A stretch of DNA of 64,000 bases from Phorcus lineatus (lineage: Eukaryota > Mollusca > Gastropoda > Trochida > Trochidae), in NCBI GenBank assembly GCA_921293015.1, contig OV121088.1, positions 6,075,882-6,139,881 on the forward strand, given 5' to 3'. The notes under the pieces were generated by a model that did no database searches, had not been told where the DNA came from, and saw nothing but the letters and a program-made list of their open reading frames with translations. Position 1 is the stretch's first letter; every line of letters starts with the position of its first letter. Positions 1 to 64,000 of this stretch are shown one piece after another. Both the position numbers and the translations under genes were made by a program.

Positions 1-660
1 ACAGCTCATTCAAAACAACAACACACTCGACAAAATCTTCAATAGAAACACAGTTAAGCTCAGCTACAGCTGCATGCCAAAGTTAAGAAACATCATTGAC
101 AGCAACGATACAAATGTAAAAACAACAAAAGAAACAAATAAAGACAAAACTTGCAATTGCTGTAGCCCCAAAACATGCCCCTTCAAAGGAAACTGCCTTG
201 CCAAATCAGTCATATGCCAGGCTAAAGTACCAACCAACAACAGAAATGAAACGTATGTCGGGCTTGCAAAAAAAAAGAGTTCAAAACCAGACACAACAAC
301 CAAAGAACCTCTTTCATCAACCCCAGCAAGAAGAACGTAAATGAATTAAGCAATTACATCTGGCAATTAAAAAAAGTAAACACAGATTTCAACAGAGAAT
401 GGTCAATAATAGGCAAAACTAAAACATATTCAAATATCACCTAAAAATGTAGCCTTCTGCACACATGAAAAAATTATAATCATTTACAAGCCACACAAAA
501 ACAGCTCCAAAACGCAGCACTAAGGGAAACACCGAATCACATCACCAAAACACAGCCAGCAGACAAGCCCAAGCGCACACGTAACAAAAGTGGCCAGAAC
601 AGAAAATAAGCTATCACTTGACAAATGCGGCAGAAGCTCAAAACTGCCCAATTAAAAATT
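1..660 (+). mobile_element. Decayed retroelement 3' part, GIY-YIG/Penelope-like
   Basis: From base 50 the frame reads TVKLSYSCMPKLRNIID, then a Cys motif (CNCCSPKTCPFKGNCLAKS) and a YVGL motif near 256-267. After a frameshift near 335 it resumes as NELSNYIWQLKKVN and EWSIIGKTKTYSNI up to about 440. This order (KLSYSCMP, Cys-rich knuckle, Y-x-G-L, then L-S-x-Y-I-W-x-L-K) is what I know from the endonuclease-type tail of Penelope-like and related elements in cnidarians and molluscs. The catalytic part is frameshifted and followed by stops, so the copy is dead. It continues off the left edge. The subclass is inferred by eye. Confidence 0.55.
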
Positions 661-1931
661 CAAGAATACGATTTTTGTATTTCACCTACACTTGTATTTT
701 TGCATATGCTAATCATTCAGTACAGAAATAAGTATCAATGTCTTTCAACTAATCAGTTTTCAAACTAAACAAACGAATTTAGGTAGAAGATGCAATTTGA
801 GATAAACAATTACAATCTGTTTTTAAAAATTGAGATTTTAAGATTAACGTTTTCAAACGTTTTAAAACATTTCATTAATTTATTAGTTGCTTTCGAACAT
901 AAAAGATGTAGTGTAAAGACTAAAAGGTATCACTAGTTCGATTGTGGTTTGATTGGTTTTCAACCTCCGCCACAAAGGGTTAAAAGGGACGTTCGCTGAT
1001 CAAGTTTGAAATAGTGAAATAGGATTATCTTAAAGCGACAAGATTTTAACATTATAACAATAAAACAAATAGTCCATTACACATCGTTAAAGAACATATA
1101 CACTTCTTCGACGTGGATACGAATATACTACCAAACTTTTGCTTAAGGATAAACTCAGATATTCTTCAAAGTTTCCTTTCAAGGACAAATGTTGCTTTAA
1201 CAAGATCTGAACAAGAAATCTCGCTGAACAGTTTCTGTTTTCATTGTCATATCCTTTTTGTATATTTAATTTGTAACATTGATTCAATCCCCGCTCACGG
1301 CCTGCAGCGGGCGGTAAATATAGTTGTCGAAACTTTTTATATACCACCTACATCATGAAAGAAATAGGGGATGCCATGTTTTCACTTATCGCACATTTTT
1401 TAAGCAGGGCATCTTCAGAAAAAATCATAAAGCAATTATCAAATAATAATTTTTTCCGTTAAAACATACTTGCATTTTACCCTAGTACAAATAACGTATT
1501 GCATCCCCATAATCTTATCTTATGCAGATTTTATGCTATATCTAACATCTTAGATAGGGTGATAGATATTTGACATCGAAAACCACATAAACCTTAGGTG
1601 TAAAATTTATATTCACATTTTAATTCCGTATCTAAATGCGTAAATTCTTTACTTTTTTCAGCAATAGGAAGTAAACCAAATATGACTAAATAGCTTCTAC
1701 ACGTTTCAGAAATTGAATTCTCTTTTCTTATTACTTCCTAAAGAAACTCATTTATGAAGCTCAAATGTCGTTGTATCTATAGTAGATCAAGGAGTAAAAA
1801 TCACTTAATTACTTCAGATATAACTATGATACAAGAAATGACTTTTTTACTTTCCACTCACAATTTTCATTGACTTACACCTGGTATAGATTCATTTTAC
1901 CAGTTCTGACACTTAACACAATCATTGTTTC
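661..1931. other. AT-rich spacer, no gene seen
   Basis: Short overlapping frames on both strands near 1087-1358 have no recognisable domain and no splice support. No RNA gene, tandem repeat or transposon end was recognised. A promoter for the gene starting at 1932 could lie at the right end, but no clear TATA or initiator motif stands out. Confidence 0.4.
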
Positions 1932-2168
1932 ATGATGAAGTGTCAAAGACTTTGTGAAGTCTACCAATCCACTATTCTGGTGTTTGTAATAATACATTTT
2001 TTAAGAACAGGACTTTGTGATAATCCATTGGGGATATTGATGTGTCGCTCCAAGTGTCTGATTGAGGAAGGATGTTGGTCCTACAAGTTCTCCATTATCA
2101 AGCTACAGTGCTTTTTGACAAGGAAGTGCTCATATCAGAATGGATTTGCAGAGTTCAATGTTAGGAAG
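1932..2168 (+). CDS. Exon: signal peptide plus PAN/apple-like Cys domain
   Basis: The first exon of a probable secreted or membrane-facing protein. It opens MMKCQRLCEV, followed by a hydrophobic run (STILVFVIIHFL) and a plausible cleavage after TGLC, i.e. a signal peptide. A Cys pattern C-x3-C-x5-CWSYKF-x7-C-x5-C follows, which resembles the core of a PAN/apple-like fold (short helix with paired Cys, then a C-x-W-y-x-F strand). The exon ends at GAAG/GTAAAC (2168/2169), a good donor, after 79 whole codons; without splicing the frame would stop at 2220. A candidate linking exon at 2518-2584 (67 nt, acceptor CACACAG, donor GTAAGT) makes the phase fit the exon at 3237, giving about 358 residues in all. 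A diverged copy of this exon lies at 7651-7756. The PAN label is tentative. Confidence 0.5.
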
Positions 2169-3236
2169 GTAAACACGTTGACTGATATGTCATTAAATGA
2201 GTATTCCAACTACTGTAGCTGAGATTTAATGTCCTTTGTTGAAATTTGGAATAATAGTTTCAATTATGTCATATAGTTAGGGCAATATGCAATATTGGTC
2301 ATTCCAATAAAATTGATTAATAATCAGGTATAATACCTCAATGAATGTCTTTGTAATACGAACGTATCATACTAAAAATGTTTTACTGTTATTGACATGA
2401 CACTCCCGTAGAAAACTCATGCAAAAGTACACTTTCTTAGATTCATAGATTTTTTAACTTCTTCAAAGTTGACTCTTATTCTCCTTATGTCATAAGGATG
2501 AGAGAGACTTCACACAGCACAGTCGATGTCCACAAAATACAAAAACCATAATGACGAAGAGGATGACGAAACGTTGTGTTTCATGTAAGTATTGTTTTGA
2601 AGAGGTTGATGCTGAACTTTCAATGAATAAATAAATCTAATGGGCACCATCTCCGCAATTATATACTTTTTGGAGTAAGTATACCAAGCATATTATACAA
2701 ATATAAATGATTTGATATTATATGAATGCTAGATAAAGATAACAAATTCCATCAAGGTTAAATAGTCAATGAAATTATTTGCTATTTTCTTTACACGTAA
2801 ACGATTTCCCCTTACGATTCATCTGTAGTGATCCTTCAACAAATAAATATATAAATTTAGAAGAAAAGGTCATTATTAGCTTATACAATATATTTATACT
2901 TTAATAGATGCAAAAACATCTTTTTGGCTGATTTACCCGAGAAATAAGCAGGAAATGGTGCTATTTGAAAACGTGATTTCCAAGGGCTGTACAGGAAAAG
3001 TCAATCAGTTTTCATCCCGCTTGTGACACTATAAGCAAATCTTTTGACATAACGATTTCTTCGATTTAAACTCACAATATGCAATAAAGTCCTTTTTGTG
3101 ACCAACCACAAATTTATCTAAATACCTTTGACCCGAATTCATTTTAAATAAATATATTTGCCTAACATTTTTTGATATGAGACTTAAAAATATCTCATCT
3201 ATTAAACATAATATTACAGTGATTGTCTTTTTGCAG
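2169..3236 (+). other. Probable intron(s) with a candidate 67-nt exon
   Basis: This stretch separates the PAN-like exon from the propeller-like exon. Within it, 2518-2584 is bounded by CACACAG and TCAT/GTAAGT. Its length (67 nt) converts the phase-0 end of exon 1 into the one-base overhang needed at 3237. An alternative acceptor five bases downstream gives an acidic frame (NDEEDDETLCF) that does not stay open in the next exon. The minus-strand frame at 3029-3250 looks like a shadow. Confidence 0.35.
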
Positions 3237-4009
3237 ATTCCATGAAACATCCAGCGACGTTATACAGACGGTTTTTGATTGCACAGGTTAAAACAGGGAA
3301 CCCGTTTTCACAATGGAACTTACTCACTCTGAATGTGGAACAATTCAGTGTCAACAGTAGCGGAATGATCAAGTTTATGGTTTTCTCTTCCATATCAAAA
3401 GTCTTATTTATGTCAAACTATGATTCGGAATTGTTTGCAGTGAAACAGAAGCAGCACAAGAAAATACCCATGTCCACTTCTTTATTTGTAGTCACAATGG
3501 ATATTGATCAAATAAGAGATATTCTCTATCTTTCTATAATGAAACACGGTAAATACATTGTATGTATATACGAAATGAGGATTTGTCATAAGATATTTTC
3601 GATGTCCCAAGTTATTGTTAATATGGCTGTTGATTGGAGACAGGAGAACATATTTGTTAGGGGAATTAGTAAAATATTTGCCTTCCCCAAAAAAGGGGAA
3701 ATGTTTAGTGTAGCAAAACGTTCTTTCGCCTATGGAAGCTGTCTTGAAGTGGACACTGAAGCCAAATATCTGTTTTTTGATGAAGCTAAAGCTGTTTTGA
3801 GATATGATATCGTCAAACGTGAATTTCGGCTTATCAAAACGTTTTATATACCTTTAATTGGTCTTTTTCATGATTCTCAAAACTTATACGTGATTGATAT
3901 TGATAGAGTGTCTGTCGTTTCACGTTCAGGCAATGACAGCTACAGAGTGAGAAAGAACTTCACAGTCGGTTCTCAACTATCTTCCTCCAAAGCGTGTTTA
4001 ATGTATTAA
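3237..4009 (+). CDS. Last exon: beta-propeller-like (LDLR YWTD-type) region
   Basis: An open frame of about 255 residues after a clear acceptor (TGTCTTTTTGCAG at 3236), ending at TAA 4007-4009. It shows repeated units about 40-45 residues apart that resemble LDL-receptor-type propeller blades: KVLFMSNYDSELFAVK, then DIDQIRDILYLSI, NMAVDWRQENIFVRG and LEVDTEAKYLFFDEAKAVLRYDI, then LYVIDIDRVSVVSRSG. The AVDWRxxNIFV and LEVDxxAKYLFFxD strings match the blade pattern (hydrophobic, V-D-W/x, N-I-y-v). With the PAN-like exon upstream it would encode a small extracellular or receptor-like protein. The frame is clean over 768 nt, so this copy may be functional. A broken copy lies at 8250-8611. The exact family is unproven. 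Confidence 0.55.
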
Positions 4010-7640
<3,631 letters not shown>

Positions 7641-7756
7641 TGTTTTGCTTGAAGCCAATGGGGTCTTGATGTGTCGCTCCAAGTGTATGGGCGAGGAAGG
7701 ATGTTGGTCCAACAAGTTCGCAATCATTAAGCTACAATGCATTCTCACCCATTAGA
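7641..7756 (+). pseudogene. Broken duplicate of the PAN-like exon
   Basis: The DNA from GGGGTCTTGATGTGTCGCTC onward is nearly identical to 2031-2112. It reads VLMCRSKCMGEEGCWSNKF followed by AIIKLQCILTH, then a stop (TAG near 7755). Compared with the intact copy, the signal peptide region is not preserved and the frame ends before the last Cys of the motif. It is a relic of a tandem duplication whose second half is at 8250-8611. Confidence 0.75.
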
Positions 7757-8249
7757 GGTTGCTTCATTATAATTCCAATACAACCTCTCTCGTAATACGA
7801 CCGTTTCTCAGTTTAGGAATGTGGAAAAATGATTGAATGCAATCAAAATCAGTTCTGAAATCAACGAATCCGTTTCAAAAGTTATCATGTTAATCGCCTA
7901 AGTTATAAAGCTATTGGAAAGCTAAACTTCCCAATTTTCGAATATGTACATTGCACTTTGAGTCTTCTTTACAGAACACATACGGCTTATTTAGCGACTA
8001 CATGATAATGCATTTTCTGTATATACCCCCTTAAATAAAAGGTTCTCTGTGTGATTTACTTCCAATAAGAACTGTTAGCTGTGAAACTAGAGCAAAACAG
8101 AGCATCTTTTTAGGGTCAACATTTGTAGCTGGAATGACTATTCATTCAAAAAAGACTAATCTGTATCTATATGTAAAGAAAATGAATAGTAATATCATAT
8201 GCCTTTACAAATATGTGCCGCAGCATGTTTCTTCTTTGGGGTTTGATAT

Positions 8250-8611
8250 TTGATAATTGATAATTGTTGATTGGAGACAGCAAAACATCTTTGTGCGTGA
8301 TAAGAATAAAATATGTAGATTAAGTAAAACTGTTGTAAGGGTTTCAAGTAGCAAAATTAAAACTCGGCTTTGGAAAAAAGATGAAGGTGATCATTATGCA
8401 AAGTATCTGTTCTTTGAAGATTGTAAAAATGTTATGTTATGCTTTTTCACATCGGGAAAGCATTGTTATCAAAACGATCAATTGTTACTCTTCTTCACGT
8501 GTCCAACAATTTGTTCATCATAAATATGTCGTCGTATTAATACACATCAAAGGCTACACAGTTGAGGGGAACTTCACAGTAAATGATGATGATTCAATTC
8601 TGAACCCCTGA
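8250..8611 (+). pseudogene. Broken duplicate of the propeller-like exon
   Basis: VDWRQQNIFVRDKNKICRL aligns with VDWRQENIFVRGISKIFAF of the 3237-4009 exon. The next piece, YAKYLFFEDCKNVMLC, aligns with EAKYLFFDEAKAVLRY. After a frameshift near 8450 the other frame ends with NFTVNDDDSILNP, matching NFTVGSQLSSSKACLMY. The middle of the domain is deleted and the frames are shifted, so it cannot make the full product. Together with 7641-7756 it is a decayed second gene copy. Confidence 0.75.
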
Positions 8612-9724
8612 GTGATGCCATAGTTTTTCAAAGCTTTCCCTTTTATCTCATTATTTCCTTATTTTTAATCTATATATTTCCTTTTGCCTGGTGCCATTTT
8701 CTGCTTTAGCTTCCCGTCATGTTAATTTTCTAAAGGCTGTAGATAAAGCACGACTAACATACACTTATTCCAAAAGCTAAAATGTCATGTCCAAAGGGAA
8801 AGAGGAGCATCAGAGTAAAGAGGCATCATCAAAAAGCCCTTTGCAAAGTATTTGCAGAAGTGCAGCCTTTCCACAGCCTGATTCGCGTATTACTTTCTTA
8901 CCCATAGCGCTGTGCCTTTCACATTGTGTAGATAATATCGTGCACACTGTAGACTTTGATTTTAGAAATTGTTTAATTCATTAGGATTATCTCACATTAA
9001 ATTATTTAGAATTGTTAAAATATATTGTTTAATAGTAGCACCTCTTCAATGTTTTACTATTAAATATGTTAGTTATAGATAATTTTTGTTCAGGTTTGAA
9101 TTCCATCTTGTAAGAAGAACGACCTTTAAATGCCTATTGAGGAGAGCTTTCGATAGCCAGATAGTGCTCTTATATAAAATCTTGGGTAGTTTTAATGAAT
9201 ATTAAATGTTTTATTCAAAAAACTTTCGGATATATAACTATATAACCACTTTATTGAAAGCGTGTCACAGCTTCTGTAAAGGATATTTAAATTTAAAACA
9301 TTACATTTGTTTAAATTGAAATTGATTAAAAACATGACTGTCTTAGACTTAATTAAAATGAATGTTTTTAGAAAACAACAATTCAAATTAAGCTTTTTGA
9401 AACTTTAAAATGAAAGATGACCTTTCCAAAGTCAAAGTGTTTATTTTATTTAAGGCCTCCGGTCGACATACAAAAGTACATATACCAATAGTGAGGACAC
9501 AAATAATATACAATTCAACAAATGACAGTTGATGAATCCCGTTTTAGTTACTAGTTTTCCAAGTCTTAAACAATGCTTGATAAATAATAATAAATAGTGA
9601 ATAAAATTGTTGTTTTGACAAGACATTAAGGATGTTAAGGCAACATTAGATGATATTGATAAATAAAATTCAGGAATGTATTTTCATCCACAACCTATGA
9701 TAATTCCTTTATTTTCTGACGAGA
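8612..9724. other. Spacer, no gene seen
   Basis: The 65-codon frame at 8787-8984 and the minus-strand frame at 9192-9386 have no domain, no splice sites and no paralogue in the window. Nothing is supported here. Confidence 0.4.
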
Positions 9725-9910
9725 TGAGATGAGGTGTCATTGGGTTTAACGCCGCCTTCAAGAATATTTCACTCATTTCGCAGCTTTAAGTATTGTTGCA
9801 AGCCCCCAACACCACTGTGGCGATGCATTATGATGAAACCTGAACTAGAACTTGAAAACCATAGGGTGCTACTGTGCCGAAATTCGAAGCCTCATTCTGA
9901 CGAAGAGTAA
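9725..9910 (+). repeat. SINE-like fragment
   Basis: Contains GGGTTTAACGCCGCCTTCAA followed by GAATATTTCACTCAT. This resembles the widely shared GGGTTTAACGtCGCactcaA-CAATATTTCaGC core seen in molluscan SINE families. The downstream part (CACTGTGGCGA, then CTACTGTGCCGAAATTCGAA) also fits the SINE tail as I remember it. No tRNA-like A/B boxes or target duplications were identified, so it is a partial, diverged copy. Confidence 0.4.
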
Positions 9911-10744
9911 TGTCCCAATATAACGTTGTCAAGTGCGACCTATTACATTTATTTCATATCAACCTTTAAAGTTTATAATCACTTAAATTAACACGAAAAT
10001 TTACTATATAAGAATGTAATTTGATTGAGAATTCGATGCATCAGAATTTAAGACTACAATAATTCGTTTGGAAAAAAAGTTAACAAAATATTTTAATTTG
10101 TAAAAAGAGGTTTGAGTGCAAACAATCAAGATTGCACCTAAACCACGTGACCTACACTTTCGTCATGAGTTACTTTTGTGCTTGTATTGTGCATATTTAA
10201 AATTATAGCAGTGTTACAACTGCATTTCGAAACGATTGATCTGCCTTGTAATAAATTTGGGTAACATTAATTGTTTTTCAAATAGCATTATATCCTGATT
10301 AGTAGTGGCCAGTTAAGGCTATCTAGAAAAGTACAGACTGTTGCTGCAAATCATCATTATTAATCATGATCAGTTCAATACGTTACTGAATGACGTGTCT
10401 ATTTCCGTCTAAAGCTATTGTAAAATGTATGTTAAAGATATCAATCAATACACTTTATGACTATATATATATAATATGACGATATAAATAATGCTAAAAA
10501 GTGCATAAAGATTTGATAAATGAAACTTGTGTCATCCAACGATTTTTAAGATGTTTGTGTTATGCAAGTGCTCCTGTGTTTTTCCGTTCATCTTTTCTAA
10601 TATTTATCTTTTTATTATATTCTGTTTATCACTTGATCCTAGTAATCAAGCATCAAGAAAGTGTACTGAACGAAACATTTCCGCTACTTGGCGGCCATTG
10701 GGACGGCGGTGCTATAATTTTGAAGTCACAACTGAACAATATAA
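9911..10744. other. Spacer, no gene seen
   Basis: AT-rich sequence. The overlapping frames at 10501-10812 lack any domain. GC content rises from about 10,680 (GGCGGCCATTGGGACGGCGG), leading into the CRE-bearing segment. Confidence 0.35.
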
Positions 10745-10911
10745 TGACGTCATACGTGCAGTGGTGTTACACTAGTTTAATATCGCTATATATAAGACAC
10801 ACACGGCATTAAAACAATGGCGAACAATGGGACCGACGATGTACTTTATTTGGCGATACAACCATGCGCGAGGTTAATGAGGTCATTTCAGTAACGTTAC
10901 AAATGACGTCA
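10745..10911. promoter_or_regulatory. Two CRE-type palindromes and a TATA-like string
   Basis: TGACGTCA occurs exactly at 10745-10752 and 10904-10911. TATATATAAG lies near 10,789-10,798, followed by AAAACAATGGCGAACAATGG. The arrangement looks promoter-like, but the frames downstream on either strand (10,809-11,220) have no recognisable product, so it may be the relic promoter of a mobile element. CRE binding by CREB/ATF proteins is known for this octamer; its use here is inference. Confidence 0.35.
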
Positions 10912-11248
10912 TATTGGCCAAGTCCATTGATCAAACTATTGTCCATCATGGCTGACTCGTCGTCTGTTGATTCGAAACCAAAAGAAGGAGAGGTGTGGGT
11001 TTGCAGAGAAAGAAAAGCACGGATTAGAGACGTAACGTATCCCCAGGGGACATTTTCAAATTCATATTGGTTGTTCAATTTGATTCTTTTTATATTGGAG
11101 GGCCCAAACCTTATACATGATAATGGGCTCGTTCGAATATGTTCTACGGCGGGAGGCATCATTGTTTTCAAAAATGGTTTTGTTAAAAATACCATAATTT
11201 TTAAGCTGCATTATATATAGAGCAAATAATTGTTAAGTGTATCTCATA

Positions 11249-11484
11249 TAAGAAATAGAAAACTCGCTGTTGTGCATCTATCGTTGAGTAAAACATAGCA
11301 GGGAGCATAAAACACTCAGGGCTGCGCCCTGAGTGTTTTATGCTTCCTGCTATGTTTTATTCAACGATGCCCAGAGTGTTTTATGCTCCATGCTATGTTT
11401 TATTCAACGATGCCCTGAGTGTTTTATGCTCCCTGCTATGTTTATTCAGCGATAGATGCACATCAACTCGTCTTCTATTTCTTA
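11249..11484. repeat. 236-bp foldback with four internal units
   Basis: The outer arms are TAAGAAATAGAA...GTGCATCTATCG on the left and its near-complement CGATAGATGCAC...TTCTATTTCTTA on the right. Inside, a unit of about 43 bp (GAGTGTTTTATGC, CCTGCTATGTTTTATTCAA, CGAT) occurs once inverted (11,281-11,324) and three times direct (about 11,326-11,367, 11,368-11,411 and 11,412-11,452). The inverted pair meets at GGGCTGCGCCC. The whole can fold into a long hairpin. A MITE or foldback element, possibly still altering in unit number, is the likeliest reading. Confidence 0.85.
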
Positions 11485-14400
11485 AATAAAATATTACACT
11501 GCAGTATCTTACACGGTCGAGTAATGAAAAATGTTCTCATCTTGTGGACATCGACTGAGATCTTTGTCCTCCTGTAGAAACAAATATTTGATGAACAGTT
11601 TTTAACATGTGAAGTGTTGTAGCTAAAAGCGACGACCCGGGATGTTTGTCTCTTTAAAGGATAACTTATCTGACACCTTTCTAACACTGAACTCAGCCTG
11701 TCCGTCCTGATAAAAGCAGTTCCGTGTCAGACAACACTGCTTGATCGTGGATAACTTTAGAACCGACATTGTTCTCAACCAAACACCTTGAGCGACATTC
11801 CCATTGGATTAAAGCCAATCCCTGCTTTCAAAACTTTCAATAATATGAAAACCCAAATAATAGATCGATGTAATTTACAAAGCTTGTGACCCCCCATACT
11901 CAAGCAATGATAGTGTTAAGTGGCGGAAACTCATCAGCAACATCTGTACTCTGGTAGAAGTGAGTGTCTTGTGTTATCGTGATTATATATGTAGTAAATT
12001 AATGTTCTTTACTTTCTGATTTATTTAGATACAAACACGTATGAGTTTCATAAAACATAAACTTTTACAAATGAGTGTTTTAAGGTGATTATACAATGCT
12101 CTGTTTAATTAGAAAATTAAACAAGACTTATCTGTTAGTCTCGTTGAGTTTTCAAATTCTATCTCGTAATAGTCTTCGCCACTACCTAATCACTGGAGAT
12201 TTTAAGATGTGTTACCATCAGCATTTAAGAAAACAAAACCTGTTCACATCATAATGGTTACTTACTGATTACCTTCAAAGTTATTTGAACCATACTTGAG
12301 TCATAAGAAACATTTGTTCCCAATAAGAAAATCTTCACTCAACAGAAGGATTTATCAAGTCATTGGTCGTCGGAAGAGCAAGCCTGATCAAATTTTGACA
12401 ACAAACTTTCAGCAGAAAAGTCATTTACATCTTCACGGTGAAGATGATAGAAACTAGAAAATGTCGTGACACTACACCAGCCTGCTCTGTTCAGTATCTG
12501 AGATATGGGGACACCGCCCTATGTAGCTCCACACAAAGAGGCTGCTCGTGTGCTGTGAGCTCCATAGTTAAGGATAGATATCCGTCCTCATTTCCGTGTC
12601 CCAATATATTGCGATACACAAAAGTGTATTGCACACAGTATTGCATTATATTCAATTTGGTATTTCATATTTCTGTTTTACTACGCTCCCTTGACTTAAT
12701 AACAGCAATTCAAATACTGATCAATGTCAACAGGTTGTCGTTTTTCAAAGAGAGATAATTCAGAGACTGGTTTCGGACTTTTAACCTGTCAAGGGTTTTT
12801 TCACTTTGCAAGTTCACTTTTTGGAAACAACTTCCAGTAAATTCTCGTTTTTTTTGGTTAACATTTTGTGCAGTATTAGACTGAAATTGTTCATTGTAAA
12901 ACACCCGATAGATTCTATAATTTTAGAAGACTGTAACAGCACGTATCATGTTGTTTATTTATTGCTATATCGATTTACCGATATTACCACGCACCCTTAT
13001 TTAAACATGCATACAGCACCAGACGAATCCACCTGGATATTGTGTCCTCGTTGACAGGTCTCAACGATCTCTGGATACTAAAAATAACCTGCTAGTCCAT
13101 ACCTGAGAATGGTCATTAACAGTACATTGTAAATATTTCAAAACACTCAAACTCGGATTTGCTTTAATTTTTCCGTAGGACAATAGATTTCTATTGAGAA
13201 CTGGGTTTTGACAGCTTCAATAGTTTATGAGCATAACCAACGCACTGTTTTGACGTTTGTGCTCTTCGTCCCACTGAAGATCGACTGCACCATCCTACGT
13301 TATCAGACTTAGACGTAGATTAACATGACAGAATTTGTATTCATATTTTCAGTAAAATGTATATGTGTTTATATCATGTGCCGCAGCTGGCGGTTTAACA
13401 GTGAATAACGGGTTTGAGTTTGAATTTAAGTTTGAGTCATGCGCATGAATAAACTTGTTGCCTTGCAACAGTGTTAGTGACAAAAAGAATACATCGCATG
13501 CTTTTATGCGCAGTATCTTGAACTATAGATTTTTTTCTAATTGTCGCCTCCCAATGAGCACAATTATTCTTCTATTTGCAAGTCTTCAAGCTTTTTACTG
13601 AAATAGAAATTAAGGCAATGCGATGAATACACAAAATCTTACAGTGCAAAATCTTACTATGTCTTAAAAGTCCCTTGCGGTTGCCCTGTCTTGCCTGCAA
13701 AACCATCAATAAGTTCATAATCTTTGGGTTTAAGAAAAGGAAATGAAACTATATTAAATCGATTCTGCTTAAGCCACTCGTATTACCCTGATAATATAAT
13801 TTTCTCCTCTTTACTTCTGAATGTTTCTAAGGAAAAGTTATATCTTATCTTTTCAAGAAAATAACCATTTCATATTCTTAAGAGTGGAAATTAATTTCTT
13901 TAAAAAGTTATAGTACAAATGAGATAAAACTGGAAACTGTTTGTAATAAAGTGTAATCATGATTTATCTAATAAATTTGTTATACTAGCGAAATCACTTA
14001 CGAAAGAAAATCACGTCCACATGGATAAATGCTGCTCTATGTTTCTTATCAGAGAGTTAATAAATGCTAGCTTGAAACGAATGTATTTCGTATTATTTCC
14101 ATTACAATCCACAGTTTAAAAGCAGAAAAGTGGGTCACTTAGTGTAACTGAATTATTCTGCTTGCGGTCAACTGAATGTCATGGTTCAAGGTCTGATCAT
14201 ACATTGTAGGAGGGGTGTAACACAAACAGGTCGGTTTGGAGGTGCATGATGGTATTGACGACGGGTCCTTAACATAACAACGTTCGGCTACTACATTTCC
14301 AACTTTCAGTTTCTTTCAAATTGTTCACTTTGCTTACAAACTTTTGAGATTGTGATAGTGTAACTTGTGTACTTAATGCCACACGTACAAAGTAAAACAT
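11485..14400. other. Spacer, no gene seen
   Basis: Frames at 12,438-12,758, 12,710-12,904 and 12,806-13,054 overlap on opposite strands and carry no domain. No tRNA, rRNA or tandem repeat was recognised. Block 1 of the segmental duplication begins near the right end. Confidence 0.35.
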
Positions 14401-15754
14401 GTGACCATTATATATAAAGTCTTTATCTTTACAAAACATTTATATCATACTCATCGTTTTAAATTTCATCTCATAACATTATGACTGCAACCTTTCAGAA
14501 AAAATATGATTAAACAACACTTACAATACAACAATATAAAATCGTATTAACTTGCCAAATGAATACATTCAATCATAGTTTTTTAAATAGCTCAAAGTAA
14601 GCATACATATGTTCATCTAAACTTTGTTCATGTGCAGTTTGATTTCACATGGGAAATATTCTGATTCTGAAATACTATCCACATCCGTGTTTGCAGTCAC
14701 GTCTCATCTTATAAACAACTTAAAACTATTCAATCATAGGACAGTTGCCTCCCTTTGACTATGTCACATACACTAGGTGGCTGAAATTCATCGTAGGGTA
14801 TTTCACGCTCTATTTACTTTCCTTGAACACACCAAAACGCGTCTTATTTCTTCGACGGGTCGGTAAGCATGTGCAATACGTAGGTTTGTCTCTCTATATT
14901 CGAATTGTTTTAGACAACCTATGTTGATATGTTTATCATTGTTAAAGGCTTAGTTGTTCTTTTAAATTATAGATGCCTGTAAATATGTACACATGTGAAT
15001 GTAGAATGTTCTAGCAACGGATTTAGTCATCGTTTAGTAGAAAGAAGATTTTCTTTACAACTGTTTCAAATCCAATGTGATTCAGAAAGATGTCATTAAG
15101 CCAAATTCTGTCTAATCTTATATATATATGTTTTTGTAATTCAAAATACGCTTTAAGACAACTTTTTATTATCTAATATCTGAATGTTACATATTTTCTA
15201 AAAGTAACTGTATGAGTAAATCAAAATTTTAACTGAGCAGTTAAAGTAGAATATTTTTTATTAATCATTATTGATTCTTTATCAATTGTCATCGTACATG
15301 GATGCCTCACATTTATTCGCAATTATACTCGAAATATCCACATGGTTAATTTTAGCTGATACATTAATTTAAACAATTTCTTCTAACTTAAAAACCCAAA
15401 ATTAACATTGTAGCTGCTCTAGTGTTGGAAAAGCATATATTAGAAACAATTGAACCGAAAAATGTCATGTTAAGCTTAAAAAGAAAGAACCGTTAATGAA
15501 ACGAGCTTGATATGAGAAAATGTAATAATAACATTGAAAATATTCGGGATGACACGGGATGTTAAGATCATTTACTATTTTAGGAATGAATGACAATTTT
15601 GTTTCCGATTGCTGTAATAACCTCCTCGTTAATATCATCTTGTAAAGCACTTTAATATAACTATTGGGAAGCAATTTGAAAATCCTTCTGATTAAAATGA
15701 CATTGATATTTTATTATTTTTCTAGCCCAAATTGTATATAATAGAGCCAACGAA

Positions 15755-15778
15755 ATGGGCAACAAGTTAACAAGAACA
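15755..15778 (+). CDS. Gene 1 exon 1: MGNKLTRT, myristoylation-type start
   Basis: A 24-nt first coding exon: ATG GGC AAC AAG TTA ACA AGA ACA, then GTGAGT. It ends in phase 0, which fits the phase-0 acceptor at 16,704 (CAATTTTAG). A TATA-like string (TGTATATAATAG) ends some 10 bases before the ATG, too near to be a simple promoter for this ATG unless the leader is very short. A 5' UTR exon further upstream is possible. Block 2 lacks this exon because of a deletion. The exon is too short to prove without a transcript, but phase and motif agree. Confidence 0.55.
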
Positions 15779-18700
15779 GTGAGTAAAACAGTTTTTGTTT
15801 CATTTTAAAGTTTCTTTATTTAAATATATATGTAAAGATGTAACTTATTGAAACTACTTTGATATATATTTCCTTTTCTGCTGTATACATGCATACATTA
15901 AAATTTAAATTCATCTATGATGTCTCCCTATTAACCCTACCTTTCGTTGAATGTGTGAATGCTTTCAGTATAGTGTATGATGATTTGAACCCCGAGTAGT
16001 CAACAGAGAACATAGACAGTATCACATGCTCTATTTTACAGAGTTGGAACTTTTCAACTATCACAAAACAAAAATCACTTCATGTTAGTTATGAAGCATA
16101 AAATGATGTCTCGTCAGAGAAAACAGGACATCCTTTTGTCTAATCTGACATATGATATACAAGAAATCTATATCAAACTAACAAATGTTATTTAATGTAT
16201 TTAGTACGAACATGATAATGACATTTCACATATGCACAATGCTTAACAAAAGATGACATTTTTACATAATGAACATAAAATAAATACACAGATCTTATAA
16301 CAAAGGGGTTCCCTACTATCACACAATTAAGTTATTTAACGATCATTGAACACAGCAATGCTCATGATGACACTTCAATGGTCGTACTACTCACTATAAA
16401 ACGTACAAGTTTCAAATTGCTTTCAATAATGCTTGACTGATACACTATACTTACGGCAACCCTTTAAAACACAGTGCTCACGCTAAAACTTATATTACAA
16501 CGTACTTCAGTAACTATTTAATATGTGGAATCTTAACGATAATATGTTCCCATCGTACAACATCAAATCGATGTCGTGTAACACCTTTTTTTGTAGAATT
16601 TACATTTCCTTGAATCTTGAGCATGTGTATACATTACACTGTCATAGCTTAAAACTTTCAAATGTTCAACTTGACTCTGCTTTTATTTCATATCCAATTT
16701 TAGAGACCAAGAGTTGCTTACAGCCAACCCAACCCGTGGTTCCCCACACTGAATACACAAAATACCAATACACAACAGAACAATGTGGCTCAATCAAATA
16801 CCAACGTGTCTTCACCATATACCTTTACGAGAAATCAGCCAACAAATACCAGAAAGAAAGAAGGAACAATGAATAAACTAGAGGAGCAGTTGACGCCAGG
16901 AACAAGTATTTGTATCACATTCTATCCTTACCAATGTACACCGGCATCAGCTAAAATCTTTCTTGCAAGCGACGCTCTTGGTTCTGAAAACCTACAATAC
17001 CAGCCTTTCTTTGATGTGAATCTGGCGAGGGAGACTGAAGTCAGAATACGCTGTTCAAAGGATGGTTCCTTATTCTTCACTCAGAATGGTCCTGAACAGA
17101 AAATCAAAGAACAGGGAATCAATTTCCAAAGACCAGTGAATGTTATGTTGGAGTTGGAGAACTGTGTACATCAAGTGCGACAGACAAATGACGTGGAACT
17201 GTTGTACCTCCAGAATGTCGAAAAATTCGGTAAGAATACCAGAATTTAAAAAAACAATTCACAGATTTTATTAAGTTACAGGTATGTCTTCCCTTATACT
17301 CTCTTATACAAATGGAGGACTCTCCAGACTAAAAATATCAAATCTTGGTGGGGGTTTTTTCGAGTACAGACGATTAAAAATTAAAAATGTTTGGAGGTTC
17401 CCTCATATCAACCATAACAATTACGTGGTCAATGTAGCATCAAACCCTCTATACCGTACTCGTAGGTGTGGCATATGTTTAATTTTTACCTTACTTTTCC
17501 TGATGTAAACGACTTTTTCAAACCCCCGAGTTCGCCTCTGCCTCCGTGGATATTCTACAATTGTGTTGTAAATTCTGGCTAATCCTTTCCCTTTTTTAAG
17601 CAATTGGAACAATAGTCGCCGTAAGGCATACAATCCAAGCAAGTCTTAAGATAGGAATAACTTTCATGCGATACTTTTTCAAAACGAGTTTGATGATGAA
17701 TAACTACTTTCTCCTTAATCTTCAGAGGGTGCTCCTGAACCAGCCGGCATCTACCCAGGTAGGTTATCCATTTAAGTGATTGACTGTCACCAAAAAACAC
17801 TCAATATGACAGTACAAAAAGGCACCATTATCATTTATTACCCATGTGATTAATCATAAGTGATGACATATTTTCAATATGAGCACATGTGCACATATCA
17901 CTTTTGCCTAGCAACGATTGTTTCAGCGCGAGTTACCGTATTATGTCGTATGTGACGTCATCAAACCATTGTTCATGACGTCACTGAAGCGGGCGGCCGC
18001 AAAGAAAACAGGCCGCTTTCCGTGTGTTTTAAATGAAATAGAATCGGTAATAAAGAAATTATAACCCTCTGAAATTGTGTCATATGACTTTTTATGAAAA
18101 TCGTGCGAACTTGTATATAAGCCTCGCTCTCGCTCGGATAATACAAAAATTTGCACTCATTTCTTAAAAGTCATATGACACATTTACTCGGGTAATAATC
18201 TCTATAAGGTTTTGTTGATCAGAGCCTACTTGAACTAATTTGTAACAAAATTTGTAGCGGATTTAAGGCTGACAGTTTTAAGCATGATACCTTCTTTGGT
18301 AAATAACTTGCACGAAAAAGGAAGAAACAATTTGTATTTAATCTTTATAAATAATGCTTTGTTTAGGCCATTGAGGTCATTTAGGATTTAAATGTTTTCG
18401 TATTTTATGAATTATTTATTTGACATGAGCATCGTTTAAAGTTAAGTTTTCTTATCACATATTTTATTCTGAAATGACGATTAACCATTTTCTAAATCAC
18501 CTACTCTTATTTCAAATAGATGGTAAAAAATATATGTAGTCACTTTTTTCAAAGTAAAAATACTTTAAATTTTACTGCGAAAAAAGAACCTATGAATTCC
18601 GTAACATTTTGAAACTAGTTTTTAAAAAAAATTAATTGTTGACATACGCAAACACCTTATTCATCATTGGGTTTTTAGGGTACACAGAGAACAGAGAGAC

Positions 18701-21700
18701 GTTTGAAATCATGGAGCTTCTCCGGAACCAAGTCACTACAAAGGCCTTTCTCGGCGAACCTTTAACAAAGGGAAAGAAGTTCTACCTTCATGCGTCTCGT
18801 ATTAACCCAGCTGAGCCTTTTTTCATCCAAGTGTATGCCACCAACACTGCCCTACAAGATGTCGCTACAGAGGAGGTAACTCTAGTCCCATTTGACGTAA
18901 TCACACGTGTCGACAAGTGCATATCTGCGACAGTGATAAAACTGCGATGTACCAGGAATGGAGAGGTCGTGAGCAGTAGGGATCGTGAGGGAACAACGAA
19001 CGATATTGTTATGGATTATAACCATACTGGACTTAAAAAATTAATCGACTTGAAAAAGCCTCTTTACATCTTTGTTGAACTTCTAAACATGACCCTCAAT
19101 GTGATCCGTGCTGAAGACGGTGATATGAGGGACCTGGCACAGTGTATTCTACATGGTTGTTTAGGTAAGTTTTATCGTTAAAACTACGAGCATGGATATT
19201 ATTAAAGCGTCCATTTAACAAACAAAATGTTGTACTCTGTATAGCAACCATCTTTAACTCAATGATGTCATAATACGTTTATTTTGAAAGACCACAGTCA
19301 CAACATTTAGCTTCACCACTGGAATATTCTGTAGGTAATAATGCATCCATGCTTATACCTTTTACCTTTTAGAGCAATTTATCCTCAAACGCCAAGTAGA
19401 AATGCAAATGATTCAAAGAAATCAATATTTGATACTTTGTTTGTGACTTCCATCACAGTTGATGAAATTAAATGAGAACAAGTAATGTTTAAGTTATTTT
19501 ACTTCAACATCGTATCTATGAATTATTTAAAGGTACATAAAGATACATACCAAGTGGTAACTATAAAAAAATGTGTATGTCATCTTGACCGGACATAGTT
19601 GTATCAAATTCATCTGTCAGGCACCAACTGTGCTCTGAAATTTCCATGACTGCAAACTTCATCTCAGAAACCTTAAAGAAATGTTTACAGCTCTAATCTT
19701 GGACTTGCTGATCACTAATGTTTCAGATCGTATCGCTATTGAAGGGGAAAGAGAAATAAATCTCATTTGCGATGTCTCAATTAGCAATTGTTTTGGTATG
19801 TATGAAGTTAAACAATGAGGATTAATTCACAGTTGCTGTGTAACTTAATTAGAAAAAGTTGTGGAAGCACCTTTTTAATCGGAAAGGCATCTAACTAATT
19901 CATCAGTAAAATGATTTATCACTTTGCTGAATAACACATGCTATTTGTTTTACAGGAGGGGAATCATCACGCCCACCCCATCTGAGAACTGGTAAGTAAA
20001 CTGAATTTCAAAAGAAACTCTACATCTGACATTACAAAATATGTGAAGAATATTATAGTTTATGAACATTTAGACATCCGATGTGCCCTCGGAGTCCCGT
20101 TTTACTACATTAAATGCTAAAATATAAAGGGCTTCTTTGTCGGGTTGCTAGGCTATTAAAACAGGTACGTGATTTAAGATGATAAAACTAAACAAAGCTA
20201 AACTAAGTTTTTTTGGTTTTTTTATCACTTTATTTCTTTTTCTTGGGTACATATATGTTCATACAGAAATAGTTGCGTTTTCACAGTTTGGGTAAAAATA
20301 ATCATTTTAACATTTTTATATTTCTATGCATATGGTAAACATGTTTTAAGACTTACAATCAACATGTGAAGAGATTGTGGCAAGATGACCAGAATGTGAA
20401 GAACTTACCGTAATTACAGTTTGAAAAGGCAGTGTATTTGTCAGTATCATATAGGCTATGTAGATATTTTTTCAATCCAATAAAGTTCGGTATTGTCTTT
20501 AAATATCTCTTACCGTACATATAGTTTTTTGTTGCAATGATAATCAGATTAAGAACATTATTTCGTTTTTCTGAATATTCAAAAATGATATGTTTTTCAC
20601 TCAGATTTAGTTAAGTACCTGTTTTGTACTCAACCCAGTCTACAAAGTTATGCCACAATGTTTTCACATGTACACATTTATAGAATAAATAAATAATTGA
20701 TTCAGTTTCAACATTACAGAATGTAGAAGATGCAGATTCTAACATATTGTAGTTATACAGATCTTTGTTCGTTGTAATACATCTGTGTATTATTTTATAT
20801 TATAACCATCTCAGTTGAGTGGTAACTGTTGCTCTGAAAGGTATATAGTTATAAGTTTTCCCAGAGTTCATCTGTTATATCAACTTCTATATCCCTTTCC
20901 CATTTCACTTTGCTATTGAGTTTTGTTTTTAAAGTGTGTTTCTCAAGCAAGGTTGAGTAGAATATCTTGCAGCCTTTACGTTTTTTAAAGAGGATACGTA
21001 AATTATTAGGCATGGAAGGTTCTACTACTTTATAAAGAGCAAGCTGCTTCGAAACAAGATATGCTTTAGTTGAGTTGATGATACCTTGATTTTCTAAAAA
21101 GTTTGTATTAATATTGTAAATTGAAATAAAATTCTCATATGTGAAAAAGCTACCATCTGTATTTAGTAGATCGTTGAGGAATTTAACATTTTATTTCTAA
21201 TGGTTTTTATAGATAACAGGTTTTTTCCCTACAACTATATTATCGTTCGCCCATATATATTGTTTTGAAGTTTCGTTTTCAGTACCTTCATTTTTTTGTA
21301 AGGATGCTTGCCCATGATTCGTTAACATCTCTCCAAAAATACATTTTTAATATGCGGAATAACAGATTGTCTAAGATAGTTTGTTCCCATCTCAGTTGGA
21401 TGAAGGCCTTTTGTAGGAACGGCAAAACTGATAAGGTTTGAATTATTTGAATGTTTTACATATCTTCTTCGTAACCATGAAAGCTTTTGAGCTTGTATTG
21501 TTTCAAAAATCAGAGGTACCTTTAGCCCTCCATCTTTATAAGATTGAATTTCTTTTGATCTTATCAGGCTTTTCTTTCCATACAAATTTGAAAAAAATTT
21601 TCTGCAAATTTTGAATGGTATTATTATCTGGATTTGGTGAACAAATGGTTAAATGAAGGTAATATAAGACTTTTAAGAACAGTTATTCTACCAAATGGAG

Positions 21701-23786
21701 TAAGATCTCTTCTCAACCAACTTGCCATTGTTTTATCAAGATGTTTTAGTTTATCTTTATAGTTTCTTTCGACCATATCGGCCTGATTATGTTGGAACTG
21801 AATTCCAAATAAAGTGAAGGGTTTTTGAGACCAGTCTAGATTCAAAGTTGCTAAATGCTAAACTAAGTTGCTGAAGTTCTTCTAATATTGTCATTAGAAT
21901 CATTACAAAAGCTGTCAATGACACTGATATAAGTGTGTATGCGGGATGTATATGCTTTCGTGCAATTATCCGGAAAATAAACAAATCAGATTGAATATTC
22001 ATCATTAATTCTGATCACCTATTGACTTCTAATGTCAAATATAACATGTGGATTGCACCGTATGATACATTTGAATATGCATAACGTTATGATAATATTA
22101 CATTTGAAATCCATACGCTATGTAACTTAGACTAATAATTTAAAGCCTAAACATAAGGATATCCCTTGATCGCATTTGCCGTCGTTTTGCGAGTTAGTAA
22201 GTTTTACAGTTATAACCAGATAGAAACCAGATTTTATTTCCACGAACCTCTTTTTGTTTATCTTATTTCATCTTATTCTAAATATCCCCTGTTTAAGCAT
22301 CTGCAGCTCCGCCTCCCATAGAGAGACAAGGTAAGAATAGTTTGTATTTTCTACTTTAAAACATGTTTCATTGAAAAATCACTTCACGAGAAAGTAAGGA
22401 CTCATTCCAAAATTTTAAATGTTAAAGTATTTATCAGTATCATATTCTCGTTGGTATATCATTTCAGAATTGAGTATTGATTCGATTTTAACATATTTAT
22501 TGAGAAAGTTATTACGGTAACAGTAGAATACATGATAAAGTGAATACATACCTCAACTAAAGGGGATGTAAGCGGCTTCAGATGATTACCTTTGTCTCAC
22601 GACACATGCTCTAGCTCCTTACTACTCCTACTTCCTACGTAAGTGCTGTTCAAACTGGAGCAGTTTGTGGAATAAATAAAATTCTGACTTGATACAAGTT
22701 AACCAAATTGTTGAACCAAAATTATAGACTTGTGAATACACTATCAATCGATTTCTTTGAGAGGCATTCATAACTTGGTGATATGAATAGAGAACATGTT
22801 CTATAAAGTTTGATTGAGCAAGTGATAACGATATCGACACTGAAACTTCGCAGTCCTGCAATAACGAAGTTGTAAATCCATAGAATTTGTTCTCTATTCA
22901 CACTACCAATCGCGCGCTATCATTTATTTTCAGTTGGACGCCCTCGACTGCATTTCCTACAATATGCAGGTGAGTTTTTTAACCTCGATTGGGCTCAGTT
23001 AAAATGTGACGAAAAGCTGAGAGCATTATGTGAATGTGAATTGGAAAGTGTTAAGGAAGTTGACTTTATCGGTAAACTGATTTTTCAAAATAGAGTTGAA
23101 AGCACAATAGAAGTGGTGGCACTTAACTACAATTTCAAATTGTAAAAAAAAGTATATTATGTAACATATTCACAGCATAAAATTGGTGAATACGGGTCAT
23201 TGGTTGTGAAATTTTTCTTATTAAATCCGTCTCTTCCACTCTTCCCCTCTGTAAAAAACACAAATTGGTCATTTGTTGTATTACTTATTGCATCAAGTTT
23301 AGATTCAAATCTTTCAAAGACCTATCGATTATATTGTTTATGTCGGACACTTTGATGTATCATCCAAAAACAGATTTGTTACTGTCTTGTTGCTTGTTGC
23401 TCTCAGTGAAGTATATTGAAACAATCCTAAAAACTTTATATAGATTGTTGATTTTGGTTGGCTGATTTGAGAGATTTTCCAACGTCGAATGACAATGAAT
23501 ACCCTAGCTAGAGCGGATCACCATGTCAAATAATACATCATGTCGACATCATTCCGAACGACTTTGGATTTGAATATTTTGATTCTATTGATATCTAAGC
23601 CTTACTTAAATTTTACAGCTATCTATGATATTTTCTTAAATGCTTTAGGCTGTAGACTTTGTTAAATGATAATGAATCCCTGAAATTTTACAAACGCAAG
23701 TGTTCATAACATAAATAAAAGTATACCCTCTGATTTTAGGTTCATCTCGACCAATACAAGGAGCGGTTAATAATCAGCGCCACTAG
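15755..23786 (+). CDS. Gene 1: two-domain NHR-like protein with micro-exon tail
   Basis: Nine exons with GT-AG junctions and matching phases: 15755-15778, 16704-17229, 17726-17758, 18679-19164, 19727-19795, 19956-19991, 22307-22330, 22934-22969, 23740-23786. They give exactly 426 codons plus TAG. The start MGNKLT fits N-myristoylation (MGxxxS/T), suggesting a membrane-bound cytosolic protein. Residues about 50-165 and 205-335 form two related beta-rich domains. In both, a hydrophobic strand precedes a basic-Cys-x-(K/R)-x-G turn (IRCSKDGSLFFT; LRCTRNGEVVSS) and a later strand rich in L/V (RPVNVMLELEN; KPLYIFVELLN). This weakly recalls the Neuralized homology repeat, and human NEURL1 also starts MGN. 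No RING domain is seen. Residues 380-426 are a Pro/Arg-rich tail (SSRPPHLRTG, APPPIERQG, VGRPRLHFLQYAG). All junctions after exon 2 are phase 1, so exons could be skipped without a frameshift. The family name is unsure; the exon model is well supported by the block 2 paralogue. Confidence 0.7.
16704..17229 (+). CDS. Gene 1 exon 2: linker and first NHR-like domain
   Basis: A 526-nt exon after the acceptor CAATTTTAG, phase 0 in, phase 1 out (TTC G/GTAAGA). The first 50 residues are Asn/Gln/Thr-rich and likely disordered. The domain follows from about KLEEQLTPGTSICITFYPYQ, through ASDALGSENLQYQPFFDV and VRIRCSKDGSLFFTQNGPEQ, to RPVNVMLELENCVHQV. The block 2 exon (36,578-37,103) has exactly the same length and is about 80% identical by eye, with no frameshift, which implies the frame has been under constraint. 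The in-frame GTG at 16,785 corresponds to an ATG in gene 2, so neither is likely to be the true start. Confidence 0.8.
17726..17758 (+). CDS. Gene 1 exon 3: 33-nt micro-exon
   Basis: Bounded by ATCTTCAG and CCCAG/GTAGGT, phase 1 both sides. It encodes (E)GAPEPAGIYP, a flexible Pro-rich link between the two domains. The same exon with near-identical boundaries is at 37,586-37,618 in block 2. Confidence 0.65.
17953..17983. promoter_or_regulatory. Paired CRE octamers in gene 1 intron 3
   Basis: TGACGTCA occurs at 17,953-17,960 and 17,976-17,983, 23 bp apart, in a GC-richer stretch that also holds GCGGGCGGCCGC. The spacing of about two helical turns could suit cooperative CREB/ATF binding. It may mark an internal promoter or belong to a mobile element adjoining the inverted repeat at 18,077-18,181. 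The motif is exact; the function is inferred. Confidence 0.4.
18077..18181. repeat. 105-bp inverted repeat, MITE-like
   Basis: GTGTCATATGACTTTT at 18,077-18,092 is the perfect complement of AAAAGTCATATGACAC at 18,166-18,181. Each arm contains the palindrome GTCATATGAC. The loop holds CTCGCTCTCGCTCGG. No target duplication was identified. It lies in gene 1 intron 3 and was not found in gene 2. Confidence 0.75.
18679..19164 (+). CDS. Gene 1 exon 4: second NHR-like domain
   Basis: 486 nt, phase 1 in (TTTTTAG/GGTACA) and out (TTTAG/GTAAGT). It encodes residues 195-356. The domain runs from about TKAFLGEPLTKGKKFYLHAS and PFFIQVYATNTALQDV, through EEVTLVPFDVI and VIKLRCTRNGEVVSS, to KKPLYIFVELLNMTLNVIRA. 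The pattern (x-A-F-x-x-x-P-L-x-x-G at the start, C-x-x-x-G-x-V mid-domain, P-L-x-x-x-V-x-L at the end) is what suggests NHR, but conserved Trp and Gly positions expected of a classic NHR are not obvious. Gene 2 carries the same exon at 40,052-40,528 with three codons missing near the start and one nonsense codon. Confidence 0.75.
19727..19795 (+). CDS. Gene 1 exon 5, 69 nt
   Basis: Bounded by GTTTCAG and TTTTG/GTATGT, phase 1 both sides. It encodes DRIAIEGEREINLICDVSIS plus NCF. Gene 2 has a same-length exon at 40,942-41,010 (DRIDMEVERQVKHHCVNREY plus FHR). No domain was recognised; charged, probably a linker. Confidence 0.65.
19956..19991 (+). CDS. Gene 1 exon 6, 36 nt
   Basis: Bounded by TTTTACAG and AACTG/GTAAGT, phase 1 both sides, encoding (G)GESSRPPHLRT. 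The gene 2 exon at 42,075-42,110 reads GIESSRPPHLRT. The DNA is almost identical over the exon while the introns are not, which supports a real exon. Confidence 0.7.
20198..21990 (-). mobile_element. 5'-truncated non-LTR retrotransposon in gene 1 intron 6
   Basis: On the minus strand two frames encode the C-terminal part of a non-LTR reverse transcriptase and the region beyond. One reads NLDWSQKPFTLFGIQF and ASWLRRDLTPFGRITVLKSL (21,624-21,845). The other reads YKDGGLKVPLIFETIQAQKL and SWLRRR (21,322-21,585). These match the L-G-I-x-F, W-x-x-R-x-L-t-x-x-G-r-i and G-G-L-k-v-P motifs of L1/Tx1-type LINEs. The A-rich tail lies near 20,205-20,235 (T-rich on the plus strand). GCTAAACTAAGTT recurs exactly at 20,198-20,210 and 21,857-21,869 and may be the target duplication. 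LINE-like sequence may continue to about 21,985, where homology with the gene 2 intron resumes. Frameshifts make it inactive. Confidence 0.75.
22307..22330 (+). CDS. Gene 1 exon 7: 24-nt micro-exon APPPIERQ
   Basis: Bounded by GCATCTGCAG and CAAG/GTAAGA, phase 1 both sides. It encodes (G)APPPIERQ, a Pro-rich eight-residue piece that could bind SH3- or WW-type modules. It is the exon amplified five times in gene 2 (44,534; 46,282; 48,030; 49,778; 51,526). The polypyrimidine tract is modest, so inclusion may be regulated. Confidence 0.65.
22934..22969 (+). CDS. Gene 1 exon 8: 36-nt micro-exon VGRPRLHFLQYA
   Basis: Bounded by ATTTTCAG and GCAG/GTGAGT, phase 1 both sides. In gene 2 it is VGRPRIQFPQYA and occurs once in each of the five tandem units. 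Basic and aromatic; no known motif beyond that. Confidence 0.65.
23740..23786 (+). CDS. Gene 1 last exon
   Basis: After the acceptor CTGATTTTAG the frame reads GSSRPIQGAVNNQRH and stops at TAG 23,784-23,786. The gene 2 exon (53,519-53,592) reads on for nine more residues before TGA, so the two C-termini differ. No close AATAAA is seen; one at about 24,484 is a distant candidate. Confidence 0.55.
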
Positions 23787-24609
23787 TAATCTGAGAATTC
23801 ATCTTCCAAGCGACAGAACATCGTTGATTCATCCTCATTTTTTAATGATAAGGAATATAAATGCTGCACTTTTAAGGGTATCATCCCGAAATGTTGAACT
23901 GCGAAAAGCAGAACCATTAAAACAACAACTACAACAACATAATTCATATATCAATTTGATGTGAACTTGATTAACTTTATTTTAAAAATATATCCACGAC
24001 GTACAATATAAACATGAACATGGCACAAGAACTTGTTCATTACTTAGACTTTAGACACAAGAGTTGTCACAGTGTGCTACTTCTTAGTATCAAAACATAT
24101 ACCAGGTAAGATTACTGTTACGCTCTACTCACTGTGTTAGTGGACAAGTCCATTACTTCATTTGGTGTGACCAGCCTGACAATGAACTTATTGAACTGTT
24201 TGAGTGGCATTCTAGAAGTTGTCAATTTAAGGAAGACAAGGATTTTTTATGTCTTCACTAAACAGATTGTTTCTGCATTTCAATTCAATTCTGAATTTTG
24301 GCTTCCTGCTGTTTGACAAACAAGCCTTATAAGCAAGCTGTCACGGTAACGATGCATCCAGGCAGTTACCCGCTTGCATTAATGGACCAAGGAACAAGAT
24401 CTGCACATCAGCTCTTATATATTTGTTGTAAATTTCTTGGTTCATATGTACAAACTCACCTCCGACGTACGCCTAACCCAACAATAAAGTTTTCAGTCAA
24501 CTGAGATTATGCAGAAAAGCTCAAAAAGCCTTTACATCATACGAGATCATTTTGTGTACAGACAGAGCTGCTCACACCGCTGCCTCTTTATGATTCATTT
24601 TGTTTGCTT

Positions 24610-24800
24610 TCTACACATTCTGCAATTTATATTTTGCTATAGCTTCTCAACTTGTATCTTATTATACATTTCGCTACTTGTATCCTTCTATAAATTTCGC
24701 CACTTGTATCTTTCTATTCATTTTACCTCTTGTATCTTCCTATATATTCTCTATTTGTTTATTTCTGTACATTTCGCCGTTTGTATCTTGAAACTTGAGA
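24610..24800. repeat. 26-bp minisatellite, block 1 copy
   Basis: Degenerate tandem copies of a unit like CATTTCGCCACTTGTATCTT plus TCTATA. The same minisatellite sits at the equivalent place in block 2 (about 53,955-54,050) and block 3 (about 60,955-61,165), with different copy numbers. The open frames across it are by-products of the repeat. Confidence 0.8.
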
Positions 24801-25559
24801 TGTTTAAATGTAATATACACAGTATACATGTAATAATGAATAGATTATTGCAGGGCAAAGTTAGCAAGTGATAAGTAATTACTCAATTAAGGCTCTATAG
24901 AACATTTCCTGATGATTTTTTAAAAAAAGTTTTCCCCTTTTACTCATCATTTATGACAATAAATTTGTGCACATTTAACATTTCAACTCTGTAACCTCTT
25001 AACCAAACCCGTACAATAGGTATCCCTTATCAAGCGCAAACTTCCTAAGGGCATTTCAGTGTGAACACAAAGGTTGAGATAGGGAACCAAACTTTGTACA
25101 TCCTTTTTTAAATTAAATTTCGCGAAACCTCTTTATTTCAATTTCGTACAACATTGTCTGTTAAGAAAATCCTTGGCCAATTGTGGAAACACAGTGAGAC
25201 GCCATGGTCGTGTCCTTATAGGAACCTTAAACTTATATAATTATAATGTAGACAATAAAACTTAAACAGTTTATAAATATCACATTGTGTTTTTTTCATT
25301 AAGAAAATGTGTAAATATGACTATGTGGGAATAATGGCGATCAAAAAAATATGAATATAACGAAATAAAATTGCATGTATAATTTTCAATGGGCAATATC
25401 CCGTACATTACTGTCAATCTTGTGACAATCAAAGCACATTAAGTAATAGAACAATATATATTATAAAGACTTTTGCTATAAATGAAAACAATGAAATCGG
25501 TTTATATAGTTCATTGCTTTCGTAAAACATATTTTATTCTTTGTCCTCAGTTTAGAGTT

Positions 25560-26379
25560 TAGGTAAATTCAATAGCTGCACACAATACTAGTTCAGCCAT
25601 TTTCAACTGTCCATAATATCCGTTTTGTGCACAGCTAACCATAGATTTTTTTATGTGTACAAGCCGACAGTGGCTGTTTTAACGTTTTCATTGTTGATTG
25701 CAGGTCAATTGTAAAGAATGTTAAGTTTTTCATTGCATCGATAGAAAGCTTAAATGAATGCATAAGACCTCGAAAACCTTTAAATAGCCAATTTAAACCG
25801 TAAAAGCGTGATAAGGTGTGGCGGTAACCCAATGTAGGTATATATGGATAACTGAATTGTTACTGAAATGCATGTACATTTGTTTGGGTAGGTATATAGA
25901 AACACTCTTCTGCTTTTCATATTGTCATATTTTGTTACCCTGTGACTTTTCATGACATTGGAAGTTTATTTATACTGCTTATCACTGTCATCCACTAAAA
26001 CTATTAAACATTAATAATAAAGTTTTTTAATACACTTTTTCACCATACAATACCTTGATACATGTGATAATATGTGTATATGAAGTTTGAATTTGAATGG
26101 GAAGTAGCCACTATACTTTTTGAGGTGAAGTCCTTCAACCGTCGTTGCAATTATAAGAAATTGGATAATTTGGTAGCGACACTTATTCAGAAATGTGACC
26201 GTTCAAAGTCCTTTTCATATATAAAAAATTTATATGATACTCATCATATTGAATTTTATCTCATCATCTTCGAATTCTGTCTGCCACATTAAAGAAAAAA
26301 AGCTGATCAAATGACACTTCAATATGGAAGCATTTCATTGTTTTAACATACAAATACTATCATAGAATTATAGAAGGTA
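25560..26379. other. Junction of block 1 and block 2, no gene seen
   Basis: The frames at 25,635-25,832 and 26,074-26,292 have no domain. From about 26,215 the sequence matches block 1 from about 14,430 (shared ATACTCATC and TTTATCTCAT strings), so block 2 begins in or before this stretch. Confidence 0.45.
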
Positions 26380-29300
26380 TATATGTATCATCCCAACTTG
26401 GGATCGCGTCCCATCTTAAGATGGGACGCGTCCCAACTTGGGATTCCAAGTTGGGACGTCCCATCTTGAGATGGGACAGCGAATACTTTAACATGTTCAT
26501 AATATTCTTATTCTAATGTTGAATTTAGTAATAACACGTTAACAGGTATCATTGAGATAAGCGATTAAGGCCCTCGGCAGAGATTTTGAGTTTATGTTAA
26601 TTTTAATGACTTATTGGCTATATCTATCTCTCATCGCATACGAGTCTTTCTTCATAGTACTATACGATTTCAAAAGTAATTCTTTTACACAATTTTATAA
26701 ATTATTTCATTATATTCTTAAATTTGTTTAACTGTGACAGCATGTTAAGCAAATACAAAAAAAGAAATATACACCCAAAACCCACTCTTAGTGAATACCA
26801 AGAATGCTAATGCCTTGTAATCAGTACAATTTCTTACAAATAAACCGTTCCGTTAAGCAATATTTCAATGTACTCATTGTGTTTGATAGTCGAATTTAAG
26901 ACTTTATGTTTCTTAAACATAATTCACAAACACTAACCTATAAGTGGTATTCCGTCAATGCTTATAAAATGTCCAGTAAATAAATCCAGTTATGCCTCCT
27001 ATTTCCGATCGAACCTGATCTGATCAGTGTCGTGGTGCAAATGGCAAACATACCTGCTTGGTAGTTCAGAGAAGGGTGTGGGGTGGGTGAAGGGGGAGAG
27101 GGGGTCCGCAAGAAGGTATTTTGGTAAACATCCGGTTCGGTTATGACACCAATACCTGTGTGTCACCTTCCAATTAGTGACAAGAATGGGTACCAATTGT
27201 ACATGAGCATGCTTGTTACACTAAGGTAGACGCCGAGCGTTTGTTGTTTCAGTCAATGATTATCATTCTTATTTATCAAGGCATTGGCCCCTATCGGCAA
27301 TATCACTGATAGGAAGCAGACGTGATCAAATATCTATGTTTATTGTTATTGTATTGTTATTCGATGAAAGTTTTTTCGCCAAACTGAATATATTCAAACA
27401 GAACTATTATCATGTAAAGTAACCAAAATGAAATCTAACATCATTAGAAATACAATATTTCCACTCATTTTTATCAATACTACAAGAACATTAAAAACGG
27501 AGTTTGTTGACTTTGAGTTCATTAATAAACTTTGTTAACCTTCACAAGACTTTTTGACACAAACCAGGGTACAGAGTTGAGTAAAAAAAATGTTTTCTAC
27601 TTAACCCGAGGTAACATATGATTTCGATCAGTATAAAAAGGTTGTTTTTATATTTACAAGCGTCTATCTAGGCTTGTTAGAAGCGTTGAATTGAGAGAAT
27701 TGCTGTGTGTTGTTACTGCTAATAAGTTAATCAACTGTTCAATTAAGTCAAATAAGATGAGTAGGTGAGAGGGAAGAATTACATTTCAGTGTAATATTGT
27801 TGTTTTACAGCTGAAAGTTTACTTAACTGATCGTTTTGTTATCTTAAATATGCTACTTAACATGTCCCCCCCCCCCCCCGAAAAAAGCCATTTTTCAAAA
27901 GTCGACGTCCTGCGGAATCATCTTCTCAATACCTATCAACGAAGTTTTATTGATATACTTACAATTATCGAGTTATTTTGTACTGACATACATGTTGTAA
28001 TGTGTTATCTTCAGAGGACTAAATGATTCATATTGATATTATAAATACAAATTTGATATTGAAACTGTCATTGCCCATTGTAAAATATTATCATATTTCA
28101 TTGTATGTAATATGTTGAATCATATAATGGTTAGGAAGTATGATACTATGATTTAAACAGTATTTTATTTCCATAAAACATGTGTTACACAATATTCAGA
28201 ATATATATACAAAAAGGAAAAAAATGAACAAACAGGCAGCAAATGCCTATATAAATTCTTTTCCTGAAACAAACATAAAATGATTAAGCTATCAAGTACA
28301 TTGATGGAAATATACATTTGCAATTATTCTTACTAAACTCAAATTTATATTAAGCTTTGTCTACCTTACGTTTGGTACAAATTTTAGGAAAGAGCTTTAA
28401 AAATCGTTTGGTATCATTTATCATTCACTCTGTGACAAAGATTTGTCGCCGTTAAGATAGATTTAAGCATATTGATATGATTTACTAGGGAATATTCAAG
28501 TCCTAAGTTGGCACTTGTGGAAAATATCTAAAATGTTGGGGAACTAGACTTTGATTATAGGAACTATTAATTTTTTTTACATTTGATACATTCAACCAAG
28601 TCGCCAAGTAGATAAACAAGATTATAGTTTGTTAAAACAACACGGGCTTATGGTGTCTCCATATGTTGTATTAGCCTAACACTACCTATACGGTGGGCCA
28701 GGGACCTTATATACATGTATATAAGGTCCCTGGGTGGGCAAATTGGTGCCCAATCATTCGTCCTCTGTCATGCCAAGCTGTCACATTAACACATTCAGTG
28801 CTGGATTGTAACGATGGAGAGTACCTTAATTTCTGCTTATAGAAGGTTTTTGCATGGATTATTCATTTCCTTGTATCAGGTACGTTTTTTAAATATACAT
28901 TTAAATGCATTTTATGCAATTTATCACTAGTGTTGTAAAACTTGGATCTGTATTAGAATAACTTCATATCTTTGTTTGTTAAAAGTTTATACCACCTTTT
29001 TGTAAAGAAACTAAGAAACAAATATGTCTCTGTGAAATGTGGAGCCATTTGGTTTCTCTCTGTTTACAGCTGTTCGATCTACGCATGTATTGGTCATTTG
29101 AAAAATGCTGAAAACTATTATCTAAATATAAATCTATATATTGATCTGATTTTGTTATGTCGCTTAACAAATGTGATTCAACCAGTAATCAAATGGGACT
29201 TGTAATTGTTTGAGTAGTGTTGAATCGTTCGTACTCGATAACAAATGAAACCGAGTCAGAAAGTGAAGTAAATGAACATCAAATCAAATTTTCTTTGTAG

Positions 29301-29493
29301 ATGTGAAAAGAATAGAACAAAATTATATAAAAACATGTTTTACTAACTCAATTCATTATAAAATATGAATATTATTAACATGTTTTAGTATCCCCCGACC
29401 CATCTCAAGATGGGACGTCCCAACTTGGAATCCCAAGTTGGGACGCGTCCCATCTTAAGATCGGGCGGATCCGCAGTTGGGATGATACATATA
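26380..29493. mobile_element. 3.1-kb element with ~100-bp nested-palindrome ends
   Basis: Left end 26,380-26,477 and right end 29,397-29,493 are inverted copies of one another. Both start TATATGTATCATCCCAACT and run through blocks that are themselves palindromes: CCCAACTTGGGA, CCCATCTTAAGATGGGA, the junction TTGGGATTCCAAGTTGGG, and CCCATCTTGAGATGGGA. Block 1 lacks the whole segment at the matching place (about 14,575), so this is an insertion. The interior has no convincing coding frame but holds a C14 tract (27,866-27,879) and a 36-bp perfect palindrome (28,698-28,733). Most likely a non-autonomous DNA or foldback element; the superfamily is not recognised. Confidence 0.75.
28698..28733. repeat. 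Perfect 36-bp palindrome without spacer
   Basis: Each half is CCAGGGACCTTATATACA and its exact complement, centred at 28,715/28,716. A head-to-head junction of two short element ends, or a cruciform-forming site, would explain it. It lies inside the 26,380-29,493 element. Confidence 0.9.
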
Positions 29494-30450
29494 CATGTAT
29501 AACCCATTTTTAAAAGCAACAATGAAACGCGAGCATATATGTCTGTATGTTTGCTTCATACAAAGTCTAAATCTTGTGAAATACTATCCACATCTGTGTT
29601 CAGCCACGTTCTCATCTTGTAAACAGCTTGGACAATATTCAGTTATTGATGCAGCCTCCCTTTGACTTTGTAACAAACAGTGGCTGGCTGATATTCACCA
29701 TCAGGTATTTCATGCTCTATTTACTTTCCTTGAACACAACACAACGCCTCTCATGTCTTCATCGTGTCTGTAAGCATATTTATTACGTAAGTTTGTCTCT
29801 TTTCCCAAATGTTTTAGAGAACCTTTATTGCTTTAATGTTTATATCTTTGTTGTTGTTAGTTTATCAGAATTATCGATGCTTCTACGTATGTACCTGTAT
29901 GTATGCATGTATAGGGACGGAATGATTCAAATCGAGATCGATGAATACAGGGAGGATTGTGATTCAGTAAAATACAATTACGGCATGCTCGTTTTAATTA
30001 TATATACACTTTAGTGTAATTTAATGTAGACTTTAAGACAATTCGTTTTTAATCCCAAAATACTGTATGAGTAATCCTGAATGTAAACTCAGCATCAAAA
30101 ATAGAATAATGTCATTGTATACTTCACGGCTAATATCAAATACTCTAATTTGATTCAAAAACATAAAATGTACTTTGTAGTTTTTTTAGCTTTGGAAAAG
30201 CATATGATAAAAATCACCGACAATTATCATGTTGAAAGGAGAATAATTTGCTATGATACGAGCTTGATATGAGCGACTTAAAATAACATGGGAAATGACC
30301 GGAATGGCAAGTGATGTTGAGGTCATTTACTATTTTTAGGAATGTATGACTCAATTTTGTTTCACAATTGCTTTTAAAAACCCTCGTTATACGTATCTTT
30401 CGTTGAATGTGTTAGACCTTCAGTTTAAAGAAGAGGCATAAAGCATAATG
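29494..30450. other. Block 2 sequence upstream of gene 2
   Basis: It matches block 1 from about 14,580 to 15,640 and then jumps to the match of 15,937. The frame at 29,628-30,014 has a shorter, diverged counterpart at 14,745-14,927; both read PPFDxVTxxxWLxFxxxYFxLYLLSLNT, but the frames end at different points and no domain is seen, so I do not call a gene. Confidence 0.5.
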
Positions 30451-31747
30451 TTGACTGTCGCTAATTATTATCTGTAAAAGGTATGTAGGAACAAAAAGAG
30501 CCAAATCATGAGAAAATACTATTATTCGACTATCTTATCACTATTTATGTCCCGGCTTTGCGTAACCGCGTAATCAGACTGGGGAAAGATTGACAAATCC
30601 TCGACGCCTGACTCAAAGCCACGGCCAGTGTGGGACGTATGGGCACTCAAACTCCAGCTCTTTGTTTTTCTCTGTATTTGTAAGCTATTTCGACAGACAA
30701 ATAGGGGCAATAGCATGGCGGAAAGAATTCATAAACACGATATATTATCACCTCATGCTATCAACATTTATTCTCGGTACACCACCATTGAGTAACATGT
30801 ATTTTTATACTGACATCTGACATTTGTATCAAATGTCGCAGAAAATCGTTTTTCCTTTTACAAACCTTTCGTGATAGCTTAGCGCTGAAGAGAGTGATTC
30901 GTTTGCTGTTATTTAACATGAATTGTTCTCTAATATTACACCACACAAGGTGTAGTTATGTCTTTGAATGTATCAATCGATGATATAATAACACACCTAG
31001 CGCAAGAAATCGAATCATCATTGATTGAGTGTAAACCTGAAACTATTTAGAAAGATAGTTTACAATGTCCCATACATAAAAGAGAGCAGGGTTTGATTAA
31101 AGTGAATAAAAGCTTGTAAAAAAAATCAAAACTGTTCAAGTGATTACTGGCAATGCTTTTGTAAGTTCATGCACATATGCATAAATTGATTCAACCTATT
31201 AAGTAGACCTTTTGACATAGTCATTGTTATCAAATGAGACATAATTAGATCTACAGAAATTTCAAGTTTAGTTTATCTCCAGAAAACTATGCCCTTAGCC
31301 AACTATCAGGAAGCAATCGCGGGGCCTTAGCAATATTTCCATGTGGGATAACGATTAATTGGAAATAAATTTGTTGAGTGCCGTGAGATGGCGTCCTATA
31401 CCTGAAAGAGATAGAAAGATATGGTGTATGGTGTATTTTATTTGATTACTCTTAAAATTTAAGTAATATTTGATAAAATTTAAGAATGGTATTTGGAATG
31501 GAATTTTTAATTGTTATAGACACTGGGAGAAGCTAAGTTCACTAATGAAGGGTTGGCCGTGTTTTTATAAGACATGCATGAGGTGTTCTTCTCTTCGCTA
31601 GTGTGTAAAGGGGTTTCATTTTCAAGCTCTCTTATGTTGTTAATGATAAAACTTGGAGTAAGGGTATTAGCAAACAATTAAAGTATTAAAGTATCCCTTC
31701 ATATATAATTACACGTATAACATGTCTAACACTTCATACTTGTCAAT
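30450..31747. other. Start of a ~5.3-kb insertion in block 2
   Basis: The sequence is not shared with block 1. The short frames at 30,522-30,946 overlap on both strands without a domain. It may contain the 5' end of the MULE that follows, but terminal repeats were not identified. Confidence 0.35.
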
Positions 31748-33135
31748 ATGGCAAACGCTGCTGTTCAAGTCCAGTTTCTAACACATTCTAGAGGTACTAG
31801 ATTCGCCTATCACATGGGATTCAAGTACACTTCAAACAAGGCAAAGCACAACACCATCTACTGGAGATGCACAGACAGAAGCTGCAAAGGACATCTGACG
31901 ACCATGGACGACAGGCTGACCAGAACATCGGACCACAACCATCCTCCCACTCCCTACGCCTACGAAGTTGACGTCTTCAGGACACGTCTCATGGACCGAG
32001 CCAGAGATGAAACCACGTCTATCGGCAAGATCTACGAGGACGAACTCTGCAACGTCAGAAGTGCTGATGCCCTACCGGACGATTTTCTGCGGCACATACC
32101 AACATTCTCCAACATCAGGTCACCACTTTACCGAGTGAGAAGGAAGAAGCAAGCCCGGCTACCCAAGAACCAGCCTGAGGTCCAGATTGAAGGAGAGTGG
32201 GCAACAACAGATGCGGGTGACGACTTCCTGATAGCCGACATCGCAAACCAGCAGAAGAGAACACTGATCTTCACCACCGCGACCAATCTTGAGCTCCTTG
32301 CTGATGCCGATATCATCTACGGCGATGGTTTCTTCTACTCCCCTCCCCATCTGTTCTACCAAATGTACACTCTGCATGCAGAAGTTCAGGGACACATGTT
32401 TCCCTTAGTGTACGGTATTCTTCCTGACAAAACCAAGGACACTTACGTCACCATGTTTCCATCAAGGACCCAGCTACCACCCACGGCTTCAACCTACAGC
32501 CCAGCATGCTTCAGATAGACTTTGAACACACCGTCGCTAACGCAGCCAGAGAAGTTTTCCCGACGATTCAGATCCGCGGATGCTTCTTTCACTTTGCCGA
32601 GGCCCTTTGGAAGAAGATCCAGTCACTGGGACTTGCGAAGACTTATAAAGAAGATGCCGAGTTCAGGACGCTGGCGAAGTGGAGAAAGGCTCTAGCACTT
32701 GTCCCTGTTGCGGACGTAGAAGATGTCTGGCTTGACACGATGGCTGAGGGTCCTGGCGGTGAGCAGATAACTAAGTATATGGACTACGTCACTACACAGT
32801 GGATAGAAGGCCCATGGCGACTTGAGACCTGGAACCACTACGACAACACCACCCACAGGACCAACAACAAACTGGAAGGATGGCATCACAAGATGAACCA
32901 ACAGACATCGTCACATCCCAACATCTTCACCTTTATCGCCATGATCAAGAGAGAGCAGTCCGTCACTGAAGTGAAGATAGCGCAGCTTGAGGGCCATCCA
33001 CGAGAGCCGAAACGTCGGCGCTGCTTCGTTGCAGCTGACCAGCGCATCGTAAGGGAAAAGGAGAGACTAGACAACGGCGACATCGGAGTGATGGGATACG
33101 TAGACTGTGTTGGACAATTGCTTGGAGTGTGGTGA
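31748..33135 (+). pseudogene. FLYWCH-type Mutator-like (MULE) transposase, one frameshift
   Basis: Frame 1 (31,748 to about 32,458) begins with a FLYWCH zinc finger: a GFKYTSNKA strand, then YWRCTDRSC and SDHNHPP, which supply C-x4-C...H-x-H. It continues into a MULE transposase domain with IYGDGFF (first catalytic Asp), LFYQMYTLHAEVQGHMFPLV and YGILPDKT. A small deletion near 32,459 shifts the frame; the second frame resumes as SIKDPATTHGFNLQPSMLQI followed by DFE (second Asp). It then gives GCFFHFAEALWKKIQSLGL, a C-x2-H-like region typical of MULEs, and NNKLEGWHHKMN near the C-terminus. The GC content is well above its surroundings, which suggests recent arrival. Flanking terminal repeats were not found. 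Confidence 0.88.
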
Positions 33136-33179
33136 ATGGGACTATATTTGAATGTGATGTGGATATTATATTATTATTA

Positions 33180-34153
33180 TTAGGTCTTCAAGACATAGTC
33201 TGGAAGACCTATTGTTTTTATCCGAATTATTATTATTAGGTCTTATTATTATTATTTGCATTTTTTTTTTGTTACGCAGATTCAGCCAAAACGGCTACTG
33301 CAAACTCAACCAAATTTTGCATGCTGATAGCCCTTACTGAGGAATAGACATGCGAAGCTTTTGAGCTTGATCGGATCATGCGTTAAAGGCACAGTACCTC
33401 TCAAAGTTTCAAAAATTAACATTGAAATAATTTTCAAAATGTATTTAGAGACTTGCAACTTGTTTTAAAAGATGCGCAATTACATTTGCAGCAAAAAAGT
33501 AAATCATGGCAAATTCGTAGCTTGCATACTTGCGCCGCCATATTGCTTTATTTGACTTTTTTGCATTTTCGGACCCCATGCATCTTTGACAATCTTCTTC
33601 TCTGAAGATACTTGCATCTAAGAGCTGAAATTCACACTCAATGTAGCTGAAGCATTGTAATTTTGAATTTGAAACTTTTTTCTCAGCAACCCTTCAAACT
33701 CGAGCAACATAGCTCGTGTGACCATGTTCAAGGGGCGATAACTCAAAAAGTTAGACTCACAATTGAACCATTGTTTCAGGAATGTAAGACCTGTATGTGT
33801 ACTTGACGAAACTGTTCAAACCTCATTCGCGAACAAGGTCAAGTTTTTCACAATTAACGATCGAAATCGGCAGAAATCTTTTGACCATATATTAACATGG
33901 GGTAATTTTTCAAAATGCTCCTAGACACTTAAAACTTGTTTTGAATGAAGCGTCATAACTGTACAAACAAAAAAGTCAATCATGACAAATTCCTCACTAG
34001 CATAGTTTTTCTGCATTTTCAACTTCTTTGCAATAATCACACTTTGCTTATGAGATTGGGTTCAATTTTAACTAACCGTTTACCACTAAAACAAAAAAGC
34101 ATGCCCAGGTCAAACACTGTGTGAAGTTCAAGCAGGAAGTCTTGAAGACCTAA
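33180..34153. mobile_element. Non-autonomous element with TTAGGTCTTCAAGAC ends
   Basis: The perfect inverted termini TTAGGTCTTCAAGAC (33,180-33,194) and GTCTTGAAGACCTAA (34,139-34,153) enclose about 970 bp without a coding frame. Each terminus contains its own partial palindrome (GTCTTCAAGAC), and AGTCTGGAAGACCT follows the left end. ATT-type microsatellite lies on both sides, so the element seems to have entered or seeded an ATT tract. A right-side extension, GTACTGCCTTGGCAGTCCTAG, is also self-complementary. Confidence 0.75.
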
Positions 34154-34183
34154 GTACTGCCTTGGCAGTCCTAGTTATTGTTA

Positions 34184-34185
<2 letters not shown>

Positions 34186-34222
<37 letters not shown>

Positions 34223-34229
34223 TATATAT

Positions 34230-34286
<57 letters not shown>
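34186..34286. repeat. (ATT)n followed by (AT)n microsatellites
   Basis: ATT repeats run from 34,186 to about 34,220, then a near-continuous AT tract from about 34,234 to 34,286. Such tracts are prone to slippage and assembly error. Confidence 0.95.
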
Positions 34287-34289
<3 letters not shown>

Positions 34290-34739
34290 GTGGATGTTAT
34301 AATTCAAGCAACTGAGTGGCGTTCAAAGAAATGCGTTGAAATGCGACTCTAACATGATAAAAGATAAAGAGAGACTGAACACCCCATTTGTCATTTGTTG
34401 GTACGATCCAATGCTACATAAGCTAGTTAAAAGTAAATACCACTGTGCCAATCGGTGGAATGGATTTTCCTACTCTGAAATAAGAAATTCGACCGATCGG
34501 GATGCGACCAGCTTGAGACTGGTCGGTATAACAACACATCTGTAGACCCGCGATTCTGCCGACGCAATAGAGGAAGGAAATACAACAATAGCTTTTAGAA
34601 TTTTGTGTAGCGAGTATCAATTTCAGTGATACTCAGAAAGTGTGTTTTATTCTATCCAGCCCAGCTGTTATATTCGAAAGTGCCAAAACCTGCAATCTTA
34701 TACTACGAAAACGTGGCAGTGTTTTCTATAGGTCATAGG
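34287..34739. other. No gene seen
   Basis: The frames at 34,336-34,545 and 34,423-34,620 overlap on opposite strands and have no domain. GACCGATCGGGATGCGACCA and nearby ACTGGTCGGTA form a weak inverted motif. Confidence 0.3.
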
Positions 34740-34936
34740 AATTTTTCTCCTTAGCATGTATGTTTATACTTTTATTTATTTATTTTTTGTCTATGTTGAT
34801 TCTATCTTTGTTTTATAGTCTCTCGTAACCCTGAATGGGTGGCTCACTATTTAAATGTACTGTATGTTTGATGAATTTTATTGTGTATATATTATGAGGT
34901 GAGACTCAAATAAACATTTATCTATCTATCTATCTG
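34740..34936 (+). mobile_element. 3' end of a non-LTR element with (ATCT)n tail
   Basis: A stretch with CTCTCGTAACCCTGAATGGG, TGTATATATTATGAGGTGAG and ACTCAAATAAACATTT ends in a (TATC)n tail at 34,919-34,936. An AATAAA signal followed directly by a short tetranucleotide tail is typical of LINE or SINE 3' ends. No coding part is joined to it here. Confidence 0.45.
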
Positions 34937-35790
34937 TACCCCCATTCTTATCATACGAGTACATAGTAGACTAAATTACAAATGTGTTAAATCTTATCAC
35001 CCATAATAGATATATGGTGTTCATTTGATAAAACTAAACATGCAAATGAAAAGTGATTACTGATCTAATTCCTTCACTTTGGTGGTGATTGTAAATAATT
35101 GTAAATGAGTAATCACGGTGTTAACCAAGGCATATAACAAAATAAGATGAAGTTGTGCTTTGTTTCACCCTCCACCTCTCAGGGAACACATGCTGGTTTA
35201 CAATGATCGATAGATTTCCACAAAGTCTTTGAAAATTTATCATAAAAAATAATATTTGACTTCTGTTTATTCCCTTTTTCGTGAAATTACCCCTAAAATA
35301 CACCTCTATTTATGTAAACAAACCGAGTATGATGTACTCACACCTCACTATTTTATCGACACATTTCCGATATGAATGGGATATGCTGTCCCCGATATTT
35401 ATATAATTTCGACTGAGTATAAACTCTGGTCAATTTTATAAAGGCTGTCATCGACTATATTAACTTAATATTACTGCATGTCTTCGTACAATGTCGGAAC
35501 GCAAATCCTTTTGTTAAGCAAACAGCCCACCATGCCGACTGTTGATGTCCGATAAAGCGATCGATCGCGAGATGGTAGCTCAAAAATACGGCGCATCAAT
35601 TGGTCGAAAACATTAAGGGGCGAGGCTAAAAGGATCGGTTCATTAGCTGGTGTTTTAAAAAATAACCGTCCGGAAGTTGGTCCTTGGCCGATTTAAGCCT
35701 CTATAAAGTTAGGTCACTGTCAAATTTGAATACATTTTAATTAATCACGAAAGCTGCAATGAAGGTTTTCAGTCGATCTTTATTGTGTGA
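34937..35790. other. Spacer ending the insertion in block 2
   Basis: No coding frame is supported. GCGATCGATCGCGAGATGGT near 35,556 contains a 12-bp palindrome. From about 35,795 the sequence again matches block 1 (15,985 onward). Confidence 0.35.
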
Positions 35791-36577
35791 CGAATTGAAC
35801 CCTGACTGAGTAATCAACTCAGGACATTGACTGTTTCAAAGGTTCTCATATATACTAACAGAGTTTTAACTATTCAAACTATTACAAGACGAAAGTGGAC
35901 ACCATGTCAGTAATAAAGCATGCATTGATTTCTAGATGGAAAAAAGTGACACCCTTTTGTATAATCTGACATGTTTAGTTGAAATAAACATGACAGCCTT
36001 TTATATAATCTACATGTATCATATGACTCGCAGATATACAATAAATTAACACCATAACTCACAAATGCATCTGGTAAGAACATGGTTATGATACTTGGTA
36101 GATGCGCAATCCTGATCAAAAGATGACGTTTTTACCCAGTGAATACAAAATGCATACACAAAGTTTATAGCAAAGTTGTATCCTATTGGTACTTAAATAA
36201 TACACGATGTAAACGATGAAAATACCAATGGACATGATAACACTTCGATGATCGAAATATTCACTATAACACTTTATAGTTTCAAAATGCTTTCAATAAC
36301 AATTCAATGATACACTATATAAAGCCAACACTTGAAACACAGTGCTCAAACTAACACTTAAATGATACACTGTTTTCATGACCATTTAATAATATGGGAT
36401 TTTAACTTTAATGTGTGCCCGGTGTGTTATAACAAATCGATGACGTATTCCATCTCTTGTAAAATTTACATTTTCTTGAATCTTGAGCAGATGTGTACAT
36501 TACGATTACATTTTTTTTAGCTTTATAGCATTTACTTGTCTGCTTCGCTCTCTTATTGTTTCGGATGAAATTTTCAG

Positions 36578-37103
36578 AGACCAGGAGTCGCTTACAGCAA
36601 ACTCAAGCCGTGGTTCCAAACCCTGATTACACAAAATACCAATAAACAACACACCACTATGGCTTCACCATATACCAACGTGTCTTCACAAAATACCGAT
36701 ACAATAATTCAGACAACAAACACTACCAAGAAACAAGGTACAATAACAAAACTCGAGAAGCAGTTGACACAAGGAACGAGTCTTTGGATCACATTCTACC
36801 CATTCCTATTAACACCGGCAACAGCTGAAATCTCTCTTGCAAGCGATGAACTTGGTTCTGAAAACTTACAATACCAGTCCTTCTTTGATGTGAGCGTAGC
36901 GAAAGAGACAGAGGTCAGAATACGCTGTTCAAAGGATGGTTCCTTATTCTTCACGAATAATGGCCCTGAACAGAAAATCAAAGAACAAGAAATCAATTTC
37001 CAAAGACCGGTGAATGTTATGTTGAAACTTAAGAACTGTGTACATCAAGTGCAACAGACACATGATGTGGAACTGTTGTACCTCCAGAATGTCGAAAAAT
37101 TCG
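36578..37103 (+). CDS. Gene 2 first recognised exon: NHR-like domain 1
   Basis: 526 nt, the same length as the gene 1 exon. Acceptor ATTTTCAG, donor TTCG/GTAAGA. It reads RPGVAYSKLKPWF, then a low-complexity linker, then the domain: LWITFYPFLLTPATAEISLA, SENLQYQSFFDV, VRIRCSKDGSLFFTNNGPEQ and RPVNVMLKLKNCVHQV. The in-frame ATG at 36,659 could act as a start if no upstream exon exists. Differences from gene 1 are mostly single substitutions with no frameshift. Confidence 0.7.
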
Positions 37104-37179
37104 GTAAGAATACCAGAATTATCAAAACAATTCACACACGTTACTAGGTTACAGAGCTATGTCTTCCCTCTTCTTCTCT

Positions 37180-39990
37180 TTTACAAGTGAAGGACTTTCT
37201 AAACTAGAAATACCAAATTTGGACTGGATTCATCGAATCCAGATTATCATTATACATTAACAAATATAAATTTTTGGGGTTTACTAACATCATGACAATT
37301 ATGTGGTTAATGAAGCAACAAGCCACGTAGTTTTAAGATTTGTTTGAAGTTTAAGCTTACTTTTCCTTATATAAAAGACTTGTCTAAACTCTTTCGATGT
37401 TAAATATCCTGCGGTTGAACTTGAGGTGTGGTATGTACTGGCTAACCATTAAACACAATTGCAACATTAGAAGTCCCAGGGCATACAATCCCAGCAGGTC
37501 TTTAGACAGAAGATATTTAATTTTATGTGACACTTTTCAAAACGACTATGATAATGAATAACTACAATTTCTTCTTAACCTTCAGAGGGTGCTCCTGAAC
37601 CAGCTGGCATCAACCTAGGTAGATCATCCACACGTGGTGGACTTTCTAAAGAAGAAATACCAAGTAATTGATCGGATTCATTGAATACAGACGATGATTA
37701 TACATTTACAAATATTAATTTTAAAAGGTTCACTGACATCATGACAATAATGTTGTCAATGTAGCAACAAACCATCCATACCGTACACGTAGTTGTGAGA
37801 TGTGTTTGATTTTTAGCTTACTTTTCCTTATATAAACGACTATTCTAAACTCTACCCTGCTGGCCAGAAATCAATCAGACTTTACCCTTATATAGTACAC
37901 CGAAGGCCTGTGGATTAAAAGACAAAAGCCCACTCTGAACAGGGATCAAGGCTATCACATCCCCTTAGCCTATGATCAGCTTATCCAACAAACTAAATAA
38001 CTGTTACCCATTTGTACATCTCTGGCTTCTACCTAATTACATGTTTACATAATGCTGTGTGGAACTTTGGCTTCCAGTCTTAATCCTTTTATCATACCTG
38101 TTAACATGTTTTCATTGTCTCTATCACAATTGTTTTTCTTGTTAATTGCATCTGTTAATTACATTGTTTACCATGATATAACTGTAACCCCCCTCTATCC
38201 CTTCATCATCATGGAAAAAAATGTGTAGCACATTTGATATCAAATCGAACTCAAGGCATGTCTGGAAGAAGATTAATGTCTTTAGAGGCAAAAACACTAA
38301 ATCGCATATTCCAAGTATCAACAACAGCAAAAATATGCAAACAATTCTCACAAGCAAGCTCAACCAATAATTACAAAACTGCTTTTCAAGATAAAGTAAA
38401 GAATACACAACCCTGTCCGAAGGACAAAAACAAGCCAAACTTATGGTATAATAAGCCATTCACAATATCAGAACTCAACAATATTGTAAATAATAAAAAA
38501 GGAACATCATCTGGTATTGATCAAACCAGTTACACAATGTTTAAACATCTTCCTTATAAATGTAAACAAAAGTTATTAGATTTCTACAATAAGTTATGGA
38601 AAGACGGTAAACTACCAACAGACTGAAAAGAAAGTCTTATCATACCATTACACAAACAAGGAAAAGACCCTACCAAATCCGATTCATATAGACCAGTCTC
38701 CTTAACATCTAATCTATGTAAAACACTTGAAGCTATGGCAACAAAAAGATTACAACATTATCTAGAAACCAACAAATTGATAACACAAAATCAATCAGGA
38801 TATAGAAAATCCTATAGCACCACTGACCATATCGTTAGATTACAACACTCCATCAGACAAGCTCAACAAAATAATAAATTCACTACAGCAGTCTTCCTAG
38901 ACTTTAGTAAAGCATTTGATATGGTCTGGAAAACAGGCTTGATACACAAAGTTAAAGAAAAAGGCATACAAGGGGAAATGTTAAACTTTATAAATGACTT
39001 TATGTCTGACAGAACTTTTCGCCTTAAAGCAGATGACCAAATATCAGACAACTATAACCTAGAAAATGGAACCCCGCAAGGAAGTATTATATCACCAACC
39101 TTGTTCAATATTATGATAGATGATCTATTTCACAAACTACCCAAACAAGTGGACACCTCAAAATTCGCTGACGACGGAGCCCTCTGGGTCAGTCATAAAC
39201 ACCAGCATGTAGCAGCAGAAATATTACAAAAAGCCTTAATCAAAGTTAATGATTGGACCCAAAATTGGGGATTCCAATTATCAACAAGCAAAACTGTATC
39301 AATTCTCTTTCGGCCAACACCTAAAGCCGACTGCAGACCACTGAGATTATACATTAATGAAGAACTTTTAGATCAGGTTAAGTATGTCAAGTTCTTAGGC
39401 ATAACCTTTGATGAATATCTAACGTGGAATCAACATATTAATGAATTAACACAAAGATGCAAAAAAGATCTTAATATATTACGAATGCTGTCTCACACTA
39501 GGTGGGGCAGCAGCAAGGAAATGTTACTCATCCTATATAAATCTCTGATTAAATCCAAACTGCACTATGGAGCAGAAGCTTGGTGTGACACCAGTCAAAC
39601 CAACATACAAAAACTAAAAACCATACAAAATCAAGCCTACCGATACATATCAGGATGCCTAAGCGGCACATCAATGGAACTAGTCAGACATGAACTAGGG
39701 GAACTACCGCTAGAAAAAGATTGGGAAGATAAAATAACAAACTATATTGTTAGATCACAACATAAACCATGTATATATATATTTTCTATTTTTAGCTTAC
39801 TTTTCCTTATATAAAAAAAATTGCCTTTGACTTTCTTTAGTAAATATCCTGCAGTTGATCTTGACGTGTGGTATGTTCATTAAACACAATTGCAACATTG
39901 GAAGTCCCAAGGCATACAATCCCAGCATGTCTGTAGACGGGAGTTATTTTCATGTGACACCTTTTCAAAACGACTATGAGAATTCTGTGT
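37180..39990. repeat. Tandem duplication of an intron segment, split by a LINE
   Basis: Copy A (about 37,180-37,625) contains the 33-nt exon. Copy B starts at about 37,635, breaks off near 37,860 and resumes at about 39,785, ending near 39,985 without the exon. Shared strings are GCTTACTTTTCCTTATATAA (37,354; 37,807; 39,792) and AACACAATTGCAACATT (about 37,453 and 39,882). Gene 1 has only one copy. The gap in copy B is filled by the retrotransposon at 38.2-39.8 kb plus about 370 bp of leader. Confidence 0.7.
38234..39775 (+). mobile_element. Non-LTR retrotransposon reverse transcriptase, one nonsense codon
   Basis: A single frame of about 510 codons interrupted only by TGA at 38,624-38,626, where the motif P-x-x-W-K-x-S-x-I-I-P expects Trp (TGG). 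Motifs in order are SSGIDQTSYTMFKHLP, ESLIIPLHKQGKDPTKSDSY followed by RPVSLTSNLCK, FTTAVFLDFSKAFDMVWKTG, NGTPQGSIISPTLFN, and KFADDGALWV (the F-A-D-D catalytic box). KFLGITFDEYLTW and a C-terminal segment (LHYGAEAWCDTS) follow. It resembles Jockey/CR1-related families. The 5' endonuclease half is missing and the 3' end stops at RSQHKP, so it is truncated and inactive. It lies in the intron before gene 2 domain exon 2. Confidence 0.85.
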
Positions 39991-40051
39991 CATTTACAAA
40001 CAAGTAGTTTTGAATTGTTTAATTACACCTGATTCAACATTGGATCTTTAG

Positions 40052-40528
40052 GGTACAGAGAGACGTTTGAAATCATGGAGCTTCTACAGAACCAAAACAC
40101 TGTGAAGGCCTTTCTTTGCGAACCTTTAACAAAGGGTAAGGAGTTCTACCTTCATGCGAATCGTATCAACCCAGCCGAGCCTTTTTTCATCCTATTCTAT
40201 GCCACCAGCACTGACCTACAAGATGTTGCTACAGGGGAGGTAACTCTAGTCCCATTTGAGATGATAAGAAATGAGGATAAGAGGACAATACAGACAAAGA
40301 TAAAACTGTGATGTACCAGGAATCACGAGGTCGTGAGCAGTAAGCTTTTTCAGGGAATAAAGAAATATTTTGTTATGAATTATTACTCTACTGGATTTAA
40401 AAAATTGATCGACTTGGAAAAGCCAATTTACATTTTTGTTGAACTTCTAAACATGAACCTCACTGTGATCCGTGCTGTAGACAGTGATGTGCGGGACCAT
40501 GCACAGTGTATTCTACATGATCAGTTAG
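40052..40528 (+). pseudogene. Gene 2 NHR-like domain 2 exon with in-frame TGA
   Basis: 477 nt, phase 1 in and out like gene 1. It reads GYRETFEIMELLQNQNTVKA and continues to TGEVTLVPFEMI and TKIKL, then TGA (40,309-40,311), then CTRNHEVVSS, then LIDLEKPIYIFVELLNMNLT. The stop replaces the Arg of L-R-C; CGA to TGA is the usual outcome of CpG deamination. Nothing suggests selenocysteine use. If translated, the protein would end mid-domain; skipping the exon (a multiple of 3) would restore the frame. Confidence 0.75.
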
Positions 40529-41203
40529 GTAAGTTTTACCGTTAATCCTTCGAGCATGGTTATCAAAACATAATTTTAACGAACAAAATGTATTATTCTA
40601 TTTTGTGTGATTGTGCTTCAAATATAAATTTTGAATTATTTAAAGATATTGTTGTCCAATTTGATACCATATACCGTTTAAAATAATCGATCCCCAAAAA
40701 CTATATAACCTATATTTGAAAGTATCTTATTTTTTAACTGCTATCACAATGAAAGTTCAATGATTAACAGTAAAAACTTTGTTTGAAGTAAGTTTTTGGA
40801 ACATCGTACCAATGCATTATTTCAAGGTAAAAAAAAAGAAGAACTTCGTGTTTCCATGACTGCACGGGTTAGACGTAAGCATCAGAAACCGCTAGTTGTA
40901 ATCAAGTCTAAACTTGTTAAGGCTGATTCCTAATGTTTCAGATCGTATTGATATGGAAGTGGAAAGACAAGTAAAGCACCACTGTGTCAATCGTGAATAT
41001 TTCCATCGTGGTATGTATGAATTTGAAATATGAGGATTGATTCACATCGTCAAATTGCTGTGTAACGTAATTGAAAGAGTGAAAGTACCTTTTAATCTGA
41101 AAGTCATCTAACTACTTTTTCATAGATTTCTGAGCACAATATCGAAGAAAATTCTGTTTCTCGAAAATGATTTGTTAATTTACAGAACAGGTTTATCCAA
41201 TAA

Positions 41204-42027
41204 GGAGATAAACCTATTGTGTTTTTAATTTTTTGTGATTCGAAGGTAGATTCGAAACCTGTTGAATTTTTTCGGAGCCGAACGCGTAAAAATATAAAAT
41301 CAACAGGTTATTCAGCTACGTTCGAATCACAAAAAATTAAAAACACAATTGGTTTATCTCCATTCTACCATGACGAGTTAATAAACTTTTAAATTACATT
41401 TCTTTGATGTCGCGAAAGTTCAGGCGTGAAGCGGTCATAGGCATTTCCATTTGAGGAAGCTATAATGGTTAACGCCTAATCTAACTTTGAAGTGAAAAGA
41501 TAGAGTAGGGAGCGTTAAAAATCACATAATTGTCAAGTAAACACGATATAGCATTGAGTTTGTCTTGACACTCATGACGCTGGCACAAAGGATGACAATT
41601 TGACAAAAAGTACTGAATCACCTCCAACGAAATGGCCGATACCAAATTCCTTTAGCTGATCACATGGCCAGTCTTGTGACGTCACGTCACACTGCACAAG
41701 GCTGTGAAGTCACTGTGTTAGAATGAAAACTATCGTTGCCGAGTCTGATCATCGCGGCTTGAAATCAAACGTTTTCCTCATTAATGCTAGTAATAGACTG
41801 TTTATAAAAGCCTGAAGAAGTATGTATGCCTAATGGTAATTGGTAACATCAGACTATCAAAAGCACGTTTTAATCATGTTTAGCGGAAGTGCTGTTACGT
41901 CTCTTCTTTGCATCGAGCCTTCGGACGATGTATTCGTCATTCGGCTGTCTAAAAATCGTGTTCGAACGTAGATTCGACGATGAAATAAACCAACCAAATA
42001 AAGGTTTTTAAAATGTCATGGTAGAAT
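41204..42027. mobile_element. MITE-like insertion(s) in a gene 2 intron
   Basis: The gene 2 intron 41,011-42,074 is 1,064 bp while its gene 1 counterpart is 160 bp; the excess is roughly 41,195-42,027. It holds two nested structures. One is an inverted repeat at 41,204-41,361 (arms starting GGAGATAAACC and running through GTGTTTTTAATTTTTTGTGA). The other is a pair of 13-bp inverted termini, ATTCTACCATGAC at 41,362-41,374 and GTCATGGTAGAAT at 42,015-42,027. TGACGTCA occurs at 41,677-41,684 with overlapping ACGTCAC. No coding frame was seen. Confidence 0.7.
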
Positions 42028-42954
42028 GATTATTTATCAGTTTCTGTATGACATAGACATTGTTTATTTCACAGGCATAGAATCATCACGCCCACCCCAT
42101 CTGAGAACTGGTAAGTTAACTGACGTTTAACAGAAAAGTAACACCTGACAATAATAGCATACGTAAAAAATGTTTGTCACATCACTGAAACATATTGTCA
42201 TGCAGATGAATTATTCGACAAGCAGATCGACAAAAGCAAACTAGCTTGATTGAAAATAAATGGTGGCATGGCGATCATCTACAGGGCGGTGAAATATTCA
42301 ATTGAAACTCAAAAGATTTGAAACCTCGATAAACTTTCAGAAAGATCAAATTCTGAATTGATAACATATGTCCTTGGTATAGACCAAGATGCATACATCT
42401 CTTCATTGAAGTGTTATTTGTCTGTAACGTTGGGAGTAATCTGCTACTTCGTGAGAGCTGGCTCCACATGTTTGACGAGTTGGCTGTCTGATATGTCAAT
42501 CGTGGTGGCCCCAGAAGTCTTAAGTGTTTTATATATCAGGAAGACATTGTTACACATACTGTTTCCACGTTTTGCAAATGTGTACCATGTCTGTGTGTCA
42601 GAAAAATCATGGGTCCTGTATGTTTTCCTTATCCAAAACACCGGACCAAAGACCGCCGCCTGCAGCGACCCCTATGTGTTTTGCTATAGACGTTGTAGTT
42701 GATGTACATTAAGGGAGCGGATTTGCCCTTAGAGTCCCGTTTTAATGCATATAATTCTAACAAATAAAGGGGGATTCGGGTGTTCGTGACTTTTAATCCA
42801 GGGAAAAACAAAAAATTACCTTGAATATCAATTGTTTCTGATCACCAAATGTCTTGAATGCGAAAAATACAATCCGTCTTGGATCGTATGATCTTTGTCA
42901 ATAGTAATAACGTTATGATGCTTATACATTTGAAATCCGTATGTTATTAAATAA

Positions 42955-44415
42955 ACTCTTCAAAAAAAGACACTTGACATTCATGCGAAATAGATTTTTT
43001 CGAAACGGGTCATTTCATTTCATAATACATGCCTGTAATTTAAAGAAAGTCTTGCTCAAAAGTGTAAATTTACCAAAAACAATGGCCCAAAATCGTTACG
43101 TTGTGTTCAGGGACGAAATCGAGCGATTCGTCCAAATGCATTTTCGGCCAGAGCACGTGCAGCACGTGCAGCATGGGATCATGAAGGTTTACATGCAGAC
43201 ACGTCTGCTTTAGGGGTATAAAAAGCCATATCAGCCGCTGTTTATTCAGACTACACAACATCGGTACAGCGACCTGAAGAATGCCAAGACTGAACTCAGC
43301 GCAACGCAACAACGCTATTGGCAGACTGCAAGCAGGAGCGACGCAGCGAGATGTTGCAACACACTTTGGCGTGTCCAGACAGACCATCTCTTCGTTGTGG
43401 ACTCGTTTCAACACCCGAAACAGCGTTGATGCTAGGCCAAGGTCAGGCAGACCAAGGGTGACTACTCGGGCACAAGATCGGTACATCCGACTGCTCCACC
43501 TTCGGGAACGCACCAGGACAGCAACGTCAAAAACAACGCAGATACCAGGCCTGCGTCGAATTTCCGACCAAACGGTACGCAACAGGCTGAGAGAGGCTGG
43601 ATTTTTTCCACGACGACTGGTTCGACGTCCCATTTTAACGCAACGTCATCTGGCGGAACGTCTCCAGTGGTGTCAACAGAGGATGAGATGGGCACGTGCA
43701 AGGTGGAGAACCGTTCTCTTCACTGATGAGTCGTGTTTTCTGCTTCGACGAAGTGATGGACGAGCACGTGTATACCGACGTCATAGAGAACGTTATGCTG
43801 CCAACTGTGTTCAGGAGGTTGTCCCATTTGGAGGTGGGAGTGTCATGGTGTGGGCCAGGATTCGTCACGGTGTAAGGACACCCTTTGTGCATGTTGTGGG
43901 TAACCTAGCTCACAGGAGTACAGTATAGGGACTTGATCCTACAGCCTTACGTAACTCCTCACGTCAACGTCCATGGTGGTCTCTTTCAGCAGGACAGCTC
44001 GACCACATGTTGCACGTGTTTGTCAAGACTTTTTTACAGCGTAACAATGTCCAGACATTGCCATGGCCAGCCAGGTCACCAGATTTTCACCAATTGAGCA
44101 TCTCTGGGACGAACTGGATCGACGCGTGCGCAGAAGGAAGCCATCACCCCAAACACTTCTAGGACTTCTTGCAGCACGAATGGCAGAACATTCCACAGGC
44201 TGTGATTGACAACTTGATTGCATCCATGGGTCGTCGGTGCACCCCTGTGATGTTAACACTTGTGCACCTGTGCATTTCAAGATCATGCTTATTCTGAATA
44301 AGATTTACTGAACAGAGATCTTCAAAAAGCGTTTTAGTTTTCTTTTCAATGTTTGCATCTGTGGTCTTTATATTGAACTTTGAAAGTCAGTGTCAAGTTT
44401 CTTTTTTTGAAGAGT
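42955..44415 (+). mobile_element. Tc1/mariner-like element, transposase decayed
   Basis: The inverted termini ACTCTTCAAAAAAAGACACT (42,955 on) and its complement ending at 44,415 agree over 25 bp with one mismatch. Inside, 43,281-43,928 encodes the N-terminal two thirds of a Tc1-like transposase: MPRLNSAQRNNAIGRLQAGA with a helix-turn-helix (RDVATHFGVSRQTISSLW), a second HTH with SGRPRVTTRAQD, then TDES (first catalytic Asp) and GGGSVMVWA. Later frames still show GLFQQDSS (second Asp region, normally QQDNARPH) and WPARSPDF, then IEHLWDELDRRVRR, but frameshifts separate them. The usual TA target duplication is not found on both sides, and the right terminus touches the tandem array. Confidence 0.88.
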
Positions 44416-47400
44416 GGAGTGTGTTTTAGTGCAACTAACCCAGAAAAACATAGGATAATCTTATTTCTACTAAGCTCTATTTGTTTATATCTGTTTAATC
44501 TATTTCAAATATCATCTGTTAAAGCATATGCAGCTCCGCCCCCTATAGAGAGACAAGGTAAGACGAGTTTGTATGTTCTGCTTTAAAAACATGATTTTTC
44601 GAAATCTCATCCCAAATTTTTTATTTTGAACTATTATGCAGTATTATATACTTATCAATTTCAGGAGTTACCATTGGTATGATATTTAACTTTATTTGAG
44701 AAAACATAAAGATAATAGTAGGGCACATGATCAAGTGAATACATACCTCAACTAAAGGGGATGTGAGCGGCTTCAGGTCGATTGCCAGTGTCTCATACAA
44801 ATGCTCCTTCCCACAGGAAGCAGTTTGTAGACGTAATTATATAAGGAACAAAATCTGTTTTGTTGCAATTAGACTTCATTGTTCAACACTTATATGAAAC
44901 GATGACGCTCGCTAACATTAATTTGCAGTCGGACGTCCTCGAATACAGTTCCCGCAATATGCAGGTGAGTTTCAAACTCCAACTTCGCTATTTATTCACA
45001 GTTTAAATTTGATAAAAGGCCGGGAGCATTTTATAAGTTTCAATGGGAATGTTGTAGGGTATTTCCCATGTCGGTAAATAGATGCATGTTTTGATAATAA
45101 GAAAGGACACACTTTAACATAATTTAATTTGTAAAACAGGTAAATTACTGACAGTATAAAATTGGGTTTAGTAAAACAGTTAATGGTTATATATATCTTT
45201 AATAGGTTATGAAATAATTATCATTAGATCCTTCTCTTCGATTTAGCGAATAATTATCAATGTATTGTTTTGTATTGAAAATGACAAGTGGCCTTCTTAT
45301 CATTGGACTGTCTATTCATCAAATGTGTATTGCATTTTTGAGTTATGCTGTTAAAGTGACTTCCCTGGGTGAATAACACAAAATATGTATTTGTCTTCTT
45401 AGAGGTTGCATCAACTGTTAGATTTAAATCTTTCAACACCTAAATTTTATGTCGCTTAAGCTGTTGTAACATCCAAAAACAAATTGGCTACTGCCTTGTC
45501 ATTTCCCATAGCTTTGGCTATGCTTTCCGTGAAGTATACTAAAATAATCCTAAGGTATGTATAGTCAGAAATTTTATTAACAATTGTAACATGACTTTGA
45601 TGGATCCTTCATTCTGATTGGCTGATTTGAAAGATTCCCCATATACGTCGAATGGCAGTGTACCAAAAGTTTGTTCACATATCTGAAAATACTGTGCAAA
45701 TATCATATAATTTGAGATGCCTTTGAGGCATGGTAGTGTTGCGAAAAAGGAAACGTATAATATTTCAATAAACATATGCAGATCCATTCTTCTTTAAGAC
45801 AAAGGTTTATTGTACCCCACAATCATAGTAACAGTTAAGGTAGGTCATTGAAGTGACCAGGGGTCAAAACTCTGAAAACACTAATTTGTATTTTTCTCAA
45901 TAAAATCCTTTTTAAATTATCAACTTCTTTGAAATAAGTCACGTTTGTTTCTTAGCACAAAGTCAATGTAATTATGTTGGTTTTAATCTCAGAGAGTCGA
46001 TATGGAACATTTTATTCGCAACTAACGAAATCGAAATTTGTGACCCCTTCTGTTTAAATCAATATGCCAAAATTCGAATATTTGCACGAGTGACCAGACA
46101 ATGCCAAATTGAGTTCAAGAATGGCTATGTCACACATGGACAATCGGAAGTGGAGTGGAGAGTGGAGTGTGTTTTAGTGCAACTAACCCAGAAAAACATA
46201 GGATAATCTTATTTCTACTAAGCTCTATTTGTTTATATCTGTTTAATCTATTTCAAATATCATCTGTTAAAGCATATGCAGCTCCGCCCCCTATAGAGAG
46301 ACAAGGTAAGACGAGTTTGTATGTTCTGCTTTAAAAACATGATTTTTCGAAATCTCATCCCAAATTTTTTATTTTGAACTATTATGCAGTATTATATACT
46401 TATCAATTTCAGGAGTTACCATTGGTATGATATTTAACTTTATTTGAGAAAACATAAAGATAATAGTAGGGCACATGATCAAGTGAATACATACCTCAAC
46501 TAAAGGGGATGTGAGCGGCTTCAGGTCGATTGCCAGTGTCTCATACAAATGCTCCTTTCCACAGGAAGCAGTTTGTAGACGTAATTATATAAGGAACAAA
46601 ATCTGTTTTGTTGCAATTAGACTTCATTGTTCAAAACTTATATGAAACGATGACGCTCGCTAACATTAATTTGCAGTCGGACGTCCTCGAATACAGTTCC
46701 CGCAATATGCAGGTGAGTTTCAAACTCCAACTTCGCTATTTATTCACAGTTTAAATTTGATAAAAAGCCGGGAGCATTTTATAAGTTTCAATGGGAATGT
46801 TGTAGGGTATTTCCCATGTCGGTAAATAGATGCATGTTTTGATAATAAGAAAGGACACACTTTAACATAATTTAATTTGTAAAACAGGTAAATTACTGAC
46901 AGTATAAAATTGGGTTTAGTAAAACAGTTAATGGTTATATATATCTTTAATAGGTTATGAAATAATTATCATTAGATCCTTCTCTTCGATTTAGCGAATA
47001 ATTATCAATGTATTGTTTTGTATTGAAAATGACAAGTGGCCTTCTTATCATTGGACTGTCTATTCATCAAATGTGTATTGCATTTTTGAGTTATGCTGTT
47101 AAAGTGACTTCCCTGGGTGAATAACACAAAATATGTATTTGTCTTCTTAGAGGTTGCATCAACTGTTAGATTTAAATCTTTCAACACCTAAATTTTATGT
47201 CGCTTAAGCTGTTGTAACATCCAAAAACAAATTGGCTACTGCCTTGTCATTTCCCATAGCTTTGGCTATGCTTTCCGTGAAGTATACTAAAATAATCCTA
47301 AGGTATGTATAGTCAGAAATTTTATTAACAATTGTAACATGACTTTGATGGATCCTTCATTCTGATTGGCTGATTTGAAAGATTCCCCATATACGTCGAA

Positions 47401-50400
47401 TGGCAGTGTACCAAAAGTTTGTTCACATATCTGAAAATACTGTGCAAATATCATATAATTTGAGATGCCTTTGAGGCATGGTAGTGTTGCGAAAAAGGAA
47501 ACGTATAATATTTCAATAAACATATGCAGATCCATTCTTCTTTAAGACAAAGGTTTATTGTACCCCACAATCATAGTAACAGTTAAGGTAGGTCATTGAA
47601 GTGACCAGGGGTCAAAACTCTGAAAACACTAATTTGTATTTTTCTCAATAAAATCCTTTTTAAGTTATCAACTTCTTTGAAATAAGTCACGTTTGTTTCT
47701 TAGCACAAAGTCAATGTAATTATGTTGGTTTTAATCTCAGAGAGTCGATATGGAACATTTTATTCGCAACTAACGAAATCGAAATTTGTGACCCCTTCTG
47801 TTTAAATCAATATGCCAAAATTCGAATATTTGCACGAGTGACCAGACAATGCCGAATTGAGTTCAAGAATGGCTATGTCACACATGGACAATCGGAAGTG
47901 GAGTGGAGAGTGGAGTGTGTTTTAGTGCAACTAACCCAGAAAAACATAGGATAATCTTATTTCTACTAAGCTCTATTTGTTTATATCTGTTTAATCTATT
48001 TCAAATATCATCTGTTAAAGCATATGCAGCTCCGCCCCCTATAGAGAGACAAGGTAAGACGAGTTTGTATGTTCTGCTTTAAAAACATGATTTTTCGAAA
48101 TCTCATCCCAAATTTTTTATTTTGAACTATTATGCAGTATTATATACTTATCAATTTCAGGAGTTACCATTGGTATGATATTTAACTTTATTTGAGAAAA
48201 CATAAAGATAATAGTAGGGCACATGATCAAGTGAATACATACCTCAACTAAAGGGGATGTGAGCGGCTTCAGGTCGATTGCCAGTGTCTCATACAAATGC
48301 TCCTTCCCACAGGAAGCAGTTTGTAGACGTAATTATATAAGGAACAAAATCTGTTTTGTTGCAATTAGACTTCATTGTTCAAAACTTATATGAAACGATG
48401 ACGCTCGCTAACATTAATTTGCAGTCGGACATCCTCGAATACAGTTCCCGCAATATGCAGGTGAGTTTCAAACTCCAACTTCGCTATTTATTCACAGTTT
48501 AAATTTGATAAAAAGCCGGGAGCATTTTATAAGTTTCAATGGGAATGTTGTAGGGTATTTCCCATGTCGGTAAATAGATGCATGTTTTGATAATAAGAAA
48601 GGACACACTTTAACATAATTTAATTTGTAAAACAGGTAAATTACTGACAGTATAAAATTGGGTTTAGTAAAACAGTTAATGGTTATATATATCTTTAATA
48701 GGTTATGAAATAATTATCATTAGATCCTTCTCTTCGATTTAGCGAATAATTATCAATGTATTGTTTTGTATTGAAAATGACAAGTGGCCTTCTTATCATT
48801 GGACTGTCTATTCATCAAATGTGTATTGCATTTTTGAGTTATGCTGTTAAAGTGACTTCCCTGGGTGAATAACACAAAATATGTATTTGTCTTCTTAGAG
48901 GTTGCATCAACTGTTAGATTTAAATCTTTCAACACCTAAATTTTATGTCGCTTAAGCTGTTGTAACATCCAAAAACAAATTGGCTACTGCCTTGTCATTT
49001 CCCATAGCTTTGGCTATGCTTTCCGTGAAGTATACTAAAATAATCCTAAGGTCTGTATAGTCAGAAATTTTATTAACAATTGTAACATGACTTTGATGGA
49101 TCCTTCATTCTGATTGGCTGATTTGAAAGATTCCCCATATACGTCGAATGGCAGTGTACCAAAAGTTTGTTCACATATCTGAAAATACTGTGCAAATATC
49201 ATATAATTTGAGATGCCTTTGAGGCATGGTAGTGTTGCGAAAAAGGAAACGTATAATATTTCAATAAACATATGCAGATCCATTCTTCTTTAAGACAAAG
49301 GTTTATTGTACCCCACAATCATAGTAACAGTTAAGGTAGGTCATTGAAGTGACCAGGGGTCAAAACTCTGAAAACACTAATTTGTATTTTTCTCAATAAA
49401 ATCCTTTTTAAGTTATCAACTTCTTTGAAATAAGTCACGTTTGTTTCTTAGCACAAAGTCAATGTAATTATGTTGGTTTTAATCTCAGAGAGTCGATATG
49501 GAACATTTTATTCGCAACTAACGAAATCGAAATTTGTGACCCCTTCTGTTTAAATCAATATGCCAAAATTCGAATATTTGCACGAGTGACCAGACAATGC
49601 CGAATTGAGTTCAAGAATGGCTATGTCACACATGGACAATCGGAAGTGGAGTGGAGAGTGGAGTGTGTTTTAGTGCAACTAACCCAGAAAAACATAGGAT
49701 AATCTTATTTCTACTAAGCTCTATTTGTTTATATCTGTTTAATCTATTTCAAATATCATCTGTTAAAGCATATGCAGCTCCGCCCCCTATAGAGAGACAA
49801 GGTAAGACGAGTTTGTATGTTCTGCTTTAAAAACATGATTTTTCGAAATCTCATCCCAAATTTTTTATTTTGAACTATTATGCAGTATTATATACTTATC
49901 AATTTCAGGAGTTACCATTGGTATGATATTTAACTTTATTTGAGAAAACATAAAGATAATAGTAGGGCACATGATCAAGTGAATACATACCTCAACTAAA
50001 GGGGATGTGAGCGGCTTCAGGTCGATTGCCAGTGTCTCATACAAATGCTCCTTCCCACAGGAAGCAGTTTGTAGACGTAATTATATAAGGAACAAAATCT
50101 GTTTTGTTGCAATTAGACTTCATTGTTCAACACTTATATGAAACGATGACGCTCGCTAACATTAATTTGCAGTCGGACGTCCTCGAATACAGTTCCCGCA
50201 ATATGCAGGTGAGTTTCAAACTCCAACTTCGCTATTTATTCACAGTTAAAATTTGATAAAAAGCCGGGAGCATTTTATAAGTTTCAATGGGAATGTTGTA
50301 GGGTATTTCCCATGTCGGTAAATAGATGCATGTTTTGATAATAAGAAAGGACACACTTTAACATAATTTAATTTGTAAAACAGGTAAATTACTGACAGTA

Positions 50401-53139
50401 TAAAATTGGGTTTAGTAAAACAGTTAATGGTTATATATATCTTTAATAGGTTATGAAATAATTATCATTTGATCCTTCTCTTCGATTTAGCGAATAATTA
50501 TCAATGTATTGTTTTGTATTGAAAATGACAAGTGGCCTTCTTATCATTGGACTGTCTATTCATCAAATGTGTATTGCATTTTTTAGTTATGCTGTTAAAG
50601 TGACTTCCCTGGGTGAATAACACAAAATATGTATTTGTCTTCTTAGAGGTTGCATCAACTGTTAGATTTAAATCTTTCAACACCTAAATTTTATGTCGCT
50701 TAAGCTGTTGTAACATCCAAAAACAAATTGGCTACTGCCTTGTCATTTCCCATAGCTTTGGCTATGCTTTCCGTGAAGTATACTAAAATAATCCTAAGGT
50801 CTGTATAGTCAGAAATTTTATTAACAATTGTAACATGACTTTGATGGATCCTTCATTCTGATTGGCTGATTTGAAAGATTCCCCATATACGTCGAATGGC
50901 AGTGTACCAAAAGTTTGTTCACATATCTGAAAATACTGTGCAAATATCATATAATTTGAGATGCCTTTGAGGCATGGTAGTGTTGCGAAAAAGGAAACGT
51001 ATAATATTTCAATAAACATATGCAGATCCATTCTTCTTTAAGACAAAGGTTTATTGTACCCCACAATCATAGTAACAGTTAAGGTAGGTCATTGAAGTGA
51101 CCAGGGGTCAAAACTCTGAAAACACTAATTTGTATTTTTCTCAATAAAATCCTTTTTAAATTATCAACTTCTTTGAAATAAGTCACGTTTGTTTCTTAGC
51201 ACAAAGTCAATGTAATTATGTTGGTTTTAATCTCAGAGAGTCGATATGGAACATTTTATTCGCAACTAACGAAATCGAAATTTGTGACCCCTTCTGTTTA
51301 AATCAATATGCCAAAATTCGAATATTTGCACGAGTGACCAGACAATGCCAAATTGAGTTCAAGAATGGCTATGTCACACATGGACAATCGGAAGTGGAGT
51401 GGAGAGTGGAGTGTGTTTTAGTGCAACTAACCCAGAAAAACATAGGATAATCTTATTTCTACTAAGCTCTATTTGTTTATATCTGTTTAATCTATTTCAA
51501 ATATCATCTGTTAAAGCATATGCAGCTCCGCCCCCTATAGAGAGACAAGGTAAGACGAGTTTGTATGTTCTGCTTTAAAAACATGATTTTTCGAAATCTC
51601 ATCCCAAATTTTTTATTTTGAACTATTATGCAGTATTATATACTTATCAATTTCAGGAGTTACCATTGGTATGATATTTAACTTTATTTGAGAAAACATA
51701 AAGATAATAGTAGGGCACATGATCAAGTGAATACATACCTCAACTAAAGGGGATGTGAGCGGCTTCAGGTCGATTGCCAGTGTCTCATACAAATGCTCCT
51801 TCCCACAGGAAGCAGTTTGTAGACGTAATTATATAAGGAACAAAATCTGTTTTGTTGCAATTAGACTTCATTGTTCAACACTTATATGAAACGATGACGC
51901 TCGCTAACATTAATTTGCAGTCGGACGTCCTCGAATACAGTTCCCGCAATATGCAGGTGAGTTTCAAACTCCAACTTCGCTATTTATTCACAGTTTAAAT
52001 TTGATAAAAAGCCGGGAGCATTTTATAAGTTTCAATGGGAATGTTGTAGGGTATTTCCCATGTCGGTAAATAGATGCATGTTTTGATAATAAGAAAGGAC
52101 ACACTTTAACATAATTTAATTTGTAAAACAGGTAAATTACTGACAGTATAAAATTGGGTTTAGTAAAACAGTTAATGGTTATATATATATTTAATAGGTT
52201 ATGAAATAATTATCATTAGATCCTTCTCTTCGATTTAGCGAATAATTATCAATGTATTGTTTTGTATTGAAAATGACAAGTGGCCTTCTTATCATTGGAC
52301 TGTCTATTCATCAAATGTTTATTGCATTTTTGAGTTATGCTATTAAAGTGACTTCCCTGGGTGAATAACACAAAATGTGTATTTGTCTTCTTAAAGGTTG
52401 CATCAACTGTTAGATTTAAATCTTTCAACACCTAAATTTTATGTCGCTTAAGCTGTTGTAACATCCAAAAACAAATTGGCTACTGCCTTGTCATTTCCCA
52501 TAGCTTTGGCTATGCTTTCCGTGAAGTATACTAAAATAATCCTAAGGTCTGTATAGTCAGAAATTTTATTAACAATTGTAACATGACTTTGATGGATCCT
52601 TCATTCTGATTGGCTGATTTGAAAGATTCCCCGTATACGTCGAATGGCAGTGTACCAAAAGTTTGTTCACATATCTGAAAATACTGTGCAAATATCATAT
52701 AATTTGAGATGCCTTTGAGGTATGGTAGTGTTGCGAAAAAGGAAACGTACAATATTTCAATAAACATATGCAGATCCATTCTTCTTTAAGACAAAGGTTT
52801 ATTGTACCCCACAATCATAGTAACAGTTAAGGCAGGTCATTGAAGTGACCAGGGGTCAAAACTCTGAAAACACTAATTTGTATTTTTCTCAATAAAATCC
52901 TTTTTAAGTTATCAACTTCTTTGAAATAAGTCACGTTTGTTTCTTAGCACAAAGTCAATGTAATTATGTTGGTTTTAATCTCAGAGAGTCGATATGGAAC
53001 ATTTTATTCGCAACTAACGAAATCGAAATTTGTGACCCCTTCTGTTTAAATCAATATGCCAAAATTCGAATATTTGCACGAGTGACCAGACAATGCCAAA
53101 TTGAGTTCAAGAATGGCTATGTCACACATGGACAATCGG
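44412..53139 (+). repeat. Five tandem 1,748-bp units amplifying gene 2 exons
   Basis: Exact spacing of 1,748 bp links all copies. Each unit contains the 24-nt exon APPPIERQ (44534, 46282, 48030, 49778, 51526) and the 36-nt exon VGRPRIQFPQYA (44929, 46677, 48425, 50173, 51921), both with intact splice sites and phase 1. A further open frame starts at 45956, 47704, 49452, 51200 and 52948. Units are nearly identical; single-base differences exist (copy 3 changes Arg to His in the second exon at 48,430-48,432). If all exons are used, the tail gains five repeats of 20 residues where gene 1 has one. The left limit coincides with the Tc1 terminus; the right limit is CAATCGG at 53,139. The minus-strand frames that recur in every unit have no domain and are by-products. 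Confidence 0.93.
45956..46206 (+). CDS. Candidate third exon in array unit 1: divergent NHR-like half-domain
   Basis: After an acceptor-like GTTTGTTTCTTAG the frame completes a codon in phase 1, as the other exons require. It reads AQSQCNYVGFNLRESIWNIL, FATNEIEICDPFCLNQYAKI, RIFARVTRQCQIEFKNGYVT and HGQS. This resembles domain 2 of gene 1 (FIQVYATN...LVPFDVI...VIKLRCTRNGEVVSS). The frame runs over the unit junction (SEVEWRVECVLVQLTQKNIG) to TAA at 46,204. The same frame is open in all five units (47704-47954, 49452-49702, 51200-51450, 52948-53162; the last has a different end, SVIYCQTC). Copies 2 and 3 have Arg for Gln at one site. No good phase-1 donor is seen, so it would be a terminal exon or a relic. 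Confidence 0.45.
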
Positions 53140-53518
53140 TGATCTATTGTCAGACTTGCTAAAGTTATTATTTTGACGTTGAATCGAAACCCAAATTACG
53201 TGATATTTGCACTACGATTCAGTGGTAAGTGAACAAACTTTCGGTGTGCAGCTGTATATCTGAAAATTAGGCAGAATGAAACATCGCGAAATACATTCAG
53301 ACAGACTTAAGATTCAAATGCTCTAAATATGTTGATATATTAGCCTTACTTATATTTTACAGTTATCATTGATAATTTCTCAAATACGTTAATATGTAGA
53401 CATCACAAATTATTCTCAATATTATTTGCCTAAAAGGCATAAATTTGCGGATGTGGAACAAATATATCCCGGAAATTTTACAAACGCATTTAATTATTGT
53501 GTATACATTCTGATTTAG

Positions 53519-53592
53519 GTGCACCTCAACCAAAGCAAGAAGCTGTTAACATTCAGCGCCCAAAGTTATCCGAGAATAAATCCTCCAAGTGA
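53519..53592 (+). CDS. Gene 2 last exon
   Basis: After TTCTGATTTAG the phase-1 frame reads GAPQPKQEAVNIQRPKLSEN plus KSSK and ends at TGA 53,590-53,592. It aligns with gene 1's last exon (GSSRPIQGAVNNQRH), whose stop comes nine codons earlier. If the TGA at 40,309 is real, this exon is untranslated in the full-length transcript. Confidence 0.55.
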
Positions 53593-55300
53593 CGGTACAT
53601 ATTGGACTCATGGTGACTCTGTACATTATAAGTCACATCCAAGCTACAATTGTAAGCACGCTGTCATAGTAACAATACACCCTGACATGTACATGTACAT
53701 TTGTACCTAATTGAATTACTGGGGCAAAGCTCAAGATATCAATATAAGCCGTTATCCATCCTTTGTATTTTCTGGGACCATCTACAAACTCACCTTCGAC
53801 GTCCGCCGTTATCAGCGAAACATCGTGGGTCCTATTACTGTAACCTTATAGTTTATAGCAAAGGAGTATAGGCATAAATGGTCGAAATTTCTCTCATTTC
53901 GATCATTTTGTGAATAGACAGGGCTGTTGACACCGCTGCTTTTTATGATTCATTTGGTTTGCTTTCTTTACATTTCTTTACTTGTATTTTCCTATACATT
54001 TCTTTACTTGTATTTTTCTATACATTTCACCACTTGTATCTTTAATTTTGAGATGTTATACGAAATATATGTAGGATGCGTATTCCTTCAATCGATATAA
54101 TATCAATGTAACAAGTGATCAGTATTAATTCCTTAATGGCATTTTGGAACATTTCCTATTGTTTTATTTTTAAGTTTCCCCTTTTTACTTTACAATTATG
54201 CTCAATACATTTTTACGTGCACATCAAAACATCTCATTACTAACCTCTAATCCAAAACAGTAGAATAAATTCACTTATCACGCGAACAGTTCCTGCGGGC
54301 ATTCCAGTGACAACCGGTTGAAATAATTTGAGATAGGGAACCAAACTGTGTACATCCTTTATTGGCTACAATTCGTGAAACCTATTTATTTCAATTTCGT
54401 CCAATAGTGTCTTTTAACAGGTTTAGAGAATCCTTGGCCCATTTTGATAACACTCTAAAAGAACATCCTCGAATCATATCTTGAATTTCAAACTGTAAAT
54501 GTTATAATGTAGACAATTCATTGCCAATAAAAAGTTAATAAATTTGATATTGTGTTTATTTCTTTAAGAAAATATGTGAACGTTGACCATGTGGGTATGA
54601 TAATATAATAATATAACGAAACAACTTGCATTGACAATTTTCCATTATCCCGTAAAATACTTCTTCCCCTTCAATACCCCTTCTTCGACATTCAAAGCAT
54701 GATCATCAATGCACGGAATTGCTAAGTAATGGATCATATAACTATCAACAATCTTTTGCCATAAATGAAGAGAATATAAAATGTACAAACTAATCATAAG
54801 CAATATCACGAACAAACGTTAAAATATCATCTGCTGTATTGTCAGATATATTAAAAAAAATATTAAAGTATACCACAAGCCGCTCAGGTGAAACATTTAA
54901 GAAAGTTCATTACATAAGTTTCAGGCCTGACTAGCTTATCCTACTGAATTAGATCTCTGATTTTGTATGTTAACGCTTGTATATGAACTCACTGTAGCGT
55001 CACATGATCGGACCTATGGCAGTAAGAAGTACACCAACAAACTTTATAACAGTATCACACACTTGTTACTGTCGTGTCTTAAAGAGCCACTCCGTGATTT
55101 TCATAACACATAATTTACCATAATTTGACACGATTCTAAATGTCATACATGGTGATATGAAATCAAAACATCTTAACTTTCTATGTCCAAAAGACATATA
55201 TATGACAATTATTGGTTTTCCATGAACATCTAAAAACAGCCTTATAAATGCACAGAGGTGTAGATATCACGTCCAATACACATGGAATTTAGTTATATAA
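53593..55300. other. 3' flank of block 2
   Basis: No gene. It matches block 1 (24,400-25,450) and block 3 (60,743-62,530). It includes a short 26-bp minisatellite at about 53,955-54,050. CAATAAAAAGTTAATAAA near 54,524 offers distant polyadenylation signals. Confidence 0.5.
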
Positions 55301-55859
55301 CCTAACAAACACTATCAACTCCTAACTGCCCAGGAGGGCAGTTATAGATAATTCTCCAAAATTACGTTTGACGATTTGACGCGCGCCACTGTCCGGTTTT
55401 CAATCATAATTGCGACGTTCTACCTTCATATTGTCACTGTAAAAAACAATAAACTTTAAAATGTGTATTTTTAGTAAAAGTCGATACTTCACGATCAAAT
55501 GACACCATTGATTAAGTTTGGCATATATGACTCCACCAAGTCACGGAGTCGCTCCTTAACATTCACCCCTCACCCTCGCCTTCAGGTTTTGGCCTTTTTT
55601 GTCTCTCACAAATATAATGTTTTCGAAATGAAAATCAAATCTAAAATACAACTAATCCAGAAGCAAGTCAGTGAAGGTCCAGCAAATGTTGATTTCTAAA
55701 CTAAACAAATGTAAGCAAGGCTCTTAAATTCATGGTGAATTTTATTTTAACATATTTTCTAAACTATTTTACTTCACATAATTTTAAGAGCCTCAAATAT
55801 TATGAACCTTATTCAATTTATCATTTCTAGAACTTTTATACCTAGGAAAAAGAGGGAAA

Positions 55860-56420
55860 TAGGGTTTCATGGCGTGGCAAATGTGAGCCTTTAGGGTTGC
55901 TAGGGTCAACAAATCTGAAAACTAGAATGCCATCAGAAAAAAAAGAGTCTCTCACAAGAATCAGCTTTATTACGTGTGGCCTCTATAGACCTTGCTAGGG
56001 TCCACAGGGTCACCAATTTTATAAAGTGTAATCCACAAGATCTTAGGAGTGTGTACCCAAAGTTTCAGTTTTCTAGGCATCTGTCATCGTGAGAAGAAGA
56101 TTGAAAAAGGTTGGTAGAGCTAAGCCCCTGTGGCCCATTTTGTCACAAAATCTATACATCAGCATCCATACCAGCTGAGGGGCATGCATGCAATGTTTCA
56201 GTTTTCCCGGCCTCTTGCTGCTGGAGAAGATTAAAAGAGTTTTAGGAGTGAGTCCGCTGTGGCAATTATTCGGGTCACGGGGTCACCAAATCCAAAAACT
56301 AGAATTGCCATCAGCGTTGGAGTGGCACAGAAGGTTTCAGCTCATTGGGCCTCTTGCTGCAGATGAAACTATGGGCTTTGCTCCCGTGGCCTTTATTAAA
56401 TCGCTAGCATGCCCGTGACC
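55860..56420 (+). repeat. Degenerate ~130-150-bp repeat (GGGTCACAGGGTCACC type)
   Basis: Several diverged units share a GGGTTGCTAGGGTCA or CAGGGTCACCAA core, then AAACTAGAATGCCATCAG, GTTTCAGTTTTCTAGGC and CTCTTGCTGCTGGAGAAGAT. Cores lie near 55,900, 56,000, 56,120 and 56,275. Related pieces occur at 62,790-62,950 after block 3. The frame at 56,188-56,418 is produced by the repeat and is not a gene. Confidence 0.65.
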
Positions 56421-57049
56421 ACTTTCGGGATTCCTAAAATAATTTCAATTTGAGTATTAATCAACCTTTACTTTCTGAAATCGTCGTAAAAGTAACTTAT
56501 ATTTGATTTTCGGCAGACAGTCATATTAGCGCTCACAGACAAAATTGGCGTTGTGATCCCGGAAGGGTATCATTCCAATTGTGACATCACACACGTGTCT
56601 TTGTGAACATTGCTTATCATTATTCAATGTGGTGGCACACTATAACTGTCTATGTAACATACAAATCTTCATAAAAACAATATCTCAAGATATCAAACTG
56701 GTCAAAATGGTTGCTTCAATCGTATGGCAAGTTTATTAATGTGTAGCATTGGGTATTTCATTTTTCACCTACGGTAACTGCAGTGACAAAACACACACTG
56801 CTTGTTAATTTTTACTTTGCTATATCGGCTGAAATATTTACCTAAATATTCATAAAGAAAGAAAGAATTTAGCTTATGCTTACCCAGTGACGGAGCAAGC
56901 CAGGCTACAGTGATTTTCAATGGGTTACATGTTGGCCGGTATTTTAATTCAAACAGCGGAATATGTCTTTATTGAGCTTACAGTTGTCAATATCAAGAAG
57001 CAATGGTTACTCTTAAGGGGAGATTATTTTCAAAATAATAGACTGTGAT
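56421..57049. other. Spacer, no gene seen
   Basis: AT-rich, with no supported frame, RNA gene or repeat. Confidence 0.35.
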
Positions 57050-57247
57050 TTCAGGGATATGAATATTTCGTGGGAAAATTGTATTTCCCTTGGATCGGAC
57101 AATGCTTCAGACATAGTCGGTAGACACAAAGGTGTTGCACCGTACAGTCTCAAATTAAATCCTAGGATTCATATCCAATATTGCTCATGTGACGTTTTAC
57201 ATCTCACAGCACAGAATCGAGTTAAAGCTTTGACGTGCAATGTGTAA
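57050..57247 (+). pseudogene. hAT-type transposase fragment (DUF4371-like)
   Basis: The frame reads MNISWENCISLGSDNASDIV, GRHKGVAPYSLKLNPRIHIQ and YCSCDVLHLTAQNRVKAL. The pattern N-C-x-S-x-G-S-D-N-A, G-x-H-K-G-V, then C-x-C-H/D-x-x-H-L-x-A is the segment around a catalytic Asp in hAT/ZBED-like transposases. The expected Cys-His before LMHLAA is altered to CDVLHLTA. The frame ends after 62 codons. Sequence up to about 57,940 (including the frame 57,630-57,938) may be more of the same element, but I cannot align it. Confidence 0.6.
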
Positions 57248-57939
57248 GAGTGTTAAATTGACTGTTATTTTTATCTTGACAAGAGCTCAAAGACACAACA
57301 CAAACTTTCTAAAAGAAGGCTTTCTTTAGAAAATACTATTGCCAGAATTTTTTAACTGTCGGAGCATATGAAGAAGTTCTACATGACACAAAAAGAAAAA
57401 CTAAGAGAGTGAACAAATGGAATCAAGTCAAACTGTTACACATTAACACAAAGAGACAAGAGAATAAAAGAAAAAAGAAGTATCAGTTTTCAACAAAGCC
57501 AATGTTGTAGTACAAGAGGATGCACATCAGATTAACAGGATGAGGACAAATCTGTACGGTGTTTAACTGTTGTGTATCTAAAATTCCTCACACCCACAAG
57601 TGACACAGAAGCCATAGATACCGTTAAGATTGAAGAAGAAATCAAAGAGAAAGGAATTAAGAGCGATTAGTTCAGCTGCAATGAATAACAGAGAGGAAAC
57701 AATTAAGGGAGACTTTCTGCAGAAACAGTGGCAAACTTTTACATTATCAAAATATTTCTTTTCGAGCATGAAGTCCTTCAACTTGCTTAGTTTGTTGTTC
57801 CCAGTTTTAGGACATCAGCGGACTTTTCTGTGGAGTTTTTGTGTGAAGAGGTTTCCAGTCATTACAATGTGTATCCAGATACCAGATCAGCAGGAACTGT
57901 TGGATGCTTTGGAAGGTGAAGTAAAAGGTTGTCAGTGAT

Positions 57940-59026
57940 GAATTTCTTCAAAACAAAACAATCAATGGTAATTGGTTTGGAATTTCTCAAAAGAATATTG
58001 CTAAAGGATCATTCAAGTACAAGTTAAGTGGGCAACTTAAAATACTCTGAAATAATTGAAGTTTCAATTAGTACGTTAATGCCTCTTATACATAAGAATT
58101 AACATTTTAGGAACTCAGTTTTAGATACCATTTATCAAACAACCATTCATTGATATCTTTGGTAATATAGAAACGGTTATTAACATATTGACCTAAGTAA
58201 TGATTTTCAACTTCAACACCTTTTGTAATTATCTCCGCTGTAAAGCCATATATTGATCTAAGTGCATTGCACTCTGCAGTCACCTAGACAAGGAAAATAT
58301 AGAACCCTTGCCTTCAGCTTTTTATTATACATGTGTGTCATATTGACTTAATCTATAAAACTAAATATCTAAGGAGGATTACAAACATAAACCCATTGAC
58401 TCTGTAGCCCATTAAGCTATCAATGATTTATTTAATGAAAGGTCACAGGGCAGCATATCAGCTGCGAAGTAAATTTATGTTAATCCTCATTAGTTTAATT
58501 TAACAGCCTGACGAACTACATATGAAGATGGCAACAATCGTATGATACATGACTTGGCTAAGTCAAATAGGTATGTTTAGTCTTTTTTGGTCGGTTGATT
58601 TTTGTGTTGCCAAATTTCATCAATTCTTCAAATATCATCAATCATCATCTATCACGTAAAATGGTAGGCTGTCAAAAGCCAAACACTGGCAAACGTCAAC
58701 TGACAATCTTGACATGATTCAACTTTGATGGATTCTTGTAAAGAAAGTTTTAAAAAATCATGTAGACTGCTTATCATGGATAAGTATCTGTTAAAACTGT
58801 TTGACAGAAAAATGACTCATTGGCTGGCTGCTAGGTTTCTCTTTACACTTCGACATCATATTTAAAAATTACAAGTGTACCTATTCAGATACAATTAAAG
58901 TGTATCAAAGAAAATCAAATCATAAAATTTAATATCAAGTATATATTAAGCTCACCTGGCCTAAAAGGTCAACTGGATTTTTAACAAGGTAGAGTGTCCG
59001 GAATTCGTCGATAATTTTTTCTTTTT
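57940..59026. other. Spacer, no gene seen
   Basis: AT-rich, with no recognisable frame or repeat. Confidence 0.35.
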
Positions 59027-59089
59027 CTAAAGTTTCTTTATTAACCAATGACTAAGAATCTGATAAGAGACGAATATATGGATGACATA

Positions 59090-59155
59090 TTCTTTGTTCT
59101 TAGAACGCAACGTTTCGACACAGCTTCTTTGACGTCGCGTTCTAAGAATAAAGAA
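59090..59155. repeat. Hairpin with 19-bp arms upstream of the DIRS-like element
   Basis: TTCTTTGTTCTTAGAACGC (59,090-59,108) and GCGTTCTAAGAATAAAGAA (59,137-59,155) are near-perfect complements, with a 28-base loop. It could belong to the inverted terminal region of the DIRS-like element downstream or to a separate small element. Confidence 0.6.
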
Positions 59156-59550
59156 GTTGTTACCACCTGTGCACGAGCAAAACACGGTAATCAAGTTAGT
59201 TACCGACCTTATAGACAATAGAGAACACTATAGTTGAATGGGAACAATGCATCCTTACAGGTACCTGTTTGCATTACTTGGCCAAAGTTCAAGATCTAAA
59301 TATAAGCCATTATCAATGTTATATTTTATATCTAAAATGTATTTTGACATGTTTAAAGAAGTTGCAGTCTTTACACAGGGTTCTATTTGTGTATGCCATA
59401 AGGGTCTATAAATAACTCTCTTGGAATATATAGAGTTACTTCCCCTTACACACCTTATGTTAGTAAGAGTTACTTGCCCTTTATCACGCCCGCATGGCGG
59501 TAAGCAAAATTTCACTCGTGAAGATTTATTGATAGAATAAGGTCCTTGAA

Positions 59551-60742
59551 ATGGCAGATGCGACAGACGTTCGTCCAAAAAGGAAATCCGCCGGGTCAAG
59601 GATGCCAGAGATAATGGAGGCGCTCAGTAAGACATCCCCAAAATCGCAGAAGGAGCATCATAATGCAGGGACTCTTGAGGGACGCTATGCTAGGGTGACA
59701 CAGACTACCGCAGATTTGAAGGTTGAATGTGCCAGCTTGGAAGAAGAATTGAATCGGCTAAGGTTAGAAGCTAAGAAAAATGCACTTGGTGAGGAAGTTA
59801 AAGCCCTACAAGCGGATTTCCACATCGCTGGAGCTAAGGAGCACAAGTTTGTTGGCGGGAAAACTGAAATGTCGGGCATTCTCGGCGGCCGTGTTGGACA
59901 GATGAGACAAATCACACCGGATGCTGGAGGTAAGAAACTGGGAAAAGGCCGTAAGATTAAGGATTACGTGTGGGCAGATACTTTGGAAAGCTTAGATCAG
60001 TCGACTATTGATCTTGGTGACGGTGTTCAACTAGATTTTGGGGCGAGAGTGAAAAATTCCTTTAGCAAAGTATCCCCGGTAATGTGGACATACGCGAGTA
60101 ATGGTATTCTGAAGGACATGATAGACTGCAAAGAGGTAGACATGAAAGGGGTTCTCGACTATCTCAAGTATATGCAGGTTACGGCAAGTGCTATTGTGAA
60201 AGACACTGGCAAGGTTAGACTCATACATGACGGTAGTCTGCCACATAAAAAAGGTATAAACAGTTACATGCAGCAATGTGGATGTGAATATATGGATTTA
60301 CGACATGCGCTTAAGCTTATCAAACCTAGAAGTTATTTGACAAAGTTAGATCTTAAAAGTGCATATCGCTCAGTTCAAGTACGTCCAAGTAATTATCCTC
60401 TTACGGGATTGTGTTGGCGTTTCAATGAAGATGAGAATGTGACGTATTTCTTTGATAGTAAGCTACCTTTCGGGGTTTCAAAGAGCCCGCGCATTTTTCA
60501 GACTTTAAGTGCTGCGGTATGCAAAATCATGAAGTGTAGATATGGTGATGATGTGATTGCTTACATTGATGATTTTCTTATTGTGTGTGACACCTTTAAT
60601 CAGTGTAATGAAGCTCTTGGAAAGTTGATCAAAACTGTTAAAGTGCTTGGTTTCTGGGTCAATTGGAACAAGGTCTACGGGTCTTCCCAGAATATTGTGT
60701 TTCTTGGAATTCATATTGATACTCAAATGTGCACTTTGTCTT
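59551..60742 (+). mobile_element. DIRS/Ngaro-like reverse transcriptase, 3' truncated
   Basis: A long clean frame of about 397 element-derived codons. The N-terminal 125 residues are charged with a coiled-coil-like stretch (CASLEEELNRLRLEAKKNAL). RT motifs follow: KVRLIHDGSLPHKKGINSYM, TKLDLKSAYRSVQVRPSNYP, KLPFGVSKSPRIFQTLSAAV, AYIDDFLIVC (the catalytic D-D pair) and NIVFLGIHIDT. The R-L-I-H-D-x-S and I-D-D-F forms fit tyrosine-recombinase retrotransposons (DIRS/Ngaro) better than Gypsy or Copia. RNase H and the recombinase are missing because sequence from about 60,743 belongs to block 3; the frame runs on into it for 25 unrelated codons to a stop at 60,817. No frameshift, so it is fairly young. 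Confidence 0.8.
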
Positions 60743-63000
60743 TGCCAAATCTGGAACCATCTACAAACTCCCCTTCGACTTATACCCAAAATAATAACAT
60801 CGTGGTCCAACCACCTTAACCTTATAGTTTTGAGGTAATTATTAAATGGTAGAAAATTCTTCCCATCATAGGAGATCGTTATATGAACAAGCAGGGCTGC
60901 TAACACCGCTGCCATTTTATGATTCATTTGGTTTGCTTTATATAATTGTTTTTTCTAAACATTTCGCAAGCTGTATCGTTCTATACATTTCGCCAGTTGA
61001 ATATATATCTATACATTTCGCCACTTGTATCTTTCTATACATTTTGCCACTTGTATCTTTCTATACATTTTGTGGTGTTTTTTTTTATCTTTCTATACAA
61101 TTTGGTTTGTATCTTTCTATACATGTTCTTACTTGTATCATTCTATTTATTTTGCTACTTGTATCCTGATACTTGATGTTTAAATGCAATATTTGTAGGA
61201 CGCGTATGCCTTCGATATATAAATAATTGAAGGGTAAATGTAAAAAGTAGTCAGTAATGATCCCTTGAAGGCGATTAAGAAAGTTTAATTGTTAATCGTT
61301 TCCACCTTTTTCTTAACCTTCATGCACAATACATTTGTACGTCTCATTTCTTTGACCTTATTATCCGAAACAGTAGGAAAATGTATCTTTTATCAAGCGA
61401 AACGTTCCTGCGGACATTTCAGTGTGAACACATTGAAATGAGGGGATCCAAACATTGTACAAACTATCATTGACTACATTTAGTCAAACCTCGTTATTTC
61501 AATGTCGTACAACAGTGTCTTTTAACAGGTTTAGAGAATCTTTGGCCCAATGTGATAACACAGTGAGACACCATGGTCGTGTTCTTATTGGAATCTCAAA
61601 CTGTAAAGTTTGTAATGTAGACAATCCATTGCCAATAAATCAAAACCAGTTAATAAATTCCATACTGTTTTTATTTCATTTAGGAAAATATGTGAATGTT
61701 GACTATATGGGAATAATTTTGTTCATGAACGGTTAAAGTATAGTAAAATAACGAAAAAACTTGCATTGACAATGCTCTAAGGGCAATATCCCGTACAATA
61801 TTGTAAACTTTATGACAATCAAAGCATATTAAGTAATATAACAATATATATTATATAAACTTTCGCTAAAATGAAAACAATAAAATATGTACAAAGTGAT
61901 CATAAGCAATACAACGAACAAACGTTTAAAATCAACTGCTATATTTTCAAATATTATATTATATTAAGAGTTATATTTTTTACTCAGCGTTTATCCATCA
62001 TGAATATATATCCTGCTTTGGATAGTATTTAAACTCATTTTACTAAACAATGCTATTACATCTATCTTTTTGGCCATGGAAATAGAAGTCATTCAGAAAG
62101 TCTCCCAACAAAACGTGTCTAGTCAGGTCTTTTTCGTCAACAATGTCATCAACGAGGACCATTAAACAATTAATATCCTAGTCAACATGGTAGTTTACTA
62201 CAGTGGCCAAAAATATTTTTCCTAGAAAGAGCATATATCAAGAAACCAATATTATTAACAACAGTGATTTTAATGATTTAAAAAATCAAGAATATATATG
62301 ATATAATGATAATAAGTAAGGTACGTGTTTGAATATACTACATGTGCAAGCAGCTAAGCTGAAATATTTAGCAAAGTTCATTACATCAGTGGTAAGCTTA
62401 TGGCCTGGCTGATTTGTCTCACGAATTAGACCTCTGATTTCCGATGTAACCACATGCATATCAACGCACTGTTGCGTCATACGATCAGACCTTTGGTGAA
62501 GCGTACACCTAAAACTATTTTACAATGTATCACTTGTTACTGTCGTCATCCATGCCTCTTCCTCGCCTCTTTCAGCCTTTTCTATAACCACACACATATA
62601 ACCTATCATTAATGAAACATTATACTAATTTAAGGAATTCAATGTATTAATGGTTTTCACTCTGTTTTCGTCACATCATTTGAAGAGCCTAACATATTTA
62701 TTAGTCCATATCATCACTTTATCAGCTTTCTTGGACTTTTGCACCTGATAATAAGATGGGAATAGGATTTTAGTGCGTGACACATATGGGCCTAAGGGTT
62801 CACAGGGTCACCAAACTTAAAACTTATCAGCCAAAGAGTCTGTGCACAAGGTTACAACTTTTTAAAATGTTTTTGAGGTGTTGCCTCTGTAGCCCTTATT
62901 AGAGGTCACAGGGTCATCCTATTTATAAACCTAATCCCCATGGTCCCAGGAGAGTCTGTAGACAAGGTTTCATCTATCTAGGTTTCTGCCCAAACACCTT
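60743..63000. repeat. Segmental duplication, block 3 (3' flank only)
   Basis: It starts with ACCATCTACAAACTC (as at 53,782) and continues colinear with 53,780-56,000 and 24,440-25,450. Shared features are TATGATTCATTTGGTTTGCT, the 26-bp minisatellite (60,955-61,165), GGGCAATATCCCGTACA (61,782; also 25,389), the GTTCATTACAT region (62,375; also 54,908) and the GGGTCACAGGGTCACC repeat region. No gene exon of the NHR-like family precedes it; the body of a third gene copy is lost or was never here. The frames at 60,846-61,176 come from the minisatellite. Confidence 0.8.
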
Positions 63001-63361
63001 TACGTTTTGAAAATGTATATACATCAGACTACAGAAGTAATCATATACATCAATGTGCTACTTTCCTCCTGATTTGTGCAGATTTTGTTAATGAAACCTT
63101 TAGAACCAATAATAAAACAGACATAAAATTCCTCTTTACCTATGCCTAATTCAAACTTTGCTTCATTTCGTTATCTGTTCGCTAGCTTTACCGAACTTTT
63201 TTCTGAACTTGTTTAGTCCAATCAAAAACTGCTGCTGAATATAAACCACGAAAATTGACGCAAAAAAGAAAGGCTTGAGTGATTGCAATGTACTACTGCC
63301 TTGCTTGGGAGGTTGATCCATCAGGTGGGCCCTGACACCAGCAGTGAAGAAATGCCACATG
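63001..63361. other. 3' side of the PARP-like gene
   Basis: Probably 3' UTR or flank of the minus-strand gene ending at 63,362. The minus-strand frame 63,163-63,450 overlaps that exon in another frame and is a shadow. Confidence 0.4.
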
Positions 63362-63654
63362 CTACTTCTTTCTAAAAGTGATGAGATATTTTGGATAAGC
63401 TTGCACATCGTTAAACACAACAAACACATTTGGTTTGCTCGTGTTGTCAACGACTGTGTCGTACTTCAAGTGCGGCCTATGCGGACGTCTGGGTGGCGGT
63501 GTCCTCATTCCACGGCACCCTGTGGTAAAATGACCGGTCAGCACCCCCACCATGTACAATCTGCGACGGTCCTGTTGGTCTGGAGGAGAGTAGATATCGT
63601 TTGCTGAATACTCCGGAGAGACGGCAAAGTAAGATCCTTCCCCATAACGAGTAG
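63362..63654 (-). CDS. Last coding exon of a PARP14-like ADP-ribosyltransferase
   Basis: On the minus strand, after the acceptor TCTTACTGCAG, the frame reads (A)TRYGEGSYFAVSPEYSANDI, then YSPPDQQDRRRLYMVGVLTG and HFTTGCRGMRTPPP. It ends with KYDTVVDNTSKPNVFVVFND and VQAYPKYLITFRKK, then a TAG stop. This is the C-terminal half of a PARP catalytic domain: G-x-Y-F-A with the Tyr of the NAD-binding triad, the D/S-x-Y-S donor-loop side, L-T-G, P-P-x, and the closing V-V-F-N-D-x-Q-A-Y-P-x-Y-L-I strand typical of the PARP14/15 group, which mostly transfer single ADP-ribose units. The exon accepts a one-base overhang. The catalytic His and everything upstream lie in exons beyond the right edge. The frame is intact and likely functional. 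Confidence 0.85.
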
Positions 63655-64000
63655 CTGCAGTAAGACGATTAACAGTCACATAATGCACACATTCAAAGGC
63701 AAGGTTTTAACTAAACACGAAAGAAATGTTTCACCTCTTTAAATTGGAATGTCGTAAAAAGTTATGGGCTCAGGGAAACTTGGTTGTAATGTTTTAACAA
63801 CCATTAAGTTTATTCTTTAAGTTTTATTCCAAAAGCTTTACTAACAGATATGTGATCGCCATATTTTCCTGGGTTGGGTCAATTGTCCTATTTTTGATCA
63901 TTCATAAAAACAACAAAAGCATAGACAAATCATAACCTAAATGACATAATTGCTTCAATAAGTATCTGGTTTTCCCGCCATTGGCATTCAAAGACGCTTA
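63655..64000 (-). other. Intron of the PARP14-like gene
   Basis: No further exon of the catalytic domain was recognised on the minus strand up to the window edge, so this is taken as intron. Confidence 0.5.

Follow-up and report, generated by a model that had tools for sequence, protein, structure and literature searches.

Background

Several described systems repeat exons or genes in tandem, or join broken DNA ends, in ways that bear on the locus studied here. In the human LPA gene, kringle IV type 2 (KIV-2) is described as a 5.6-kb tandem unit with two exons (160 and 182 bp) that encodes a translated, folded domain, with alleles that range from 1 to more than 40 copies (PMC6314250). The schistosome micro-exon genes are characterized by mainly symmetric exons of at most 36 bp (PMC8293314). 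Their products are reported to be partly disordered and rich in Thr, Ser and Pro, and one micro-exon duplication has been ascribed to break repair after the insertion of a transposable element (PMC8293314; PMC4671649). Maize P1-wr consists of eleven 12-kb whole-gene units, and filler DNA is reported in the adjoining p2/p1 hybrid gene (PMC2686159). Finally, joining by polymerase theta is marked by templated insertions, generally <25 bp, and in the germ cells of worms this enzyme is reported to be required for mutagenic repair where transposons have left breaks (PMC12426944).

The locus compared here with these systems lies in a window of the Phorcus lineatus genome (the whole 64-kb stretch of DNA that was analysed). 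A literature search made without the species name returned no report of it. It resembles KIV-2 in having a multi-kilobase tandem unit within a gene, with two exons in each unit and a unit number set by the genome: in the Phorcus array, whole phase-compatible exons are repeated in head-to-tail, near-identical units. The difference is that the KIV-2 exons encode a folded domain and are translated, whereas the Phorcus exons measure 24 and 36 nt and lie behind a stop codon. With the schistosome genes it shares short symmetric exons that can be added or lost in frame, but the central coding part of those genes is mostly made up of micro-exons, and the available excerpts of the two papers speak of no array with five near-identical copies (PMC8293314; PMC4671649). 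An earlier sequence-only reading of this DNA had opposed the array to other exon repeats on the grounds that most of these are domain-sized, a contrast that overlooks the schistosome genes as described (PMC8293314). P1-wr offers near-perfect head-to-tail units that are told apart by single-base differences, and a filler as the scar of break repair; nevertheless, what is repeated there is whole genes and not an in-gene exon pair, and the filler is reported from the hybrid gene and not from the unit junctions. The likeness to polymerase-theta joining at Tc1 excision breaks, as reported, lies in a short templated filler that comes from the break flank (PMC12426944), with the difference that the scar alone is visible in Phorcus, from which we infer the enzyme and the break, and that the outcome is a tandem duplication.

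Results

The array and its units

44411 to 53139, plus strand: tandem array of five units, period 1748 bp, delimited by lag identity and unit comparison; unit 5 lacks the junction bases

In the one assembly analysed, this segment is made up of five head-to-tail units with spacings of 1748, 1748, 1748 and 1748 bp, and the identity at a lag of 1748 is continuous from 44411 to 53139 with zero indels. The exact spacing and indel-free identity reject chance as the source of the repeat and bear out the sequence-only reading as to five copies of exactly 1,748 bp. Since units 1 to 4 are full length and unit 5 is without the junction bases, the array amounts to 4 x 1748 + about 1736 bp. The tandem-repeat finder covers periods up to 500 only and the array is outside its range; self-BLAST of the array gives four alignments at 99.25-99.59%. 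Variable columns among the units number 26 of 1748, divided into 7 at the boundary and 19 substitutions in the unit bodies. The private changes of units 1 to 5 are 1, 1, 1, 3 and 9, respectively, and four sites are common to two units. Unit 5 differs from any other unit at 12-13 of 1,732 positions, and its nine private changes are clustered within 644 bp (P 0.002 under random placement), as expected from conversion or exchange. No Rfam RNA reaches its gathering score in the window.

The repeated micro-exons

44534 to 44557, plus strand: E7 of unit 1, 24-nt exon, phase 1/1, from the joined translation and a whole-genome pattern search
46282-46305, 48030-48053, 49778-49801 and 51526-51549, plus strand: E7 copies of units 2-5
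44929 to 44964, plus strand: E8 of unit 1, 36-nt exon, phase 1/1, from the unit comparison and the joined translation
46677-46712, 48425-48460 (R>H), 50173-50208 and 51921-51956, plus strand: E8 copies of units 2-5
44735 to 44764, unstranded: 30-mer of the intron that separates E7 from E8, with the same sequence in gene 1 (22540-22569) and in the five units

Both exons have GT/AG borders and lengths divisible by 3 in all five units, and their phase 1 was read off the joined translation. Together they encode a 20-residue Pro/Arg-rich module, APPPIERQVGRPRIQFPQYA, in which unit 3 has H in place of the second R because of a CGT>CAT change in its E8. The paralogous gene 1 has a single pair (22307-22330 and 22934-22969). 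On all of these points, namely two phase-1 micro-exons of 24 and 36 nt per unit, the 20-residue module and the lone pair of gene 1, the sequence-only reading holds. The acceptor (gcag) and donor (gtaaga) of E7 are also present in gene 1, from which the E7 of gene 2 differs at two sites, both synonymous. When the whole genome (957,807,699 bases on 74 contigs) was searched for the 24-nt E7 together with its borders, allowing as many as 3 mismatches, 6 places were found, one in gene 1 and five in gene 2, and the reversed pattern gave 0 matches in the same genome. The intronic 30-mer has no match elsewhere in the genome when as many as 3 mismatches are allowed. E7 and E8 are inherited, phase-neutral exons of the gene family. 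Only 1 of the 19 body variants lies inside the repeated exons and it is missense, which gives no sign of special protection of these exons, although the numbers are tiny. The idea of a large family with many tails was discarded, exon 2 being found at 2 genomic places and E7 at 6. An extra 12-nt exon between E7 and E8 (TTTCAG-GAGTTACCATTG-GTATGA) was also set aside: it would be possible in gene 2, and by eye its donor is absent in gene 1.

The single-pair paralogue and the array carrier

15755 to 23786, plus strand: gene 1, paralogue with one E7/E8 pair, nine-exon model with an open frame of 426 aa
36578 to 37103, plus strand: gene-2 exon 2, open; the corresponding gene-1 exon is modelled with a galectin-like fold
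40052 to 40528, plus strand: gene-2 exon 4, phase 1/1, containing a TGA; dN/dS against gene 1 about 1.0
40309 to 40311, plus strand: in-frame TGA of gene-2 exon 4 (CGA in gene 1), upstream of every unit
42075 to 42110, plus strand: gene-2 exon 6, 36 nt, phase 1/1, from the joined translation
53519 to 53592, plus strand: gene-2 last coding exon (GAPQPKQEAVNIQRPKLSENKSSK stop), from the joined translation

Five of the nine gene-1 exons measure 24-36 nt (E1 24, E3 33, E6 36, E7 24, E8 36). Nevertheless, two long exons (526 and 486 nt) supply 1012 of the 1281 coding bases, so that gene 1 does not belong to the micro-exon genes, whose exons are mainly symmetric and of at most 36 bp. The domain encoded by its exon 2 is predicted to have a galectin beta-sandwich fold (VIA-align of the structure model) and can be considered galectin-like as modelled; no galectin family was found among Pfam profiles at E up to 1, nor up to 10, and there is no galectin among its PDB sequence matches. 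The structure model of exon 4 is poor (mean pLDDT 41.1, one sequence), and in sequence exon 4 resembles the exon-2 domain only weakly, to a degree reached by 4 of 1000 shuffles.

Judged by its sequence, gene 2 is a damaged second copy, yet not a plain wreck. Its exon 4 is free of frameshifts and contains a single stop, and exon 5 is poorly kept, with 27% amino-acid identity to gene 1 over 22 codons. The counterpart of the gene-1 start exon (15755-15778) was sought in gene 2 and not found. This exon may simply be hidden, as a deletion is implied by a match of the gene-1 start-exon region other than the top-scoring one. On the side of preservation, GT donors are kept from E2 to E8 and AG acceptors from E2 to E9. 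The dN/dS of exon 2 against gene 1 is 0.45 (NG86) or 0.51 (YN00), and that of E6-E8 is 0.31, with 87% amino-acid identity (31 codons, few changes). Over E2-E8, 1003 of 1196 aligned bases (84%) are identical between both genes, which is above most of the 14 tested intron flanks (54-84%).

As read from these exons, a normal gene-2 transcript would stop ahead of the tail, which would be reached only through a new start and the skipping of exon 4, an exon whose phase 1/1 means that it could be skipped in frame. The gene-2 micro-exons, being downstream of an in-frame stop, most likely add nothing to a protein at present, and the early stop together with the start exon not found indicates that the repeats probably make no adjustable protein tail. 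In view of the same two features, the working tail of tunable copy number that the sequence-only reading had proposed is not borne out.

The transposon and the junctions

42955 to 44415, plus strand: Tc1-like DNA transposon in gene-2 intron 6, with 25-nt inverted ends (24/25 match)
46148 to 46158, plus strand: 11-nt filler AAGTGGAGTGG where unit 1 meets unit 2, followed by AGAGT (the transposon end) and then GGAGTG
52655 to 53256, unstranded: MITE-like element, a dispersed repeat some 600 bp long whose inverted ends match at 78% over 54 nt

Tc1-like elements insert at TA. The element at the left edge of the array has the inverted ends, the Tc3-type transposase HTH and the insertion-site TA of this group, the latter on the left side only, and its longest open frame is 216 aa, whereas frames of up to 336 aa occur among 20 fetched relatives. 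TTA directly follows the shared right end in 17 of 20 sister copies and TAA directly precedes the left end in 16 of 20; the window copy is flanked by TAA on the left and by GGAGTG on the right, so that it retains the left TA and is missing the right terminal T and TA. The right TA is also missing in 1 of the 20 fetched copies. Its loss could be separate from the duplication, a counterpoint to the origin proposed below.

On its left, the array begins inside the final five bases of the transposon. The filler is repeated at the other three internal junctions (starts 47896, 49644 and 51392), and all four junctions are identical, with the 11-nt filler and the five transposon-end bases AGAGT. This identity points to one founding event, and the AGAGT kept in the junctions indicates that the transposon predates the duplication. 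The filler has an exact 9-mer in common with the 47-nt flank at the transposon end, a match equalled or bettered by 55 of 21,314 control 11-mers taken from the window (0.26%, which is not negligible). Given this control and the shortness of the filler, the match is suggestive of a filler copied from the break flank, as in templated end joining, and no proof of it. The right breakpoint (53139) lies inside the MITE-like element, hence units 1-4 carry a truncated copy and the element is complete in unit 5 only. It occurs at at least 35 other places in the genome. This element, the transposon at the left edge and the shared filler of the internal junctions are absent from the sequence-only reading.

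Discussion

Several scenarios may account for these features. It seems reasonably probable that the array stems from a young tandem duplication within the gene, reaching from intron 6 into intron 8 and founded by a break at the transposon end that was joined with a templated filler, in which the micro-exons of the damaged gene 2 were carried along because they were located between the breakpoints. A failed or one-sided excision would first have left a double-strand break where the transposon ends on the right, and end joining of the polymerase-theta type, with a templated filler, would have repaired it. This repair would have linked the transposon end on one chromatid to the MITE breakpoint on another, producing the first head-to-tail duplication, and homologous unequal exchange with conversion among the copies could then have led to five units. 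Alternatively, the edge transposon could be coincidental, and slippage during replication or ordinary unequal exchange could have produced the duplication. Short fillers are also found in tandem duplications that involve no transposon, and the second breakpoint lies in a many-copy repeat that could recombine. Yet the edge falls in the last five bases of a transposon that lacks its right TA and last T, and by eye the breakpoints have no long common homology, which makes this explanation rather unlikely. Transposons also land in repeats, and the element could have inserted after the array had formed. In that case the internal junctions should not hold its terminal AGAGT at the same place, an observation that refutes a simple late insertion unless these five bases are there by chance, and a TA would be expected at its right end, as in the 17 copies with TTA; such a late arrival is very improbable. 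An artefact, with fewer real units multiplied by the assembler or by haplotype mixing, has to be considered because near-identical long repeats are the classic site of assembly errors. Looping would nevertheless yield identical copies, whereas no unit is without a private substitution and unit 5 differs from each of the others at 12-13 positions. Moreover, a diploid with five distinct sequences must carry three or more units on one of its chromosomes, except if some of the private changes are errors. An artefact is thus very improbable.

The remaining question is whether gene 2 is expressed as a protein with 1 to 5 of the 20-residue tail modules, their number being tuned through splicing or through the unit count of the allele. 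The phase and borders conserved in all five units, the purely synonymous divergence of E7, the similarity of E2-E8 above most intron flanks and the possible in-frame skipping of exon 4 speak for it. Nevertheless, the TGA precedes all the units, the start exon was not found, exon 5 has diverged strongly and the sole exonic variant is missense (on tiny numbers), and such a protein is therefore unlikely. A fuller version would combine this with the transposon-end break, which would have created a heritable, expandable micro-exon cassette: from a new start and with exon 4 skipped, gene 2 would make galectin-fold proteins with 1 to 5 Pro/Arg-rich modules, and the unit number would differ among individuals. 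This version is quite improbable.

Conclusions

This locus is a clean and still young case of the way in which exon arrays inside a gene can begin, one where the transposon end, the filler, the breakpoint in a second element and the scars of exchange between the copies are all still readable. It also calls for caution, since repeated exons that are in frame need not mean a repeated protein part, and the gene copy that carries them here looks broken upstream. If transcripts show otherwise, the Phorcus array would stand beside LPA KIV-2 as its equivalent at the level of short linear motifs.

Structure of the array and gene models

The gene models were inferred from comparison of the paralogues, splice sites and open frames. 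These models and the elements at the two edges of the array are:

15755-23786: gene 1 (single E7/E8 pair), predicted model, nine exons, 426 codons, open
36578-53592: gene 2 (carrying the array), predicted model, exons 2 to 9
42955-44415: Tc1-like transposon in intron 6 of gene 2, inverted ends 24/25 matching, Tc3-type HTH
52655-53256: MITE-like repeat, ~600 bp, inverted ends, complete in unit 5

The five exact units of 1,748 bp claimed by the sequence-only reading are real in the sequence: a repeat search recovered five copies (spacing 1748 x 4) and 44411-53139 shows identity at lag 1748 without indels. Its claim of two in-phase micro-exons per unit is also borne out (E7, 24 nt; E8, 36 nt; phase-1 junctions). 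The exon 1/exon 2 junction is phase 0 and all the others are phase 1, so any of E3 to E8 can be omitted without a frameshift.

Among units, 26 of the 1748 columns vary. Seven of these lie at boundaries: one at the transposon edge and the other six where unit 5 ends. The 19 body substitutions comprise changes private to units 1-5 (1, 1, 1, 3 and 9, respectively) and four common to two units. Over 1,732 positions, any two of units 1-4 differ at 3-8 sites and unit 5 differs from each of them at 12-13; one boundary site is counted wherever unit 1 is compared. In unit 5 the nine private changes are confined to a 644-bp stretch (P 0.002), and the two-unit variants (units 2+3, 1+2 and 1+4) clash with a simple tree; this clustering and this conflict speak for exchange or conversion among the units.

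Origin of the array

An origin of the array at the transposon end is well supported. The left edge of the array falls within the final five bases of the transposon, and its other breakpoint lies inside the MITE-like repeat, which is therefore truncated in units 1-4. Both elements are therefore older than the duplication. The MITE-like repeat occurs in at least 35 other genomic places at 87-88% (40 of 3,901 candidates scored), and a genome search gave at least 40 copies of the Tc1-like family, including the one in the window. Among 20 of the 39 other copies, the best-scoring ones spanning both ends, TTA directly follows the right end in 17 and TAA directly precedes the left end in 16; the remaining three lack TTA, two of them having a TA in the three bases that follow and the third none there. 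The window copy has TAA on its left and GGAGTG on its right, and has therefore lost the terminal T and the TA. An alignment inspected by eye showed ~50-70 bp of gene 1 flank without a counterpart beside this copy. One of the 20 fetched sister copies, L015, has no TA directly at its right end, reading GTGGATAG, and is perhaps another right-end break.

All four internal junctions read CAATCGG-AAGTGGAGTGG-AGAGTGGAGTGTG, where AGAGT corresponds to the last five bases of the transposon, and their identity implies a single founding event. The 11-nt filler inserted at these junctions has AGTGGAGTG in common with the 47-nt flank of the transposon end. As a control, 55 of 21,314 window 11-mers (0.26%), taken at every third position outside this flank, match it equally long, a set that still holds junction-derived words as well as T-rich ones that match the T run. 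The structure, edges, junction letters and stop codon (see below) are read directly, and from them we infer the other steps: a break at the transposon end would have been repaired by templated end joining, followed by duplication and, afterwards, by unequal exchange. Templated insertions and Tc1 breaks are treated in PMC12426944.

State of gene 2

The protein tail of tunable repeat number proposed by the sequence-only reading is unlikely, and we give such a function of the array only a slight chance. In gene 2, exon 4 is interrupted by an in-frame TGA ahead of E5 (40309-40311), at a place where gene 1 has CGA, and no start exon was identified. Counted from exon 2, the frame closes after 272 codons. 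A stop far upstream of later exon junctions normally makes an mRNA liable to nonsense-mediated decay. Gene 2 looks damaged.

No counterpart of the gene 1 start exon was found by comparison with gene 1, and none of the nine ATGGGN sites listed in 29901-36560 resembles MGNKLTRT of gene 1, the nearest candidate being MGNDRNGK at 30288, followed by a stop. The match to gene 1 runs until gene 1 position 15631 and resumes as from 15931 (gene 2 30387-30427, E 0.001), so the start-exon stretch would have been deleted, which is possible but not proven. Contrary to a deletion, positions 15792-15870 of gene 1, immediately downstream of its start exon, match gene 2 34211-34287 (66% over 79 nt) with a lower E-value (3.6e-4), although the same stretch also matches in reverse. 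A global alignment put the second arm elsewhere, and in its control one of 2000 random placements, over a range that includes the target, attains the score of the arm. Contrary to damage, exon 2 is constrained, no splice border is disrupted and exon 4 carries a single stop without any frameshift; the inactivation is therefore recent or partial.

Other features were noted in this region. A FLYWCH zinc finger frame above the Pfam cut-off and a MULE transposase frame just below it (31730-33135) sit where the start exon is expected. A reverse transcriptase (Pfam RVT_1, 38627-39811) lies in intron 3, which separates exons 3 and 4, and intron 5 holds an inverted repeat of ~160 bp (41204-41361, 78% in self-BLAST), perhaps a MITE.

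Comparison of the paralogues

Pooled E2-E8 are 84% identical between the genes (1003/1196 aligned bases) and the intron flanks 54-84% (14 flanks tested, 100 nt each). Exon 5 is the exception, with 72% identity, a downstream flank at 84% and an amino-acid identity of only 27% over 22 codons. E7 shows two differences, each of them synonymous, and E8 seven. Exon 2 has dN 0.14 and dS 0.28-0.31, exon 4 dN 0.19 and dS 0.18, and E6-E8 a dN/dS of 0.31.

One 30-mer of the intron that separates E7 from E8 has the same sequence in gene 1 (22540-22569) and in all five units of gene 2 (44735-44764 in the first); no other genomic place matches it with up to 3 mismatches. Over 46 columns here two sites differ between the genes, fewer than in the exons. 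Its end is a possible donor (GGGGAT-GTRAGC) which, with an upstream TTTCAG, would delimit a 98-100 nt exon (coordinates and frame by eye). Because this exon would hold a stop in both genes, the region may be a poison exon or an element that acts in splicing.

Parts of the family 3' region (24524-25497 and 53771-55075) recur at 60750-62546 with 69-72% identity, adjoining a reverse-transcriptase frame (59536-60816); this is perhaps a remnant of a third gene copy.

Relation to known systems

As an array of exon pairs, it belongs to the kind represented by LPA KIV-2 (PMC6314250). Short symmetric exons are also known from schistosome micro-exon genes, and PMC8293314 ascribes one duplication there to transposable-element-linked break repair, which resembles the origin proposed here. 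In maize, PMC2686159 presents a near-perfect array adjoining a hybrid gene with filler DNA. With its micro-exons, five near-identical units and readable transposon-end origin, the array of P. lineatus is a good example, not a new kind.
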